Shown in pieces: positions 1 through 64,000 of a stretch of 64,000 nt of DNA. Positions within the stretch are counted from its first letter, which is position 1. Each line of letters opens with the position of its first letter. Made by a program: the position numbers and the translations under genes. This DNA is from Myrmaecium sp. VS I D KN 1. Taxonomy: Eukaryota; Ascomycota; Dothideomycetes; Valsariales; Valsariaceae. The stretch covers positions 310,001 to 374,000 of the forward strand of contig JADQAV010000009.1 in NCBI GenBank assembly GCA_019775845.1, written 5' to 3'. Under the pieces are notes generated by a model. It was not told the origin of the DNA and did not search any database. It saw only the letters and a program-made list of their open reading frames with translations.

Positions 1-2774
1 TGCTTTATTGTTGGTGTGTGTCGTCTTTCCTCACTTCCTCCTTCCGCCCTCCTCCTCCTCCTCCTCCTCAGACGACAACGACCATGGATAGTCGACGAAG
101 ACAAAGAAGAGAAGTTATAGATATACATATAATATAAAGGAATATCTCTATTCCTCCGGCTCCGGGAAGTCCCTACCTAGGTAGGTGTATAGACTGGTCT
201 TGGTTATATCTTTCCTTATTCCCCGATCTTTCTCTTTTATTCTCTTCTATTTAATTTCGTTCTATTTTCTTTCTCTTAGTCTATTGAAGGGGGAAGGGTT
301 CGTAGAGGGATAGGAAGAGGGATATCGATTTGGAGACGCGCGCAAGACGTCTGGCATTTAGCTATCGTCCTGCATGCTCTGCAGCGGGGAGGTGTAGAAG
401 AAGAAGAACGTAGATATTTATAAGATATATAGACACTCATAGAAAGTATACACCACACCCCTCCACCGAAGCCCCAGGGAGCGGGGGGAAGGTAGGAAGG
501 AAGAAGGCGCGTGCTGCACGGCATATTTATTTACCTACTTACCTATAGTACGGTGCTCCATTTCTCATCGCTCATCATCATCGCGAAGTCGTTCTGGATC
601 AGTTTCTCTCGATTAGCGAAGTATTGAGGTATCTGTTGGTTGCTTGGTTGGTTTTGCTGTCGGAGGTTCTTGATTTGGTTTATTTTATATCTAAGTGTAC
701 ACGACGCGATAATTCAGCGAGTAAATCGAGCATATTGAGTAACTGATCGAGCAAGAGCGCAGGGGCGGATAAGATCTGACGATGAATGAACACAAGCTCT
801 CTCTTCCATACTTACCTTAACTATATCACTATACTATCATCACGCTCTCCTATATACCCTACCCTACCATACCTTACCCTACCCCTCCTCCTCCTCTATC
901 TCCGTTTCAGCTTCCTCCCCCCGTTTTCTTGTTCTTGTCTTCTCTCCCCCCTTTCCCCCCTTTCTGACTGTACATATATCTATCTTATCTTATATCATGC
1001 CCGTGTCTGTGTGTGGTTGGAAGGGAAATTACGGCGATAAAGGAGTTTAAGGGGGCAGAAAAGAAGGACAGGGAAGGGGAGAGGGGAGGTCCGTGGGTTT
1101 GGCTGACTGGCTGGCTTTGCTGGCTGGCTGGCTGGCTTTGCTGGCTGGCTGGTGGTGGTGGGTTTCCCCCATGTGCGTGAGGCGTGTGGCGTGTGTGTGG
1201 TTTGGTTTGGTTTGGCGCGCGCGGGCGGGATTCATGGACGGATACTGTCTGTACTGGCTTTTTTGTAGGTATGTCCTCTGCCGCAGCAGAGCCGTGAAAT
1301 CGTTGTAAAAGGTTGACATCCAGCTAGCTATCTTTCGCATGTATGTACAGCTGTAATCTCTGCTTGCTTGCTTCTGTGTTTGTTTGTTTGCTTCGAGATG
1401 AAAGATGGGGCGGCGGGGGTCAACCTGAACCGCAAAAATAGCAGCAAGGGGGGGTTCGATTGGCTGGGTACCTGACGCTAGCTGGGCAACTTGTCAGGAA
1501 CGCGGCACCGCCGTCACGCCGCTTGGGCTTGGTGGATCCCCCCACCCCCTGAGGCGCCGAGTGGGTTGGTGGGTTGGTTTACTTACCCCCTTCTGTTTCC
1601 TTCCGTTCGAGGTTGTCGGGTTTAAGGGGGGATATGGATGGATGGATGGTTGGACGATGGTCGCTTTTTGTTGTTGGTGAGGATTGTGGATGGCTGGATG
1701 GCTGGATGGATCTCTGGATCTATCTGGAGGATTTGTTGGTTGATGGAGATGTGAATTGGTAGGGACGTACAGTACTGCACTGTTCGGTGATGTACTGGAG
1801 ATGGTATCGTCCATTGCGCGCGTTTGGATGTCCTGTGATTTGTGTATGGACGGGATGGAATTGTTCAGGTTGTATAAATACCGGTCTATCTAGATTCTCG
1901 AATGTCCCGACATTCAAGCGTTCATCTGCGATGAAACGGGCGGCGGTCGAAGGTTGCAGCAGATAGGGCAACGGCGAGGCCAGAAGCCGGCTCGCCGCCC
2001 ACCGCCCTTCTCTCTCTCCCTCTGTCTCTCTCAAACGCCGTGGTTGACGGACGGTTGATGCGATTGCGATCTGAGATGCTTCCAGTGATGCGTGAAACTC
2101 TGGGCTGGACGGTGCCCGCCACCCGCTCGTCTGAGGATTCCAGGAGAAAGTTCTGTGAATGTGCCTGAGGGCTAAGGGTTGAGGTCTGAAGGAGATCCTT
2201 GCCGGGCCACGGTCCCCACTCTCGGCCCTGCCCTCGCCAATTCCAGCCCAGGTCGGCCGGCCACCTCCCTCTCTCCTGGCCGTCCTCCCGCCCATCTCCC
2301 TCACCTCCCGTCCGTCCATCACCACCACCCATCCACACACACCCACCGCCTGCACCTCAACACCCACCGGCGGAGTGTCCTGCTCGACCTCTTTTTTGCG
2401 ACTACGGTCTCGTCTCCAGCTCCCTACCCCAGTCATTCTTTCGATGGGCCCGTAGTAATTCGCATTGCCTTTGCATTTGCCTTTCGCCTTCGTCGCTCTC
2501 TTTCCTGTCGCTCTTTTGACCAAAAACCTCACCCCCTTCGTCGACCTGGACGACCACAACACCGGCCGCACACCGCAACACCACCGTCTTTACCTGTCAC
2601 GACAACCGCATCGTCCGTTTAATAATATAGACAGCACGCTCGCCACGATCGAACCGACATCGCACTGTACATAGCATCCCCCAACCGTCTAATCGCCCTC
2701 TCACCCCCTTGCGCTTGCAACCGCCCTTCACCGCTCTGCAAGCGGAACCGCGAGTGCTCCTTTTCACTCTCACC
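1..2774. other. Intergenic / upstream region, no gene seen
   Basis: No open frame here looks like a protein: the frames are short, low in complexity and overlap on both strands. The stretch holds pyrimidine-rich tracts (a CTC array near 50-70), TGGC and GGAT-type short repeats, and from about 2300 a C-rich tract leading to the start of the membrane-protein gene at 2775. Part of it is probably promoter and a long 5' leader of that gene. Confidence 0.5.
1104..1152. repeat. TGGC tetranucleotide repeat
   Basis: An imperfect array of TGGC and TGGCTTTGC units reads on directly. It is a simple-sequence tract with no visible coding role. Confidence 0.7.
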
Positions 2775-5118
2775 ATGCACAACCACCATGGCCATGCGGC
2801 CTTTCACGCCAGGCGATCCATCATCCGGGAGCTCAACATCCCCCAGCACAACGAAACCGTCGTGGAGACTGCCTCCCCGTTGCCGACGCCAGAACCGCTC
2901 AGCCACAGGCTGTGGGCTCGCTCCAGCAACTGCACGGACGATGATAGCACGAACTCGTGCGAGAAGCCGGTGGGCTCCAACACCGTCCCCATTGTCCTAG
3001 CCGCTGTGTAGGTAACCCTGGCGCCATTGAACCCGCTCCCGCACTAACCGCATCACGCAGGATCCCGCTCGGTATCGCCATGGTCGTGTTGATCTATCTC
3101 CACCGCAAGGGAAGGAAGAAGTTGGACATGGAGGACCTGAACGACAAGCACAAGTCGTTGGATTTTGGGTTGGATGAAGCCGGAGGCAGCAGTCGGAAGA
3201 AGGCCCCGAAGAAGCTCCCCAACGGATTACCCGAGATGACCGTCACCGACACCGAGAAGCAAGGTCGTCGCGGCCGCGGCATGTCCCTCGACCTGAGCAT
3301 GGGCAGCCCTTACCTGATGCCGCCCGGCGTGCAGGAATCGAGAGAGTCCTTCCAGTCGCTGTCGCGGTCGATGCAGGATGTCGAAGATCCCTACCGTCCG
3401 GTGACCTTCATCTCCTCCGGCGACAGCGTCAAGGACTATCCTCGCATCCGCCCCGACAACGCCTCCATCTACACGGGTGACAGCGTCGCGACCGACAACC
3501 CGAGCGCCGGCCTCCTCAAGAACGCCCGTCCCATGTCGCAGACCGCCCCGCAGAGAGGTGATTCCTTGTCCACGCCTTCATCTTCTCCCCCTCACATCCA
3601 AATCCCTGAGAGGACGCTGTCTCCGAGCGTCGCGTCGCCCTCCACCATGTCTCCCCCCACGCCGTGCGCCCCTCCAAGCATCACTGTCGGAGTTGCAGTC
3701 TCCCCTAGTGACTCTCCCAACGAGCTTCTGGCGGAACCCACACCTGCCATGGTCAAACAGCCCGAGCCGCTGCCGATGCCGACGGCGGAGCCGCCCATTG
3801 ACGAGAAGCGCCTGTCTGCCGCGCCGAAGCCGTCCAGGATCGTGTCCCAAGAAGCGGTGATCCAAGACACCAAGACACTGAGCATCATGACGGACGGAAG
3901 CGATTACGGTGACGGTTTCAAGATCACCCCTCCTTCCGAGCCTCGCCAGTCCACCCTGTCCATCCAGGTCCCCACTATTGGCGTGGAACGAAGCCAGACT
4001 CCGGATGGCGAGGGCCGGAATGACGCGAACCCGACCGGTCTCGGTATCTCCGCCCTGGACGAGGCCAAGGACAACAACAGGCTCTCGAACCGGATGTCCA
4101 ATCGGGTTTCCCAGCGGCTGTCCATCATCCAGCCGAGTGGCAACCGCCTGTCGATGAGCTTGCGGCCGCTGCCGGTCGAAGACCCGACGGAGAACCCGGA
4201 AGAGCGTGCCAACCGTATCCGATCGTTCTACAAGGAATACTTCGACGACAGCAAGCCGGAGCCGATGCCCCCGATGCCCGCTCAATACGCCCGGAACGAG
4301 CACGCATACGACGACTACAACCAGGAGTACATGCAGGATGGAGCGGCCGTGTTCGATCCCGACAGCGGCAACTTCGTCCTTGCCGGTCCCACCGCCCCCT
4401 TCGCGGAGCCCATCACGCGTCGTGCCATGACCCCGCCACCTCGTGCGCCGCCACGCTTCCAGGGCCCCGGACCCCGCGGTCGTGCTTCCAGCGGCTCGTC
4501 CCGGTTCATGCCGCCTCGTGGCATGTCTGCCATGAGCGCCAGACCGGCGCCGAGAAAGAACCTCCCGCCGCCGAAGGACCTGATGACGATCCCGACGCCT
4601 AGCCAGCTCAAAGATGACGCCTTCCTCATCGAGCACCCGCTCGACTTTGCCCCTCCCATGTCATACCGCGACCGTCAAGCCGGCCGCCGCCCCGACAGCC
4701 CCATGGGTGAAGCCCGCCCCTACTCGCCCTCCGTCGCTCCTCACGTTCCTCTCGCGAACGCCTTTGAGGAATTGGCGCCCATACCGAGCCCGTAAGTTTT
4801 TCCCTTTCCCTTGACCGTATCCACACGATTTCCTCTAACATGCCCTCCTCCAGGCACGCGCTCCGCAAATCCGGCACGTTCACGTCGCTCGACTTCGCGC
4901 CGCCGCCGCGGTTCCGCAACGTGGAGACCGGGTCGGACGCGGGCAGCATCCGGTCGAACCGGTCGGGCATCTCGCAGGTGCAGCTGCAGGCGGTCCGCTC
5001 GGGCGCGTACCGCGTCTCGCGCATCCCGAAGGAGATGGTGGGCACGCGCGACGACCTCACGGCCGCGCTCCGGCCGACGTGGACCCTTGGCGGCACGGAT
5101 CCGCGGAATCACGTCTAG
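2775..5118 (+). CDS. Single-pass membrane protein with long disordered cytoplasmic tail
   Basis: Three exons: 2775-3007, 3061-4791, 4854-5118 (introns 53 and 62 bp, both GT-AG, phase 2), giving 742 aa. The start follows a good CACC context. Residues 1-69 are hydrophilic with N-glycosylation sequons (N26-E-T, N52-C-T) and two cysteines. Residues about 70-91 form one membrane helix (VPIVLAAVIPLGIAMVVLIYL) followed by HRKGRKK, a positive stop-transfer signal, so the N-terminus is probably outside. A KHKSLDFGL motif follows, then a long Ser/Pro-rich tail with MPP/PPR stretches. The helix-plus-KHKSLDFGL block recurs, from memory, in uncharacterised proteins of many filamentous ascomycetes. No enzymatic domain is visible. 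A cell-surface sensor or cortical anchor is possible, but function is unknown. Confidence 0.8.
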
Positions 5119-6372
5119 ACGTTTCTCTCTTTGCGCCTCTCTCTCTTTTTGTCGTCGGCTCCCCTTCCTGCCTTCCTTCCCTTTCGTGTGATTGATTCTC
5201 TTGCTCGGCTCGGTGTACGTACACACATCCCTTTCTTGTGGGTTGAGGGGGGAAAGGAAAGGGGGGGAAAGGGGGGATTGCCCTAGCGAGCTACTAGTAC
5301 ATTACTTTGGGAGGAGTCGATTGGGAGTGGTGTATCTTGTTGTTTCCCTTTTTCTTCCATTACTTTTTGAGGCTTCCCCCCTCTTCCTTTTTCTTGTCTC
5401 TTTGCTTTGCGAACTTTTCTTTTTTTTCTGTTCTGTGTTTGGTGCGGTAGCGGTAGCGGTTGCGGTACTTTGCGGTAGCGGTAGATGGCAATAGGTATTT
5501 ACTAGCGATGAGGGTTTTTACTGTTATTCACTACTTTTACTACTACTGCTGCTGCTGCTGTTTTTACGTGCTTGCCGTAGTTTCATGGGTTTCTGTTGTG
5601 CTTGTGAAAGAGGATTCTTTTTTGGCTTCTTTCAGTGTGTCATACCTTCTTCTCTCTCATCGTCATCAGCATCTTCCTTTCTCCTTTGGAAAATACGGAT
5701 CTTACTACTCGCAAGCAACGATGCTATGTCGCGCTCGTCCTCATCCCCCTGATTCCCATGTAAGGCAAGGACAAAACTCGAAAGGCAGTCAGGCACGTCA
5801 GGCAACAAGAGGTTCGCCCAGATCTCCCGTCCCCCGATCGATCAAATACTTCCGGCCGATCTCCGTCCGACGACCCTTGCCCTTTTTTTTGGGCTAGGTA
5901 GGAGTACCTATCGCGAACATTCTCTCCCCCCCCCATCGTCGATAAATAAGTACTTAGTTACCGAGTTGTCGCACGCAGACCGCCGCCCATCCGACAATAT
6001 AACACCTGCCGCCTGATCGACTGGTGAAGCTTGCGGCACAGATATCTACACGACGACGACCGACCACCAACGTACCCTTCTTTCGCCTTTGCTTTGGGGA
6101 ACCGCCGCGGATCGTGGGGACGTGGATAGAGGGACGGGTTGAACATACATATATATACATATCTACCTGCGCGATCAGGAACGGGGATACGCTCATTCAA
6201 GGAAGAAAGTCCTGTCGATAGCTCTATCGAAACTCAGAAGTGAGGGATCAACGCGCCTCGAGCGACGAACGACAACAACGAGAACGAGAACGAGAACGAG
6301 AACGATACCCAGTTACCGCCCAAGGCATACATACACCCAGCGCAAAGACGACAACGACAACCATCCAGCACC
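5119..6372. other. Intergenic region, no gene seen
   Basis: This holds the 3' region of the membrane-protein gene and the upstream region of the MIC12-like gene. A GCGGTA hexamer array lies at about 5440-5483, a CTG run at about 5546-5560, and a GAGAAC hexamer array at about 6277-6304. No open frame is convincing. Confidence 0.5.
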
Positions 6373-6820
6373 ATGCCATCCTTCCCCACCGCCCTCGTAC
6401 GTTATCCCCCATCCCCCATCCCCCATCCCCCTAACCCCAAATCCCCCCCTCCACCAACAACCCCAAGCTAACCACCTCCCCTTCCAGCTCACCTCCACAA
6501 CCCTAACCTACCTCCTCCTCTCCCACCACCTAGCCTCGCACCGCGCCACGCGCGCCGCGCAATCGGACGCCCTGCGCGCCTGCACCGCGCGGCTGGAGGC
6601 GCTGGCGGAGGGGCCGGGGAGGGAAGCAAGGTCGGAACCGCCCGTTGTGGTGAGGGAGCGATGGCGTGTGCAGGGAGGAGGCCTGCCGGAGGTGCTGAGG
6701 GAGAGGTGGAATGACGGGGTGAGGGCGTGTGTGAGGGGGTTGGCTTCTGGGGAGTGGGGGATGGGGGTGAGGGGGTGGGTGGAGGGGCTGCTTGAGGGGG
6801 GGAGGGGGAGGGGGGCGTGA
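6373..6820 (+). CDS. mic12: MICOS complex subunit MIC12 (AIM5-like)
   Basis: Two exons, 6373-6396 and 6488-6820, joined in phase 0 across a 91-bp GT-AG intron, give a 118-aa protein. Residues 1-20 form one N-terminal hydrophobic helix, followed by a short basic amphipathic stretch (SHRATRAAQSDALRAC). The C-terminus carries the LRERWNDGVRACVRGL...GVRGWVEGLLEG block. Single N-terminal helix plus a C-terminal 'RWN...V...W...VEG' motif is the layout of fungal Mic12/Aim5, a small subunit of the inner-membrane complex that holds cristae junctions. The protein fits the usual size of about 110-150 aa. The C-terminus is rich in Gly and Arg and more degenerate than usual. A generic small membrane protein is the alternative. 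Confidence 0.6.
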
Positions 6821-7479
6821 GGGAGTGATTGAGGGGAGGGGAGATGTTTTTGGAGGTTTACGTGATACCCGTTCTTTTTTATATTTCTCTCTTCTTTCCG
6901 TGGTGATGATTATGAGTGAGGGAAACGGATGTGTGGCGTGGTTTTTATGTTGGATTCGAGGAGGTATCTTGAGGATTTTCATTCTGCTCCTGGCACCGTA
7001 CATATGTTGTGGATTGGGTGAGGGTAATGGTGATGGCATTTGGCAGGTTCATTCAGGCGGGCACGCATGGCGTTGAGTTGTGGATACTTACGTTTGACTC
7101 GACGAGCTTTAATTACTCATATCCCCCTTCCTAACGTTTGTTAAGAGATATCTGGTTGACAGTGGAATATGTTTGCATCTTGTTTGTCTGTCATGATATA
7201 TGTAAATACTCCTATGTATGAATTGGGGGAGTAGGGCTGAGCCCCCCATACCGCCACCTGATTGGTCCACACACCACCCCCTCTCATCGCTCGGATTTTG
7301 CCCACCTCCGTCGGCGCAGGACATCATCCGTTGCCCAACATCCAAACTATCCGGGCAACATCCTCCAAAGCCTCTCTCACCAACCCCTTGCCTTTCCTCT
7401 CCGCAGAGATCAATTCCACCCCCTCTTCCCTACAAAGCGCCTTAAAGACAGACGGAGGAGAAAATACCCTTGATCGATC
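6821..7479. other. Intergenic region, no gene seen
   Basis: This is the 3' region of the MIC12-like gene and the promoter of NAA10. It starts with a GGGGAG-rich tract and ends in a C/T-rich leader (about 7350-7440). No coding frame is supported. Confidence 0.5.
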
Positions 7480-8387
7480 ATGGACATCCGCATCCTTCGG
7501 CCGGCGGACATCCCGCACGTCCAGCAGGCCAACATCACGAACCTGCCGGAGAACTACTTCTGCAAGTACTACCTCTACCACGCGATGAGCTGGCCGCAGC
7601 TGAGCTATGTTGCCGTTGATGTACGTTCTGCATTGTTTTCCTTACCTTGCGCCGGCAGCGCTTTTCCTTTTCTGTTCTATCTCTATCAAAATATCTCGCC
7701 ATATCTCCTTTTTTTATATCACATCTCCTCTAACCCCCGCTAGGTCTCCGCACCGCCAACCTCACCCTACGCTCCTCCCAAGATCGTCGGCTACGTGCTG
7801 GCGAAGATGGAGGAGGAGCCGACGGACGGGCTGCAGCACGGTCACATCACCTCCCTTTCCGTCATGCGGACCCATCGCCGTTTGGGATTGGCGGAGAAGC
7901 TGATGAGGCAGAGTCGTAAGTTTTGATTTTTCTTCTTCCTCTCGATCCTTCCTTTCCCTCCGGAAGAGCTCCCCGTTGATGATTTTTTCTGTTGCTGCCA
8001 GAACGCGCCATGGCGGAAACGTTCGGGGCGTCGTACGTGTCGCTGCACGTGCGGGTGTCGAACGCGGCGGCCCTGCGCCTGTACCGGGACACGCTCGGGT
8101 TCGCGGTCGAGAAGGTGGAGCCGCGGTACTACGCGGACGGGGAGGACGCGTACAGCATGAAGATGGACCTGCGTCACCTTCAGCTGAAGTTTGACGACGA
8201 TGCGGATGAGGAGAAGGCGGAGGAGGAGGGCGAGACGAAGAGCGAGGGCGTGGATGAGGGGGAGGCGGTGGGGAGTGAGGGCCGGGAGGAGAAGAAGGGG
8301 AAGAGGGAGGAGGTGAGGAAGGTGAAGGTGGGTCGTGGATTGGGTGTGGGTGAGCTGGTGGAGAGGAATGAGAGTGTGAAGGCGTGA
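7480..8387 (+). CDS. ard1: N-alpha-acetyltransferase NatA catalytic subunit (NAA10/ARD1)
   Basis: Exons 7480-7620, 7744-7915 and 8002-8387 (introns 123 and 86 bp, GT-AG) give 232 aa. The N-terminus [11 protein letters not shown] followed by [20 protein letters not shown] is the hallmark of Ard1/Naa10. The acetyl-CoA-binding motif R/Q-x-x-G-x-A is present as R92-R-L-G95-L-A97, and [21 protein letters not shown] is the typical GNAT tail of this family. With Naa15 the protein acetylates N-termini left after methionine removal, on ribosomes in the cytosol. After about residue 150 it carries an acidic-basic (Glu/Lys-rich) low-complexity tail, common in fungal Ard1 and longer than the catalytic core needs. 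Confidence 0.93.
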
Positions 8388-9157
8388 GGGGATGGGAGGA
8401 GTGAGTTCGTGTGTGGGGGAAGGAAGAGGGGTAGTGTGAACTGGTGGTTGGGCGTTGGAAATGGGGAGATGAATCATAGCAGTGAAATGAAGTCTTTTAT
8501 GTACAAGCGAGTGGAGGGGTTTCTTTCCCCCTGCCGGACTCTTTGATGGTGATATGGATGGCTGTTGGTATAGGTCCTGATACATGGCATCATGGTGTAT
8601 CCGTACCGATACCGTCTGTATTCCTATCCACACCCACACATACAATAGTACATTATGGACCTAGGACATTCACCATAAGTCGTCCTTCTAAACTCTTTTT
8701 CTTCCTTCCTTTGTGATACGCTTGGGAGGTGATAGTTAAGTACCTAGTCATCTCCCTCGGATATTCGTTCTTTTCATTCCTTATTTCTCCCTTTTCCCTT
8801 CGGCGTGGTCGACGTGGAACTTGGACCCTGGACCGTTGTAATTGTTCGCGAGCGTCGGAACAACATCAACATCAACATTCACATCAACGGTCTGCATCTC
8901 CAGGCTTTTCTCACTTCGCCCACCATTCACCTACACCAGGACCTACTTTACCATCCATTGACTGCTCAGGGCTTGCACGCGCGGTGCCATTCGACATCTA
9001 CACCCACATACACACGCGCACAATCTTCTCTCGGCCCCCAGCAATCCACTTGCGCAGTAACATCATCCTCTTTCCAACACACATGGCCGGCCAACAATAA
9101 CAACACCCTCACTCCTCTTCCCTCAACTCTCCCGCTCTCCCAAACCCGCCCAACACC
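8388..9157. other. Intergenic region, no gene seen
   Basis: This lies between NAA10 and CCE1, which are on the same strand. It is C- and A-rich after 8860, with CAACAT repeats at about 8862-8890, and probably holds the CCE1 promoter and leader. Confidence 0.5.
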
Positions 9158-10999
9158 ATGACCAGCACCGTTCCGCTACCCACGCCCGCCGCCCTCAGCA
9201 AAGCCTTCACCCTCTCCACGCTCCAGGGCATCCTCACCTCCATCGGCGCCTCCACCACCGGCACCAAGCCCATCCTCGCCGCGCGTCTGCACCGGGAGCT
9301 ACGGGTGCCGAGACTACCATCTGCGTCTGCTTCTCCTCTACCTTCCACCTTCGGAGAAGCATCACCATCAGCACCACCGCCGGAAGGAACCCCTCCAGGA
9401 TCCCCTCCCACCATCTCCCTCCCACCCCCAGCCCCGGGGACCACCCGGCTCCTCAGCATCGACCTCGGCCTGCGCAACCTCGCCTACTGCGTCCTGGACA
9501 TCTCCCCTTCCTCCGCCTCCCCCACCGCCGCCGGCGCTGCCGGGCCAGGCAACCTCCACATCCACATCCCCCTCTGGCAACGCATCTCCCTTCTTCCCTC
9601 CCAACAACAACAACAACAACAACAACAAGCCGGGCCCGCAGGGCCCGAGGACGTCTCCACCACCCTGGACCCCGACCCCCTGGACACCGACCCCTTCACC
9701 CCCGCCACCCTCTCCGCCCGCGCCCTCGCCCTGGTCGGCCAGACGATCCTGCCCCTCCGGCCCGCGACCGTGCTGCTGGAGCGGCAGCGCCACCGCACCG
9801 GCGGTCGCGCCGCGGTGCAGGAGTGGACGATTCGGGTCGGCTTGCTGGAGGGGATGTGTTGGGCGCTGTTGAGGGGGGTGGGAGGGGGGGTTGGTGGGGG
9901 GGAGGGGAACGCTGGCGTCGCGCCCTCCGCTGACGCGGAGCGCTTGGAGATTTGGAGCGTGAATCCCTTGCTTGTGGGACGGTTGTGGGTGGGTGATTTG
10001 GGGAGGGGGACGGGGATGGGGGAGGAGATGGCGGTGGTGAAGGGAAGGGGGAAGGCGGAGAAGCGGGTCAAGGTGGGTGTGGTGAGGGAGTGGGTGGAGG
10101 GTGTTGTGCTCGGCGAAGAGCCGCAGGATAACGGCGACGGAGAAGCCGAACAAGCACTGCAGGATGTCAACCCCGGCGGCGAGGAGAGCACCGTCACCGT
10201 CCACCCACCCCCCTCCTCAGACACCCTCCTCACACAAGCCGCCTCTGCCTCCTCCCCCTCCCCCTCCCCCAAACTCCCCAGCATCACCCTCTCCTTCGGC
10301 CACTCGACCGAGGTGGCCCGCGTGCGCGCCGCGTTCGGCGAGGGCCGCGTGCGCCGCCTCAGCCGCCGCGCGCGCGCCGCCGTCGGCGGCTGGATCCCCA
10401 AGATCGACGACCTGGCGGATTGCCTGTTGCAGGGGGTCGCGTGGGTGGTGTGGGAGAGGAATCGGAGGGTGTGGGAGGGGGGGTTGGGGGGGTTGGTTGC
10501 GGAGGGGGCGGAGGGGGGGAAGAAGAGGAGGGGGAGGGGGAGGAGGAGGAAGGAGATGATGGTGGAGGGCGAGGGGGATGGGATTGGCGAGGGAGAACTG
10601 GTGGAGGGAGAGGGAAGGAAGAAGGAGGGGAGGAGGGGGAGGAAGAAGAAAGTAGAGGAGAAGCTAGAGGGGGAGGGAGATGGGATCGGGGAGGGGGAAC
10701 TGGTGGAGGGGAAGACGACGAAGACGAGAAAACCGAGGCAGAAGAAGGAAAGGAAGGTAGAGAAGTTAGAGGGGGATAAGGAGGTAACCGGTGAGGCACA
10801 AGCCGTAGAGGGCACGACGAGAAAACCGCGGAAGAAGAGGGAAAAGAAGACAGAGGAGATAGAAGAGAAGCTGAAGGGGGAAGGCGACGGGACCGCCGAG
10901 GCACAAGTCGAAAATAGTAGGACGACGATAAAGACGAGGAGGACGAGGAAGAAGAAGACACCGTTAGAGACGGCGGCGGAGGAGCAGGAGCAGGAGTAA
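9158..10999 (+). CDS. cce1: Mitochondrial Holliday-junction resolvase (Cce1/Ydc2 family) with SAP domain
   Basis: One exon, 613 aa. Residues about 18-48 read as a SAP DNA-binding motif (FTLSTLQGILTSIGASTTGT). The RNase-H-like resolvase core begins at LLSIDLGLRNLAYCVLD (first catalytic Asp about D102), continues with LLERQRHR (E208), and closes with KIDDLADCLLQ (Asp cluster 417, 418, 421). These acidic positions match the Cce1/Ydc2 family, which cuts four-way junctions in mitochondrial DNA. The family core is about 250-350 aa. This protein is much longer because of a Q9 run from CAA repeats (about 9601-9630), acidic and Pro/Ser inserts, and a Lys/Arg/Glu/Gly-rich tail from about residue 445 built of degenerate repeats around EGDGIGEGELVEG. 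The tail may help bind DNA; that is inference. Confidence 0.85.
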   Translation: MTSTVPLPTPAALSKAFTLSTLQGILTSIGASTTGTKPILAARLHRELRVPRLPSASASPLPSTFGEASPSAPPPEGTPPGSPPTISLPPPAPGTTRLLSIDLGLRNLAYCVLDISPSSASPTAAGAAGPGNLHIHIPLWQRISLLPSQQQQQQQQQAGPAGPEDVSTTLDPDPLDTDPFTPATLSARALALVGQTILPLRPATVLLERQRHRTGGRAAVQEWTIRVGLLEGMCWALLRGVGGGVGGGEGNAGVAPSADAERLEIWSVNPLLVGRLWVGDLGRGTGMGEEMAVVKGRGKAEKRVKVGVVREWVEGVVLGEEPQDNGDGEAEQALQDVNPGGEESTVTVHPPPSSDTLLTQAASASSPSPSPKLPSITLSFGHSTEVARVRAAFGEGRVRRLSRRARAAVGGWIPKIDDLADCLLQGVAWVVWERNRRVWEGGLGGLVAEGAEGGKKRRGRGRRRKEMMVEGEGDGIGEGELVEGEGRKKEGRRGRKKKVEEKLEGEGDGIGEGELVEGKTTKTRKPRQKKERKVEKLEGDKEVTGEAQAVEGTTRKPRKKREKKTEEIEEKLKGEGDGTAEAQVENSRTTIKTRRTRKKKTPLETAAEEQEQE

Positions 11000-12864
11000 G
11001 GATCAACGAGAGGATGGAGGCGAAGCTGTAAGCTATATATATATCTATATCTATATCCATATCCAAACACATCCACATTCACGCGCGCACACACACACAC
11101 TCTCTCTCTCTCTCTCTCCCTCCCCTATCCCTCCTTCCTTAACAAAACAAAACAACTCATCCCTATCGCCCTCCCCTCCATACACATACACATCCACATC
11201 CATATCCACACATATTTCATCAGCGTCAGCGTCAGGCTTCAGGCTCCGCTTCCGCCTCAGAGCCAAGCCACATCACATCACATCACATCACTCTCTATCC
11301 ATCCCTCGCACGCACGCACGCACGCACGCATGCGGCTCGCGCTCATATGTTTGTCGTATGTATCGGTCGGTCTCGCTGCTCGGAGCAGCGATCGCAATCT
11401 GCTCGGTTCGGTTTGGTTTACTTTTAGTGTGGTAGGGAGAGGGGGTTTGTGTTGTGTTGTGTATGTGTGAGGGATGGGAGATGGGGGGTGGGGGAGAGGA
11501 GGGAGAGGAGGGAGAGGAAGAAGAGGAAGAAGAGGAAGAAGAGGGAGAAGAAGAGGATAGAATAAGAAGAGGAAGAAGTAGTGGTTTAAGTATGGATGTA
11601 TGTACATATATGAAAGGAGGGAAAAAGGTGTTATCACAACCCCGATCGAAAGGCTATGTGAAAGGAAAAAGAAGGAATAGAAAACCCGGGCCTCTCTTCA
11701 GGCGATGCGGACGCACGACACGACACGTACATATATAGCATACATACATACATATATATACAATCCGCCTCTCCCTCACCTTAGACTCCCCCAGTCCATC
11801 CTATACCCATCCATCCGGCCATTTCATTGATTCATATCACATCCCATCTCCCTCTTCACCTCAAAGAGTAAAGAGCAAGGAGAAGAAGAAGAAGAGGAAG
11901 GTCAAAAAAAAAAGAGATCAATACGAAAGAAAAGAAAGAAAAGAAAAACCCTATCCCTTTCCATTCCTTTCTTCCCCATTTCCCATTGGATTCCATTGAT
12001 CGTCGTTCCCCTGGTCGTACAAGAACTAGAAAAGAAGAAAGAAAAAAAATAGTTCATGTCTTCACCACCACCACTACCGCCGCTCCCTTCCTTGGATGTT
12101 TGCCATCCTTCATCCTCCTTCGCCCCAATACCCGCCCTCCCTTCATCTCCCTCCCTCCTCTCCATCTCCCACCAGTTCAGCATATACCAGACCAGCTCAG
12201 ATCCCATTTCCCCTCACCCCCTCACCCTCTCCCCGAAAAAAACCCAGGAAGGAGCACCAACAAACAAGAAGAAAGATGTGGGAAGAAAAAGGTATATCGA
12301 ACACTCAAAACGCAGCAGAGAAGGAGGAAGAGAAAGAGAGAGGAGAGAAGAAACAGAAGGGTGGTTGCGTATTTTAAAAAGTGATCCGATATGATTTTTT
12401 AAAAAGGTGAAGATGTTGAAGAGATACCCGGGGATAAGGGTGGAGGGGGAGGGAAACCACAAGAAAAAAAAATTCGACGAAAAAAAGGGGGGGGGTCTTT
12501 TTCTCTCTTTCCGCTGCTTTGCTCGTGAATACCATACCGTCAAAAGATACCTAAAAAAAGAAAACACGTGTCGCTACTAAATAAATAAATAAAAAAAAGT
12601 GGTAATACTTTTTTTTTCTTCGGAGAAGATGGAGGTCGCTCCCAAAGAATAGAGGAAAAGGTCTATGGATGGGAGAAAGTAGTAAGAAGTAAAAAACAAA
12701 GTACGTGCGTGCAGTGCAAAGGAACAACAGCGGCTTTGCTTGGTCGAACGGTTCGGTCGAAGAGAGGAGAGAGTCAGAAAAACAAACCTACGCACAAAAT
12801 ACGCAGGTGGGTGGGTGGGTGGATGGGTGATTGATTGCGATTGCGATTGCGATCGATCGATCAA
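11000..12864. other. Convergent intergenic region, simple repeats only
   Basis: This lies between the convergent CCE1 and AHC1-like genes. It holds TATATC and CA/TC microsatellites (11033-11118), CATCA (about 11267-11292) and CGCA (about 11305-11330) arrays, a purine-rich GAAGAG tract (about 11496-11580) and A/T-rich 3' UTR-like sequence. Frames here are shadows of the repeats. Confidence 0.5.
11033..11118. repeat. Compound microsatellite (TATATC)n-(CA)n-(TC)n
   Basis: TATATC-type units run into a CA tract (about 11082-11099) and then a TC tract (about 11100-11118). It is a plain simple-sequence repeat in intergenic DNA. Confidence 0.8.
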
Positions 12865-14856
12865 TCAATCTTTACGAGACGACTCCGGCTTGCCGCAGAA
12901 CATGTCCTTGTGCTTGCTGTCGCCGTTCTCGACGTCGCTGCCGTCCTGCACAATCACGTCGTCCATGTCCATGTCGAAGCTCTGATGCGGCGCGATGCTC
13001 TTCGCGTCGTCGTCCTCCTCCTCGTCCTCGTCGTCGCTCATCAGGCCCGGGTTCGACTCGACCGTGTGCGGGCTCAGCTGCGTCGGCGACACCGGCGCCA
13101 TGCTGTCCCGGCTCTCCTGCTTCAGCGGCGGCGGCGGCTGGATCTGGTTCGGCAGCCGACTGCCTTTCTTGCTGCTCGGACGATGCGAGGGGAAGTGGAT
13201 GCCGCCGGCGCGGGCGTGGCCATCGCCCAGCGGCCCGTGTTCCGATGTCGGAGTCGCCTTGGACGATCGCTGACCGGACGTCAGCGTGCTCTGCTCGTCG
13301 TCGCTCGGCGGATCCAGGCTGTCCAGGTCGATCTTGGTGCGAGCGTTCTCGACGGCCTGCTTCAGGTCGCCCGCGACGCCGAACTTCTGGAACAGGGCGC
13401 TCAGATGCGGCGTTTGCGTCGACGGCACGAACGGAGCAGCGGCCGACTGCGGCTCGACCTTGACCGCAGGCTCAGCCTTGATGGAGGGCGGCGGGAAGCC
13501 ATAATCGCGCGGCATCGCGCTCGGCGTTGAGGCGGCAGGAGTCGGCCTGGCGGATGGGCCGGTGCCGGCGGCTCTGGCGGACTGCGACGTGGACGCGCGA
13601 GCGGCGGAGGTCCGGGGCGGCGGGTTGTTGCGGATCAGCGGGTGCACCAGCGGCGAGCCGGCCATGCCGGCCGACGGCGTCGGCAGCGGTTCGCTGGGAG
13701 GAAGCGCCACGCCGAGTTCGTCTGTGTCGACGGGCACGCCGCACGCGATCGCGGCGGCATCGTGACTCTTGAAGACCTGGCCGTGCTTGATCCGGCAGTG
13801 GTTAAGGAAGCCCTGGGTGTTCGAGAAGTTGCTGTGCTTGCACGCCGCACAATACAGCCGAACCCACTGTCCGTCCGTCGATCGCTTGTGGAGGAGAGGA
13901 TCTTGCTTCGGGACGGGCGCCGGATTCTCACCGAGCGCGGGGAACTTCAACCCTCCCGTCGACGTCCGAGACGTCCGCGCCTTGCCGCCGACGTGATGGT
14001 CGCTGATGCTGCCGCGGGTGGTGCGACCTTCGGAGCCGTAATAGCGATGTTGCTGCATGAGCTGCTGTTCCGGGACGGAGTCGAACTTGGGGTCCGGGAT
14101 GAGCCACTTGGCGTAGTGACGGGTGTAGGGCCCGTCCGTCACGCCCCAGGGCGCGGGATACTGCGGCTCCGTGAAGCCGGGTCGCGGCTGCAGCGCCGGC
14201 CCGACGCCTCTGCTGACGTCCGGAGACGGTCCTTCGGTGCCCGGGTAGGGGATGAGTTGACAGCGGCGCAGCTGCTCCAGGGCGATCTGGCACTTGGCCA
14301 TCTCCTGCTCGATCAGGCGGAGCTCGTTGTGCTTGAGCAAGATCTCATAGCTGAACTGGGCTTCGATGGCCTGCTGCAACGGCGTGAGTGCGCTCGTCGG
14401 AAGAGCGTCATCGGTGGGGGTCGGCTGCTCCTGCGGGTGCGCGGACGGAGAGGTAGGTTTACTGGGCCGTGGGGCGGTGGTCGTACCGGTACTGCTCGCG
14501 GCCTTCTCGACGTCAGGAAGGCGCGGGGGCGCCGCTTCGTTCCTGCTCGCCTCGACTGCAACCGGTGTGGCGGGTGCGGTGACGGGCGCCGCAACACCGT
14601 CTCCGGTCGGCGCGGCAGCCACACCATCTCCGTTCACCGTCGGCGGCTTGACCTCCGACAGCGCACCCTTCCACTTCTTGTTGGTCTGCGCATGCGGCGC
14701 GACCGGGTCGGGGCTCCCCGTCCGCTTCCTCTTGAGCTTGCTCAGCAGGGGGATGTCGACGGTGGGGATGTTGCGCGACTTGGCGAAGGTTGCCTTCTCC
14801 ATGATCTTGTCGCCTGGGGCTTGCGTGCTCCACGGCAGGTGAAAGACGGATTGCAT
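12865..14856 (-). CDS. ahc1: AHC1-like C2H2 zinc-finger protein (ADA acetyltransferase complex)
   Basis: Intronless, 663 aa from the ATG at 14856. The open frame runs 80 codons further upstream but is low-complexity there, and MQSVFHLPWS is a typical start for this family. Near residue 185 a helical block (YEILLKHNELRLIEQEMAKCQIALEQLRRCQLIPYP) is the most recognisable part. A single C2H2 finger follows: C336-x2-C339-x13-H353-x4-H358, then KSHDAAAIACG. From memory this combination is found in fungal proteins annotated as Ahc1, a subunit specific to the ADA form of the Gcn5 histone acetyltransferase complex. The rest is disordered, with a nuclear-type basic motif (KLKRKRTGSPD) and an acidic C-terminal run (DDEDEEEDDD). 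Confidence is good for a chromatin zinc-finger protein and moderate for the exact name. Confidence 0.65.
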   Translation of the reverse strand: MQSVFHLPWSTQAPGDKIMEKATFAKSRNIPTVDIPLLSKLKRKRTGSPDPVAPHAQTNKKWKGALSEVKPPTVNGDGVAAAPTGDGVAAPVTAPATPVAVEASRNEAAPPRLPDVEKAASSTGTTTAPRPSKPTSPSAHPQEQPTPTDDALPTSALTPLQQAIEAQFSYEILLKHNELRLIEQEMAKCQIALEQLRRCQLIPYPGTEGPSPDVSRGVGPALQPRPGFTEPQYPAPWGVTDGPYTRHYAKWLIPDPKFDSVPEQQLMQQHRYYGSEGRTTRGSISDHHVGGKARTSRTSTGGLKFPALGENPAPVPKQDPLLHKRSTDGQWVRLYCAACKHSNFSNTQGFLNHCRIKHGQVFKSHDAAAIACGVPVDTDELGVALPPSEPLPTPSAGMAGSPLVHPLIRNNPPPRTSAARASTSQSARAAGTGPSARPTPAASTPSAMPRDYGFPPPSIKAEPAVKVEPQSAAAPFVPSTQTPHLSALFQKFGVAGDLKQAVENARTKIDLDSLDPPSDDEQSTLTSGQRSSKATPTSEHGPLGDGHARAGGIHFPSHRPSSKKGSRLPNQIQPPPPLKQESRDSMAPVSPTQLSPHTVESNPGLMSDDEDEEEDDDAKSIAPHQSFDMDMDDVIVQDGSDVENGDSKHKDMFCGKPESSRKD

Positions 14857-16953
14857 AGCGGGACGGACGGCGGAAGGATGCGACGACAGCCGGCGAGCAT
14901 CTGAAGGGGCGCGGATGGCGAGAGGATGCAACCGTGGCGATTGGGATCGGGCGGGCGTGCGTGCAGCAGTCGTGCGGTCGTGCGTGCGTTCGTGCGTTGT
15001 TGTGGCCAAAGTCGTCAGTGCTCCAGGCGCGTTGTTGCGTGGGGCGCAGGCGGCGGTGATGATGGGTGACGTCGCGGTTACGAGTCGGGAGGACACCGGT
15101 CGGGCGCGACCGGAGGGGGTAGGAAGGGATGCGAAAGGGGGCGACTAAAACCGTGCGCGGAAAGCAACGGATCCGTAAAGGAACGACAAGAAACGAAGAG
15201 AGAACTGTCGAGGTTCGTCGAGGTACGGTGGTCGATGGACGGAGGGGGTTGTGTGTGGTGTGTGGAGGAGGAGCGAGGGTGAGAGGTGGGAGGTGGTTTG
15301 GTTGTCCGGAGCGAGGTTGTTGGGTGGGAGGTGGTCGGTGGAAGGTGGACGGTGGAAGGGGGAAGGTGGTGGAGATGCGACCGTAGCGGTTTATTGGGGG
15401 GGAGGGGTGAAGGGGGGGCGCCAGTGATGGGCGGACGAGGCGAAGCGAGGGCGAGGGTGTGGAGTGGAAGGGTGGAAGGGTTGAGGGAAGAGGGAAGAGG
15501 GAAGAGTGAGGGAAGCGGACCCAAAGAGGTGAGGGAAGGGGGTGGGTGTGCGACCGGAGCACGAAAGGGAAAGGGAAAGGGAAAGGGAAAGGGGAGTGCG
15601 ACTTGCGACTTGCGACTTGCGACTTGCGATTGCGACTCGCGACCACGACCACACTTGCCCTGGGATGAGGTGCGACAGCTGCGAGTTTCGGAAGGGCGAA
15701 ACAGGTGCCGCAAGGTGTGGAAGACCGGCAGGCAGGGGGGATGCTGGACACACTCTGGACACACTACTGGACGCCGGGACGCCGGGACGCTGGAGGTGGG
15801 AGGGCAGGATGGAAGCCCAGTGACGGGATTATCGGAGGGAGACGGAAGTTCTCGAACCGATTTTAGTCCAACTTTATTCTCGCCAATCGACGGGTTAGCG
15901 TCGCCAAGAGCGTCGTCGGTCGCCAGGCAGGCAGCGCGCGACGGTGGACCGAGAGAGATAATAAAAGTATGGAGGGAGGAGGAGGAGGAGGAGGAGGGGA
16001 AAAGCTGGAGTGCGATCACCCGTCAAGGCGGGGGAGGGAGAGGTGGTTATAGCGTGGAGAGAGAGAGATAGTGTGTGTGTAAGGCGTGGAGGGAGGAAGA
16101 GGAGAAGAGGAGGAGATGGAATGAGGTGGTGAAAGAGAGGTCGGGTGTGTGTGAATGTGGTGAGTGGTGAGGGCGGAAGCAGGTGGAAGAGCGAGGAGGA
16201 AAGGGGGGAAGGGAAAGAGAGAGAGAGAGAGAGGAAGGGCTCAATCATTGAATGGATCAATCATGGGCGTGGGCAGTGAATGGGCGACACAGCCTGCCTG
16301 CCTGCCTACCTACCTGTCCTTGTCTGTCTCTCTCGTTGGGTGGCCCTGGGTCGGCGAGTCGTTGGCATTGCGTCGTCCCTCGCCCATCACTTTTTTCAAG
16401 TTTCCCCCCGGTGCGAAGCCGGTCAAGCCGCCCTCCGCTATGATTGGCTCGTCGATGATGCACCCTTTCTTTCCTTCTTTCTCTCTCGCCTCGCTGCATT
16501 TCGCTGCACGAAGCCGCCCGCCTGCCAGCCCGCCTAGCCGTTGTTATGGAACGTAAAATGTTGTTTTGGATCGCAGCGCAGGGCGATTCATGTTATTCAG
16601 GAATGTAGTTACCAGGTAGAAAAAGCACATGAATAGTGAAATACAATCCCCTCCCCTCCCTCTCCTCCCCACCACAGGGAGGTGCCTCTATCTCCCTCAG
16701 TGCTCACGTCTCCCCATCTCCACATCCCATCCCACACCAGTGCTTCTTCTTCCCCGGCGGTGGAGAGAGTGGAGAGTGGAGGCGAGACGCGGTCAGTTCT
16801 CAATATAATAGTGTATCATCGTCAACCCACATCCCACTTTCGCGCCAGCTCCAAACCACGACGCGCGCGAAAGCTGAGCAAAAGCAAGCAAAGCGTGCCT
16901 GGCTGCATATATAAATGCGTCTCCCTGTGTCTAGGTACATACATAGGCGAGCA
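14857..16953. other. Upstream region of the AHC1-like gene, repeat-rich, no gene seen
   Basis: A G-rich leader (read on the plus strand) holds GTGCGT repeats near 14950-15000, AAAGGG and TTGCGAC arrays (15563-15641), GACGCCG repeats (about 15770-15790), GGA runs (about 15970-16000) and a GA tract (about 16215-16235). A CTGCCTGC tract is at about 16293-16312. No open frame is credible. The GC-rich DNA stops sharply at 16953, where the AT-rich transposon island begins. Confidence 0.5.
15563..15641. repeat. Adjacent AAAGGG and TTGCGAC minisatellites
   Basis: Five AAAGGG-type hexamers are followed directly by about five TTGCGAC heptamers, the last ones degenerate. They sit roughly 700-790 bp upstream of the AHC1-like start codon. 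Confidence 0.8.
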
Positions 16954-16987
16954 AGGGGGGTTTTTAAGACGGTAGCGGATTGGTTTT
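16954..16987 (+). repeat. Left terminal inverted repeat of the TIR transposon
   Basis: It begins AGGGGGGTTTTTAAGAC and pairs with the reverse complement of 31870-31903 at about 25 of 34 positions, 12 of them unbroken at the tip. It coincides with the composition break. Confidence 0.7.
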
Positions 16988-19900
16988 ATTATAGATTATA
17001 GTATACTAGCGGTAAAAAGTTAAAGTACGTTTCCCTAGTAAGATATTAGTAAATTATAAATATATTATACGCTAGATTATATTTAAACAGTTACTTACTT
17101 ATAATAGATTATAAAATTCGGAATATTTTTTATATATTATAGTATTAAAAATTTAAAACTAAGTAGTATATAAAATATATTATAGGTTCTATACCGGTCT
17201 ATTCTTTAACTAAGGAATTATTATATCTAAATAATAGAACTAGAAGTAAATAGAAAGTATAAATTAATAGACTTATCTATAGTTATATAGTAGATATAAG
17301 TATATATAGAAAGAATATATAGTATTAATATAGTTCTTAAGTATAGAACTAATACTCGTCCTACCGCCGGCTTACTATATTTTCTTAAGGAACTCTTATA
17401 TTACTCTTCCTCTACTCTTATATCTTATATATATACCTAACTCTAAACTTACTATCTTATAATACTAAAGCTCTTATTCCTATATACTTCCTTAATATAA
17501 ATTAATTTTATTTTAATTACTATACTCTTCGCGTCTACTTTTATATACTCTAACTATACTAAAATATTAAACTTTATTATTAACCCTCGGCTACTAGAGC
17601 CTCTATAAGATTCTAGCGTTAAAGTATTAATATTAAGTTATTAACTAATACTATATCCTTAACTATACTATTTATTACTCTATATATTAAGAAATAATAG
17701 TACTTATAAGTATATAATTATTTACTTCTACTAAGGATAAGCGCTCTAGACTTTACCGCCTTTACTCTTTATTACTAATAAAGAAGTATAAATATTACGT
17801 ACCCTATATAACTACTAATATAGAGATTAATAAGGATAATACTAAACTTAATAAACTCGATTAATATATTTATTAGGGGTTATTTCTTTACTATTTATAC
17901 TTTAACTACACTGAAGTTATCCGCGAGGTCTATAGTAATAATATAGATATTAATAGTATTATTTTTACTATAGTAAGAACGAAATCTTAAGATAAAGTTA
18001 AGAGATATAAATATAAAATACTAAAGAAGCTTAAGGTAAGTTATTCTTACTCTATCTATTTATACTACTACTAATATTTATATCTAAAGTTATCTCTAAG
18101 AGATCCTTAAAATAAATCTATTATTAAAGACTTCTCTACTAGCTACTATCGCCTTATACCTTAAATAGAGCTTTTTAAACGAGACTTTCTCTAATATATA
18201 GTTCTATATAAAGTAATATCTTAACGTCGCAGGTATAATATCTCCTAAAGGCCGATACTTTATAGAGGAGATATTTATTATACTTACTTCTAAAATATTA
18301 AAGTATCTTAAAGTTAAGAAGTTTAAGATCAGCGTAAAGAATTACTAAAATAAACTCCTTAGGTTTTATAATCTACTCCCCTCTTATAAAAACTTTATTA
18401 AGATAAAAAAGTATTACTTTACTAAGCTCTAGCTCTCGACCTATATAATAAGGAGGATATATACTACCTTTAATATCTTTACTCTTTAGCGGATATACTT
18501 CTCTTATTCTCCTTCTTAAGATAATACTCCTAAAGAGAATTCCCCTACTTATATTTCTAGGCCTAGTAATTAGTATTTCCTTTAGATATAGCGCCTTTAT
18601 ATAGCTTACTTTAATTTTATTTCTTCCCTTTTTAGTATATTTTCTATATTATATTTCCGTTCTTATATTTTTAGAGTTACTTAATATATACCCTTAGCTT
18701 ATACTTATCTCTAATATATTATTTATTTCGTCTTAGATTTATAGTTACTTTATATATAGTTATTTAGAATTAATACTTATAGGTTATATATAGATATAAA
18801 TAATATTTATAAGAATACTTCTACTCTAGAAAACCCGTCTATATAGCTTATTACTATATATAGTCTACCTTCTAAAATTATAGTATTTTATAAGCTACTA
18901 TAACCCCGACTATCGCGAGCCTAATAAAGATTATTAGTAGGTATATCTACTAATCTAAGCTAGGAATAATACCGAAATGAACGTAAGTTAAGCTTTATAG
19001 TTAAACGAATCTATAGTATTTATAAGTAGGATAAGTAGCCTTTTATAGCTCCTCTTATCTTTAGTTAAAGTATATACTTAGATATAAGAGTATTTAAATT
19101 TACTAAGCCTTATTTAAGTATTCTATATTATTTATTCTCTTCCTTCCCCTTTTTTTTAAATTCTTAATAAAAATATAACTTAATTATCCTTTCTTAGGCG
19201 GTCACGCTTAGTACTACGTAAAAGTAACTTTATCCTCTATAGCCTTAGTAGGAACCTCTTAATCTTAATACTAACTTTAACTTTAGCTTTACGTATAAGA
19301 CTAATACCGCTATATATCTAATATATATATTTAATCTTCTTAGGTAAAATACTTTTAGCCTTTATATTACTTAATATAGCGCTCTTATCTTTAACTATAG
19401 TAAATATAGCGCTAAGACCTGTTCGCTACTATAGGAAGCTTTAGTTTATAGTTATAATATATTATAATATATAGCTACTTAAGCTAATAATAAAGTAACT
19501 ACGGACTAATAATAAGCTATAGTCTTAAGATATATTAGATGCTAGCGCTGACCCTAATAATAATAATAACTTTATTACTAGTTTTAATATATTAACTATT
19601 ACGGTATATTCTAGAAGTCTATCTACTATAAGCTAATATTTTATAAATACGTTCTTATATAGGATTTAGATAATATAGGCCTTAAATAATAACTACTTAA
19701 ATATAAAATTAAAGAGGATAAATAACTAAAAGAGGATAATAACTTAAATTTTAACTAATTTATAGAGCTATACTATCTTAGTAACTACTAGTATCTTATA
19801 ATTTCTAGTAATAAGACCGTTACAGATAATATATCTAAGACTTTAGACTTAGAAGCTATTATTATATATTTAATTACTACTATTTAGTCTTAAGTTATAC

Positions 19901-20400
19901 TTATTTTTATTTTATTAGTGCGGATTTCCTACCGCTAGTCTAATATACTATATATACTAACTCTAGTAATTCTTAGCCTAATCTAAACCCTCTATAAACT
20001 AGTAATATATATATTACTACTACTATAATATATCTATATACTAACTAACTTTTAAATAACTTATAAGCTCTTACTACTACTATTATATTTACTACGCTAA
20101 CTATATTACTATTATATACTTCTACCTCTATAGTTAGTAGTATTATAGTACTACTAGAAAATTAAACTATACTAAATATACTACTTCTTAATACTTTAGT
20201 TTCTCTACTATACTAGCGTAGCGATAGATTACTAAATTACTTTAAGTTTAAACTTAAACTATAATATAGAGCTTATAAGGTTTTATACTCTTAATATACC
20301 GGTCTATAGTAACTACTATATATACTTAAATCTTATAAGCTCCTAGATCTACTTCCGGAGACTTTTACTATATTAATATATTATATAAAATTATAGATAC
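16988..20400. other. Unassigned degraded segment of the transposon island
   Basis: Extremely AT-rich and RIP-altered. Some stretches (for example about 18230-18560) keep a plus-strand codon-like rhythm with Lys/Ile/Tyr-rich readings, so a coding region probably once existed. I cannot match it to a family. It could be the 5' part of the transposase, a second gene of the element, or another old insertion. Confidence 0.35.
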
Positions 20401-21880
20401 TACTACTTAAAATCCGAAAAAAAAACCCTCCTACTTATTCCCGATAAGCAGCCTACTTTAAAGTTAAATAAGAAAAGTAAATTAGCTCTAATAGCTAAAA
20501 TTTTCTTTTTTTTAACTTAATTAATCTTTTCTCTAGAGTTATATCGTCTAAAGCTATTTATAAAAAAATTATATATTAGTCTCGGCTATTTTATTAACGT
20601 ACTATTAGAACTATAAATATTAAATAGTTAGATATTATTAGTTTATACTATATCCGGTTAATCTCTATACTATTCTTAATATAATCCGGTCTTTCCCTTA
20701 GACTTTATATAATACTAGTATTATTATAAGAATTATCCTTATTAATACTAAAAATTAGTAATATATATTAGCTATATATTAGGTATTAATCTTAACTTCC
20801 GCTTATAGTATAGCTATCTTAGCCTATTAGGTCTTTAAGCTACTAAAGTTTAAGTAACTTACCGCGCTATTATTTCTAGTTTATAACTTAACCCTCTATT
20901 ATTACTTAAAGAGTTACTCCTAATTAAAGATAAAATAATTTTTCTACTAGAGGCTTACCTTAAGTAGTTAGATAGCTAGGCGATTATAGACTATATATTC
21001 TAAAGCTTAGTTAAACTAAGTAAAACCGTAACTTAAGGTCTTATTATCTGGCGTTTACTTAATATAGTTACTAGTTAGGTTATACCGGTTATATACTTTT
21101 ATTTTATTTAGGGTAAGCTTAAAGTTAGCTACTTTAGGAGAGAATATTTAAAGCGCTTATTTAATTAGCCTAATTATTTATTTATCCTAATATTTATATT
21201 TATTAATAGGTTTAGGCTCTACTAAAATACATACCGGACGCTTATAGGTATATATAATATTATAGCTTTATTTAACTTAAGGGAGTAGTTAGGGAGTTCT
21301 AATATTCTTCTAATTATACTTAAACCGTACAGTAGTAACTTTTTAGATTTTATTAACTTACTAAGCCTTTTATAGTAACTTAACTATAGTATAGCGGTTA
21401 AGATAAATAGGACTTTAACCTTCCTCTATAAATTTACCCTAGTATATCTCGGTAATATACTTTAATAATATAAGAATAATAGCTTTATATTATAGCGAGC
21501 GAACTATAGATATTAGTTTTATATAATATAAAGCTTCTAATATACTAACCTTAGCTTTAATATATTAGATCCCCAGCTCGCTCGCTTTTATTATAAATAT
21601 ATATAATAACGCCGCTACCTTTCCTTACTTTCTACTAAAACTACTTAATTAAGATAGAGTACTAAGCGAAGTATCTTAGTATAAAATCCTCCCTTATATT
21701 ATATATCTTCCGCTTTTAACTTTATCCTTACCTAACCTAATAATCTAGCCTATTCGGAGTTTAATAAATAAAGTAAGTAAGTATATCTACTACTAATTAA
21801 AGTAATCCTAACTAAGCGAGTAATTAAGGACTATATATCCTTCTTATTTATAATTTTATTTCCTCCTAGTTAGTAGAAGC

Positions 21881-22105
21881 TATATATTAGGGGCCTAAAG
21901 CTAGGGAGGCTAAAGACTTACCTTACTAAAGGTAAGGCTTTATAAGCTAATATATAACTATTATATACTTATATATATAACCTCCTAGAGGTACCGTACG
22001 AAGCGAGCCCCTTTATACTTTTAACTTTCCTTCCTTAGATAATCCTTTTTATCTTATAGTTAATCTATTAGGCTATTCCTAGCCGCGGTTTAGATTATAA
22101 TATTA
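21881..22105 (+). repeat. 5' LTR of the fossil retrotransposon
   Basis: It matches 28155-28381 over its length, with long shared blocks such as TTACTAAAGGTAAGGCTTTA and CTTTCCTTCCTTAGATAATC. It starts and ends in TA, as expected of TG...CA ends after RIP. Confidence 0.85.
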
Positions 22106-25100
22106 GAATTATCTCTTTCTAGTATGCTAGGTTCCCCGGGTACTATATAGCTAATACGGAGATATTAGATATTAATTTAAATACCCTTACTAAGAAGGTT
22201 ATATAACTATATAATAAGCTTATAACTACCTAGTAATAGAACCGCGCGATTAAAATACTCTATATAGAAATTAAGTTATTTTAAAACTAAAGAGCGGCTA
22301 TAGTAATACTCTCTACCTCCTCTACTACTAAAGTTTTAATTATAGTAGTTAAGGCCCTACCGAGATAATACTTTCCTAATTTAACTTAGTATATTTATAA
22401 CGACTTAAAAGAGTATCCTATATTTAAGATAAACCTTTATATAAAACTAGTAATAAACGCCCGTTACTTTAATATAGAGGAGGAGAAGGTTTAGTATATC
22501 TTTAGCCGTCTAGGTAGAAAGGCCGCTTAAAAGATCTTACCTTAGATTTATATAAAGGAAGGGAATAATAAGGTATTATAAGTAGACGAGCTATACTAAG
22601 TTATAAATATTACTTTCAGGGATATTAATAGTTAGTAAAAGACCCTTATATAAGTTAATACTATAAAGTAGGGATTTCGGGACCTAAATAAGCTCCTAAG
22701 TAAGTTTAATAAGGTTATAATTAAAGCTAGAGGCCTATTCTAGGCGGATAACTAAAAGAAGGCTTTTCTCTAAATAGCTATTAATATAAAGCTCCTATAA
22801 GAGATAATTAGAGCTAGGAGGGCTAAGTTATATAAAGACTATTATAACTAGCTTAGATAGATAGACGAGGACTAGAAAATAGTAGCTTAGATCTAGAATT
22901 ATACTAATTATCGGATAATACTAATATTTTAGCTTTAAGCTCTTATTTAACCGTCTTATAACTAGGATTAGATAGATTAAGAACTAACTAAAGTAAATAC
23001 TATAAAGATATAAGGATAACAGCCTCGTACGTACGCTAAATAAGTAACTTAGAATAAGTTATAAAAGAAACGGACGGAAGGAGTATATCTTAAATATAAT
23101 AAAAAGAACTACTTTACTAAGTAGTACTAGTTACTCCCGGCTTAGAGGCCTAAATAAGTTATAACCGTCTAAGATATAGAAGAGGTTAAGAACTTTAATA
23201 ATAAAGAGTACTAGTTAGCTAATAAGAAATAAGGAAAAGTATAACTCTTATATAAAGTTATAAACGAGGGGATAATAATATAGAATCTATAAAGTTTCTC
23301 TTTAATTAGTAAGACTTTAAAAGATCGTATATAAATTTATCTCCTTTTATTATCTATATAATAATTAATAAGGTATATACGGTACGTACTCTAGTAAAGA
23401 ACAGGTATTTAAATTATAGAATTATTAATAAATAGTTTATATAAAAGTATCGGCCTCTAACCTTTAAAATTAAACCTAGGAGAGTAAAAGGGGTAGCTAG
23501 AGAGGAAGGCTAAATTATATAGATTATATAAATAAGGCTAGATATTAAAATATATAAAAAGGAGGGAGCTTACTTCTATATCCTTCTAAACTACCTAGGA
23601 TATAACTTAATCTTAAGGAAGCTATAGCTAGACTACTATAATACTTAGATAAATTTAGAAAGAGGAAGAATCTTCTTTTATATAATAGAGGTTAAGCTAC
23701 GGGATAGGGGGGGAAACCCCTTCTAAAAATAAAAATTACTTAAATATATACTTCTACTATAGGAGCCCTATTAAGAAGGAAAAGGAAAAAAGGAGAAGTT
23801 TAAGTATTTATAGTAATTCTAAGAGATATCTAGAAGGCTCTTATATTTAAAAAGAAAGTTAATCCTTATCCGAGCCTACCTAAATAATACTAGGCTTACT
23901 TAAACCTATTTAAACTAGAAAATACCTCCTTACTTCTATTATACCGGGGCTCTAGGATTAACTATAATATTAAGCTTATATAAAAGAACGGAAAGGAGCT
24001 AGAGATATTATAGAGCTCTTTATATAATATAATCTAAGATAAACTAATAGTATTACAGAAAATACTTATTAAACTCCTAAATAAGAACTTTATCTAGGTT
24101 AATTATTCTTCTATAATAGCTCTAGTCCTTTTTATATAAAAGTTAGGAAGAAGCCTACGCTTCTATATAAACTATTAAGTCCTAAATATAATTATAAAAA
24201 AGGATAGGTATTCTTTACCGTTAATTTATAAAACTCTTAGGTAAATTAGCTAAGCTAAGTAGTTTATAAAATTAAACGTTAGCGTAGCCTTCTATAAGAT
24301 TTAAATCGCTAAAGGAAAGAAGTAGATAATAACCTTTTATATATAATATAACTTATATAAATAGCTGGTTACCCCCTTTAGTCTTAGAAATACTCTAAGT
24401 ACTTTTTAAAAGTATATTAATTAGACCTTAAGGGAATACTTAGATAAATTCTATTTAGCCTATATAGATAACGTACTAATATATTTAGACGGAATCTTAG
24501 AAGACTATTATATAAAGATTAAAAAAGTATTAAAAAGGTTAAAGGAAGCTAGGCTTTACCTAAATATTAATAAGTATAAATTCGAAGTAAAGGAGACTAA
24601 GTACCTTAGATTTATTATATAAATAAGAGGAGGAGTATAGATAAATCCCGTAAAGATTAAGATAAAATAAGAATAAAAGGCTCTATCTTCTATTAAAGGA
24701 GTTAGAAGATTCTTAGGCTTCGCTAATTTCTATTAATACTTTATAAAGGACTTCTTAAAGGTCGTATAACTACTAGTAGAACTTACTTATAAGGATAAGG
24801 CCTTTAGATAGACGAAAGACTATTAAGACGCCTTTATAAAACTAAAGAAGATATTCTTAAAAGGGCCGGTACTTATAGTATTTAACACCCTTTATATAAT
24901 AGTTATTAAGAGCGATTTCTTAGGCTATAATATTAGGGGAGTCCTCTCTTAGTATAATAAAGATAGTTTACTTAGACTATATATCTTCTTCTTAAAGAAG
25001 AACTTATTAACTAAGTATAACTATAAGATTTATAATAAGGAACTATTAGCTATTATATAATATTTAGAGGAATAGGACTTAGAGCTAAGATCGGTTAAGG

Positions 25101-28100
25101 AATTTAAAGTTATTATAAATTACCGGAACTTAAAGTACTTCTTTAGCCCTAGGAAACTAATAGAGAGGTATATATAATAATAGCTATTCTTTAGCTAGAT
25201 TAACTTCTATTTCTATTATAAAAAAAGTACCGAGAATAAAGTAGTAGACGCCCTATTAAGGAGGATATAAAATATATTAAATAATACGGATAAATAAGTA
25301 ACTAGTTATATAAGGTAACTACTCTACTAGCTAGTTCTAGGGAGGTATATAATAGCTTTACTACTAGCGCTTATCTTAGTAATAAAGACTTCTTTAAAAT
25401 AAGAACTAGTTAAAGACTATAATATAGTTTACTAAGAAGTAACTTAGATTATATAAAGTAGAGCCCGGTAGTTCTCTTTATAGCTTTAGCTTAAAGTCTT
25501 TATAAGAGAATATAAACTAGATAAGAAAGACTTTATCCTTTACTAAAAGAGACGCTAAGTACTAAAGTATAAACTATTATATATAAAGATTATCTAGGAG
25601 GCTTACAACTTAATACTAGCTAGATATCTAAGATAGGAATAAATATATACTTATATTACTTAAGCGTATTTCTAGCTAAATATAAGTAGGGATATAAGAT
25701 AATTTATTTAAAACTATAATATATATAGAAGAACTAAGGCTTTCTAGTAGTAAAAATAAGGACTTTTAAAACCCCTACCTATTTCTAATAGACTATAGTA
25801 GGAAATATTAATAGACTTTATAATTAACCTCCTAAAAAGTAGAGGTTATATAAATATCCCAGTTATTATAGACCGGTTAATAAGAGGTATAATCTTTAAA
25901 GAAGTAAGAGAGATAATAGTAGAATATTTAGCTAAGGTTATAGTTTAAAGCTTCGTATAATACTATAGCTTCTTTAAAGTAATTACTTTAGATAGAGGTA
26001 CTTAATTTATAGGAGAACTTTAGTTATATATATATAGGTTAATAGGGATAGAGAGGCGCCTAAATATAGTATATTATCTATAAACGGACGGCGCTATAGA
26101 AAGGATTAATAATATTATAAAAGCTTACTTTAGGGCTTATATCTATTTTAACTAAAGTAACTAAGTAAAGCTACTCTCTTTAGCTAAGCTAGCTCTTAAC
26201 GCTTATATAAATACTATAATAGGAACTAGCTCCTTCTTTCTATCTTATAAATTTAAGTTATCCCTCTTTAAACTAAAGGAACTACTAGAAGAAGCCCTAA
26301 CTAGGACTAAGACTCCTTTATAAAAAGAAGAATAAATTATACGAACTATTAAGGATATACTTAAATAAGTAAAAGCGTTTATAACTTATACTTAATAGGA
26401 AGCTGAACGCTAGGTAAATAAAAGAAGAAACTTAGCTCCGGAATATTATATAAGGAATAAGGTCTAGCTCTTCCTAAAGAATATTTATATAATATAGCTA
26501 TATAAGAAACTAGATTAGAAGAATAATAAATATACTATCTTAGAGACTATAGGCTTATATACTATATAACTAAATACTCCCCCTAGAATTTATAATATCT
26601 TTTATATAGATTAAGTTTATTTAGTAGTAAATAACCTCTTACCTTACTAGTAAATAGATAACTCGTAACTCCGCCGATATAATAAGATAGTAAGGACGAA
26701 TATATAATTAAGAAGATTATTAATAAGTATTATATAAAGAGGGGAAGAGGCTAATAAGTATAATATCTAGTAAAATAAGTAAGATACGCTAGGCCTACTT
26801 AGGAATTTAAAGCTATATTAGAAGATATAGCGGCCTTAGAAGACTAGCTTATATAAAAGGAAGGAACTTCTTAATAATAAGTACTAATAGAAGATAAATA
26901 TAGCGGTAGGAAGGTAAGGACTTTTATTTATTCTATAGACTACTAACTAAATTCCTAGGGTAAAGAGAGGTAAAGGTACTAAACTATATTAGATAAAAAT
27001 AGATTATTATATAAACGGTTAATCCTCTATATTATAAATATTAGGAGGAAGAATAGCTAGGGGTATAAGAGGTATAAAAGCTTCCTAGCCGTTCTAATAA
27101 AGATAACGCTACTAATAGGACTTCTATTTATAAGATATATAGGTACCTTTATAAAACCTAGTAATTTATATAATATTTCCGAAGTTCCTATACAGACTAT
27201 AGGCGTAGTAGACGGGGAAAGAAGTATTATAAAAAGTAATTAATATAGTATTAATATAGGATTAATAGGCTATAGCGAGCTAGAGAACTAAAAATTAGTA
27301 AGAACTATTATATAAAAGACTAGACCTTAGTACTTACCTACTAAATAGTAACTAAGAGACGATCCTAGTTATTAAATTATAAGAAGAAGGAATAAGTAGG
27401 TATTTACTAAACTTTATACTAAATAATAAATATTAGTATAGTTATATAAGAAGTAAAAAAAGGCTACTTACTTAGCGAGCCGTATAGTAGACTTAGAAAA
27501 GATATAAATTAGTAATATATATTAACTTATATTATATATAGTAGTATCTACCTTCTTTTACTACGAGAGGTACCTATAAACGCGTGAGGAAGGAATAAGT
27601 TATCTAAGTAATAGTAGGTATAGCGGGGGCGGGTAAGACTATCAAAGCTTAATTAAAGTTAAAATCTATCTTATAAGCTAGGATAGACGAAGATTCTATA
27701 CTAATATTAGTAACTTTACTAAAGAGAGAAGAATAAGTTATTATATAAAGATAGTAGTAGGATAGTAGAGAAGAGAGAAACGGAGATAACACTAGTAGTT
27801 AAGAATAATAAAAAAAGAAAAAAAGAAGTAGAAATAGATAGGAGAAAGCCTCTATTTATAAATAAAGCTAGATAGAGAAGCGGTTAAATAGTATTATAAG
27901 AGATAAGAAGAAGTAATAATTATATAATATACTACTGTCTTATATAAAATATCCGGTAACTAAAGAGGAGTAGTAATTATAGAAAAGAAGCGGTTAACCC
28001 CTTATAGCGAGAGGAGAGGATATTAAGCTAATATAAGAGCTAATACTACGCCCTAATAAGGAAAACGGTTAAATATAGTTAACCGCTATAGTATAGATAG

Positions 28101-28154
28101 TTAACTACTATTATATAAAGGTATACTATAGCTTAGAGAAGGAGAGGAAGGGGG

Positions 28155-28381
28155 TAATATTAGGAGCTTAAGGCTAAGGAGGCTAGAGACTCGCCTTACT
28201 AAAGGTAAGGCTTTATAAGCTAATATATAATAATTACGTACTTATATACGTAACCTCCTAGAGGTGCTATATAAACTAATAAGCCTCTTTATACTCTTAA
28301 CTTTCCTTCCTTAGATAATCCTTCTTATCTTATAGTTAATTTATTAGGCTATTCCTAGCCGCAGTTTAAACTGTAATATTA
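28155..28381 (+). repeat. 3' LTR of the fossil retrotransposon
   Basis: Direct copy of 21881-22105. Differences are mainly C/T and G/A. Transposase-like reading resumes right after it. Confidence 0.85.
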
Positions 28382-28937
28382 TAATTACTATCTTACTATC
28401 TTAGTAGCTATACGTTATAAGAGTATATACGCTAGTCTATTATTATACTAGGGCTATTACACCTATAACTTAAGGAAATATATATTAAGCCGCTTTTTAT
28501 TTTATCTATTTAAAGAGTTATCACCTAAACTAACTATATTAATACTATTATTAATACGTTTATTTCTATAACTAAAATAATTTAGTAATAATATCCGATA
28601 GTTTAATAGTAAATAAATAGAAAAACTTTAGGGAAATTATTATCCGCGGCCGTCTTTAATACTAAAACCTCCTTAAAAGCGCAGCTATTATATTAGTAAA
28701 AAGTTATAAGAGTTATATATACTTTATAATACTCTACTAGATACTATAGTTATATTAACTATTTATTATTACTTTAAGCTTAACTACCTCCTCGTATATT
28801 TCTATAACTTTATTAGTAACCTTTAGTATAACTTAATTATTAGTTAACTAAGTATACTAAAATCTACTACTCCTAAAACTAATAAGTCTTTAAAATACAG
28901 AAATAATAAGAGTCGGCCGAACGTTTATATCGGCCTA

Positions 28938-30399
28938 GGGTAGCTTATTTAATACTAAATATTAACTAAATAAGGTCCCTACTAACTAAAAAAAACTGTA
29001 CTAAAAATAGGGGGGCCCTACTAACTAAAAAAAAACCCATGCTAAAAATTTAGACTAAAAAAAAACCTAAAAACCCCGAAAAAATCTATTTATAAGAGCT
29101 CGTTTTCCCACTTTAAAAATCCTAAAATATCTAATTAATTAAGATTTAAAAAAATAAAACTAATATAGCCTAACTATCTAGGTATTTATCTAGATTTCTC
29201 TAGATTTTTTTAGATTTTTCTAGATTTTTTTCTGATTTTTTTTCCCTAGAAAAAAATCTTTTTTTATTATTCTTTTATATTAAATATCTATAAATACTAA
29301 ACTTTTATAACTTTTATAGATTAGAAAAATACTAATCAGTATAATACTATTTCTTTTATATTTTTATCTATTTTATTTAAAAAGTTAGTTAGTTTTTCTG
29401 GGTTCTTTAGAAAGTGTCCTACCTTAACTATAGAAATTTTATAAAAGATAAGATTATTAATTAAAAATCTTCTAACTTTTTATTCCCTTAATAAAAAAAT
29501 TAAAAAAAATACTATAGATATCTTTAGATATTTAGACTCTTATGCTATAATATAAAGCTTATATAATAAGTATAGATTTTATAATTAATCTATTTAGTTT
29601 AAAAATCTGGGGCTTTCCCCCCTCTCGCTTAAAATCTAAGAATAGAAATCCTAAATCTCTAATAATGTTTTTTAGCCGCTCTTAAATTTTTTAAAAATTA
29701 GTATATAGATACTAGATAGTATTAACTATAATATATTAGATTTATATAACTGCTCCTTAAGTAGATTATTTATTATTAATTTTTAAGGATTAAAATCTAG
29801 GGTTTTTAGATTTCCCTGCCTCTCGCTTAAAATCCTCCCACCTCGCTTAGAATATTCTCTTAATATTACTAAAAAATTAATAACTTATTTTAGCCGCGCT
29901 AAAATTTCTTTAAAATTAGTATATAAATACTATATATTATTTATTATAATATACTAGATTTATATTACTACCCCGTAAGAAATAAATTTGTAATTAATTT
30001 TTTTAGATCTAATATTTAAGATTTTACCTTAGAAACCCCTCCCTCACTTATATTTTAGTACTAAAAATAGCTATTAAAAATTAGAAATAATATTAAAATA
30101 ATAAGTAAAAAGTAATATATATATAAATCTATAAATATCTAGGTTAAGAATAAATTAAAAAGATAAAAAAATTAAAAAAAATGAAAAAAAAGCCTAAAAA
30201 AATCTAGAAAAATCCTAAAAATCGGTAAAAATCCGGGATTATCGGAAATATATCGGCTAAATTTTTAGCAGCTAAATCCCGACCCGTGCTAAATCCTCCC
30301 TACTAAAACCCGACCTGAACAAAAAAAATAGAAGCTCTACTAACTAAAAAACCCGACGGGTTTTAGCTAGTATAGGTTTACTAACTAAAAGGGCCACCC
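28938..30399. mobile_element. Non-autonomous (MITE-like) insertion, less RIP-altered
   Basis: An insertion of about 1.46 kb with no coding frame, in the 3' part of the transposase. The octamer TCGGCCTA occurs on both sides (28930-28937 and 30407-30414), within a longer similar context (TATATCGGCCTA and TATATAATCGGCCTA), which looks like a target-site duplication. The ends are weakly inverted (GGGTAGC / GGCCACCC). Subterminal TACTAACTAAAA units occur twice near the left end (28980, 29019) and twice near the right (30338, 30379). Unlike the rest of the island it keeps CpA and TpG dinucleotides, so it either arrived after most of the RIP or escaped it. The 8-bp duplication would suit a hAT-like mobiliser; that is inference. 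Confidence 0.55.
29610..29990. repeat. Imperfect tandem duplication (about 200-218 bp period)
   Basis: Within the non-autonomous insertion, CTCTCGCTTAAAATC recurs at about 29622 and 29820, and TAGCCGC followed by AAATT(A)GTATATA recurs at 29673 and 29891. The two halves align as diverged tandem copies. Confidence 0.6.
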
Positions 30400-31869
30400 T
30401 ATATAATCGGCCTATATTATCCTCTACTCCTTAAAGAGTATAGACTAATAAGTAATTATAACGTTCTTATTAGAGAAAGTAAGTATAAGTAAGTTATTCT
30501 TCCTACTTTCCTTATAAAGAGGTAGCTAAAATAAGCTCTCTCTCTCTCTTTTATTTATTATAGGGAATATAAGAATAAAATCTACTATATAAATTATATT
30601 AATCCGGAAAAGAATCTCCTCTTACGCGAGAACCTCTATTTAATAATATAACTTATTTTACTTAGTATATTTAACTCTATAAAGCTAGTACTCTTAGAGT
30701 AGTTTACTATATTATATAAGTACTACCCTATATTATTTTAATTAATACGCCTACGCTCGGAGTAAACCGATATAAATAATATAGCGTTAAATATTTAAGC
30801 CGACTTAATATATCTAAAACTACGTATATTAGTTAGAATATAGTCTTACTTCTATAAATAAAGCCTTTAATTACTTATTTAGCTTAACTAGATAGTACTT
30901 AACTTTAGACTAATATTATAAGATAGGTATAGATATAATTATAGGCTAAATATTATATATATAAGTTACAGCCTAGTACGTTAGTAGAAGAAGCTTACTT
31001 TTAATAATAAATATATATATATAAAAAATAAGTTTATCTTTTTATAAAACTAATTATATACTTTATAGTTCTAATACCCGGGTAGTCTTACGTTACGGTA
31101 ACTTTATTTCTTTCCGTAGTAATAAGATTAGGCGCCTTAACTAAATATTTATATATAAAGCTATTACTAGTACCTTATATCTCTTTATTATAATTACTTA
31201 AATTATCCGAACTATAACTAAATATAAATAAGCTAAGGATAAGGGATAAAGCCTTACTAGTAAATTAGATTATTTAGTTTTTTTAGTATTATATAATAGT
31301 ATAGTAGGTAGCAGTAGTATAATAGCTAACTAGTAGTAAAGGTAGCTAGATATATATACTATATAGTAAATAGATTAAAGAAGATTATATACTACTTACT
31401 TAATATTTATTATAGTATATATATTATAAGCGAACTAAACGTATTAATATAGAAGATAATATAAAAATTATCCTAATACTATTATAGAACTATATTTATA
31501 CTTACTAATAACTATATATATATACTATTATTTTTATAATACCGTTAATTTAGTAGATAATATACTAACCTAAATATACTCTCTATCTTATATATTTATA
31601 TAGTTTTTAATAAATAAATAAAACTCCGGTCCGTGTAATAGAATATATATAATAAGCTATATATAGTATCTTTCTTATTATTCTTTATATAATATATATA
31701 TAATATTCTTAACGTATACTATTATTATATAGTTTAAGATTTTAAATAGTATAAGTACTCTTTATATATATAAGCGCTTATATGTTATAAATAATAATAT
31801 CTATAAATATTCCTACACTATACTAGTTTAGTTATATAAGATATATATATTAAACGATAGTATAGTAGA

Positions 31870-31903
31870 AAAATAACATCACTACAGTATAAAAAACCCC
31901 CCT
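31870..31903 (-). repeat. Right terminal inverted repeat of the TIR transposon
   Basis: It ends ...AAAAAACCCCCCT and is the inverted partner of 16954-16987. It marks the right edge of the AT-rich island. Confidence 0.7.
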
Positions 31904-34152
31904 CACCCGCTAGTATATACCCCCTTAGCGCAGCCGGTAGTTAGCTTACGCTATGTATGTAGCTTAAGATTCCGGTTTATACGAATTAAAAGCTGTCCCG
32001 AGGTCGTTTATTCCTTGTAAGAAGACGTGCATGAAGGAACGCTAACCACCGGCTGCGCTAAGGGGGTGTACATACGTACCAGGCGGGAGGTAAGACGAAG
32101 AAGAAAAGAAGTATCTAAAAAGAAAGAGAGACATGAGGAGATTCATCCCACATCTCCTCTCCCCGAGACGAGACAGCTTGCACATCCTCATCAAGCCACA
32201 GTGCCCCCATCCCATCCTAAATTGGTCACGTGAAGGGGATACCCCTTTTTGTGCATCATGCCTTAAGAATAAGGCATCAGGAACCAGGCACTGAGCATGT
32301 TGTGATGCCTTATTTACAAGGCTAGAACGGCCATATACCTTGTTGCCTTTGATGCCTGCCTGCCTGTGTGCCTGTCCATGCATGCATCCATATCCATGCA
32401 TCCATATATCCCTTGATGCTTGATCATTTTCCTTCACTCTGATTTTTGCTACTCCGTATTACACGCTCAGCCTTGCATGCGAGTAGAAGATTTGATGAGG
32501 TAGGCACGGGCGTGGCTGCGCTTCGCGAATATAAATAGCGAGCGTGTTACCTCTTTATATATATATTATATATCTTTCTTCCGCTTCGTGTGAATGTACT
32601 ATACTATAGTACGGCTGACCTACTGAGTTCTTCCCATCTTCTCCTCCTTCATCCTCGTCTTCCTTCCTAGCTAAGAGCTACTATTACTTACGCAGTATCG
32701 ATACTATCGAGAGAAGAGAACAGCACATCCCCCCCTCCCCACCCTCTTTACATAGGTGCATCTTCCCTTCACCGCCTCCCCTCCTCCCCTCCTCCCCTCC
32801 TCCTCTCCCCACCGCGCTTGCTCCCGCACAACTGGTTCGCCTTTTCGTCTCTGTTTATTGTTGAGGCGGGGAACTGCTGTCAGTATTGTCAATGCCAATG
32901 TCAGTGGCGGTAGAAGTGGGGATTTCTTTTTTGCATATACTTGCTGTGCTGTACTGCGCTGTGCCTCGTCGCTCTGCTCGCCAGCGCTTGCTTGCTTGCT
33001 TCTGAGGAAGCGGTGTGCGTGTGCGCGCTTTCATGGTACGTACCGATGTGCGGTGAACGGGAGAAAGCTGGAGGTCCCGCTTTGGGGACACGTTGGCGTT
33101 TCCTGTCTCTTGCGTGGGGTATGTGCCGGTGTGTAGGTATTGTGCGGTTGAGAGACGGGGTGTCCGGTGTGCAGTTCAGATGTCAGTGTCGATGGTGGCT
33201 GAGAAAGGGAGGTTGGATTGAGGTGGTGTTGTTAGCAGTTAGCTGTCTACTTCGACTTAGTTATATATTGTGGAAGGAGTGAGGGTGATGAGGATGTAGG
33301 CGCGAGTCGATGGTGTGTATACTGTATGATATATATATTCAGTAGATACATCCGAGTCTCTTGGAGTGGAGTGGTACTGTAGTTTAGTGAGTATCTACCT
33401 CCTACAACCTCAGTAACTTGTGGACTTTATAATGTATACCATCAATCGTCCTCAGCCTCATCCTCGAGGCTTATAAATATATACACCACATAGTATCTCC
33501 ATGCATATGGTCGGCCAACCGACATACTCGTACACATCGACACCAACACCCACCAACAACTAGAACCTCAAACTCACATAGTCCCCGCTCCTCAAAGAAT
33601 GCAAGAAGGGAGATGAAGAGCCAGTCCGGAAGAAAAAGCTCCTGAAGGGGAAGGGGAGGATGATGATATCGTCGCCAACCATATTGCCTGTTTAAATTGT
33701 AATGCTCCCGATGTGCTTGCTGCCCTGCCCTGATCACAGCCTTATAAAGACGGATCCCCCATTCCCCCATTCATCCGTCCACCGTCCCTCGCGATAGCTT
33801 GGCAAAGCCCAGTACAGGCTGAAGGAGAACGAGGACAAGGGCGAGAAGAAAAATTCGAAACTAGAGAAAAAGCTGAGAAGTTGGACGGAGGACATGCCAA
33901 TCCACAAGGGCAAGGGCAGATGAACGACGACAACGACCGGAGGAAGATGGCAAAGGAAAAGAAACACAAGTGAATTTCGGAATATACAACCTTTCTCGTC
34001 TCCCCCAAAAAAACCCAAATCACTCTCTCAATGGGATATGTGGCTACAAAACCTAGAACGGCAACAAGCCGTGCACGTCTTTCTCAACCTCTACATACAC
34101 CGACCGAAAAGCAAAGCAGGCAGGCACGAAAGCACCCCCATAACGCCCTCCC
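31904..34152. other. Intergenic region, no gene seen
   Basis: Apart from the palindrome at 31920-32066 this holds short repeats (TGCC/TGCATCCATA near 32340-32410, CTCCTCCCC near 32775-32810) and A/T-rich spacer. Composition returns to the genomic norm by about 32050. Frames here are short and not protein-like. Confidence 0.5.
31920..32066. repeat. Palindrome with tRNA-5'-half-like arms beside the transposon
   Basis: Two 26-bp inverted arms (31920-31945 and 32041-32066) match at 25 of 26 positions and are 95 bp apart. Each arm reads CCCCCTTAGCGCAGCCGG, which contains a consensus tRNA A-box (TAGCGCAGCCGG) after an acceptor-like CCCCC. In the right arm (minus strand) GCGC and GCGT can form a D-stem. 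No B-box or 3' acceptor half follows in either, so neither is a whole tRNA gene. The one mismatch is a transition. Confidence 0.7.
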
Positions 34153-36402
34153 TCACAACCGCAGCTTGCCTACGCTGACGCCCGCACCACCAGCCACCTT
34201 CTTGCCCTCCACATCCGTGACCTCGCCCCGCTTGCCCACCACCTTGACCCCACCCTTCTTCAAATCGGCGAGGACCTGCTTCTTGTCCCGCGCCGCCTGG
34301 CCCGCCTTGCCATCCGTCTTCGTCGTCGCCGCCCCGGCAGCATTCCCGCTCGCCTTGCGCAAGCGCTCCTTCTCCCTCCGCCGGCGGCGCAGCTTCTGCT
34401 CGCGCGTCATCTCCTCCCGCGCGATCGGCAAGCCGGCCTTGGTCACCACCTCGCCGCCCGCCTTCTCCTCGCCGGGCCGGTAGACCTCCTGCGGGGCCAG
34501 CATGCTGGCGCCGGCCACCTCGCCGCCGGCCGTCGGCCGCGCGTCCTCCATCGTGATGGCGGGCGCGTCGACGCGGATGTCCAGGCTGGGCGCCGCCGGC
34601 TTGGGTTTGTAGTGCCAGCTGCTGAGGCTGTCCAGCTTCGCGCTGACCGACTTCCACAGCGCCTCGATCTCCGCGTGCTCCTTGCGCAGCTTCTCGTCCT
34701 TGACCTCCACGAACGTCGGGTCCGTCTGCCGCCGGTGCTCCTCCTCGTACAGCTCCGCCAGGCTCTTCCCGTTCTTCGTGTCCTCGAGCTCGAAGCGGCC
34801 CCGGCGCGCCGGCCCCGTCGCCAGGTCGCCCGGCCGCCGCCGGATCACCTCGTCGAACTCCTGCGCCAGGATCCGCCGCTTGATCAGCGCCTCGATGTCC
34901 TCGCTGACCTCCTGCGTGATCACCGGCACCGGCTTGCCCGCCCGCTCGAAGTCGAGGTCCTCTTCCAGAAGGGAGTTGAGGGGCCGGTCGGCCGCGCGCG
35001 CCTCGCCTGACAACGTCCATTGCCGCTTGGCTACGTTCTCCGCCTCGAGACGGCGGATTTCTTCTTGCAGCTTCGCCTGGCGGCGCTCGTGAGTCGAGCG
35101 ACGTGACTTCGGGTCGCCCGGGTCCACGTCGCTCAGGGCGTCTTCAGAGTCGTTGGGATCCGAGTCCTCGAACAGGTCGCGGTGGACGGCAGCCATGGTA
35201 CGTTCGACGTCATTATCCTCATCCTTCTTGTCGGCTTCTTCGTTCGGATTCTTTGGGGGGAAGTTGTGCGGGTTCGGCCTGCCACGTTTGTTCTTCCGGG
35301 TACTCTTCTTGGGTGGCGGGGCAAAGAAGTCGGCGTACATGATGTTGTTGGTGTTGGTGAGGCCGCTCATGCCGGCGATGTCTTCGTCCTCGATGTCGTC
35401 TTCATCGTCCATCTCATCGTCACTGGCGCCCTCCGGGGCATTGAGGTCGGCATTCCCAAAGGTGGGACCGTCTTCCTCGTCACTCTCTTCTTCGTCGGAC
35501 TGGTCACCGCGGGGAGCTTTGATAGGACCAGCGGCCAGAGGATCCGCACCCCAATCGATATCCTCTTCGTCTTCGTCATTGTCATCTTCTCCTCGCAGAT
35601 CTTTCTGCTCGAGAAACTCAGATTGCTTGTTGAATTCGTCGATTGAGAAGAAACCGTCGTTGAGGCCAAACTTGTCCTCGACGAATTCTCCAGCCTCCTC
35701 TTCTTCCGAATCTTCCTCGTTTTCAAGATCGCCCTCTTCCATGTCTTCATCCTCGTAGTCGTCGTGATCCCCAATCGGACCGTCACTGCCACTCTCTTCC
35801 TCATCCTCATCTCCCTCTCCAGAAACATCTTCTCCGTCGTACTCCCAGTCAACGCCTTCCTCTCCAAGTTCGCTCTCCTCCTCATCCTCGCCCTCATCAT
35901 CAGATCCACTGACCTCAAACCCCTCGTCATCAAAGCGAACAGGCTTCACCGGCCGGGAGTCCTCCTCCTTCGGCAGCGCTCTCTCCACTTCCTCTTTTGC
36001 CGCATCGAGCACCCTCTGCGCCTGCTCCCAGACCTGCTCGGCAGCAAAGCCATCCACATGGACCTTGTTCAGCTTGAGCACTTGCCTCGGCTCCTCATCA
36101 TCCGCGCCTCGCTTTCTCTTCTTCCTCGCTTCCCTCAGGCGCTCATTTTGCACCTCGCTGACTTGGGAAGCAAGGGGGTCGAGGTAACGTTTTGCGAGGG
36201 CGAGGGCAGCTGCGTGGAGCGCCGGAGGAGGTTGGAGGAAGGCATGCGGCGCAGTCGAGAGCGATGTGATGAGAGGGTTTGCCGAGCCATTCGACAGGTC
36301 GAGGGCTGAAGGATGCGAGCCCGAGGAGAGGGTGTGTGAGCTGTTGGACATGGCGGGGGAGAAGGACAGTTGCGAGGTTTGCGGCAACGTTGCAGCGGCC
36401 AT
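34153..36402 (-). CDS. mpp10: U3 snoRNP protein Mpp10 (SSU processome)
   Basis: Intronless, 749 aa. The N-terminal third is helical (AALALAKRYLDPLASQVSEVQNERLRE), followed by long acidic blocks (residues about 160-330, rich in DEEE/SDDE). The diagnostic MYADFFAPPPKKSTRK motif lies near residue 355. The C-terminal half holds KRQWTLSGEARAADRPLNSLLEEDLDFE and SLAELYEEEHRRQTDP, strongly conserved in Mpp10, and a basic tail (REQKLRRRRREKERLRKA). Mpp10 forms a trimer with Imp3 and Imp4 in the nucleolus and is needed for early pre-rRNA cleavages that make 18S rRNA. Length fits fungal Mpp10 (about 600-800 aa). An inner Met at residue 18 could also start the protein. Confidence 0.95.
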   Translation of the reverse strand: MAAATLPQTSQLSFSPAMSNSSHTLSSGSHPSALDLSNGSANPLITSLSTAPHAFLQPPPALHAAALALAKRYLDPLASQVSEVQNERLREARKKRKRGADDEEPRQVLKLNKVHVDGFAAEQVWEQAQRVLDAAKEEVERALPKEEDSRPVKPVRFDDEGFEVSGSDDEGEDEEESELGEEGVDWEYDGEDVSGEGDEDEEESGSDGPIGDHDDYEDEDMEEGDLENEEDSEEEEAGEFVEDKFGLNDGFFSIDEFNKQSEFLEQKDLRGEDDNDEDEEDIDWGADPLAAGPIKAPRGDQSDEEESDEEDGPTFGNADLNAPEGASDDEMDDEDDIEDEDIAGMSGLTNTNNIMYADFFAPPPKKSTRKNKRGRPNPHNFPPKNPNEEADKKDEDNDVERTMAAVHRDLFEDSDPNDSEDALSDVDPGDPKSRRSTHERRQAKLQEEIRRLEAENVAKRQWTLSGEARAADRPLNSLLEEDLDFERAGKPVPVITQEVSEDIEALIKRRILAQEFDEVIRRRPGDLATGPARRGRFELEDTKNGKSLAELYEEEHRRQTDPTFVEVKDEKLRKEHAEIEALWKSVSAKLDSLSSWHYKPKPAAPSLDIRVDAPAITMEDARPTAGGEVAGASMLAPQEVYRPGEEKAGGEVVTKAGLPIAREEMTREQKLRRRRREKERLRKASGNAAGAATTKTDGKAGQAARDKKQVLADLKKGGVKVVGKRGEVTDVEGKKVAGGAGVSVGKLRL

Positions 36403-38565
36403 TGCTGAATCAAATCGGGGCCAGCCAGCTGTTCGGTGTGAGATGATGACAGTCGAAATGTATCACGCCTTGGATTCCCGTCTACCGCCTTCTGATCGGG
36501 TGCTGAAGGCTTGGGAGTCTGCTCGGCTGCGGATACGCGAGGTGGAAGGTAAAAAAAATCGGGGATTCATTTTTGCGAAAGGCGGTCGTGAGATTGTGGC
36601 ACGTCCGCGTAGCTTTCGGAACGGAGGCTTTACATTAATGCCTCAGGCATACATAGCTCTTGATAGCCTTGCGGCCTGAGCACGGTTCCCTCTCCTCTCT
36701 CCTCCCGTCCCACAGTCAGTGCGGAGTTCCTCTCGATAGTTCACCCAACCCCGCAGGCCCCTGCTTCAACTTTTTTTTTTTTTTTTCACACGCCAACGCC
36801 GGTGGTTGCGCTAGATGGACTTCCTGGCGGGGTACTCCAATCCATTTCCCCTCGTTATCAGGGAGCTTGGTACGTACAGTAGTCATCAATAGCTGTAATG
36901 GAATGGATGCAGTGGATATGGTTGTAGCTGTTGTCCGCGGAGCACGCCTCTCTAAGTAACTCGAGAGAAAGATACATGAGCTTGGACGAGGCTGAAAGGC
37001 ATTGGATGATCTCTCACGAGGGCAAATGCCGCTTCAGGCCGCATGACATTCCCGCCGTGCATGGGATGCATGGCGCGAGAAGACGCCAACCATAGCACCC
37101 TGGAAGCCTACCATGAGCAGGCATGCCGACGACGTTCATTTGTCGCGGATGCTTGCTGTCCGCGGATGAACTTGTCATCGCCATGTAAAGATGGCGTGAC
37201 GCTGAGTGCGAGGAGCATTCCTGTGCTTTCGAGGTCTTCGTTGAAGAGTTTCAAGGTTGCTGGGCCCGTCGGTGTGGTGCGCTCGGAAGAGGCCATGCTT
37301 CATTTGTGAGTTGAGTGATTCTGGCGCCTCTGCCGGTCAACGGGCTAACAGCTTCCCTCAGGGGCTCGTGAGGAACAGAATGACTCTGGTATAGATTGTC
37401 AACATCGCAGCGACGAATCGCGATGAGGCAGTGACCTATCTATCATGTATTCCCCCTGCCGCGAATCTAGCTCGAGCCCTTCCGCAAAGAACGGCGGCGG
37501 GAGAGGGGACGCTAGCGAAGCTGAAGCCAAACCCCGAACTTATCGGAAGGATTCAAGAGGGTTCACAAGCGTGGGGAGCTCTCGGCGAAATAGTGAGGTA
37601 CCTCTCGGGCTATGAACTCTTCTAGGACTTCACCTGGGGCGCAGTTGACAGAAGCATCAGATTTGTCCGGTAGACTCGCATGCTCGTCGGGTGCTAAGGG
37701 TCTAAGGGTTGACAGGGTTCAAGGATCGCTGGCTGCCGGAGTACTACTTTAGGAGAACTGTTCTTTGAGATAGACACCAACTTCACCCTCTTCGTTGGGA
37801 GTTAGTGGGCTTCCTTTTCCAGTTCGGCTTGTATGCTGGAGAGAGTCGCTTACCTGGGCTAGGCAGAGTAGAGGTTCATTGTGAGGTAAGTATATGTAGT
37901 TGTTATGTACCTACCTGCTACACTATGTCGACCTAACCACTTCGCAAGCTGCATCCGGATTTCGGTTCGCTACCAGTCGGTTCGAGGCCGGCAATCATAC
38001 GGCGAACTTGCGTTAGCTCGACCCGCATCATTCGCGGCGCAGGAGCGGCGAGAACTGGTCATAGTTGTGTCCAATTGACGCCGGAATGTCCGCCGGCCTA
38101 CTAACTAACCAGCTATATACAGGCCCTCTTCCTCCCTTCAGTCCGGCTCCGCCCTCGGTCAGTTCTAGGAGTACCGCGATCACTAGTGTTGCTCGCTTCA
38201 CCCAGCCTTCGACTTGGATCGGGTCGGTGCAACGTCGTTGACATCACTAGCGTCAATATCCGAGACGGAGCATTGATCCTAGGTATCGGCCGTCCCTGCG
38301 CCCTGGCACCTCACTACAACCACCTCGACCCAGCTTCGTTCCGTGTACATTATAACTGTCCGTTCCCATCCTGTTTGTATCAGAAGGAATTGCTCCTTGT
38401 CCGTTCGAATATATACTGCATCTCATGCACTTGCATTTCCTACTTTTCAAGATCTCCGCTCTTCGATAACGATTGTGCTTTGTTCTTCCCGAAGTTCTTA
38501 TCCGTCCATATACCCGAGGTCCGTACATCTATCCGATCGATACCTCGAATACTCGGGGCAAGGAC
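36403..38565. other. Intergenic region, no gene seen
   Basis: This is the divergent spacer between MPP10 (minus) and the SPX gene (plus). An A/T homopolymer lies at 36771-36786. Several 60-130-codon frames exist, for example 37043-37309 and 38186-38569, but none has recognisable features, and the last overlaps the likely leader of the SPX gene. A B-box-like GGTTCGAGGCC at 37979 lacks the rest of a tRNA. Confidence 0.45.
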
Positions 38566-41426
38566 ATGAAGTACGGCGAAACGCTGCGGCAGCGTTCAAT
38601 TCCGGAATGGGGGCATTGTAAGTGGCGCTGCTAGGATCTCGACTCCGGAAGGGGCATGACTAAACCCTCGGCGATTTGCAGACAATGTCGACTACGATGA
38701 GATAAAGTACCTGATCAAGGAACATACCACCCCAGGCACTGCGAAAGCAGTATCGATCCCGGGACAAGGTAGCCCTGCTGAAGAGGCTTTTGAGGCACAG
38801 TTGTACAATATCCTTTGCGATCAACATCAACGGATCAACCTCTTCGTGAAGAGCAAGACGGGAGAGATCGAACGAAGGCTAGGTACGTAGAGTGTGGATA
38901 TAGATTCGGGCGATAGGGCTGACGACGGACAGCCCACTTGAGCAAACAGGTCGCGCAACTCGAAAGCCGTGAACAACTTTCTGGAACCGGCCGAATACCT
39001 GCAAGACGCCTGGAGCGATATGCTAGGATCGAAGGGGAGGTGCTGAAGGCTGGCCAAGAAATCCGGTCTCTTTCTCGGTTCATTGGGGCCCAAAGACTGG
39101 CCTTTGTCAAGTTACTGAAGAAGTACAAGAAATGGACAAACTCGGATACCCTGGGGGCGAAATTCAAGCGGGAGGTGATGCAGGAACCCGGTAACTTCTG
39201 CACGATGGACCTCGGGCCTCTGCTGGATCATTGGTCAGATGTCTTGCATGCAGTGAGGGCGCCCTTTGAGGCAAAGGTCCGGACCGGACAGGGAAGAGGT
39301 GACGCCCACATTGAGGCCTCTCCATCGCGACCTGGGCAAGCGAAAGACGATCCTGAAGCGAACACAAGCATTGCGAAGCAGATACAGGATGTCATCGATC
39401 GCGGCCTCGATGTGGATTTTGACCTGGCAATCTCTACACTTCCGTTTGGCCCCAGCGGTGGAAGAGCTGTTTACTGGGTGCATCCGGACAATATTGTCGA
39501 GCTGCAAGTATTGATGCTCCAGCACATGCGCCTCCACATCCAGAAAGACAAGGCCAGGACACCGATGAATGGCACTCCTTTTGCAACCCCGCCTCGTCGG
39601 AACTCCTCACCTAGGCTGGATTCCAACTTGGACGATGAGGTCGATACCGGGATGCTGGTACTCGACGATCTTGCAACGTTCGTTGAGAAGCGGAACCGGG
39701 CTACCCTGAGCGAAAACGAAGGCACCCCAGGCCGTCCACCCACGACTGTGGCCGGCAGCGCTAGGTGGCACGCTAGCGGCGATGCTATCGTTGCGGTGGG
39801 ACTGCAGGATGAGAACGAGATGAAGTTCGCAAGGATCAAGCGGAAGCACCTCGACGATTTTCTCGACGTCGAGAAAGCCTTCAGTAGACGGCCATCCGTT
39901 GATTCGGCCAATGGAGAGAACGGCTCTGGCGCAAACGCTACCAGTGGAGAAGCGCTTAACGATGTCAGGAACTGGCTGTCCACCCACCGGTCCATCGAAC
40001 CGCTTGTGAGCATCTCCACGAAGAGGACGCGCTTTGTTGGACTCGTCAACGGCAATACAAGTGGCACATGGGCCGTTTTGGACCAGCATATCTTCATGCA
40101 AAAGGACATCCCAGGTCCCAAAAGTTCTACGAAGGCCACGGGAAGTTTTCCTTTTGCCGTTTTGGAGATTCGGAAAGAGGGGAACCAAGCTGGCGAACTC
40201 ATCAAGACCCTGGACAGGAGCCATTTGGTAAGTACTCTCAAGGATCTATTGTAATAATACAAGGTCTAACAAAACATAGGCTGAGCGAGTACGGGGCTTT
40301 TCCCTCGAGACGCATGCTGTGTGGATGTGCTGCAAGCCAGCCTCTATGTCCCCACCTTTCTGGGTAAGTTATGCAGAACTGACATTCTTCCACGCCCCAT
40401 GCTAATATGTATCAGCTCCCAATACTGTCCAAAGACATTCGGAAGGTCCCTGAAGCCCAAGCGACTCGCCGAGGCCGACTTGCAAGTCTCCCGGGCGATC
40501 CGATATCGCCCATCCGTACCCATACCTCTACATCAGCAACCTCCGTTACCGATGCTACCGGTTCACCAGGCAGGAACGGAGAGTCGTCCGCGACCTCCAC
40601 GGCTGATCATCTCGAAGTCGCTCCGCTGAGTGCCTTCCGTAAAAAGAGGATGCGCTCGAATCGCCTCTCCAAATGTGTGGAATCAGAAAACGAGGCAGCA
40701 TCTGTAGGACGTTATTGGAGCGAGTATGACCACCCCGAAGATGGCTCCGACAACGAGGACGGTGCCTACGTTATCTATGTCGACCCCAACGCGAGCACCA
40801 AATTCCCCGGCCAGGACGCTGTCGTCAACTGGCTTAACAAACTCTTCAAGAAAAACAAGTCGACCGAATCTGAGCATGAGCATAACCCCTTACTTTCCGG
40901 TCCGTCAAGTGCCGGCTACCCTGACAACGATGGCAGCGATGTAGAGTCTCTCTTCTCCACCGAGATAGCCCGCGGATACGGTACCCTCCCTCGCTCCTCG
41001 CGGCCCCGCGAAGGCGCGACGCCGGCGCAACCTGAGCAGCGTCTCGGCTTCTTCGCCTCCTTCTTCCACCCGGACCACCGGCCGTACTACGACCCCAGCC
41101 TGGACTACGTCTCGGCGCTGGAGCTGTCGGCGCAGGAGCGGGAGAGGAACAAGGTCCGGCTGTGCGCGCTCAGCCTGTTGGCCGCGGTGGGCTTGCTGGT
41201 CGTGGTGATGCTGCTGGCGGCGACGGGCCGGCGGAAGCAGGCCGAGGAGGTCCACGTGGGCATCTTGTTTGGCGTGGTGATGGATCTGTGCTTTGCGATT
41301 ACGGCGGTCGGCAGCGTGGTCACGACGAGGAAGGATGTCGGGTGGCTGCGACGGATTGTGGTTTGGGGGGTGTTTGCGGCGGTGGTGGTGGGTGATGGGG
41401 CGTTGTTGGGGTGGATTATTGGGTAG
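38566..41426 (+). CDS. vtc5: SPX-domain VTC-complex protein (VTC5-like)
   Basis: Five exons: 38566-38617, 38682-38882, 38933-40227, 40280-40363, 40416-41426 (introns 64, 50, 52 and 52 bp, all GT-AG), 880 aa. The N-terminus MKYGETLRQRSIPEWGHYNVDYDEIKYLIKEHT is a clear SPX domain, with KAGQEIRSLSRFIGAQRLAFVKLLKKYKKW as its C-terminal helices (Lys residues for inositol pyrophosphate). A long variable middle follows, related in layout to the VTC tunnel region but without the polyphosphate-polymerase motifs I would expect of Vtc4. The C-terminus has three membrane helices (about 41160-41425). SPX plus three C-terminal helices fits yeast Vtc5/YDR089W, which stimulates vacuolar polyphosphate synthesis. 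The assignment is from architecture. Confidence 0.82.
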
Positions 41427-42132
41427 GGGTGGAGTCGGATGGGAGTGCGGAGTGCGGAGTGTGGAGTGTGGAGTGTGCATTGTGGGCGTTGGTGGGTGAT
41501 GAGGAGTGCTTTAGCCTGGTGGCTGTTGATGTTGCATGGATATCCTGTCTCGATGTTTGGGAGTGTATGTTGGAGTCTGGGGATGCGTGGATGTGCGCAG
41601 AGCGATCTCTCGTTTGTTCTGGATCATTTCAGGCGTTTAATACCTAGAACTTGGTATATTGCTCTTACAATTGTATATTTCCTGGGGCTACGATAGGTGA
41701 AGGGGCCTTCGTGTCTACGTTACTCAGTCTGGTGCATGTTTTCAATACCTCTGTGAAGAGCTCTTAAACACTATGTCTCATAGATTTCCGAAGCGGAGGA
41801 GGCTCGGAGTGAATGTTGCAACCATGTGGGAAGGCTCAAATCGACTGGATATAGTGGACGGAAATGACTCACGTACTGTACTTATACCTGTCTGCTTTGA
41901 TTGAGAAAGTGGTAGACCCAGAGTGGTAGGCAAGGCTGTGAGAATGGGGGTTCGAGTGATTTGATGCCTTGGCGCCTTGACGCCCGGGAAATCGGGCGCT
42001 TACTTCCGCCCAAGCTCCAAGCCGGAAGCATCACAACAACGACCTCACCACGACCTCGTCTTCACACTCTGTGCGTCTGGACGCTTAAACCACTCCCGCG
42101 CAAGCTGCGCTGACCCCCATGCCACCGCAATC
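41427..42132. other. Intergenic region, no gene seen
   Basis: A GGAGTGCGGAGTGTGGAGTGT tandem tract lies at 41444-41475 just after the VTC5-like stop. The rest is ordinary spacer and the promoter of the next gene. Confidence 0.5.
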
Positions 42133-43287
42133 ATGTTGATCTCCTGGTCTACGTGCGTCCCTCTTTCACCATGCTCCCCGCAACATCGCTGCTAACAACT
42201 TGAACTCCCCAGCGCCAAAGCCCTCCTCACATTCTTTGGGCCTCTCTTGATCCCAAAGGCGATCGCGTTCTACCGCTCCCTGCGCTACGCCTCCAACCCA
42301 CGATCGCCCATCCGTCCACTCCCTCGCGCTGCCTCCGACGCGCTCAACATCCTCTTCCTCTCCGCCGCCATCTTCCTCCTCAGCACTCTACCAATCTTCC
42401 ACGAACCCAACCTCTTCCACATCACCGCCTCCCGCCTCTCCACGCCCTCCAGCGTCCTCTTCAACCGCCTCGAAGCCATCCGGCCGCTCACCCCGCTCGA
42501 AGAAACCCTCAAACCAAAGCTCACATCCCTCACCGCGCGCGGGCTCTACCAGATCTACGGCCCCCACGTCCTCGCCGACTGCAGCTGGTGCATCCTCCCT
42601 TCCCCAGCCGACCAAGCGCCCTCCTCATCCCCCCTCAGCATCAACAGCGCCGACTACCTCCTCTACGCCCTCCCCACCCTCCTCACCCCCCACCTCCTCC
42701 ACCTCCTGCTCTTCTGCCTCGCCACCGCCCGCGCCGGCACAACACGCTTCCGCCTCTCCTTCGCGCTCGCCAGCCTCGGCCTCGCCGCGCTGGAACTGCA
42801 CCTCACCGCCACCGCCCCCCTGCCCTTGCCCGGCTCCCCGCACCCCCAGGCGCGCCCCTGGCACTGGCAAATGCACACCTACCGCGGCCTCGCCCTCCTG
42901 CTCCTCGACGCCGCCCTGGCCTTCCTCCTCTGGGCCACCGCCACCAACCGCCTCTTCCCCACGCCCCCCAGCGTCGCCGCGCGCCTCGAGCTCGTCACGC
43001 GTCAGGCCGAACAGGTGCAGGGCAAGCTCGGTGCGTTGGGGGTGCTGCGCAATGCGATTGCCCGTGACAAGATGTTGAGGGCGAGGTGGGAGGAGTATTG
43101 GGAGAAGGAGGGCGTGGTGATGGGCGAGGTGGTGCAGGATGAGGAGGTGGTCAGGGAGGTGCGCAGGGTGATGGAGGGTGGTGCTGGACCTGGTGGGGGC
43201 ATCGCGGAGTTGGAGGTGAAGGCGGGGAAGTTGGCGGAGAGCGTGGTGACTGGTGCGTTGGGTGGGGTTGGGGGGGTAGGGATCTGA
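42133..43287 (+). CDS. Multi-pass membrane protein of unknown function
   Basis: Two exons, 42133-42152 (only 20 nt) and 42213-43287, around a 60-bp GT-AG intron, give 364 aa. The short first exon adds MLISWST before AKALLTFFGPLLIPKAIAFYRSLR, making a full first hydrophobic helix. Further helices lie near ALNILFLSAAIFLLSTLPIF, YALPTLLTPHLLHLLLFCLA, FALASLGLAALELHL and LALLLLDAALAFLLWAT. A 'RLSTPSSVLFNRLEAIRPLTPLEETLKPKL' style loop lies between helices 2 and 3, and a charged, probably cytosolic helix (RDKMLRARWEEYWEKEG) near the end. It resembles uncharacterised proteins I have seen in many ascomycetes; no known domain can be named. Confidence 0.78.
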
Positions 43288-43523
43288 GGTGGGGGATGCA
43301 GTGAGATGTTTTTTGGTTGTTGCTTTGGGTTTGTGTGTTGGATGGGAGGTCTTGCCTTTTTCGAGAGGCGTAAGGCTCGATAGATGGAGACTTGGATATA
43401 TGAATCGTCTGATTTCCTTACTGATCCCAGGAAATTGTACGTGATGCATAAGATATGAGTGAGACCTTTAAATACAGAACAACGCGTAAAAGTAACAGTA
43501 GTGAGAATTATCATCCCATATCG

Positions 43524-44600
43524 CTAGACAAATTCGTCACTTCTGCTGATCCCACTGAACGTGATACTTCTCCTCGCCTCCGGCCTCTTCAGTCTGGCAG
43601 GTGCACCGACTGGACTCATAAACTCAGAAGTACAAGAGAACCTCTTCCCCATCTGCCCCGAAACACAGCTCCCCCTCTTCTCGCTCATCGCACCGCTAAC
43701 TTTCCTCCGACCATCCAAATCCACACCTGCAGCAGCAGTCGCAGACGCCCCACCGCCGCCAACAACCGTGCCCAACGGACTCACCAACCCCAACATCTCG
43801 CTCTGCGCCGAGAACTCCGCCTGACTCCGCCGCTGGCCCTCGTGCGCGACGAGCGTGAGGTCCAAAAAGACGATGAAGACGTTCACGTACAGCAGGTGGC
43901 GCATGATGCGGCGGCTGGCGGCGGAGCGCAGGTGCGGGCCCCCGGCCGATGACGATGCCGTCCCGCCCGCCGGCCATAGCATCCGGCTAATCTCCCAGAC
44001 GTACAGCGCGCTGATGGCGGTCTCCTGCACGAAGTACAGGAGCAGCTGGAGGCGCTCCCAAACGGCATACGGTGTGGCGAACGGGCGCGGATCCGGCCCG
44101 TTGGTGCCGATGACCAGGACGGCGGTGGGGACGCCGCCGACGAGGAAGCTGACGACCATCATCCACAGCACGGCGCGCCGCTTCCGGCGGTCCCGCACGA
44201 CGAGGTGCAGCCGGCTGTACAGCACGACGCTCTGGCCCGTCACCATGGCCCACCAGCCCGCGACGATGGCGACGACGTTGACCCAGTTCCCGCCCCGGCC
44301 CGGCGGCCACACCTCGAGAAACTTGAACATCAGCCCGAGCGTGTAGGGCACCACGGCCAGCGTGCTCGTCACCAGGCTGCCGAAGTACAGCCCCCGCCGT
44401 CGCGTGAAGAAGAAGAAGAAGGTCGTCGCCCCCAGCTCGAGCACGTTGTACAGCGCGATCCCGGCTAGCGCGGCCAGCGTCATGGCGATCGCCCGGCTCG
44501 TGTTGATGCCCCCTTCTGTCATGTTGTATGGGTCGCGCCGGTGCGGGAGCCATGCGTTGGCGTTGAAGGCGGCGACGGCTGCTAATGCCATGGCGGGCAT
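43524..44600 (-). CDS. Seven-helix integral membrane protein (DUF7703-like)
   Basis: Intronless, 358 aa from ATG 44600. The frame is open 117 codons further upstream, but that part is not membrane-like and reads as leader. Helices are spaced as in a 6-7 TM protein: MTLAALAGIALYNVLELGATTFFFFF, then RRRGLYFGSLVTSTLAVVPYTLGLMFKF, WVNVVAIVAGWWAMVTGQSVVLYSRLHLVV, AVLWMMVVSFLVGGVPTAVLVI, ERLQLLLYFVQETAISALYVWEISRML, and HLLYVNVFIVFLDLTLVAHE. The ALYNVxEL, RRRGLYFWSL-like and GQSVVLYSRLHLVV blocks match, from memory, the fungal DUF7703 family of integral membrane proteins. The C-terminus is a Ser/Gly/Ala-rich tail. Function is unknown. Confidence 0.78.
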   Translation of the reverse strand: MPAMALAAVAAFNANAWLPHRRDPYNMTEGGINTSRAIAMTLAALAGIALYNVLELGATTFFFFFTRRRGLYFGSLVTSTLAVVPYTLGLMFKFLEVWPPGRGGNWVNVVAIVAGWWAMVTGQSVVLYSRLHLVVRDRRKRRAVLWMMVVSFLVGGVPTAVLVIGTNGPDPRPFATPYAVWERLQLLLYFVQETAISALYVWEISRMLWPAGGTASSSAGGPHLRSAASRRIMRHLLYVNVFIVFLDLTLVAHEGQRRSQAEFSAQSEMLGLVSPLGTVVGGGGASATAAAGVDLDGRRKVSGAMSEKRGSCVSGQMGKRFSCTSEFMSPVGAPARLKRPEARRSITFSGISRSDEFV

Positions 44601-45272
44601 CCTGATCGCGTGCTTGGTTGCGCCGGTGAGCGTGCGGGATCGGTGGTGTGGTCTTTGAGAGGGCAGTCTATTCGAGCCGGTTGCTCTGTGTTGGACCAGA
44701 GCGGGCCGCAGAACCCCTTCATAGAGTCCAGCGACGCGTGAGACATCACCGTTCCCATCCACGTCCGTGGCTGGTGCTATCCTGAAGCGATGGCCGACGT
44801 AGAGACGTGAGCCAAAGGTTCGACCGGTCGGTCGAGGCTGCGCAATGCTTTTCGACAGGTTCCAGATAAGTACGATTGGTTGCCTCTGCTTGCAGACCGT
44901 GAGACAACATTCGAACTTAGTCATCCGCGCGAGGAATGTGGGCATTCCCACAAACGCAGGACACTATGTCTGAGATGAAGCATTCCACGGACCGGAAAAG
45001 GGATTCTCCCCGCAACGTCGAATTCCCTGCAAAGTTTCCAGGAGCCTAGGAGTTCATTCATCCGTGGGGTGGTCCGTAAATGGAATGCGTACAGCCACTC
45101 GCCGAAGGCCTGCCATAGACGGTCACAAGACAGGATCAAGAATAGGAAAAGCTGCATTGACGAACTATGACTTTTGAGATATAGAATGAACTTATCTAGG
45201 AAAGCGGACAATCGGACAATAACCTCGACAGAACACGACATCTCCCATCCCATCCACCAAATACCTGCAGAA
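44601..45272. other. Spacer between two minus-strand genes
   Basis: This holds the promoter/leader of the DUF7703-like gene and the 3' UTR of the R3H-SUZ gene. I see no separate gene. Confidence 0.5.
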
Positions 45273-47934
45273 CTAGGTATGACCATTGACTTTGCCCAAA
45301 TTCACTCCACCGCCTCCCACAATGGAATAGTTCGTGTTACCATAAGGAGGCTGGATAGTGGAAGGCATGCGAGGAGCAGTAGGAAAGTTGTGAGCGGGGA
45401 GAGAACCGAACTTCTGATTGGGGGCTGGTGGTGGTGGCTTTGGGGGGAGACTCGACGGAGTACCCCATTTTGCGATAGTACTGTGGCCGGGACCAGAAGA
45501 AGTCTGATTGTGGTTGATCTGCATAGGATTCCCCTGGGCGGAAACCGGCTGCGGCAACGGATGCATCGGCTGCGACAAGGGCTTGGGGAGAGACGAGTTA
45601 GGATTCCTCGGCGAACCAAATGTAGGCTGATGACTGCTTGGAGGGCTGGGCCTGAACATCGGGGTTGGCATGTTCATCGGGACAGGACCGTAAGGATTGC
45701 CGTTGGAGTTGGGAATCGGAGAGATTGACGACTGCATCGCAAACGGGCCATTCCTGCTGCCAGGAATGAAAGTCTGGCTCTGGGGGTTGAATGACGGCCG
45801 GTTGAAGCTCCCTGGAATCGGATGCTGAGTTCTCTGGCCATGCCCATAAGTAGGCAACTGCCCATAAGCATACGAAGTTCCGAAGGATCCCTGGCTTGAC
45901 GAGGAGATAGGACGATCACTGAAACCGTTGGGCATGTACGGGGGCGCTGCCATCAGAGTCGGAGTCTGTTGGGACATCTGGCCCCAAACCTGGTTACCTT
46001 GTGGGTTCTGCGGTCTAAATCCATCAAAGCCTGCCATCTGCGAAGAAGTCATCTTGGGCGTTATCTGCGAAGGCAGATTGGCAGATTGGAACGATTGCAT
46101 CCCTCTCTGGAAGTCCGCAGAAAGTTCATAGCCGGTTTGGGAAGGCGGGCTATAATTAGAATACGGCAACGGAGCTGGTGGAGCTGCAGATGGGTAAGTT
46201 TGCCCATTCCACAAGGGCTGATTCTGCGTCTCCTGCGGCATAGCCATATTGTAACCCCCATTATACCCCGCAGATTGCGGAGCCACTTGGAATTGACCGG
46301 TGGCCATCGTCGTTGCATACGGGCTGAGATACACAGCAGTTGACTCCGAAGCATATCCCGCTACATTGAAACCCGGTGCATAATAAGTATACTGGGAACG
46401 AGCGTCGAAGCCATCATCGTTGTTCCTTTGTTTCTTTGACTTTTTCTTGCCGGATGTGGAGCTTGAGCGGGAGGCATCCTTGGACTCGGAACCACTGGGC
46501 TCGGTTGATTCTTTCGTATCCCCAAAGATGCGCTGTCTAACTTCGTTATACTTCGCCTCACGCTCCTCGCGGGTCATCTGCGACGGCTTTTTAGGCTCTG
46601 CCCCAGCTGCATCGCCGCTCCCGTCGCTACCGTTGGCGCCGACTTCAGAGGTAGCTTTCGAGGCATTCTCTGAATTGGAGGCGGTGTTAGATGCGGAAGC
46701 AGGTTTTGGCCCCTCTCCACGGCGCATAATCTTCTTGGCTGGCATATCCATCGGTGGTGTACTGGCAGCTGTGCCAGGGATGTTTAGGCTTGTGAGAGGT
46801 GGAGGACTAAACCGTAATCAGTAAAAGCTCAGTTTGGCAGATTAAAGCAGGAACTTACATGCGACAATATGTCGTCTTGGTGATGTTTACTGCAGTCAAT
46901 GAATCATCCACAATGTGGCCTAGCAGATAATAATCCGCAAGACGATGCGCAAGCATTCTGTAGAAGGAGTTACAGTTTGGCAGGTTAAGAACCGACTCTT
47001 TAGAGTTGTTGACAAAGTCAATGAGATCTTGCTCAAGCTTGAGTACGAAAAGCCGGTCTCGAGGAGAGCCCAGTGCTTCAAGTAACTGCGGATCCGGTAG
47101 CGGAGTATGTTCTCCGCTTCCAGATACACCAGCCCCATGCCCCACCTGGGCGGCCAGGGGCGGTAGATGTTCTATCGCAGCAGGGGAGTCAAGAGTTGTA
47201 CTACTCCCTGCAGCTTGCATGGTGGAAAACCTCCCCGGTGGCACCCCGCGATGCGGCAAGGCTCCAAGAGAGGGGATTTCACGCAGCTGGTCGCGGAAAG
47301 CACGCGCATCACCATTCTCCGATTCCACACGTGATCCGGCGACGAAAGACCCTTGTAAGGACTGGGCATCTTCTTCCTCAACGGCCCTCAAGCTTGCACT
47401 GTCGTCAGGTCGGAGGGACTCCTTTTCGTCAAGAGCGAAGGTAGCTGCAGATGCCACGCTTTTGCCGTCAAGGCTTGGTGGCTTTGCAGAGTCAGATGAT
47501 GACAACTGTGTAACATTGTCTTCCACGGGCATTATTCTAGATGTTCCCATGGATATGTTCGGCTGCTTAGGGTCCGTTTCTCGGCCTCCCGGTCGAACTC
47601 CGTTTGAAGGTGGGGAACCGTGACTGTGGCCGTCATTGTTGTATACTTGATCCAGGGACTGTCGTTCCGCTGTAGTGGACTTGGAAGGATGTGCTCCATT
47701 GGAATCCACTTTATTAGAATTAAGCAAACAGGTGGGCGGCTGCGAACTTTGCGAGCGAGTGATTCCGCTTTCGGATGCGACTGAACTCGTCTCCCGGTCT
47801 GTGTGCGCTGAGGCGGCAACCTTCGAACAGTTAGTCTGGTGTAGCTTTGATGGATAAAAATACACTATACGGACCTTTGCAAATGTCGGTTTGAACGCCG
47901 CCTTCTCCAGAGGGGCTGATGCCGAAGATGCCAT
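45273..47934 (-). CDS. R3H-SUZ domain RNA-binding protein
   Basis: Exons on the minus strand: 47934-47875, 47820-46859, 46806-45273, giving 851 aa. Intron 2 (52 bp, GTAAGT...TTTAG) is certain because it joins the R3H to the SUZ domain: ...TTYCRI|PPPLTSLNIPG. Intron 1 (47874-47821, 54 bp) has a GTCCGT donor, a CTAAC branch site and AAG end, but is a multiple of three without a stop, so it could be retained as an 18-aa insert. R3H lies at about residues 275-335 (KLEQDLIDFVNNSKE...FYRMLAHRLADYYLL). The SUZ core is MDMPAKKIMRRGEGPKP, then the Gln/Pro/Asn/Gly-rich low-complexity C-terminal half common in RNA-granule proteins. It probably binds mRNA in the cytoplasm. The ATG at 47934 gives MASSASAPLEK; upstream codons look like leader. 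Confidence 0.85.
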
Positions 47935-48711
47935 AACGCCAGATATGTTGCCTTCGCGAACAAGGAGTGGGTTCAGTAGCGCTATGTTGATTGTGCGAAT
48001 GTGGAAAGCGGCACGTCCTGGCGGAACCAAATGAGGGAATGTCAAGGAAGCGGTAGGCCAAAAGATCTCAGGAAATAGGCTGCTCAAGGAAAGTCGAAAT
48101 AACCAAGGCCGAGGCGTGGGACATGTTGGAAATTCGACATATACGGCTGCCGTGGACTTGATCAATAGCGAGAAGCTTCCCTACAAAGGGTCTGCGACGG
48201 AGAAATGGGTCGATCGGATGTCGTCTGCAGCATTCACAGCCGTACGATGCGCGAAGAGCTCTACTCTTCCGGGATCTTCGCCGCAGTCGATCAGGCACGC
48301 CGCCTATCAGCAGCGGTCTGATCTAGTCTGGTAAAAGCGTGGACGGGCCGGCGGGGGATGAGATGCGGATTTAGAGCGTGAGGTTGGATTCCCGCGACGG
48401 TTAGGTAGGTTTCCGAGTGCGATGGAAAGAGACCCGTGCGGAGGGCCGGCGCGTGGGTTTCTCCGGGCCCTGAACCTTGGCGCCTAGGTATGGAGGTTCA
48501 ACTCTTCGACAGTCGTCTTGGGCAACTTGATCAACATATAGTATCTTCTGTACTGTCAGTTATTTCACAGCCAAGGGGCTTATAGCGGGGACGGCTTCTT
48601 CCCGCATCTAACAGTTTCACCGACACCGCATCCTGCTGAACCCGTGGGCAGTCGCAGTCCCATAGCAGATCACCTAGATTGCTAGCTGGAAACCTTGCTC
48701 TTCTGAGCTCC
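47935..48711. promoter_or_regulatory. Divergent spacer between R3H-SUZ and zinc-knuckle genes
   Basis: About 0.78 kb separates two start codons pointing away from each other, so it must hold both promoters and leaders. I see no specific element to call and no gene in it. Confidence 0.5.
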
Positions 48712-49679
48712 ATGAATCGTTTTAGGCCTCCAGCTCGCTCAAAGGCCCCGCCGAACACGCTGTGTCAGAAATGTCTCAAACGAGATAAGTCACCTTCAAT
48801 CGAGGAGTAGGCGTCCTAAAAGCTGATTTTGCCTTACGCCACTATAGCTACGAATGCACAGCCGCGGTCCAGGAGCGTCCATACAAGCCCCGGCCGTCGC
48901 GCACACAGCAATTGCTCAATCCGAAGTTAATGCCGCAGTTAAACAGTGAGGTTCCAAACGATCTACTCCGAAAGAAGGGCATCGCAGACGAGGAACTCGC
49001 CAAGAAGGCCCATGAGCGCGGAAGGAAGGAGGGTTTCGAGGCGATCTCCCCACGGCTCCGTTCGCGTTCCGTCTCTTCAAACTCCGAATCTGTCTCTACA
49101 ATCTCCACCAACCTTTCTCGATCGCCTTCCCCTCGCAGAAATCGGTCGTCTAGTCCACGTCGCAAGTCCCGCGTGGATCGCGATCACAGTAATCGTCGCA
49201 AGAGGAGACGAAGTCTTAGCTCATCGGGCTATTCCCGTGGTGGAAGCAATTCAGAAGAAGCGCATAAGGCAAAAGACAGGAATACCCGGAAACGCTTAAG
49301 CTCTTTCAGCCCAGTTCCCCGTGGCCGCCGTCGAAGCAGGGTTTCAAGATCTCCGGACATGGAACATTCAAGAAGTCGCAGCGACAGCAGGAGCAGGAGA
49401 GCGCGAAAGACGCGATCTCGTTCACTCAGGCGCGTGAGACGTAGCATTTCCGGGGAGCGCTCTCGTAGTCCGTATAGGCGTGGAAGAGAAACGCGACGGG
49501 GGTATGAAGAACGTCCTCTCCGGGTTGAAGAGCGTCCTCTCCGGGTTGAAGAGCGTCCACCCGTGGCCTCGCTCTCGAACGGAAACGGATACGTCGATCC
49601 TCTTCCGCCCCGTGAAAGGAGCCTCAGTCCTTACAGCAAAAGACTGGCTTTGACGCAGTCAATGAGTATGAGTCGGTAG
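48712..49679 (+). CDS. CCHC zinc-knuckle protein with RS-rich tail (ZCCHC10-like)
   Basis: Exons 48712-48784 and 48838-49679 give 304 aa. The join uses AT-AC splice ends (see the intron entry) and yields C18-x2-C21-x4-H26-x4-C31 within CQKCLKRGHYSYEC, a perfect knuckle. A canonical GT-AG pair that does this is absent. Then follow RPSRTQQLLNP and KKGIADEELAKKAHERGRKEG, also typical of this family, and a long Arg/Ser-rich tail from residue about 110, like SR splicing factors. A near-perfect 24-bp tandem repeat encodes EERPLRV twice (about 49516-49557). The protein probably acts in nuclear RNA metabolism. The start at MNRFRPPARSKAP is the usual one for this family. Confidence 0.85.
48785..48837 (+). 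other. Apparent AT-AC intron (U2-type ends ATAAGT...TTAC)
   Basis: A 53-bp interval beginning ATAAGT and ending GCCTTAC. Excising it joins CGA-G to GC-CAC and recreates ...LKRGHYSYEC in frame. Reading on without splicing meets a stop within 10 codons (TAG at 48808), and no AG lies in the last 16 bases before the His-Tyr-Ser-Tyr codons. A CTGAT near 48823 could be the branch site. Ends of this form are known from rare U2-type AT-AC introns. Confidence 0.7.
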
Positions 49680-50003
49680 TAGCCAACATCGTGGTTTCCG
49701 GAGCAGCGAGGCACGGGGATGATATACCCGTGGTAGTTGCATTTGCATTTCAATATCTCCGCGTATAGACGCTAAAGGGAGGTGTTTAGGCGGATCGGGC
49801 AGTTGGGGCGAAAAGGTTCTCGATATTAGCGAATATACCCGCTTCATTCACGGTAATATCTTCTGGGTATTACTTCAAATATCCTTCAAAAAATCACTTG
49901 ACCAACAACCCCTACTAGACTTGAGCCCTGTACTCCTAGCAATGCAACCTAAAACGCCTTCTGAACGTATGCAAACACGCTGCAATCAAGGGGTCTGCGA
50001 GGT
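49680..50003. other. Convergent 3' spacer
   Basis: This is a short stretch between the convergent zinc-knuckle and Cwf18 genes. Only 3' UTR-like sequence is seen. Confidence 0.5.
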
Positions 50004-50663
50004 TCATAGCGAAGCCTCGTCCTCTCTGCGTTCTCTCTCCTGCTCTTCTTTCTGCTCTCTCTCGCGTACATGCATGGCCTCCACGATAGCTGCGCCTTCC
50101 ATACCCACCTCCTCCGCACCATCGGGTTCCCCGCTCTGACCAGTAGCACCCGACGCCTTCCTTCTCTCCTCTGCCGCTTTCTTCTGCTGATCGATCCTCT
50201 GCCTGACCAGCTTGGCTATGGCGTTCTCCGTCTTCACATTATATGGGCGCAGCTTTTCCTCTAAATCGCGCTTTAGGTCCCAATTTGGCTTCTTTGGTTG
50301 CAATCTGAACAGGTCAAACTGCTGATCCGCTTTGGCCTCTTCCTCCGCTTTCTGTTTCAATTCCGCCTCTACCCTTGCAGCTTTCTGTTCCAGGGTTTCT
50401 TGCCCTTCTGCCGGGTTCGCCTCGAAACCTAGCTTCGGTCCGCGTGTTTCTGGATCGTAGTTGCGGCCTGAGAGGTATCTCTTGGTGATATCGGCCGGCT
50501 CGCATTCGTCCTCGATGGGGTTGGGGATGGCGTTCACGGGCTCATCGTTGGTGATATGCTCAGTCTCAGCTGTCGGGGGTTGCTTGCGCTTGAGGGATTT
50601 GAGCTGCGCCAGGCGCGCCTTTCGATCTTGTGTCGCGGAAGTCAGGGATGCGTGGGATGACAT
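50004..50663 (-). CDS. cwf18: Pre-mRNA splicing factor Cwf18 (CCDC12 family)
   Basis: Intronless, 219 aa. The N-terminus RKARLAQLKSLKRKQ, the central KRYLSGRNYDPETRGPKLGF and NPAEGQETLEQKAARVEAELKQKAEEEAKAD, and the KPNWDLKRDLEEKLRPYNVKTENAIAKLVRQRI block are all in the order known for Cwf18/CCDC12. This small helical component of Prp19-associated spliceosomes (S. pombe Cdc5 complex) is present in activated and catalytic stages. The C-terminus is a long charged coiled coil (REREQKEEQERERRED). The length is slightly above the family norm (about 140-200 aa). Confidence 0.92.
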   Translation of the reverse strand: MSSHASLTSATQDRKARLAQLKSLKRKQPPTAETEHITNDEPVNAIPNPIEDECEPADITKRYLSGRNYDPETRGPKLGFEANPAEGQETLEQKAARVEAELKQKAEEEAKADQQFDLFRLQPKKPNWDLKRDLEEKLRPYNVKTENAIAKLVRQRIDQQKKAAEERRKASGATGQSGEPDGAEEVGMEGAAIVEAMHVREREQKEEQERERREDEASL

Positions 50664-51037
50664 TCTCCGAAGGCCACGGTGTGACGCTGACTCCGTGAGA
50701 ACTGTTATTCTCGCAGGCGGGGAAAGGCTACGCAGGTCCTTGTGTCATGCGATAGCTCGCTGCGTGCTCGAGATGAGTGAGAACAGGCTGATAGCCTGTG
50801 TGTATTATCGCAATGTGCTACCTAGTGGTTTGCTGCTTGGGACCCGGTGGTAATTGGTAATGTCTGTGAGTTGACCAGTGAGTTGCGCCTACGGCCCACG
50901 TTGAAGATTCGCCGTGGCTTGATCGTGCACCGCCACTCATCTCAATTTTGTCGGAGCTCCGAACTTCACCGGCCATCCCGCTGAGAGTCAGCTTCTTTAC
51001 ATCGATTACAATGGCTCGATGAGCACTTTTCCCTTGT
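50664..51037. promoter_or_regulatory. Divergent promoter region, Cwf18 / PPR
   Basis: The 374 bp between two start codons facing away from each other must hold both promoters. No element stands out. Confidence 0.5.
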
Positions 51038-53506
51038 ATGCTAATGCCCAACCGTCCAACCAAGAATCTCGGGTTATTGGCCGGGCCCAATCCACCTATC
51101 CTGTCATTTCTTCTACCGGGCGCCTTTGCTCCACCCTCGAAGGCGAACCAACTTCCATCGCTGGGGAGACAAGATGCCCGCATCCGTCAATGCCATACAC
51201 CGAAGCTTCGCACTTCCCCTGCCATCGCAAAGCAGTCCTCGCTTGTAGCGCAAAAGGAGCCGTCGTCATCTCTTAGGGAGCCTTGGACCAGCAGTCTCCA
51301 GGCGCCCTCCACGTCGGCTGGAAGTCGTGACTTCCAATGTATAGGATCTCGACCGCTTCGCCATGCCACCGCGTCCCCGATCTGCGGTCCCCAATATAGT
51401 GCTATCTCCAGACTTGTACACCAAATATATAGTCTCCGACACTACACCACCTCAACCGATTCTGGCTTCGCCCATGATACACGTAGGTCAAGAACCTCCG
51501 ATCCTCCGGAGACATGGGGAGCCTCAATGTTTGGAGTCCCGGGAAACGAGCGGTCGATACAGGGTGTGACGCAGACTTGGCTGAAGCCCATATTCAGAGA
51601 GGCATGGTTAAACCCAAGGTATAGAGAAAAGGCGCGAAGGAAAGCAGCGGCGTCTTTTCAGAACAAAGTCATACCATTGGCAATAATTTATAAGCCCCGA
51701 CAGAGACCATCTCGTCAGGTATCTACCAGGCCATGGCCTATCGATAGCTGGATGTATCTTTCCACCATACTCTTGTTCCCGTACGATCGGAAGGCCACCC
51801 AGGAGGAGCTGGGAAAGCTGCCCACCCTTGAATGGATACAAGAACTGGTTGATTGGATTACACATATCCTGGAAGAAGAAAATCCCAACCGATCGAAGGA
51901 GCGTTTTGTCAAGGATAAGCTCACTAAATGGCTCTGGCCCTCGTTTTTGACATGGATCTTAATCAACAAGCCGGATCGAGCGCTGGCCTTCTTGCAGGCA
52001 CTGACTATGGAAGACCCCTACCCGCCGGCATTTGCTATTGCCGATGCCCTTCATTATCTATCGATCGTCGCAAGGCGAGAGTTTAAAGGGCCAGGTTCTG
52101 TGTGGGCTAGTTTTCCAAAGTTATGTCTTGACATCCTTGAGAGAAGACCGGATTGCAGAAGGTGCATACCCCAGGATCTCGTATTCAACTTACTCGTTGC
52201 ATCAGATACCCATGAGATTGAGAACATCTATCGTAAGGTGGTGTCCTGGAATCTGGATTGGAATATCTGGACTCTTATGCGGTTTGCGTCCGCTTTTGGG
52301 GAAGCTGGGAACCATGAACTTGCTTTGGACGCTTTTGAGCGCTCCTGGAAAGCGTTCTATCAAGCACACCGCGAAGAGCCAAAGAAAACTTTGCCAAATT
52401 TCATACATACGGCAGCACTCATCCTGCGCAGGAGTGCAACGCATGGTGAAGGGCCAGAAGCCAGCTATACAATCCTAGAGCGTCTGTTGACTATGGGACT
52501 TCCACCAAAGGCAAACGCCCTGCTCTACAACATCGTCATGTTGAACTTCGTTGAAGCAGACCAATTTGATACAGCACTACGCGTGTTTGCGCTTTTCAAG
52601 CAACAGGGGATCGAGCCCCACCCCTACACGTACTCGATCATTTTGAAAGGCTGTAAGCTGGCAGAAGACATCACGGTCCATTACGAGCTTGCCACTCAGT
52701 GCGCGCAGAAGGCTTTGGAGATCCGTAGCGCCTGGGTCGCCGCAGATTATCTTCACTATGTGCTCCTCTATAATGAAAGAAACCTCATCGACAATGGTTT
52801 CAAGATTCTCGCCACCATCTACCGGAAGTTTTTCGATCCTAAGCCGTTGTCTGATTTGGGCATCATGATTCCGGACAATGATCACCCAGCCGAAGATTCT
52901 GCACGGCTAGAGACCACCAGTTCTGCGCTGGCGCTCATGATCGTCGCTTATATTAAAGAGCAGAAGGACCATGACCTCGGACACATTCAAACACTTTATG
53001 CTAGATACCGAAGGTTGGTCGAAACCGGTCATCCGGACTTCGCACCGCTGGCAGAGCAAACCTACGTCTCCAATGTCTTCCTTTTAGCATTTGCTAGCCA
53101 CCCAAACTGGCTCAATCAATGCACCGTGGTTCTCGGCGATATGGTGAAGCCCCTTCCCGAGACTGCCGTCGTTGCCGCAGAAGGTCGTCGGGTTGAACAG
53201 GCACAGCCAGACGTGATTTCGTTCAGTATCGTCCTGAACGGCTTCCTTCTGTGGAAGCAGACCGCCGCTGCGGATAAGATTCTCGATGTCATGAAGCAGA
53301 GAGGGGTGGAGCCGAACCAGGCTACCTGGGGCACGATCATCAATGGCTACGCGAGGCTGCAGGATGTTGGAAGAGTGGCAGAAGCAGTCAAAAGCATGGA
53401 TCAGAACGGAATAGAAATGGATCGGTATATCCTGGCTGGCTTGAATCGGCTTAACGATCGGGAGAGCCTCATCAAAGCGCTCTCCAAGCCGGGCCCAGCA
53501 GCTTGA
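51038..53506 (+). CDS. Mitochondrial pentatricopeptide-repeat (PPR) protein
   Basis: One exon, 822 aa. The first about 130 residues are low in acid and rich in Ser/Arg/Pro, as in a mitochondrial presequence. Helical repeats follow. The clearest PPR units are HPYTYSIILKGCKLAED (near residue 528), PDVISFSIVLNGFLLWKQTAAADKILDVMKQRGVEP (near 720) and NQATWGTIINGYARLQDVGRVAEAVKSMDQNGIE (near 760). ERLLTMGLPPKANALLYNIVMLNF and DTALRVFALFKQQGIE form another. PPR proteins of this sort bind organelle RNA and act in mitochondrial mRNA processing or translation. I cannot tell which transcript it serves or name a yeast orthologue. Confidence 0.85.
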   Translation: MLMPNRPTKNLGLLAGPNPPILSFLLPGAFAPPSKANQLPSLGRQDARIRQCHTPKLRTSPAIAKQSSLVAQKEPSSSLREPWTSSLQAPSTSAGSRDFQCIGSRPLRHATASPICGPQYSAISRLVHQIYSLRHYTTSTDSGFAHDTRRSRTSDPPETWGASMFGVPGNERSIQGVTQTWLKPIFREAWLNPRYREKARRKAAASFQNKVIPLAIIYKPRQRPSRQVSTRPWPIDSWMYLSTILLFPYDRKATQEELGKLPTLEWIQELVDWITHILEEENPNRSKERFVKDKLTKWLWPSFLTWILINKPDRALAFLQALTMEDPYPPAFAIADALHYLSIVARREFKGPGSVWASFPKLCLDILERRPDCRRCIPQDLVFNLLVASDTHEIENIYRKVVSWNLDWNIWTLMRFASAFGEAGNHELALDAFERSWKAFYQAHREEPKKTLPNFIHTAALILRRSATHGEGPEASYTILERLLTMGLPPKANALLYNIVMLNFVEADQFDTALRVFALFKQQGIEPHPYTYSIILKGCKLAEDITVHYELATQCAQKALEIRSAWVAADYLHYVLLYNERNLIDNGFKILATIYRKFFDPKPLSDLGIMIPDNDHPAEDSARLETTSSALALMIVAYIKEQKDHDLGHIQTLYARYRRLVETGHPDFAPLAEQTYVSNVFLLAFASHPNWLNQCTVVLGDMVKPLPETAVVAAEGRRVEQAQPDVISFSIVLNGFLLWKQTAAADKILDVMKQRGVEPNQATWGTIINGYARLQDVGRVAEAVKSMDQNGIEMDRYILAGLNRLNDRESLIKALSKPGPAA

Positions 53507-53966
53507 ACCTGATCTCGGAAGGGCGTTTCACTTGCAGATTCAACGCTTTGGAAATAACGAGAATCGCTTCTACTGTAATGTCGCATGCACAATGACGTTT
53601 CCATCTATACATGATATCCGAAATTTGTAAGATAGATAGAATTCTGAGCTCTATCATATAACCAGAGAAATACACTCTGTCTTAATTTGATGACAAGCAT
53701 AGTCGTGAGGTATTGCGCTCCATATCACTTTGCGAGGCTTTTCAGTGATGCCCTGCGAGGGGTATGTCACCATCTGATCTGTTACGTTTACGATATTGAA
53801 AGTCCTCAACCCTGTCTCGCATGAGAGAACCACATAAAATAGACTCCCTGCTTCTAGCATGCGTTCTTACAGAATGGGAAGGTAGCTGAAAGGCGATCAA
53901 AAGGAAGAAGAGATTCGTAGAATGTTGAGAACAGGTATCTAGCCAGCGTTTCCGGAAAAACACCAC
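53507..53966. other. Convergent 3' spacer
   Basis: This lies between the convergent PPR and UTP25 genes. It is AT-richer than its flanks, as expected of 3' UTRs. No gene is seen. Confidence 0.5.
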
Positions 53967-56165
53967 TTAAACAAAGTCGAAGGTATCTCCGCTCTTATCC
54001 TTCAGCATACTGCCAACCCTCTTCGTGCCCACCACCCTTTCTAACCGCAGGCCATCCCACTTGGAGAACAGAACCCTCACGCTCGCTTCCAGCGGATCCA
54101 GCTTCCCTTCTCCGATCGTGGTACCCAAGAAACCACCAACAATCTCTGAATAAAATATCGGATTATCCGGGAGGGCGTACATGATGACTCGCTTGACGCC
54201 TCTGATCAGGTACCGTCGGAAGTGGTGCGCGCGACCCGTGTACAACAGAACGGAGTGCCTGCCGGTGAGGAAGTGAGACCGTGCGCGCCGCATGTCCGGC
54301 GGCTCGGTGTACTCGGAGATGGCGCCGAAGGATATGTGCTGTGTGGCTTGCGAGGCGGCGAAGTAGTTCCGGAGACGGACAAAGTCCAGATAAGATGGGA
54401 TGAAGATGAGGATGCCTTGGCCGCCCTCAGGGGCTTTGGGGTACCGGTTCAGCGCAGGTATGATGGCGGAGGTGAAGTATTTGAAGCGGGCATCGGGATC
54501 GGCGGCAGGTGAGGGAGAATCGAAACGGGAGAAAGTCTGCTTGACTTGCAGCCCGATCTCCATGATGGCACCTTCGTATTCCGGTTGGTATTTGAGCTTG
54601 CCGGCGACATTGTGCATTTGTTTGTTGAAAAGACTGTTCAGCTCTGGCGTCAGAAAGGCGGATAGGATGATTGTTTGGCGAAGATATTTGGCATTTCCGT
54701 CGAGGTACCAGTGCCGAACACGACTGAAATCGCAGCCGTGAGCGTCTTTGGGTTGAAGGTTCAGGTGTTGATAAACATATTCGACGTGTTCCCAATTCTG
54801 CATGAGCATGGCATCGGCCTGGTCCATGATGACCACCTCAATAGAGCTGAGGAAATCGAAGTCCATCTTCTTAGGTCCAGCTCCTTCAATTGCTCTTCGT
54901 AGTCCCAGCGGGCTTGCAAAGATAATATCAGAATTGTAGAACTGTGAGAAGAACTTGACGGTCTTGCGGGTAAACTTCATCCCCAGTCTAAACTCGTTGT
55001 CATCGTTGCCTTCGAACAACTCACGGAAGTCTTCCGGCTTATCTTCCCCGAACTTTTGCTCTGTTACGACGAAGGAGTCCTGGAATCGCTTTTTATGTTC
55101 TTGCTGTTCCGGCTCGACAAGTGCAGTGATCGTATCTACCATCCGAGCACACGATTGCCTGGTCTCTAACAGCATGAGAACCTTGGGCCTGGTGAAACCC
55201 TGATCTCTGAGTTCCAGATCTCCATCTTCCTCTTTCGTTAGCCTCGCGTTATTTTTGATTACGCGGTCCCGGGTCTTGAAAAGGTGGTTGAGAGCGTGCA
55301 AGCAAGCCAATTTGCGCAGATTTTCCGCGTTTTTGACTGTTCGGGCCCCGAACAGAACATCAGTATAGTCGAAGATAAAGGGGGCCAGGGCTTGGTCAAG
55401 CTCATCAAATTGCGCCAGTTGCTTTTGAGCTGGCTCCACGAGCTTCTTCTTGAGTTTCAAATCGTTCAGCGACTTAGTCGGGCGTTTAGAAGGGCCAGAA
55501 CCTGCAAGAGAGTAAAAGATGCCCTTGCCAAGGGCCCCCAGCGGGATTTTCTGAAGAGCCCACTGGTTACTGGAAGCGTCTTTCACCTTCTTCCCAAGCT
55601 CTTCCTCATCAGGAGAAGAGAAGTGAATCTCAAAGGGGTCAGATGCATCTTCGTCATCATCGATGAACCCGGCGTCTTCCAACGGCTCGTCCTCTGCCTC
55701 AGAGGCCGAACCAACATCGGAGTCCTTGACTTCGGTCAATTCGTGCGGAGCGGGAGTCGACTGGCGGCTGGAATGCGCATCACCATCTTCAGCTGGTTCG
55801 TGCTCAATCTTTCTGCGTTTCCTCCGGGGCTGATCCTCAGTTGCGGATTGCTGGAATGATTGAAGTAAAGCATTGTAGGGTCGAACACCCGACTCTGCTG
55901 TGGCCTCATCGTCCGAGGATACTTCATTCTCAACATCAGATACTTCACTGGGGCTGTCGTCATGTTCTAAGCCCTGTTCAGATCTGAGTTCTCTATTTAG
56001 TCCGTACGTTCAACATGGTTTGGGATTCTTTACATACTCATCATCCGATACTGGATCTTGTATTCTTGCTGTGGTGAACGTATTTCTCTGACCGCCCCGC
56101 CCTCTCCCTCTACTCCCTCCTCTTCCTCTGCCTCTAAAACCGCCTCTTGCGCGTCCTGGTGGCAT
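53967..56165 (-). CDS. utp25: U3 snoRNA-associated protein Utp25 (SSU processome)
   Basis: Exons on the minus strand: 56165-56038 and 55983-53967 around a 54-bp GTATGT...CTCAG intron, 714 aa. The N-terminus is an RGG-rich stretch ([22 protein letters not shown]), then an acidic region ([21 protein letters not shown]). The Utp25 domain is the DEAD-helicase-like fold with eroded motifs: [113 protein letters not shown]. Utp25 has no true Walker A, which agrees with what I read here. It works in the nucleolus on 18S pre-rRNA, the same machine as Mpp10 in this window. Length fits (about 700 aa). Confidence 0.95.
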
Positions 56166-56434
56166 TTTCAATTTGCCTTCTTGATGTCTACTGTAGACGA
56201 CCAATGTCCGCTGCAAGCATCCAGACTTTTTTGGAGGGTCCTGTCCTATCTTATCGGCGACCGGGCGCCGGCCTTTCTGTTTGTCCGTCTCTACACCACT
56301 GGATTTTCTCACCAAACCAACATTCCCAGAGGCCCTTGCGTGCGGGCGTTAACTCCACATTGCCAGGCTTGCTCGACCGCTGAACACCTTTAAACCCGCA
56401 GTAGCAAGACCTTCGGACGTCTCACTTATCCATC
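56166..56434. promoter_or_regulatory. Bidirectional promoter region, UTP25 / eIF3f
   Basis: Only 269 bp separate the two divergent start codons. A ribosome-biogenesis gene and a translation-initiation gene share it, so co-regulation is plausible but not shown. Confidence 0.5.
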
Positions 56435-57571
56435 ATGGCGGACAGCTCCTTCCTCCACCTTGCGCGACCTCTGGGCCCTGCTCACGTTGGCGCACAACCC
56501 TCGGTTGCCCCACTCAACGTCGTGGTTCAACCGCAGGTAAGAATTCACAGTCGTGGTCAAGGGAGGACGCCGACTCATTGCAAACCTTCCAGGCCCTCCT
56601 CTCCATCCTCGATCACTCTCTCCGCCGTAACCCTGACCAAGAGCGCGTCATCGGTACACTCCTCGGCGTCCGCAGCGAAGATGGCACTGAAGTCGAGATC
56701 CGCAACTGTTACGCTGTCCCCCACACCGAGACCGCCGAGCAAGTCGAGGTCGACATGGACTACCAAAAGCAGATGCTTGCGCTGCATCTCCGCGCCAACC
56801 CCCGCGAAGTGCTCGTCGGCTGGTACGCCACGAGCTCCGAGCTCAACACCTTCTCCGCCCTCATCCAGAACTTCTACAGCCAGCAGGGCGATGGTACCTG
56901 GCCACACCCCGCCGTCCACCTGACCGTCTCTACCGTGCCTGGCGAGGATATTGAGGCCAAGACCTACATTTCGGCGCCCGTTGGTGTCACCGCTGAGAGA
57001 GCGGCTGACAGCTGTCTTTTCATCCCCGTTCCCCACGAGCTCAAGTATGGCGAGGCGGAGAAGAGTGGTCTGGAGTTGATCTCTGGCGCCAAGGACAGGG
57101 AGGACAGGTCCCAGGTCGTGATGACGGACCTTGAGTCTTTGGAGAGGTCGGTTGAGCACATTCTGGAGATGCTGGATCGTGTGTCGAACTATGTCAACAA
57201 CGTTCTGGATGAGGAGGCCACACCTTCAAGCGCTCTGGGCCAGTTCTTGATGAATGCTCTGTCTCTTGCTCCCAAGGTGGAGCCTGCGGATATTGAGCGT
57301 GACTTGTATGTTCTACGCTCTGTTTCCCACTGTCGAAAATCTCTGCTAACGCTTCAACAGCAACAACCACATCCAAGACGTTCTTGTTGTTTCCTACCTC
57401 GCAAACACTATCCGCACACAAATCGATCTGTCGAACCGACTGGCTACCGCTGCGCTCACCCTCGGCGGCGGCGATGCGCTTTCCGGCGCAACCGAGGGTG
57501 GACAGAAGGGAGGACAAGACCAACGACGCGGCAAAGGACGCCAGAACCGCCAACAACAGCAGGAAGCGTAG
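56435..57571 (+). CDS. eif3f: Translation initiation factor eIF3 subunit f
   Basis: Exons 56435-56536, 56593-57305, 57361-57571 (introns 56 and 55 bp, GT-AG), 341 aa. The MPN domain starts at [19 protein letters not shown] with [27 protein letters not shown]. The segment [34 protein letters not shown] replaces the JAMM metal-binding histidines, so it is a non-catalytic MPN as in other eIF3f. [26 protein letters not shown] and the C-terminal helices [37 protein letters not shown] complete the family pattern. It acts in the cytosolic eIF3 complex at 40S. The C-terminus ends in a Gly/Gln/Arg tail ([19 protein letters not shown]). Confidence 0.95.
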
Positions 57572-58147
57572 GCCGACGGTGTATGATTTTACGAGTTCCA
57601 AGATCAACCGTGCACGGTAATCTGAAATTGCTTTCTTATCACGAGAAGCGAATAGAGGGGATCACAGTAGCTGTCCGAGGAAGAAAAGTTAGGGTATCGG
57701 CAAAAAGGGCGGGTGTATTTGATTCGTCATGTATAGACGAACTGTGGGGGATTATCGCTATGGCCTGGGCAGTGGGCCGGCGGTGAAGCGTGGATTCTCA
57801 GGAAGCATGCATTTCGTCCTGGATTGGATTTCCTGGTCGCTAGAGAGAGGCGTTTGGCCCTTAAATGAACCATCACACTTCAATTTCTTTCCTAATCATT
57901 TTGAAGCCCTCGAGTGTCCCGTACACCCCCGAACGCCTGTGATGCACCTAAACCTTGACCTTGGTTTTCAGTGGTACGAGTTCCACCTTGAGGAGATCAA
58001 GTCCTTTACGCCCCTGTGCTTTACGCAAGAAAAAAGAAAACACCTTGATGAGAGCAAGCAAAGAGCTCGTTGCGTACGGATGCCCACCGACCGCGCCGTA
58101 CAGGCCGTTGATAGCCCCGTCGACCAAGCCCATGAGACTAGCCACCC
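57572..58147. other. Convergent 3' spacer
   Basis: This lies between the convergent eIF3f and TAF13 genes. The long frames on the plus strand here have no protein features. Confidence 0.5.
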
Positions 58148-58606
58148 TCACTCCTTCCCCTCCTTCCCCTCCTTCGCCTCTTTCGCCTTCTTATGCCTCT
58201 TCCGCGGCCTCTCGCCGTCCTCGCCCTCCGCCGCCGCCGCCCCGGCCCCCGCATCCTCGCCCTTCTTCCCGACCAACGCGCCCTCATCGACGTCGAAGGC
58301 GCGACGCTTGCGCTTGAACTCGCGGTCGAGGCGGAGCAGCTCGGTGACGCGGCCGAGCTTGCGCGGGTCCCGCCGCAGCATGAACTTGAAGTCGTCCACC
58401 TTGATCTTGGCCCGGCGCGCGTAGTTGGCCGACACGGCCGCCTCGTGGCACGTCTCGATGATGAAGTCCGTCACGATCTCGTCCAGCAGTCGGACGGTGG
58501 CTGCCAGTGGTGGTCGCGCGTCCCCGAAGGCGATCAGGTAGGCTTCCAGGTCGGAGGGCGGGAATTGAGGGCCCTTTTGCCGTTGGCGCATGCGTGGTTC
58601 TGTCAT
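58148..58606 (-). CDS. taf13: TFIID subunit TAF13 (histone fold)
   Basis: Intronless, 152 aa. After MTEPRMRQRQKGPQFPPSDLEAYLIAFGDARPPLAATVRLLDEIVTDFIIETCHEAAVSANYARRAKIKVDDFKFMLRRDPRKLGRVTELL the protein matches the histone-fold of Taf13, which pairs with Taf11 in TFIID and touches TBP. The C-terminal third is charged and low in complexity (AGAGAAAAEGEDGERPRKRHKKAKEAKEGKEGKE), with a nuclear-type RKRHKKAK. The length is at the usual upper end of fungal Taf13 (about 120-170 aa). Start codon choice is secure because the fold begins 15 residues in. Confidence 0.92.
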   Translation of the reverse strand: MTEPRMRQRQKGPQFPPSDLEAYLIAFGDARPPLAATVRLLDEIVTDFIIETCHEAAVSANYARRAKIKVDDFKFMLRRDPRKLGRVTELLRLDREFKRKRRAFDVDEGALVGKKGEDAGAGAAAAEGEDGERPRKRHKKAKEAKEGKEGKE

Positions 58607-59111
58607 GGTGGGCTGCGGTCGAGGAGGATGAGGAGAGAGAGGTGGTGGTGATGGTGATGATGACGGAGGAAACCGGTGGGAAGAAGGAGTCAGAGACTTT
58701 TTTCGCTTCTCCTCGCGCCGAAGAGTTGGTCTCTAAAAGATTGCTCTCCGCGAAATCGGTAGTGCGTAGCTCTTTCGACGTTGTTGGGGAGGTAAAGGTG
58801 GGATTGTTTCCTTCAGATGATCCACTGACCCCTCTGGCTGAGGCTTATGTCGAGAAAGGAATGGTCGGTATAGGCTCGTCGACGATCGTGGAGTAAAGTA
58901 GGTGGGTATCTCTCAAACAAACGCCGGGTAGTTGTCCGTCAAGGATGTTGCAGTCTCCCCGGTTTGACGTTCTTCCATCCATCACGGGTAAACCTCGGCT
59001 TCTCTCCCCTGCTGCTGGGACGGGAGTTTACAGATCATGGCGCAGAGTTACAGCTTCCTAAGAACACACGACTCCGTTTTCCAGGCTTAGCGCAGGGAGC
59101 AAGCAGTCAAG
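58607..59111. promoter_or_regulatory. Divergent promoter region, TAF13 / KSH1
   Basis: The 505 bp between two divergent start codons hold both promoters. No gene is supported in it. Confidence 0.5.
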
Positions 59112-59660
59112 ATGGTATGTGTGTTGTAGTCTTTGAAAAAAAAAAAAAACAGGTGTAACTGACTCTTTTGTCTACAGACGGCCCTCTTCAACTTCCAGTC
59201 CCTCCTCCTCGTCATTCTCCTCGTCATCTGCACAAGCACATATGTCCACTCCGTACTTCCCGGGCCTATGGATCGTAATAAGGATGGGTAAGCCCCCAAT
59301 CGCCCTCAGCGATAACCGACGAACGCCAGCGTTTCCGGGCACGATGGGAGGTCGTTATTGCGATGAGGTCATAGCTAACGTCCACGGGCACACAGCGTCT
59401 TCGGCATCTTCTGGAAGTGCGCCAGGATCGGGGAGCGGTTAAGTCCGTACGTCAGCTTATGCTGTATTTTCATGGCTGTAAGTTCTAGGTCCATCCGTGG
59501 GGTTGAAGCTGGGTGCGATCTGGGGTACTGCGTGGGCTGTACTATGGCCTTGTCTTAATGCCCGTGGGTTCTGGGATCGTTGCCTGTCCTTCGCATTCAC
59601 TTTGGGAAGTTACAGTGGCTGATATTTGCGCTTCAGGTGTCTGTCCTTATGGGCCAGTGA
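59112..59660 (+). CDS. ksh1: Kish family protein Ksh1 (TMEM167)
   Basis: Four coding exons: 59112-59114 (the ATG alone), 59178-59287, 59396-59477, 59637-59660, joined by introns of 63, 108 and 159 bp, all GT-AG. The product is 72 aa: [27 protein letters not shown]...[41 protein letters not shown]. This matches the very conserved Kish protein almost end to end, including [18 protein letters not shown]. Ksh1 is a small two-helix membrane protein of the Golgi, essential in yeast and needed in the early secretory pathway. The first coding exon holds only the start codon and the last only 24 nt, so ORF-based gene finders would miss it. The final 159-bp intron is longer than its neighbours but restores the family C-terminus. 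Confidence 0.93.
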
Positions 59661-60834
59661 ACGGTCTCGCCGCGGTACATAAGTCTATTTACGTTCGGAA
59701 CGGCAAGCTATTAAAACCGTCCGGTCCATGAACACAAGCGCAAAGGATACAGAGGAGGAGTCATGGAGTTTTGGGAATGGAAGGTCATCCTTCAGTTGTT
59801 ACACTCCAGGGGAACTTGTACGGATATCTAATGGACGAGCGGATGCGGACACCCAAGCCTGATACACCTCGGGCGGCTCGCAGTGGTCGATAAGCGCCAA
59901 CACCTGGAGATTCATCGGTTTGCAAGGGTACATTTGCGGTATTGGCTCAGGCTGCGCTTCTGGCGACCGCAGCCACTCCTCAACGACCGGGAAATCGAGA
60001 ACTTGGAGAACCGAAAAGAGCTGAGACATTCATGGCCTGCGACGCGGAACCTGCCAGGTTTGTGCACGAAAAATGTCGAAAAATGTAATGCTTCCGAAAA
60101 ATGTAATGCTTTCATTGTGCCTACTCCTAAGCATCGTATTGATCTGTTGCATGTTTGATCCTCTCATACGCACGAGGACATCTGATCGAAGCAGCCGGAT
60201 GACACTTGAAGCCCCTGGAGTCAGTGTCCCCGTAATCAAGACTACCCGCTCTGCCGTGTACCTATGCCGGCCTCGGAGATCACGGCGCCGTGAAGGCCTC
60301 CTGTGGGGACTTTGGGGATCGGCAAGACTAAGAAATGTACCGTCAATCTCTTCGACGCCCAACCCTTTCGGCAGTGGAAAGTAAAAGGATTCCAGAAAAG
60401 TCATTCTTTGCTCTGCTGGGAAGTGTGTACATTGGTAAACCCGGTTATCGGATTCCACGATCTTGACAGAGTCGGGACCGCCACGATCTTTGGTTGACGT
60501 GGTGGGCGTCCCTGGAACCGAGATCCTTCAGCGGGCCGCCCAGGCCAGGCACAGCACAAGCACGAGCCTTCCAGGCTTACCCCACCATCGTCGTCGACGG
60601 GATGATCAGCCAACGGAGCGATCAACCAACGAGAAGCCGCGCATACCAACTCTCCACCCCGCACCCAATCGCCGTCGACCCGAAAATACTCCTCCCAACA
60701 AACACCACCCCCCACATTGCGGCGGCGCGCAGCCGCCAATTCACTCACCCGTGACTGTTCCCTATACCCCTCCCCTCCATATCCTCTCCTTCTCCTACAG
60801 CGTTCACTTCCGCCCTCCACCGAACTCATCGATC
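59661..60834. other. Spacer between KSH1 and biotin synthase
   Basis: This holds the KSH1 3' region and the biotin synthase promoter and leader. A 17-bp unit (CGAAAAATGTAATGCTT) is duplicated at 60077-60111. Two minus-strand frames (60029-59799 and 60458-60030) are open for 76 and 142 codons but show no recognisable features; I leave them uncalled. Confidence 0.4.
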
Positions 60835-62201
60835 ATGGCTTCCCTTCGCAGCACGGCCCCCCGCCGTCTCTCTCAGTTCCGTGCTTACACGTTTGCCCGC
60901 CGCTTCAGTACGGTGCACGATGTGCCGGTCTCGGTGGCAGGAGGTACGGCCGCTCCGGCGGCGCCCAAGGCCAGCTCGGTGTTCCAGGACGCCCTGAACG
61001 CCACGGAGCCCAGGAACAACTGGACAAGAGAGGAGATTTCGGAGATCTATAACCAGCCGCTGATGGAGCTGGCGTTCGCTGCTGTGAGTGCTTCCATCAC
61101 ACCACCGGACTTCACACCCTTTTCCACCCGGTCCAACATCGACGAGTCTCGATAAGATATCAGCGACAGTGCTGACATGATGGATGCCAGGGCACATTGC
61201 ACCGCCGCTTCCACAACCCTGCTGCGATTCAGATGTGCACCCTGATGAACATCAAGACCGGCGGGTGCAGCGAGGACTGCAGCTACTGCGCCCAGTCCAG
61301 CCGGTACAACACCGGTCTCAAGCCGACGAAGATGTCGTCGGTCGACAGCGTGCTGGCGGCGGCGAAGATCGCCAAGGAGAACGGCAGCACGCGGTTCTGC
61401 ATGGGGGCGGCGTGGCGGGACATGCGCGGGCGCAAGAACGGGCTGAAGAACATCGCCGCGATGGTGCAGGGCGTGCGGGCGCTGGGGCTGGAGGCGTGCG
61501 TGACGCTGGGGATGATCGACGCGGAGCAGGCGAAGACGCTGAAGGAGGCCGGCCTGACGGCGTACAACCACAACGTTGACACGAGCCGGGAGCACTACCC
61601 GACCATCATCACGACGCGGACGTACGAGGAGCGCCTCCAGACGATCGCGCACGTGCGCGAGGCCGGCATCAACGTCTGCACGGGCGGCATCCTGGGGCTG
61701 GGCGAGCGCAGCAAGGATCACGTCGGCCTGCTGCACACCGTCTCCACCCTGCCCAAGCACCCGGAGAGCTTCCCCGTCAACACGCTCGTGCCCATCAAGG
61801 GCACCCCGCTGGGCGACACCCCCCGCCTGCCGTTCGAGAAGGTCCTCCGCACCATCGCCACCGCTCGCCTCATCATGCCTCGCACCATCATCCGCATCGC
61901 CGCCGGCCGGACGGAGATGAGCGAGGAGAAACAGGCGCTGGCCTTCATGGCGGGCGCGAACGCGGTTTTTACCGGCGAGAAGATGTTGACGACGGACTGC
62001 AACGGCTGGGATCAGGATCGGGCGCTGTTTGAACGCTGGGGGTTGCGGCCCATGGGCGTCGAAGAGGCGGCGCGGAGTCGCGGCGAGGTTCCGGCGCCGA
62101 CGGTGGAGGTTACGGAGTCGAAGGAGGAGAGGGCGGAGAGACTGGTGTTTGAGGAGGCGCAGGATGGACAGGCTGCGGCTGCGGCGGCTGGTGCTGCGTA
62201 G
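60835..62201 (+). CDS. bioB: Biotin synthase (mitochondrial, radical SAM)
   Basis: Exons 60835-61083 and 61191-62201 (intron 107 bp, GT-AG, phase 0), 419 aa. An Arg/Ser-rich N-terminus (MASLRSTAPRRLSQFRAYTFARRFST) reads as a mitochondrial targeting peptide. The radical-SAM 4Fe-4S motif C109-x3-C113-x2-C116 is in GGCSEDCSYCAQS. YNTGLKPTKM, the GSTRFCMGAAWR and LEACVTLGM cysteines, AYNHNVDTSREHYP, GINVCTGGILGLGE and RIAAGRTEM follow, giving both iron-sulphur clusters and the SAM site. It inserts sulphur into dethiobiotin, the last step of biotin synthesis. The C-terminus is a Glu/Ala-rich tail. A bioF-like gene lies convergent 1.15 kb downstream. Confidence 0.97.
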
Positions 62202-63352
62202 AGGGGGAAGATGTTCATGAGCGTACCGTTTGAAGTGATGTATCCTTCGTGGTGTTCACCATTGGGACTGTTCGTTTTGCTTGTTGTTTTCCCCTCGTTC
62301 TGGCTCTTTTTTCCGGCGTTCCTGTAGGTTATAGAATGAAAAGCGAGCACTTGAGATTCATCTATCGACCCATTCTCTGTTTGATCGAATAAGTTACCCC
62401 AATGAATTTCTCTTCCTCTATTCCAGGTTCTTCCCGCGACGCCAGCCCCGGAGACCACCAGCCGTCGTCGCGGGTGCACAGGGCAGCCTGAGGCGCCCCG
62501 CCGCCCGGGCGGGTGAGATCCTCGGAACACAAGTAACGCCGTCCCCCGCGCTGCATATTTTTCTCGACTTCAACCTCTCTTTCCTCCATCTGTCTTTCAT
62601 ACTACAACCACAAACACCGCGTGTACTGCATGTTCCGCATGTCCTGTGCCCGCGCCCGCTGATGCAAGACGATGCGATGTGAAGCGATTGTTTGCATAGA
62701 ACGCCCTTCGTTCTCCCCGCTTCCTTCATTTCCTTCCCTCTTCCGAGCTGAACGCTTCGCGCAGCGTCTTTGAAGTACAAAGACCCTCGCTGGACGCCGG
62801 CGTCCAGAGACTGAGAAAGGGGAAGTGACTGGAGCGGGTGTGGTGGCGGGTTTGCTTCAATCTGATTTCGTATGCTCGAGGGAAATGGACTTGTATGCAT
62901 TATTGTGCTTACCTCCATTTTCCTTACTCTCTCCCCCATCATCACCCTCTTTGGCGCTTTCGAAGACTCGGCGACCTCGCATTTTTACCCCCACGGTCAC
63001 GAGTTCAAAAAGAACGCCTATATCGAACCCCTCACAGACGGCTTTTTAAGCCATTGCCGTCTTTTCTCACCACGTGTTGCAACCTCTTTTGTCTTCCTCC
63101 TTGGGGGTGGTTGCGTCAAGAGTGTGAGATACATTTTGTGTAGTCCGTAGTTCTTGGAGTAATTTATTGTCCTGCTGTGTTTATGCTTGAGAAGCTCTTT
63201 TAGTGTGAAGGGAAGGAGATGATGCTATGTGCCTCTATTTTTTTGTGATTGCCGTCCGTCCTCCACCTTCTGGATCATACCGTTTTTACTCCCCTTCCAC
63301 TCTTGATCTCCCACCATGCCCTCCCTCTCTTCATCCTCCAACAACAGCCCAG
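62202..63352. other. Convergent spacer between bioB and bioF-like genes
   Basis: About 1.15 kb with several overlapping short frames and no recognisable protein. It probably holds both 3' ends; it is longer than the other convergent spacers in the right arm. Confidence 0.45.
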
Positions 63353-64000
63353 CTAAAGTTTACTCGCCCTCTCTCCACCAACCCTCTTCCCCTCCTCCCC
63401 CTCTAATCCCTCTTGCCCATCCCCATCCCCCTCCCCTATCCCCTCAACCCCCACCTCCAACACCGCACCAACCCACCCCCCGACCACGCCCACGAAACCC
63501 ACAACCTCCTCCGTGGTATTCCCCGCGTGCACGCACACGCGCACGCATTCCCCCCCTGCCGGCACCGTCGGCGGCACCACCGCCCGCACCACGTAACCCC
63601 CCCGCCGTCGACACCAGGACGCGAGGCTCCGGGGGTGGGGGGTGAGGAGGGGGAGGATGGGCGTTAGGGGGGTGGTGGGGGTGGGGGTGGGGGAGGGCGG
63701 CGTTGCGCTGGGGCTCGACTGCGACTTGCTTACGCTCGGCTGCGCCTCGCCTGGGAGGGCGAGGAGAGGTCGCTGGCCCGGCTGGTGGAAACGTGGGTGC
63801 CCGGCGTAGGTGCGGATCAGCTCGTGCAGCAGGGTGTGAAGGGTACGGGTGAGGGTTTGGAGGGTGTGGATGAGCTGTGTTATCCAATGAGTGAGCTGTG
63901 AACCGGGGAGGGGGCATATAGAGACCTACCGGCACAGCGCCGCCTTCCTCAAGGAAGGCGTACGCCTCCCTTATCGCCACCAACGCCGGCGTGGGCAAAA
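63353..64000 (-). CDS. bioF: 8-amino-7-oxononanoate (KAPA) synthase, BioF-like, 3' part only
   Basis: Partial: the gene continues past the right edge. Visible exons on the minus strand are 64000-63930 and 63874-63353, with a 55-bp GTAGGT...ACACAG intron in phase 0. The reading is ...LPTPALVAIREAYAFLEEGGAVP|LIHTLQTLTRTLHTLLHELIR..., later TPLTPILPLLTPHPRSLASWC, VVRAVVPPTVPAGGECVRVCVHAGNTTEE. The last segments are the C-terminal domain of the PLP-dependent alpha-oxoamine synthases (BioF type; the VRAVVPPTVPAG...VCVHAGNT block). Such an enzyme joins pimeloyl-thioester and alanine to start biotin ring synthesis. The C-terminus is extended by an acidic Gly/Glu-rich tail. Location beside bioB supports bioF over other members of the family; the PLP lysine is outside the window. 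Confidence 0.85.

Follow-up and report, generated by a model that had tools for sequence, protein, structure and literature searches.

Of the splice-site pairs annotated in 130 fungal genomes, 0.019% belong to introns that begin with AT and end with AC (PMC7072748), which sets a low prior for any new example. AT-AC termini were found in 69 of 14305 RNA-seq junctions of Trichoderma longibrachiatum with TopHat, a program that reports only GT-AG, GC-AG and AT-AC junctions (PMC4324775), and, for three fungi of which Aspergillus niger is one, in 0.03% of the introns modelled by SnowyOwl (PMC4084796). Fusarium graminearum has them as well, within its set of non-canonical pairs, in a study whose seven displayed genes, not necessarily those with AT-AC pairs, were checked by Sanger sequencing (PMC3577648). 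For human fungal pathogens the range given is 0.09-5.19% (PMC6176087), the top end of which we suspect to be mapping noise. The original prediction for the locus described here held that U2-type AT-AC introns are known but rare and that few are described in ascomycetes; the latter understates the several RNA-seq and annotation reports at low percentages. In humans, intron 21 of SCN4A has AT-AC termini and needs the major-type spliceosome (PMC2831892).

We analysed a 64,000-nt stretch of ascomycete DNA (the window) and propose that positions 48785-48837 are a candidate intron of this known kind, since the AT-AC class is already documented in ascomycetes. The candidate and SCN4A intron 21, which lacks U12-type signals, share AT-AC termini and the absence of such signals; unlike the human intron, the candidate is 53 nt long, fungal and in a different gene, and its dependence on the major spliceosome is a prediction. 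It has the same termini as the Trichoderma and Fusarium introns and likewise comes from an ascomycete, but their junctions rest on RNA reads, whereas 48785-48837 is a candidate predicted from DNA. In the full text of the literature, exclusive of supplementary files, we found no paper with the motif CQKCLKR, with ATAAGT together with AT-AC, or with zinc knuckle, AT-AC and intron together. Our preferred reading, to which we assign a probability of roughly 0.8, is that the interval interrupts a zinc-knuckle gene, which we take to be ZCCHC10-like, as a short phase 1 spliceosomal intron of the U2-type AT-AC class (AT-AC II).

Gene model and zinc-knuckle spacing

Reading-frame translation places the gene at 48712-49679 on the plus strand, with the following predicted parts (a slash marks an exon boundary):

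48712..48784, plus strand: coding exon 1, MNRFRPPARSKAPPNTLCQKCLKR and the first base of the following codon (CGA G/)
48785..48837, plus strand: putative AT-AC intron, 53 nt, phase 1, U2-like, judged from frame, knuckle, Pfam match and splice signals
48838..49679, plus strand: coding exon 2, GC/HYSYECTAAVQERPYKPRPSRTQQL..., with an RS-rich tail, running to the stop

Exon 1 comprises 24 codons and ends in CQKCLKR. The conserved block HYSYECTAAVQERPYKPRPSRTQQL begins with the His codon at 48840, and the HYSYEC at the start of exon 2 is the second half of the knuckle, in phase 1. Without any excision, the frame across the interval reads CLKRDKSPSIEE and then meets a stop. Removal of 48785-48837 (G/ATAAGT...TTAC/GC) yields the phase 1 junction CGA G/GC CAC, and translation then continues as MNRFRPPARSKAPPNTLCQKCLKRGHYSYEC... 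in frame up to the stop ending at 49679. Joining of the exons would thereby restore the CCHC knuckle CQKCLKRGHYSYEC in a 304-aa product with C-x2-C-x4-H-x4-C spacing, an RS-rich tail and 31 RS/SR dipeptides. The window contains no ambiguous base N. Within the RS-rich tail lies a tandem repeat (49500-49558; 21-base unit, 2.8 copies) that encodes the protein repeat EERPLRV.

The AT-AC product scores 64.9 bits to zf-CCHC_3 (PF13917) over its first 93 aa and 61.5 bits over the whole 304-aa protein, both above the curated cut-off of 27 bits. Exon 1 aligns to model positions 3-14, and a product with this half only scores 14.9 bits, below the cut-off; exon 2 from His onward aligns to positions 15-41, and a product with that part only scores 36.9 bits. 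In the coordinates of these aligned partial products, Arg24 falls at model position 13 and His at 15, so that exactly one codon fits between them and the excision length is 53 nt. The C-x2-C-x4-H-x4-C pattern is present only when 53 nt are excised between Arg and His. The original prediction, which had an apparent AT-AC intron of 53 bp at 48785-48837 with ATAAGT at 48785-48790 and a terminal TTAC, and a cut that rebuilds the zinc knuckle in frame, is borne out on these points; only its placement of the interval directly after Cys-x2-Cys needs correction, as the donor comes after Cys-Leu-Lys-Arg.

Four 53-nt registers keep the knuckle spacing (first six and last three bases: GATAAG...TTA, ATAAGT...TAC, TAAGTC...ACG and AAGTCA...CGC), and ATAAGT...TAC, at 48785-48837, is the sole one of the four with termini known for spliceosomal introns. 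The residue at the junction discriminates poorly because Asp scores nearly as high as Gly (Gly 64.9, Asp 63.3, Arg 58.9 and no residue 52.2 bits), and the junction Gly is weak evidence for the AT-AC cut. As the junction residue matters little at fixed spacing, it is the spacing and the splice signals that carry the argument.

Searches for homologues covered prokaryotes, plasmids and viruses, collections without fungi, and their misses therefore carry no weight. With a 68-aa exon-2 protein, 10 pattern stretches came up in IMG/VR contigs and 72 in GTDB contigs, none of which was confirmed, and the degenerate pattern RPYxxRPSRTQQL gave no match in these two fungus-free collections. A tblastn search of plasmids returned two weak bacterial matches annotated as ROK regulators (E 0.06 and 0.2), PF13917 had no match in one plasmid record and 14 control genomes (no fungi), and four remote matches came from PDB (best E 0.045).

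Competing excisions and other explanations

Enumeration of in-frame GT-AG pairs gave 14 candidates (donors 48732-48839, lengths 31-200), and none keeps the four zinc ligands at normal spacing. Scored as stretches of 49-91 aa, the best of these 14 products reached 49.6 bits to PF13917 and the next 48.6 and 47.0, with the others lower and one unmatched. Two of them share an acceptor:

48789-48847: GT-AG excision, 49.6 bits, His lost
48762-48847: GT-AG excision, 29.6 bits

Ten further GT-AG products ranged from no match to 48.6 bits, and the last two scored 22.4 and 15.8 bits. The AG nearest before the His codon (48840) is at 48821-48822, and the next one after it at 48846-48847. The original prediction denied that any GT-AG pair yields the His and last Cys of the knuckle; this holds at knuckle spacing and fails without that condition, since excision of 48773-48810 (38 nt) retains the full set of four ligands, though the second Cys and His are then nine residues apart (47.0 bits), and several pairs retain HYSYEC while losing CxxC. 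GC-AG products, whose donors (48733-48759) all precede the first knuckle Cys, and most GA-AG, AT-AG, GT-AC, GT-GG, GT-CG and other AT-AC pairs lay outside the PF13917 scan. We also scored the excisions GT-CG at 48789-48838 (55.5 bits) and AT-AG at 48785-48822 (49.4 bits). In keeping with the predicted AT-AC reading, 48785-48837 is the only enumerated excision that would combine normal knuckle spacing with known termini, and its product has the top Pfam score among those scanned.

The strongest competitor is removal of a canonical GT-AG intron at 48789-48847 (GTCACC...CTATAG, 59 nt), which would leave the protein CQKCLKRDNYEC with the knuckle His lost and the knuckle degenerate. This excision is in frame, contains a branch-like CCTTAC whose A lies 11 nt from the end of the interval, and still gives a product of 49.6 bits. 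However, it would cut out HYS although HYSYEC is intact at the exact distance expected by the Pfam model, and its product scores 15.3 bits below the AT-AC product. Its donor fits the consensus GTRAGT at GT and +4 only; our intron scans required or favoured GTRNG, and the frequency of weak donors here is not measurable from them. On balance, we regard this excision as unlikely.

Still less probable is a mixed set of explanations: a decayed gene copy, a start at a downstream ATG without any intron, or a non-standard excision such as GT-CG at 48789-48838. The last of these gives CLKRDNHYSYEC and the 55.5 bits noted above, but CG is not known to serve as an acceptor. Decay is opposed by a 304-aa frame that is otherwise open, and a downstream start by the position of the nearest in-frame ATG downstream of the His codon, which is past the knuckle and outside the conserved block.

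An error in the sequence or assembly, with true GT-AG termini and two bases wrong, is very improbable: there is a single sequence to judge from, but two independent substitutions (48785 and 48837) would be needed, and these would have to happen to yield a matched AT-AC pair. A real mutation by RIP (repeat-induced point mutation) as the source of the donor A was rejected on base context, because the base before 48785 is itself a G, and an original G at 48785 would therefore put CpC, not CpA, on the complementary strand. A change of the acceptor at 48837 from G to C would be a transversion and hence not RIP. We also set aside, by judgement, a nested (stwintron) reading, as 53 nt has too little room for two introns; a search of PMC5639578 found no passage on AT-AC.

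Splice signals and the type of spliceosome

The preferred AT-AC intron would use these signals:

48785..48790, plus strand: 5' splice site ATAAGT, which differs from the U2 consensus GTAAGT by its A at +1
48822..48827, plus strand: branch-site-like GCTGAT, a sequence match only, whose branch A (48826) lies 11 nt from the end of the intron
48834..48837, plus strand: 3' splice site TTAC, which holds the first AC after GCTGAT

The donor matches NTRAGT at 5 of 5 specified positions, including the U2-like +3 to +6 (RAGT). A second branch-like stretch, CTAAAA, begins at 48816, and AC dinucleotides start at 48792, 48836, 48841, 48850 and 48858. In the mechanism we propose, U1 and U6 snRNAs would pair with UAAGU of the donor, perfectly apart from +1, the branch A of GCUGAU (48826) would attack the A at +1, and the first downstream AC (48836-48837) would then serve as the 3' splice site. 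Work in yeast indicates that A-C pairing of the first and last intron bases can substitute for the G-G interaction, and the terminal A and C of the candidate would be compatible partners in place of the usual G and G.

The U12 consensus sequences are RTATCCTTT for the donor and TTCCTTRAY for the branch site. The donor ATAAGT agrees with the former at 3 of 9 positions, too few for a U12 donor, and the best matches to the latter reach 6 of 9, too few for a U12 branch site; one of these sits right at the 3' end, and another has its 8th base 17 nt upstream of that end. No Rfam match at the gathering score was found in the 64-kb window. Published accounts differ on minor splicing in fungi: PMC7072748 describes most AT-AC pairs as recognised by the U12 spliceosome, and calls that spliceosome known in many fungi while its RNA genes were detected in one fungal species, whereas a survey of more than 3000 genomes reports that convincing minor introns are absent in Ascomycota and Basidiomycota (PMC10639083), and PMC2846911 lists Ascomycota and Pezizomycotina as without U12 splicing and minor introns as absent from Dikarya. 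Thus a U12-type (minor spliceosome) AT-AC intron, which the termini and PMC7072748 would favour but the poor donor and branch matches and the reported absence of minor introns oppose, is the least probable of the readings considered. A U2-type intron is favoured because donor and branch are U2-like and Ascomycota are reported to have no minor introns, and it appears the natural reading given an ascomycete host. From its sequence features, we infer that the 48785-48837 junction would be used in the cell by the major spliceosome.

We compared the candidate with the best-scoring GT-AG bridges between ORFs of Pfam-matched genes in the window, leaving out two ambiguous bridges of the VTC gene:

46807-46858: intron of the R3H/SUZ gene, 52 nt, GTAAGT, ACTGAT at 11 nt
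55984-56037: intron of UTP25, 54 nt, GTATGT, ACTAAA at 13 nt
57306-57360: intron of the JAB/MitMem_reg gene, 55 nt, GTATGT, GCTAAC at 11 nt
61084-61190: intron before biotin synthase, 107 nt, GTGAGT, GCTGAC at 15 nt

The introns at 46807-46858, 55984-56037 and 57306-57360 share with the candidate a length of 52-55 nt, the donor tail, the branch motif and the branch-to-end distance, whereas these neighbouring introns have GT-AG ends and the candidate AT-AC. The candidate would thus resemble an ordinary intron of the same genome with its two terminal guanines replaced, a likeness that is partly circular because the bridges were ranked by donor and branch consensus with lengths above 65 penalised. 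The predicted normality of its 53 nt for this genome is supported by neighbours of 52, 54 and 55 nt, the fourth being 107 nt under a ranking that penalised lengths above 65. As a control, splicing of 57306-57360, the only neighbouring junction checked by Pfam, gave 106.8 bits to PF13012 (positions 1-112), compared with 62.1 bits (positions 1-86) when unspliced.

Chance expectation, surroundings and implications

Chance was estimated from 200,000 random 56-mers with the base composition of 33001-64000. The probability of AT[AG]NGT...AC in one or another of the four registers that preserve the knuckle was 3.4e-4, and 2.5e-5 when a CTRAY-like branch site was also required; for GT-AG, GC-AG or AT-AC termini taken together the figure was 1.4e-3. 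These values are optimistic, because the motifs were picked with the sequence already in view. The hexamer ATAAGT is no rarity in itself (64 occurrences, counting both strands); what matters is where it lies.

Blind scans for ORF joins were unselective, and the case therefore rests on the knuckle and not on the scan. With 60 open codons on both sides, the scan returned 31 GT-AG rows, 36 GA-AG and 17 CT-AG control rows and 13 loosely defined AT-AC rows, and it missed 48785-48837 owing to the shortness of exon 1. When only 20 codons were required on the left, it returned 8 distinct GT-YAC, 8 GT-YAG, 5 AT[AG]NGT-YAC, 1 CA-YAC and no AT-YAG or TC-YAC joins. The five AT[AG]NGT-YAC joins are 48785-48837, 48785-48842 (same donor), 59117-59175 (a GT-AG candidate shifted by 2 bases), 7198-7270 and 7198-7272. 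In the region of 7198-7272, the background scan gave ATATGT...CAC joins with a branch motif that are probably due to chance.

The zinc-knuckle gene lies tail-to-tail with a gene for a cwf18/CCDC12 spliceosomal protein (50007-50663, minus strand; PF08315, 139.5 bits) and is divergent from an R3H-SUZ domain gene (45276-48180, minus strand) that harbours the 52-nt GTAAGT-TAG intron candidate at 46807-46858. In the VTC-domain gene, there is no clear single short intron between ORFs at 40228-40415, and the best bridge, of 188 nt, may represent two introns. Pfam matches in the window also include UTP25, Mpp10 and Ydc2/MRS1. At ~17000-31900, an AT-rich block of ~15 kb (25.6% GC, flanks 56-58%) has sharp borders and a very strong RIP-like signature, with TA/AT of 1.65, (CA+TG)/(AC+GT) of 0.06 compared with 1.08-1.2 outside, and CpA nearly absent. 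RIP is a hallmark of Pezizomycotina, and this block, the short introns and the presence of cwf18, UTP25, Mpp10 and Ydc2/MRS1 genes point to a filamentous ascomycete.

Taken on its sequence features, 48785-48837 appears to be a well-supported candidate of a rare but documented class. It is conceivable, if rather doubtful, that AT-AC termini at this position are ancient among ascomycetes, maintained by the compatibility of the first and last bases and missed since gene finders force GT-AG. If so, models of the orthologues would take the donor G/AT as an Asp codon, and the near-equal score of PF13917 for Asp at the junction fits such a hidden conserved AT-AC intron, as a hint and no more. Since the minor spliceosome is reported to be missing from ascomycetes, an AT-AC intron would provide a clean natural test of how far the major spliceosome accepts A at +1 together with C as the last intron base. 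Conservation of the AT-AC termini in relatives would put a date on the change and reveal a class of errors in gene models; if the termini are private to this genome, the locus would show the origin of two compensating substitutions.
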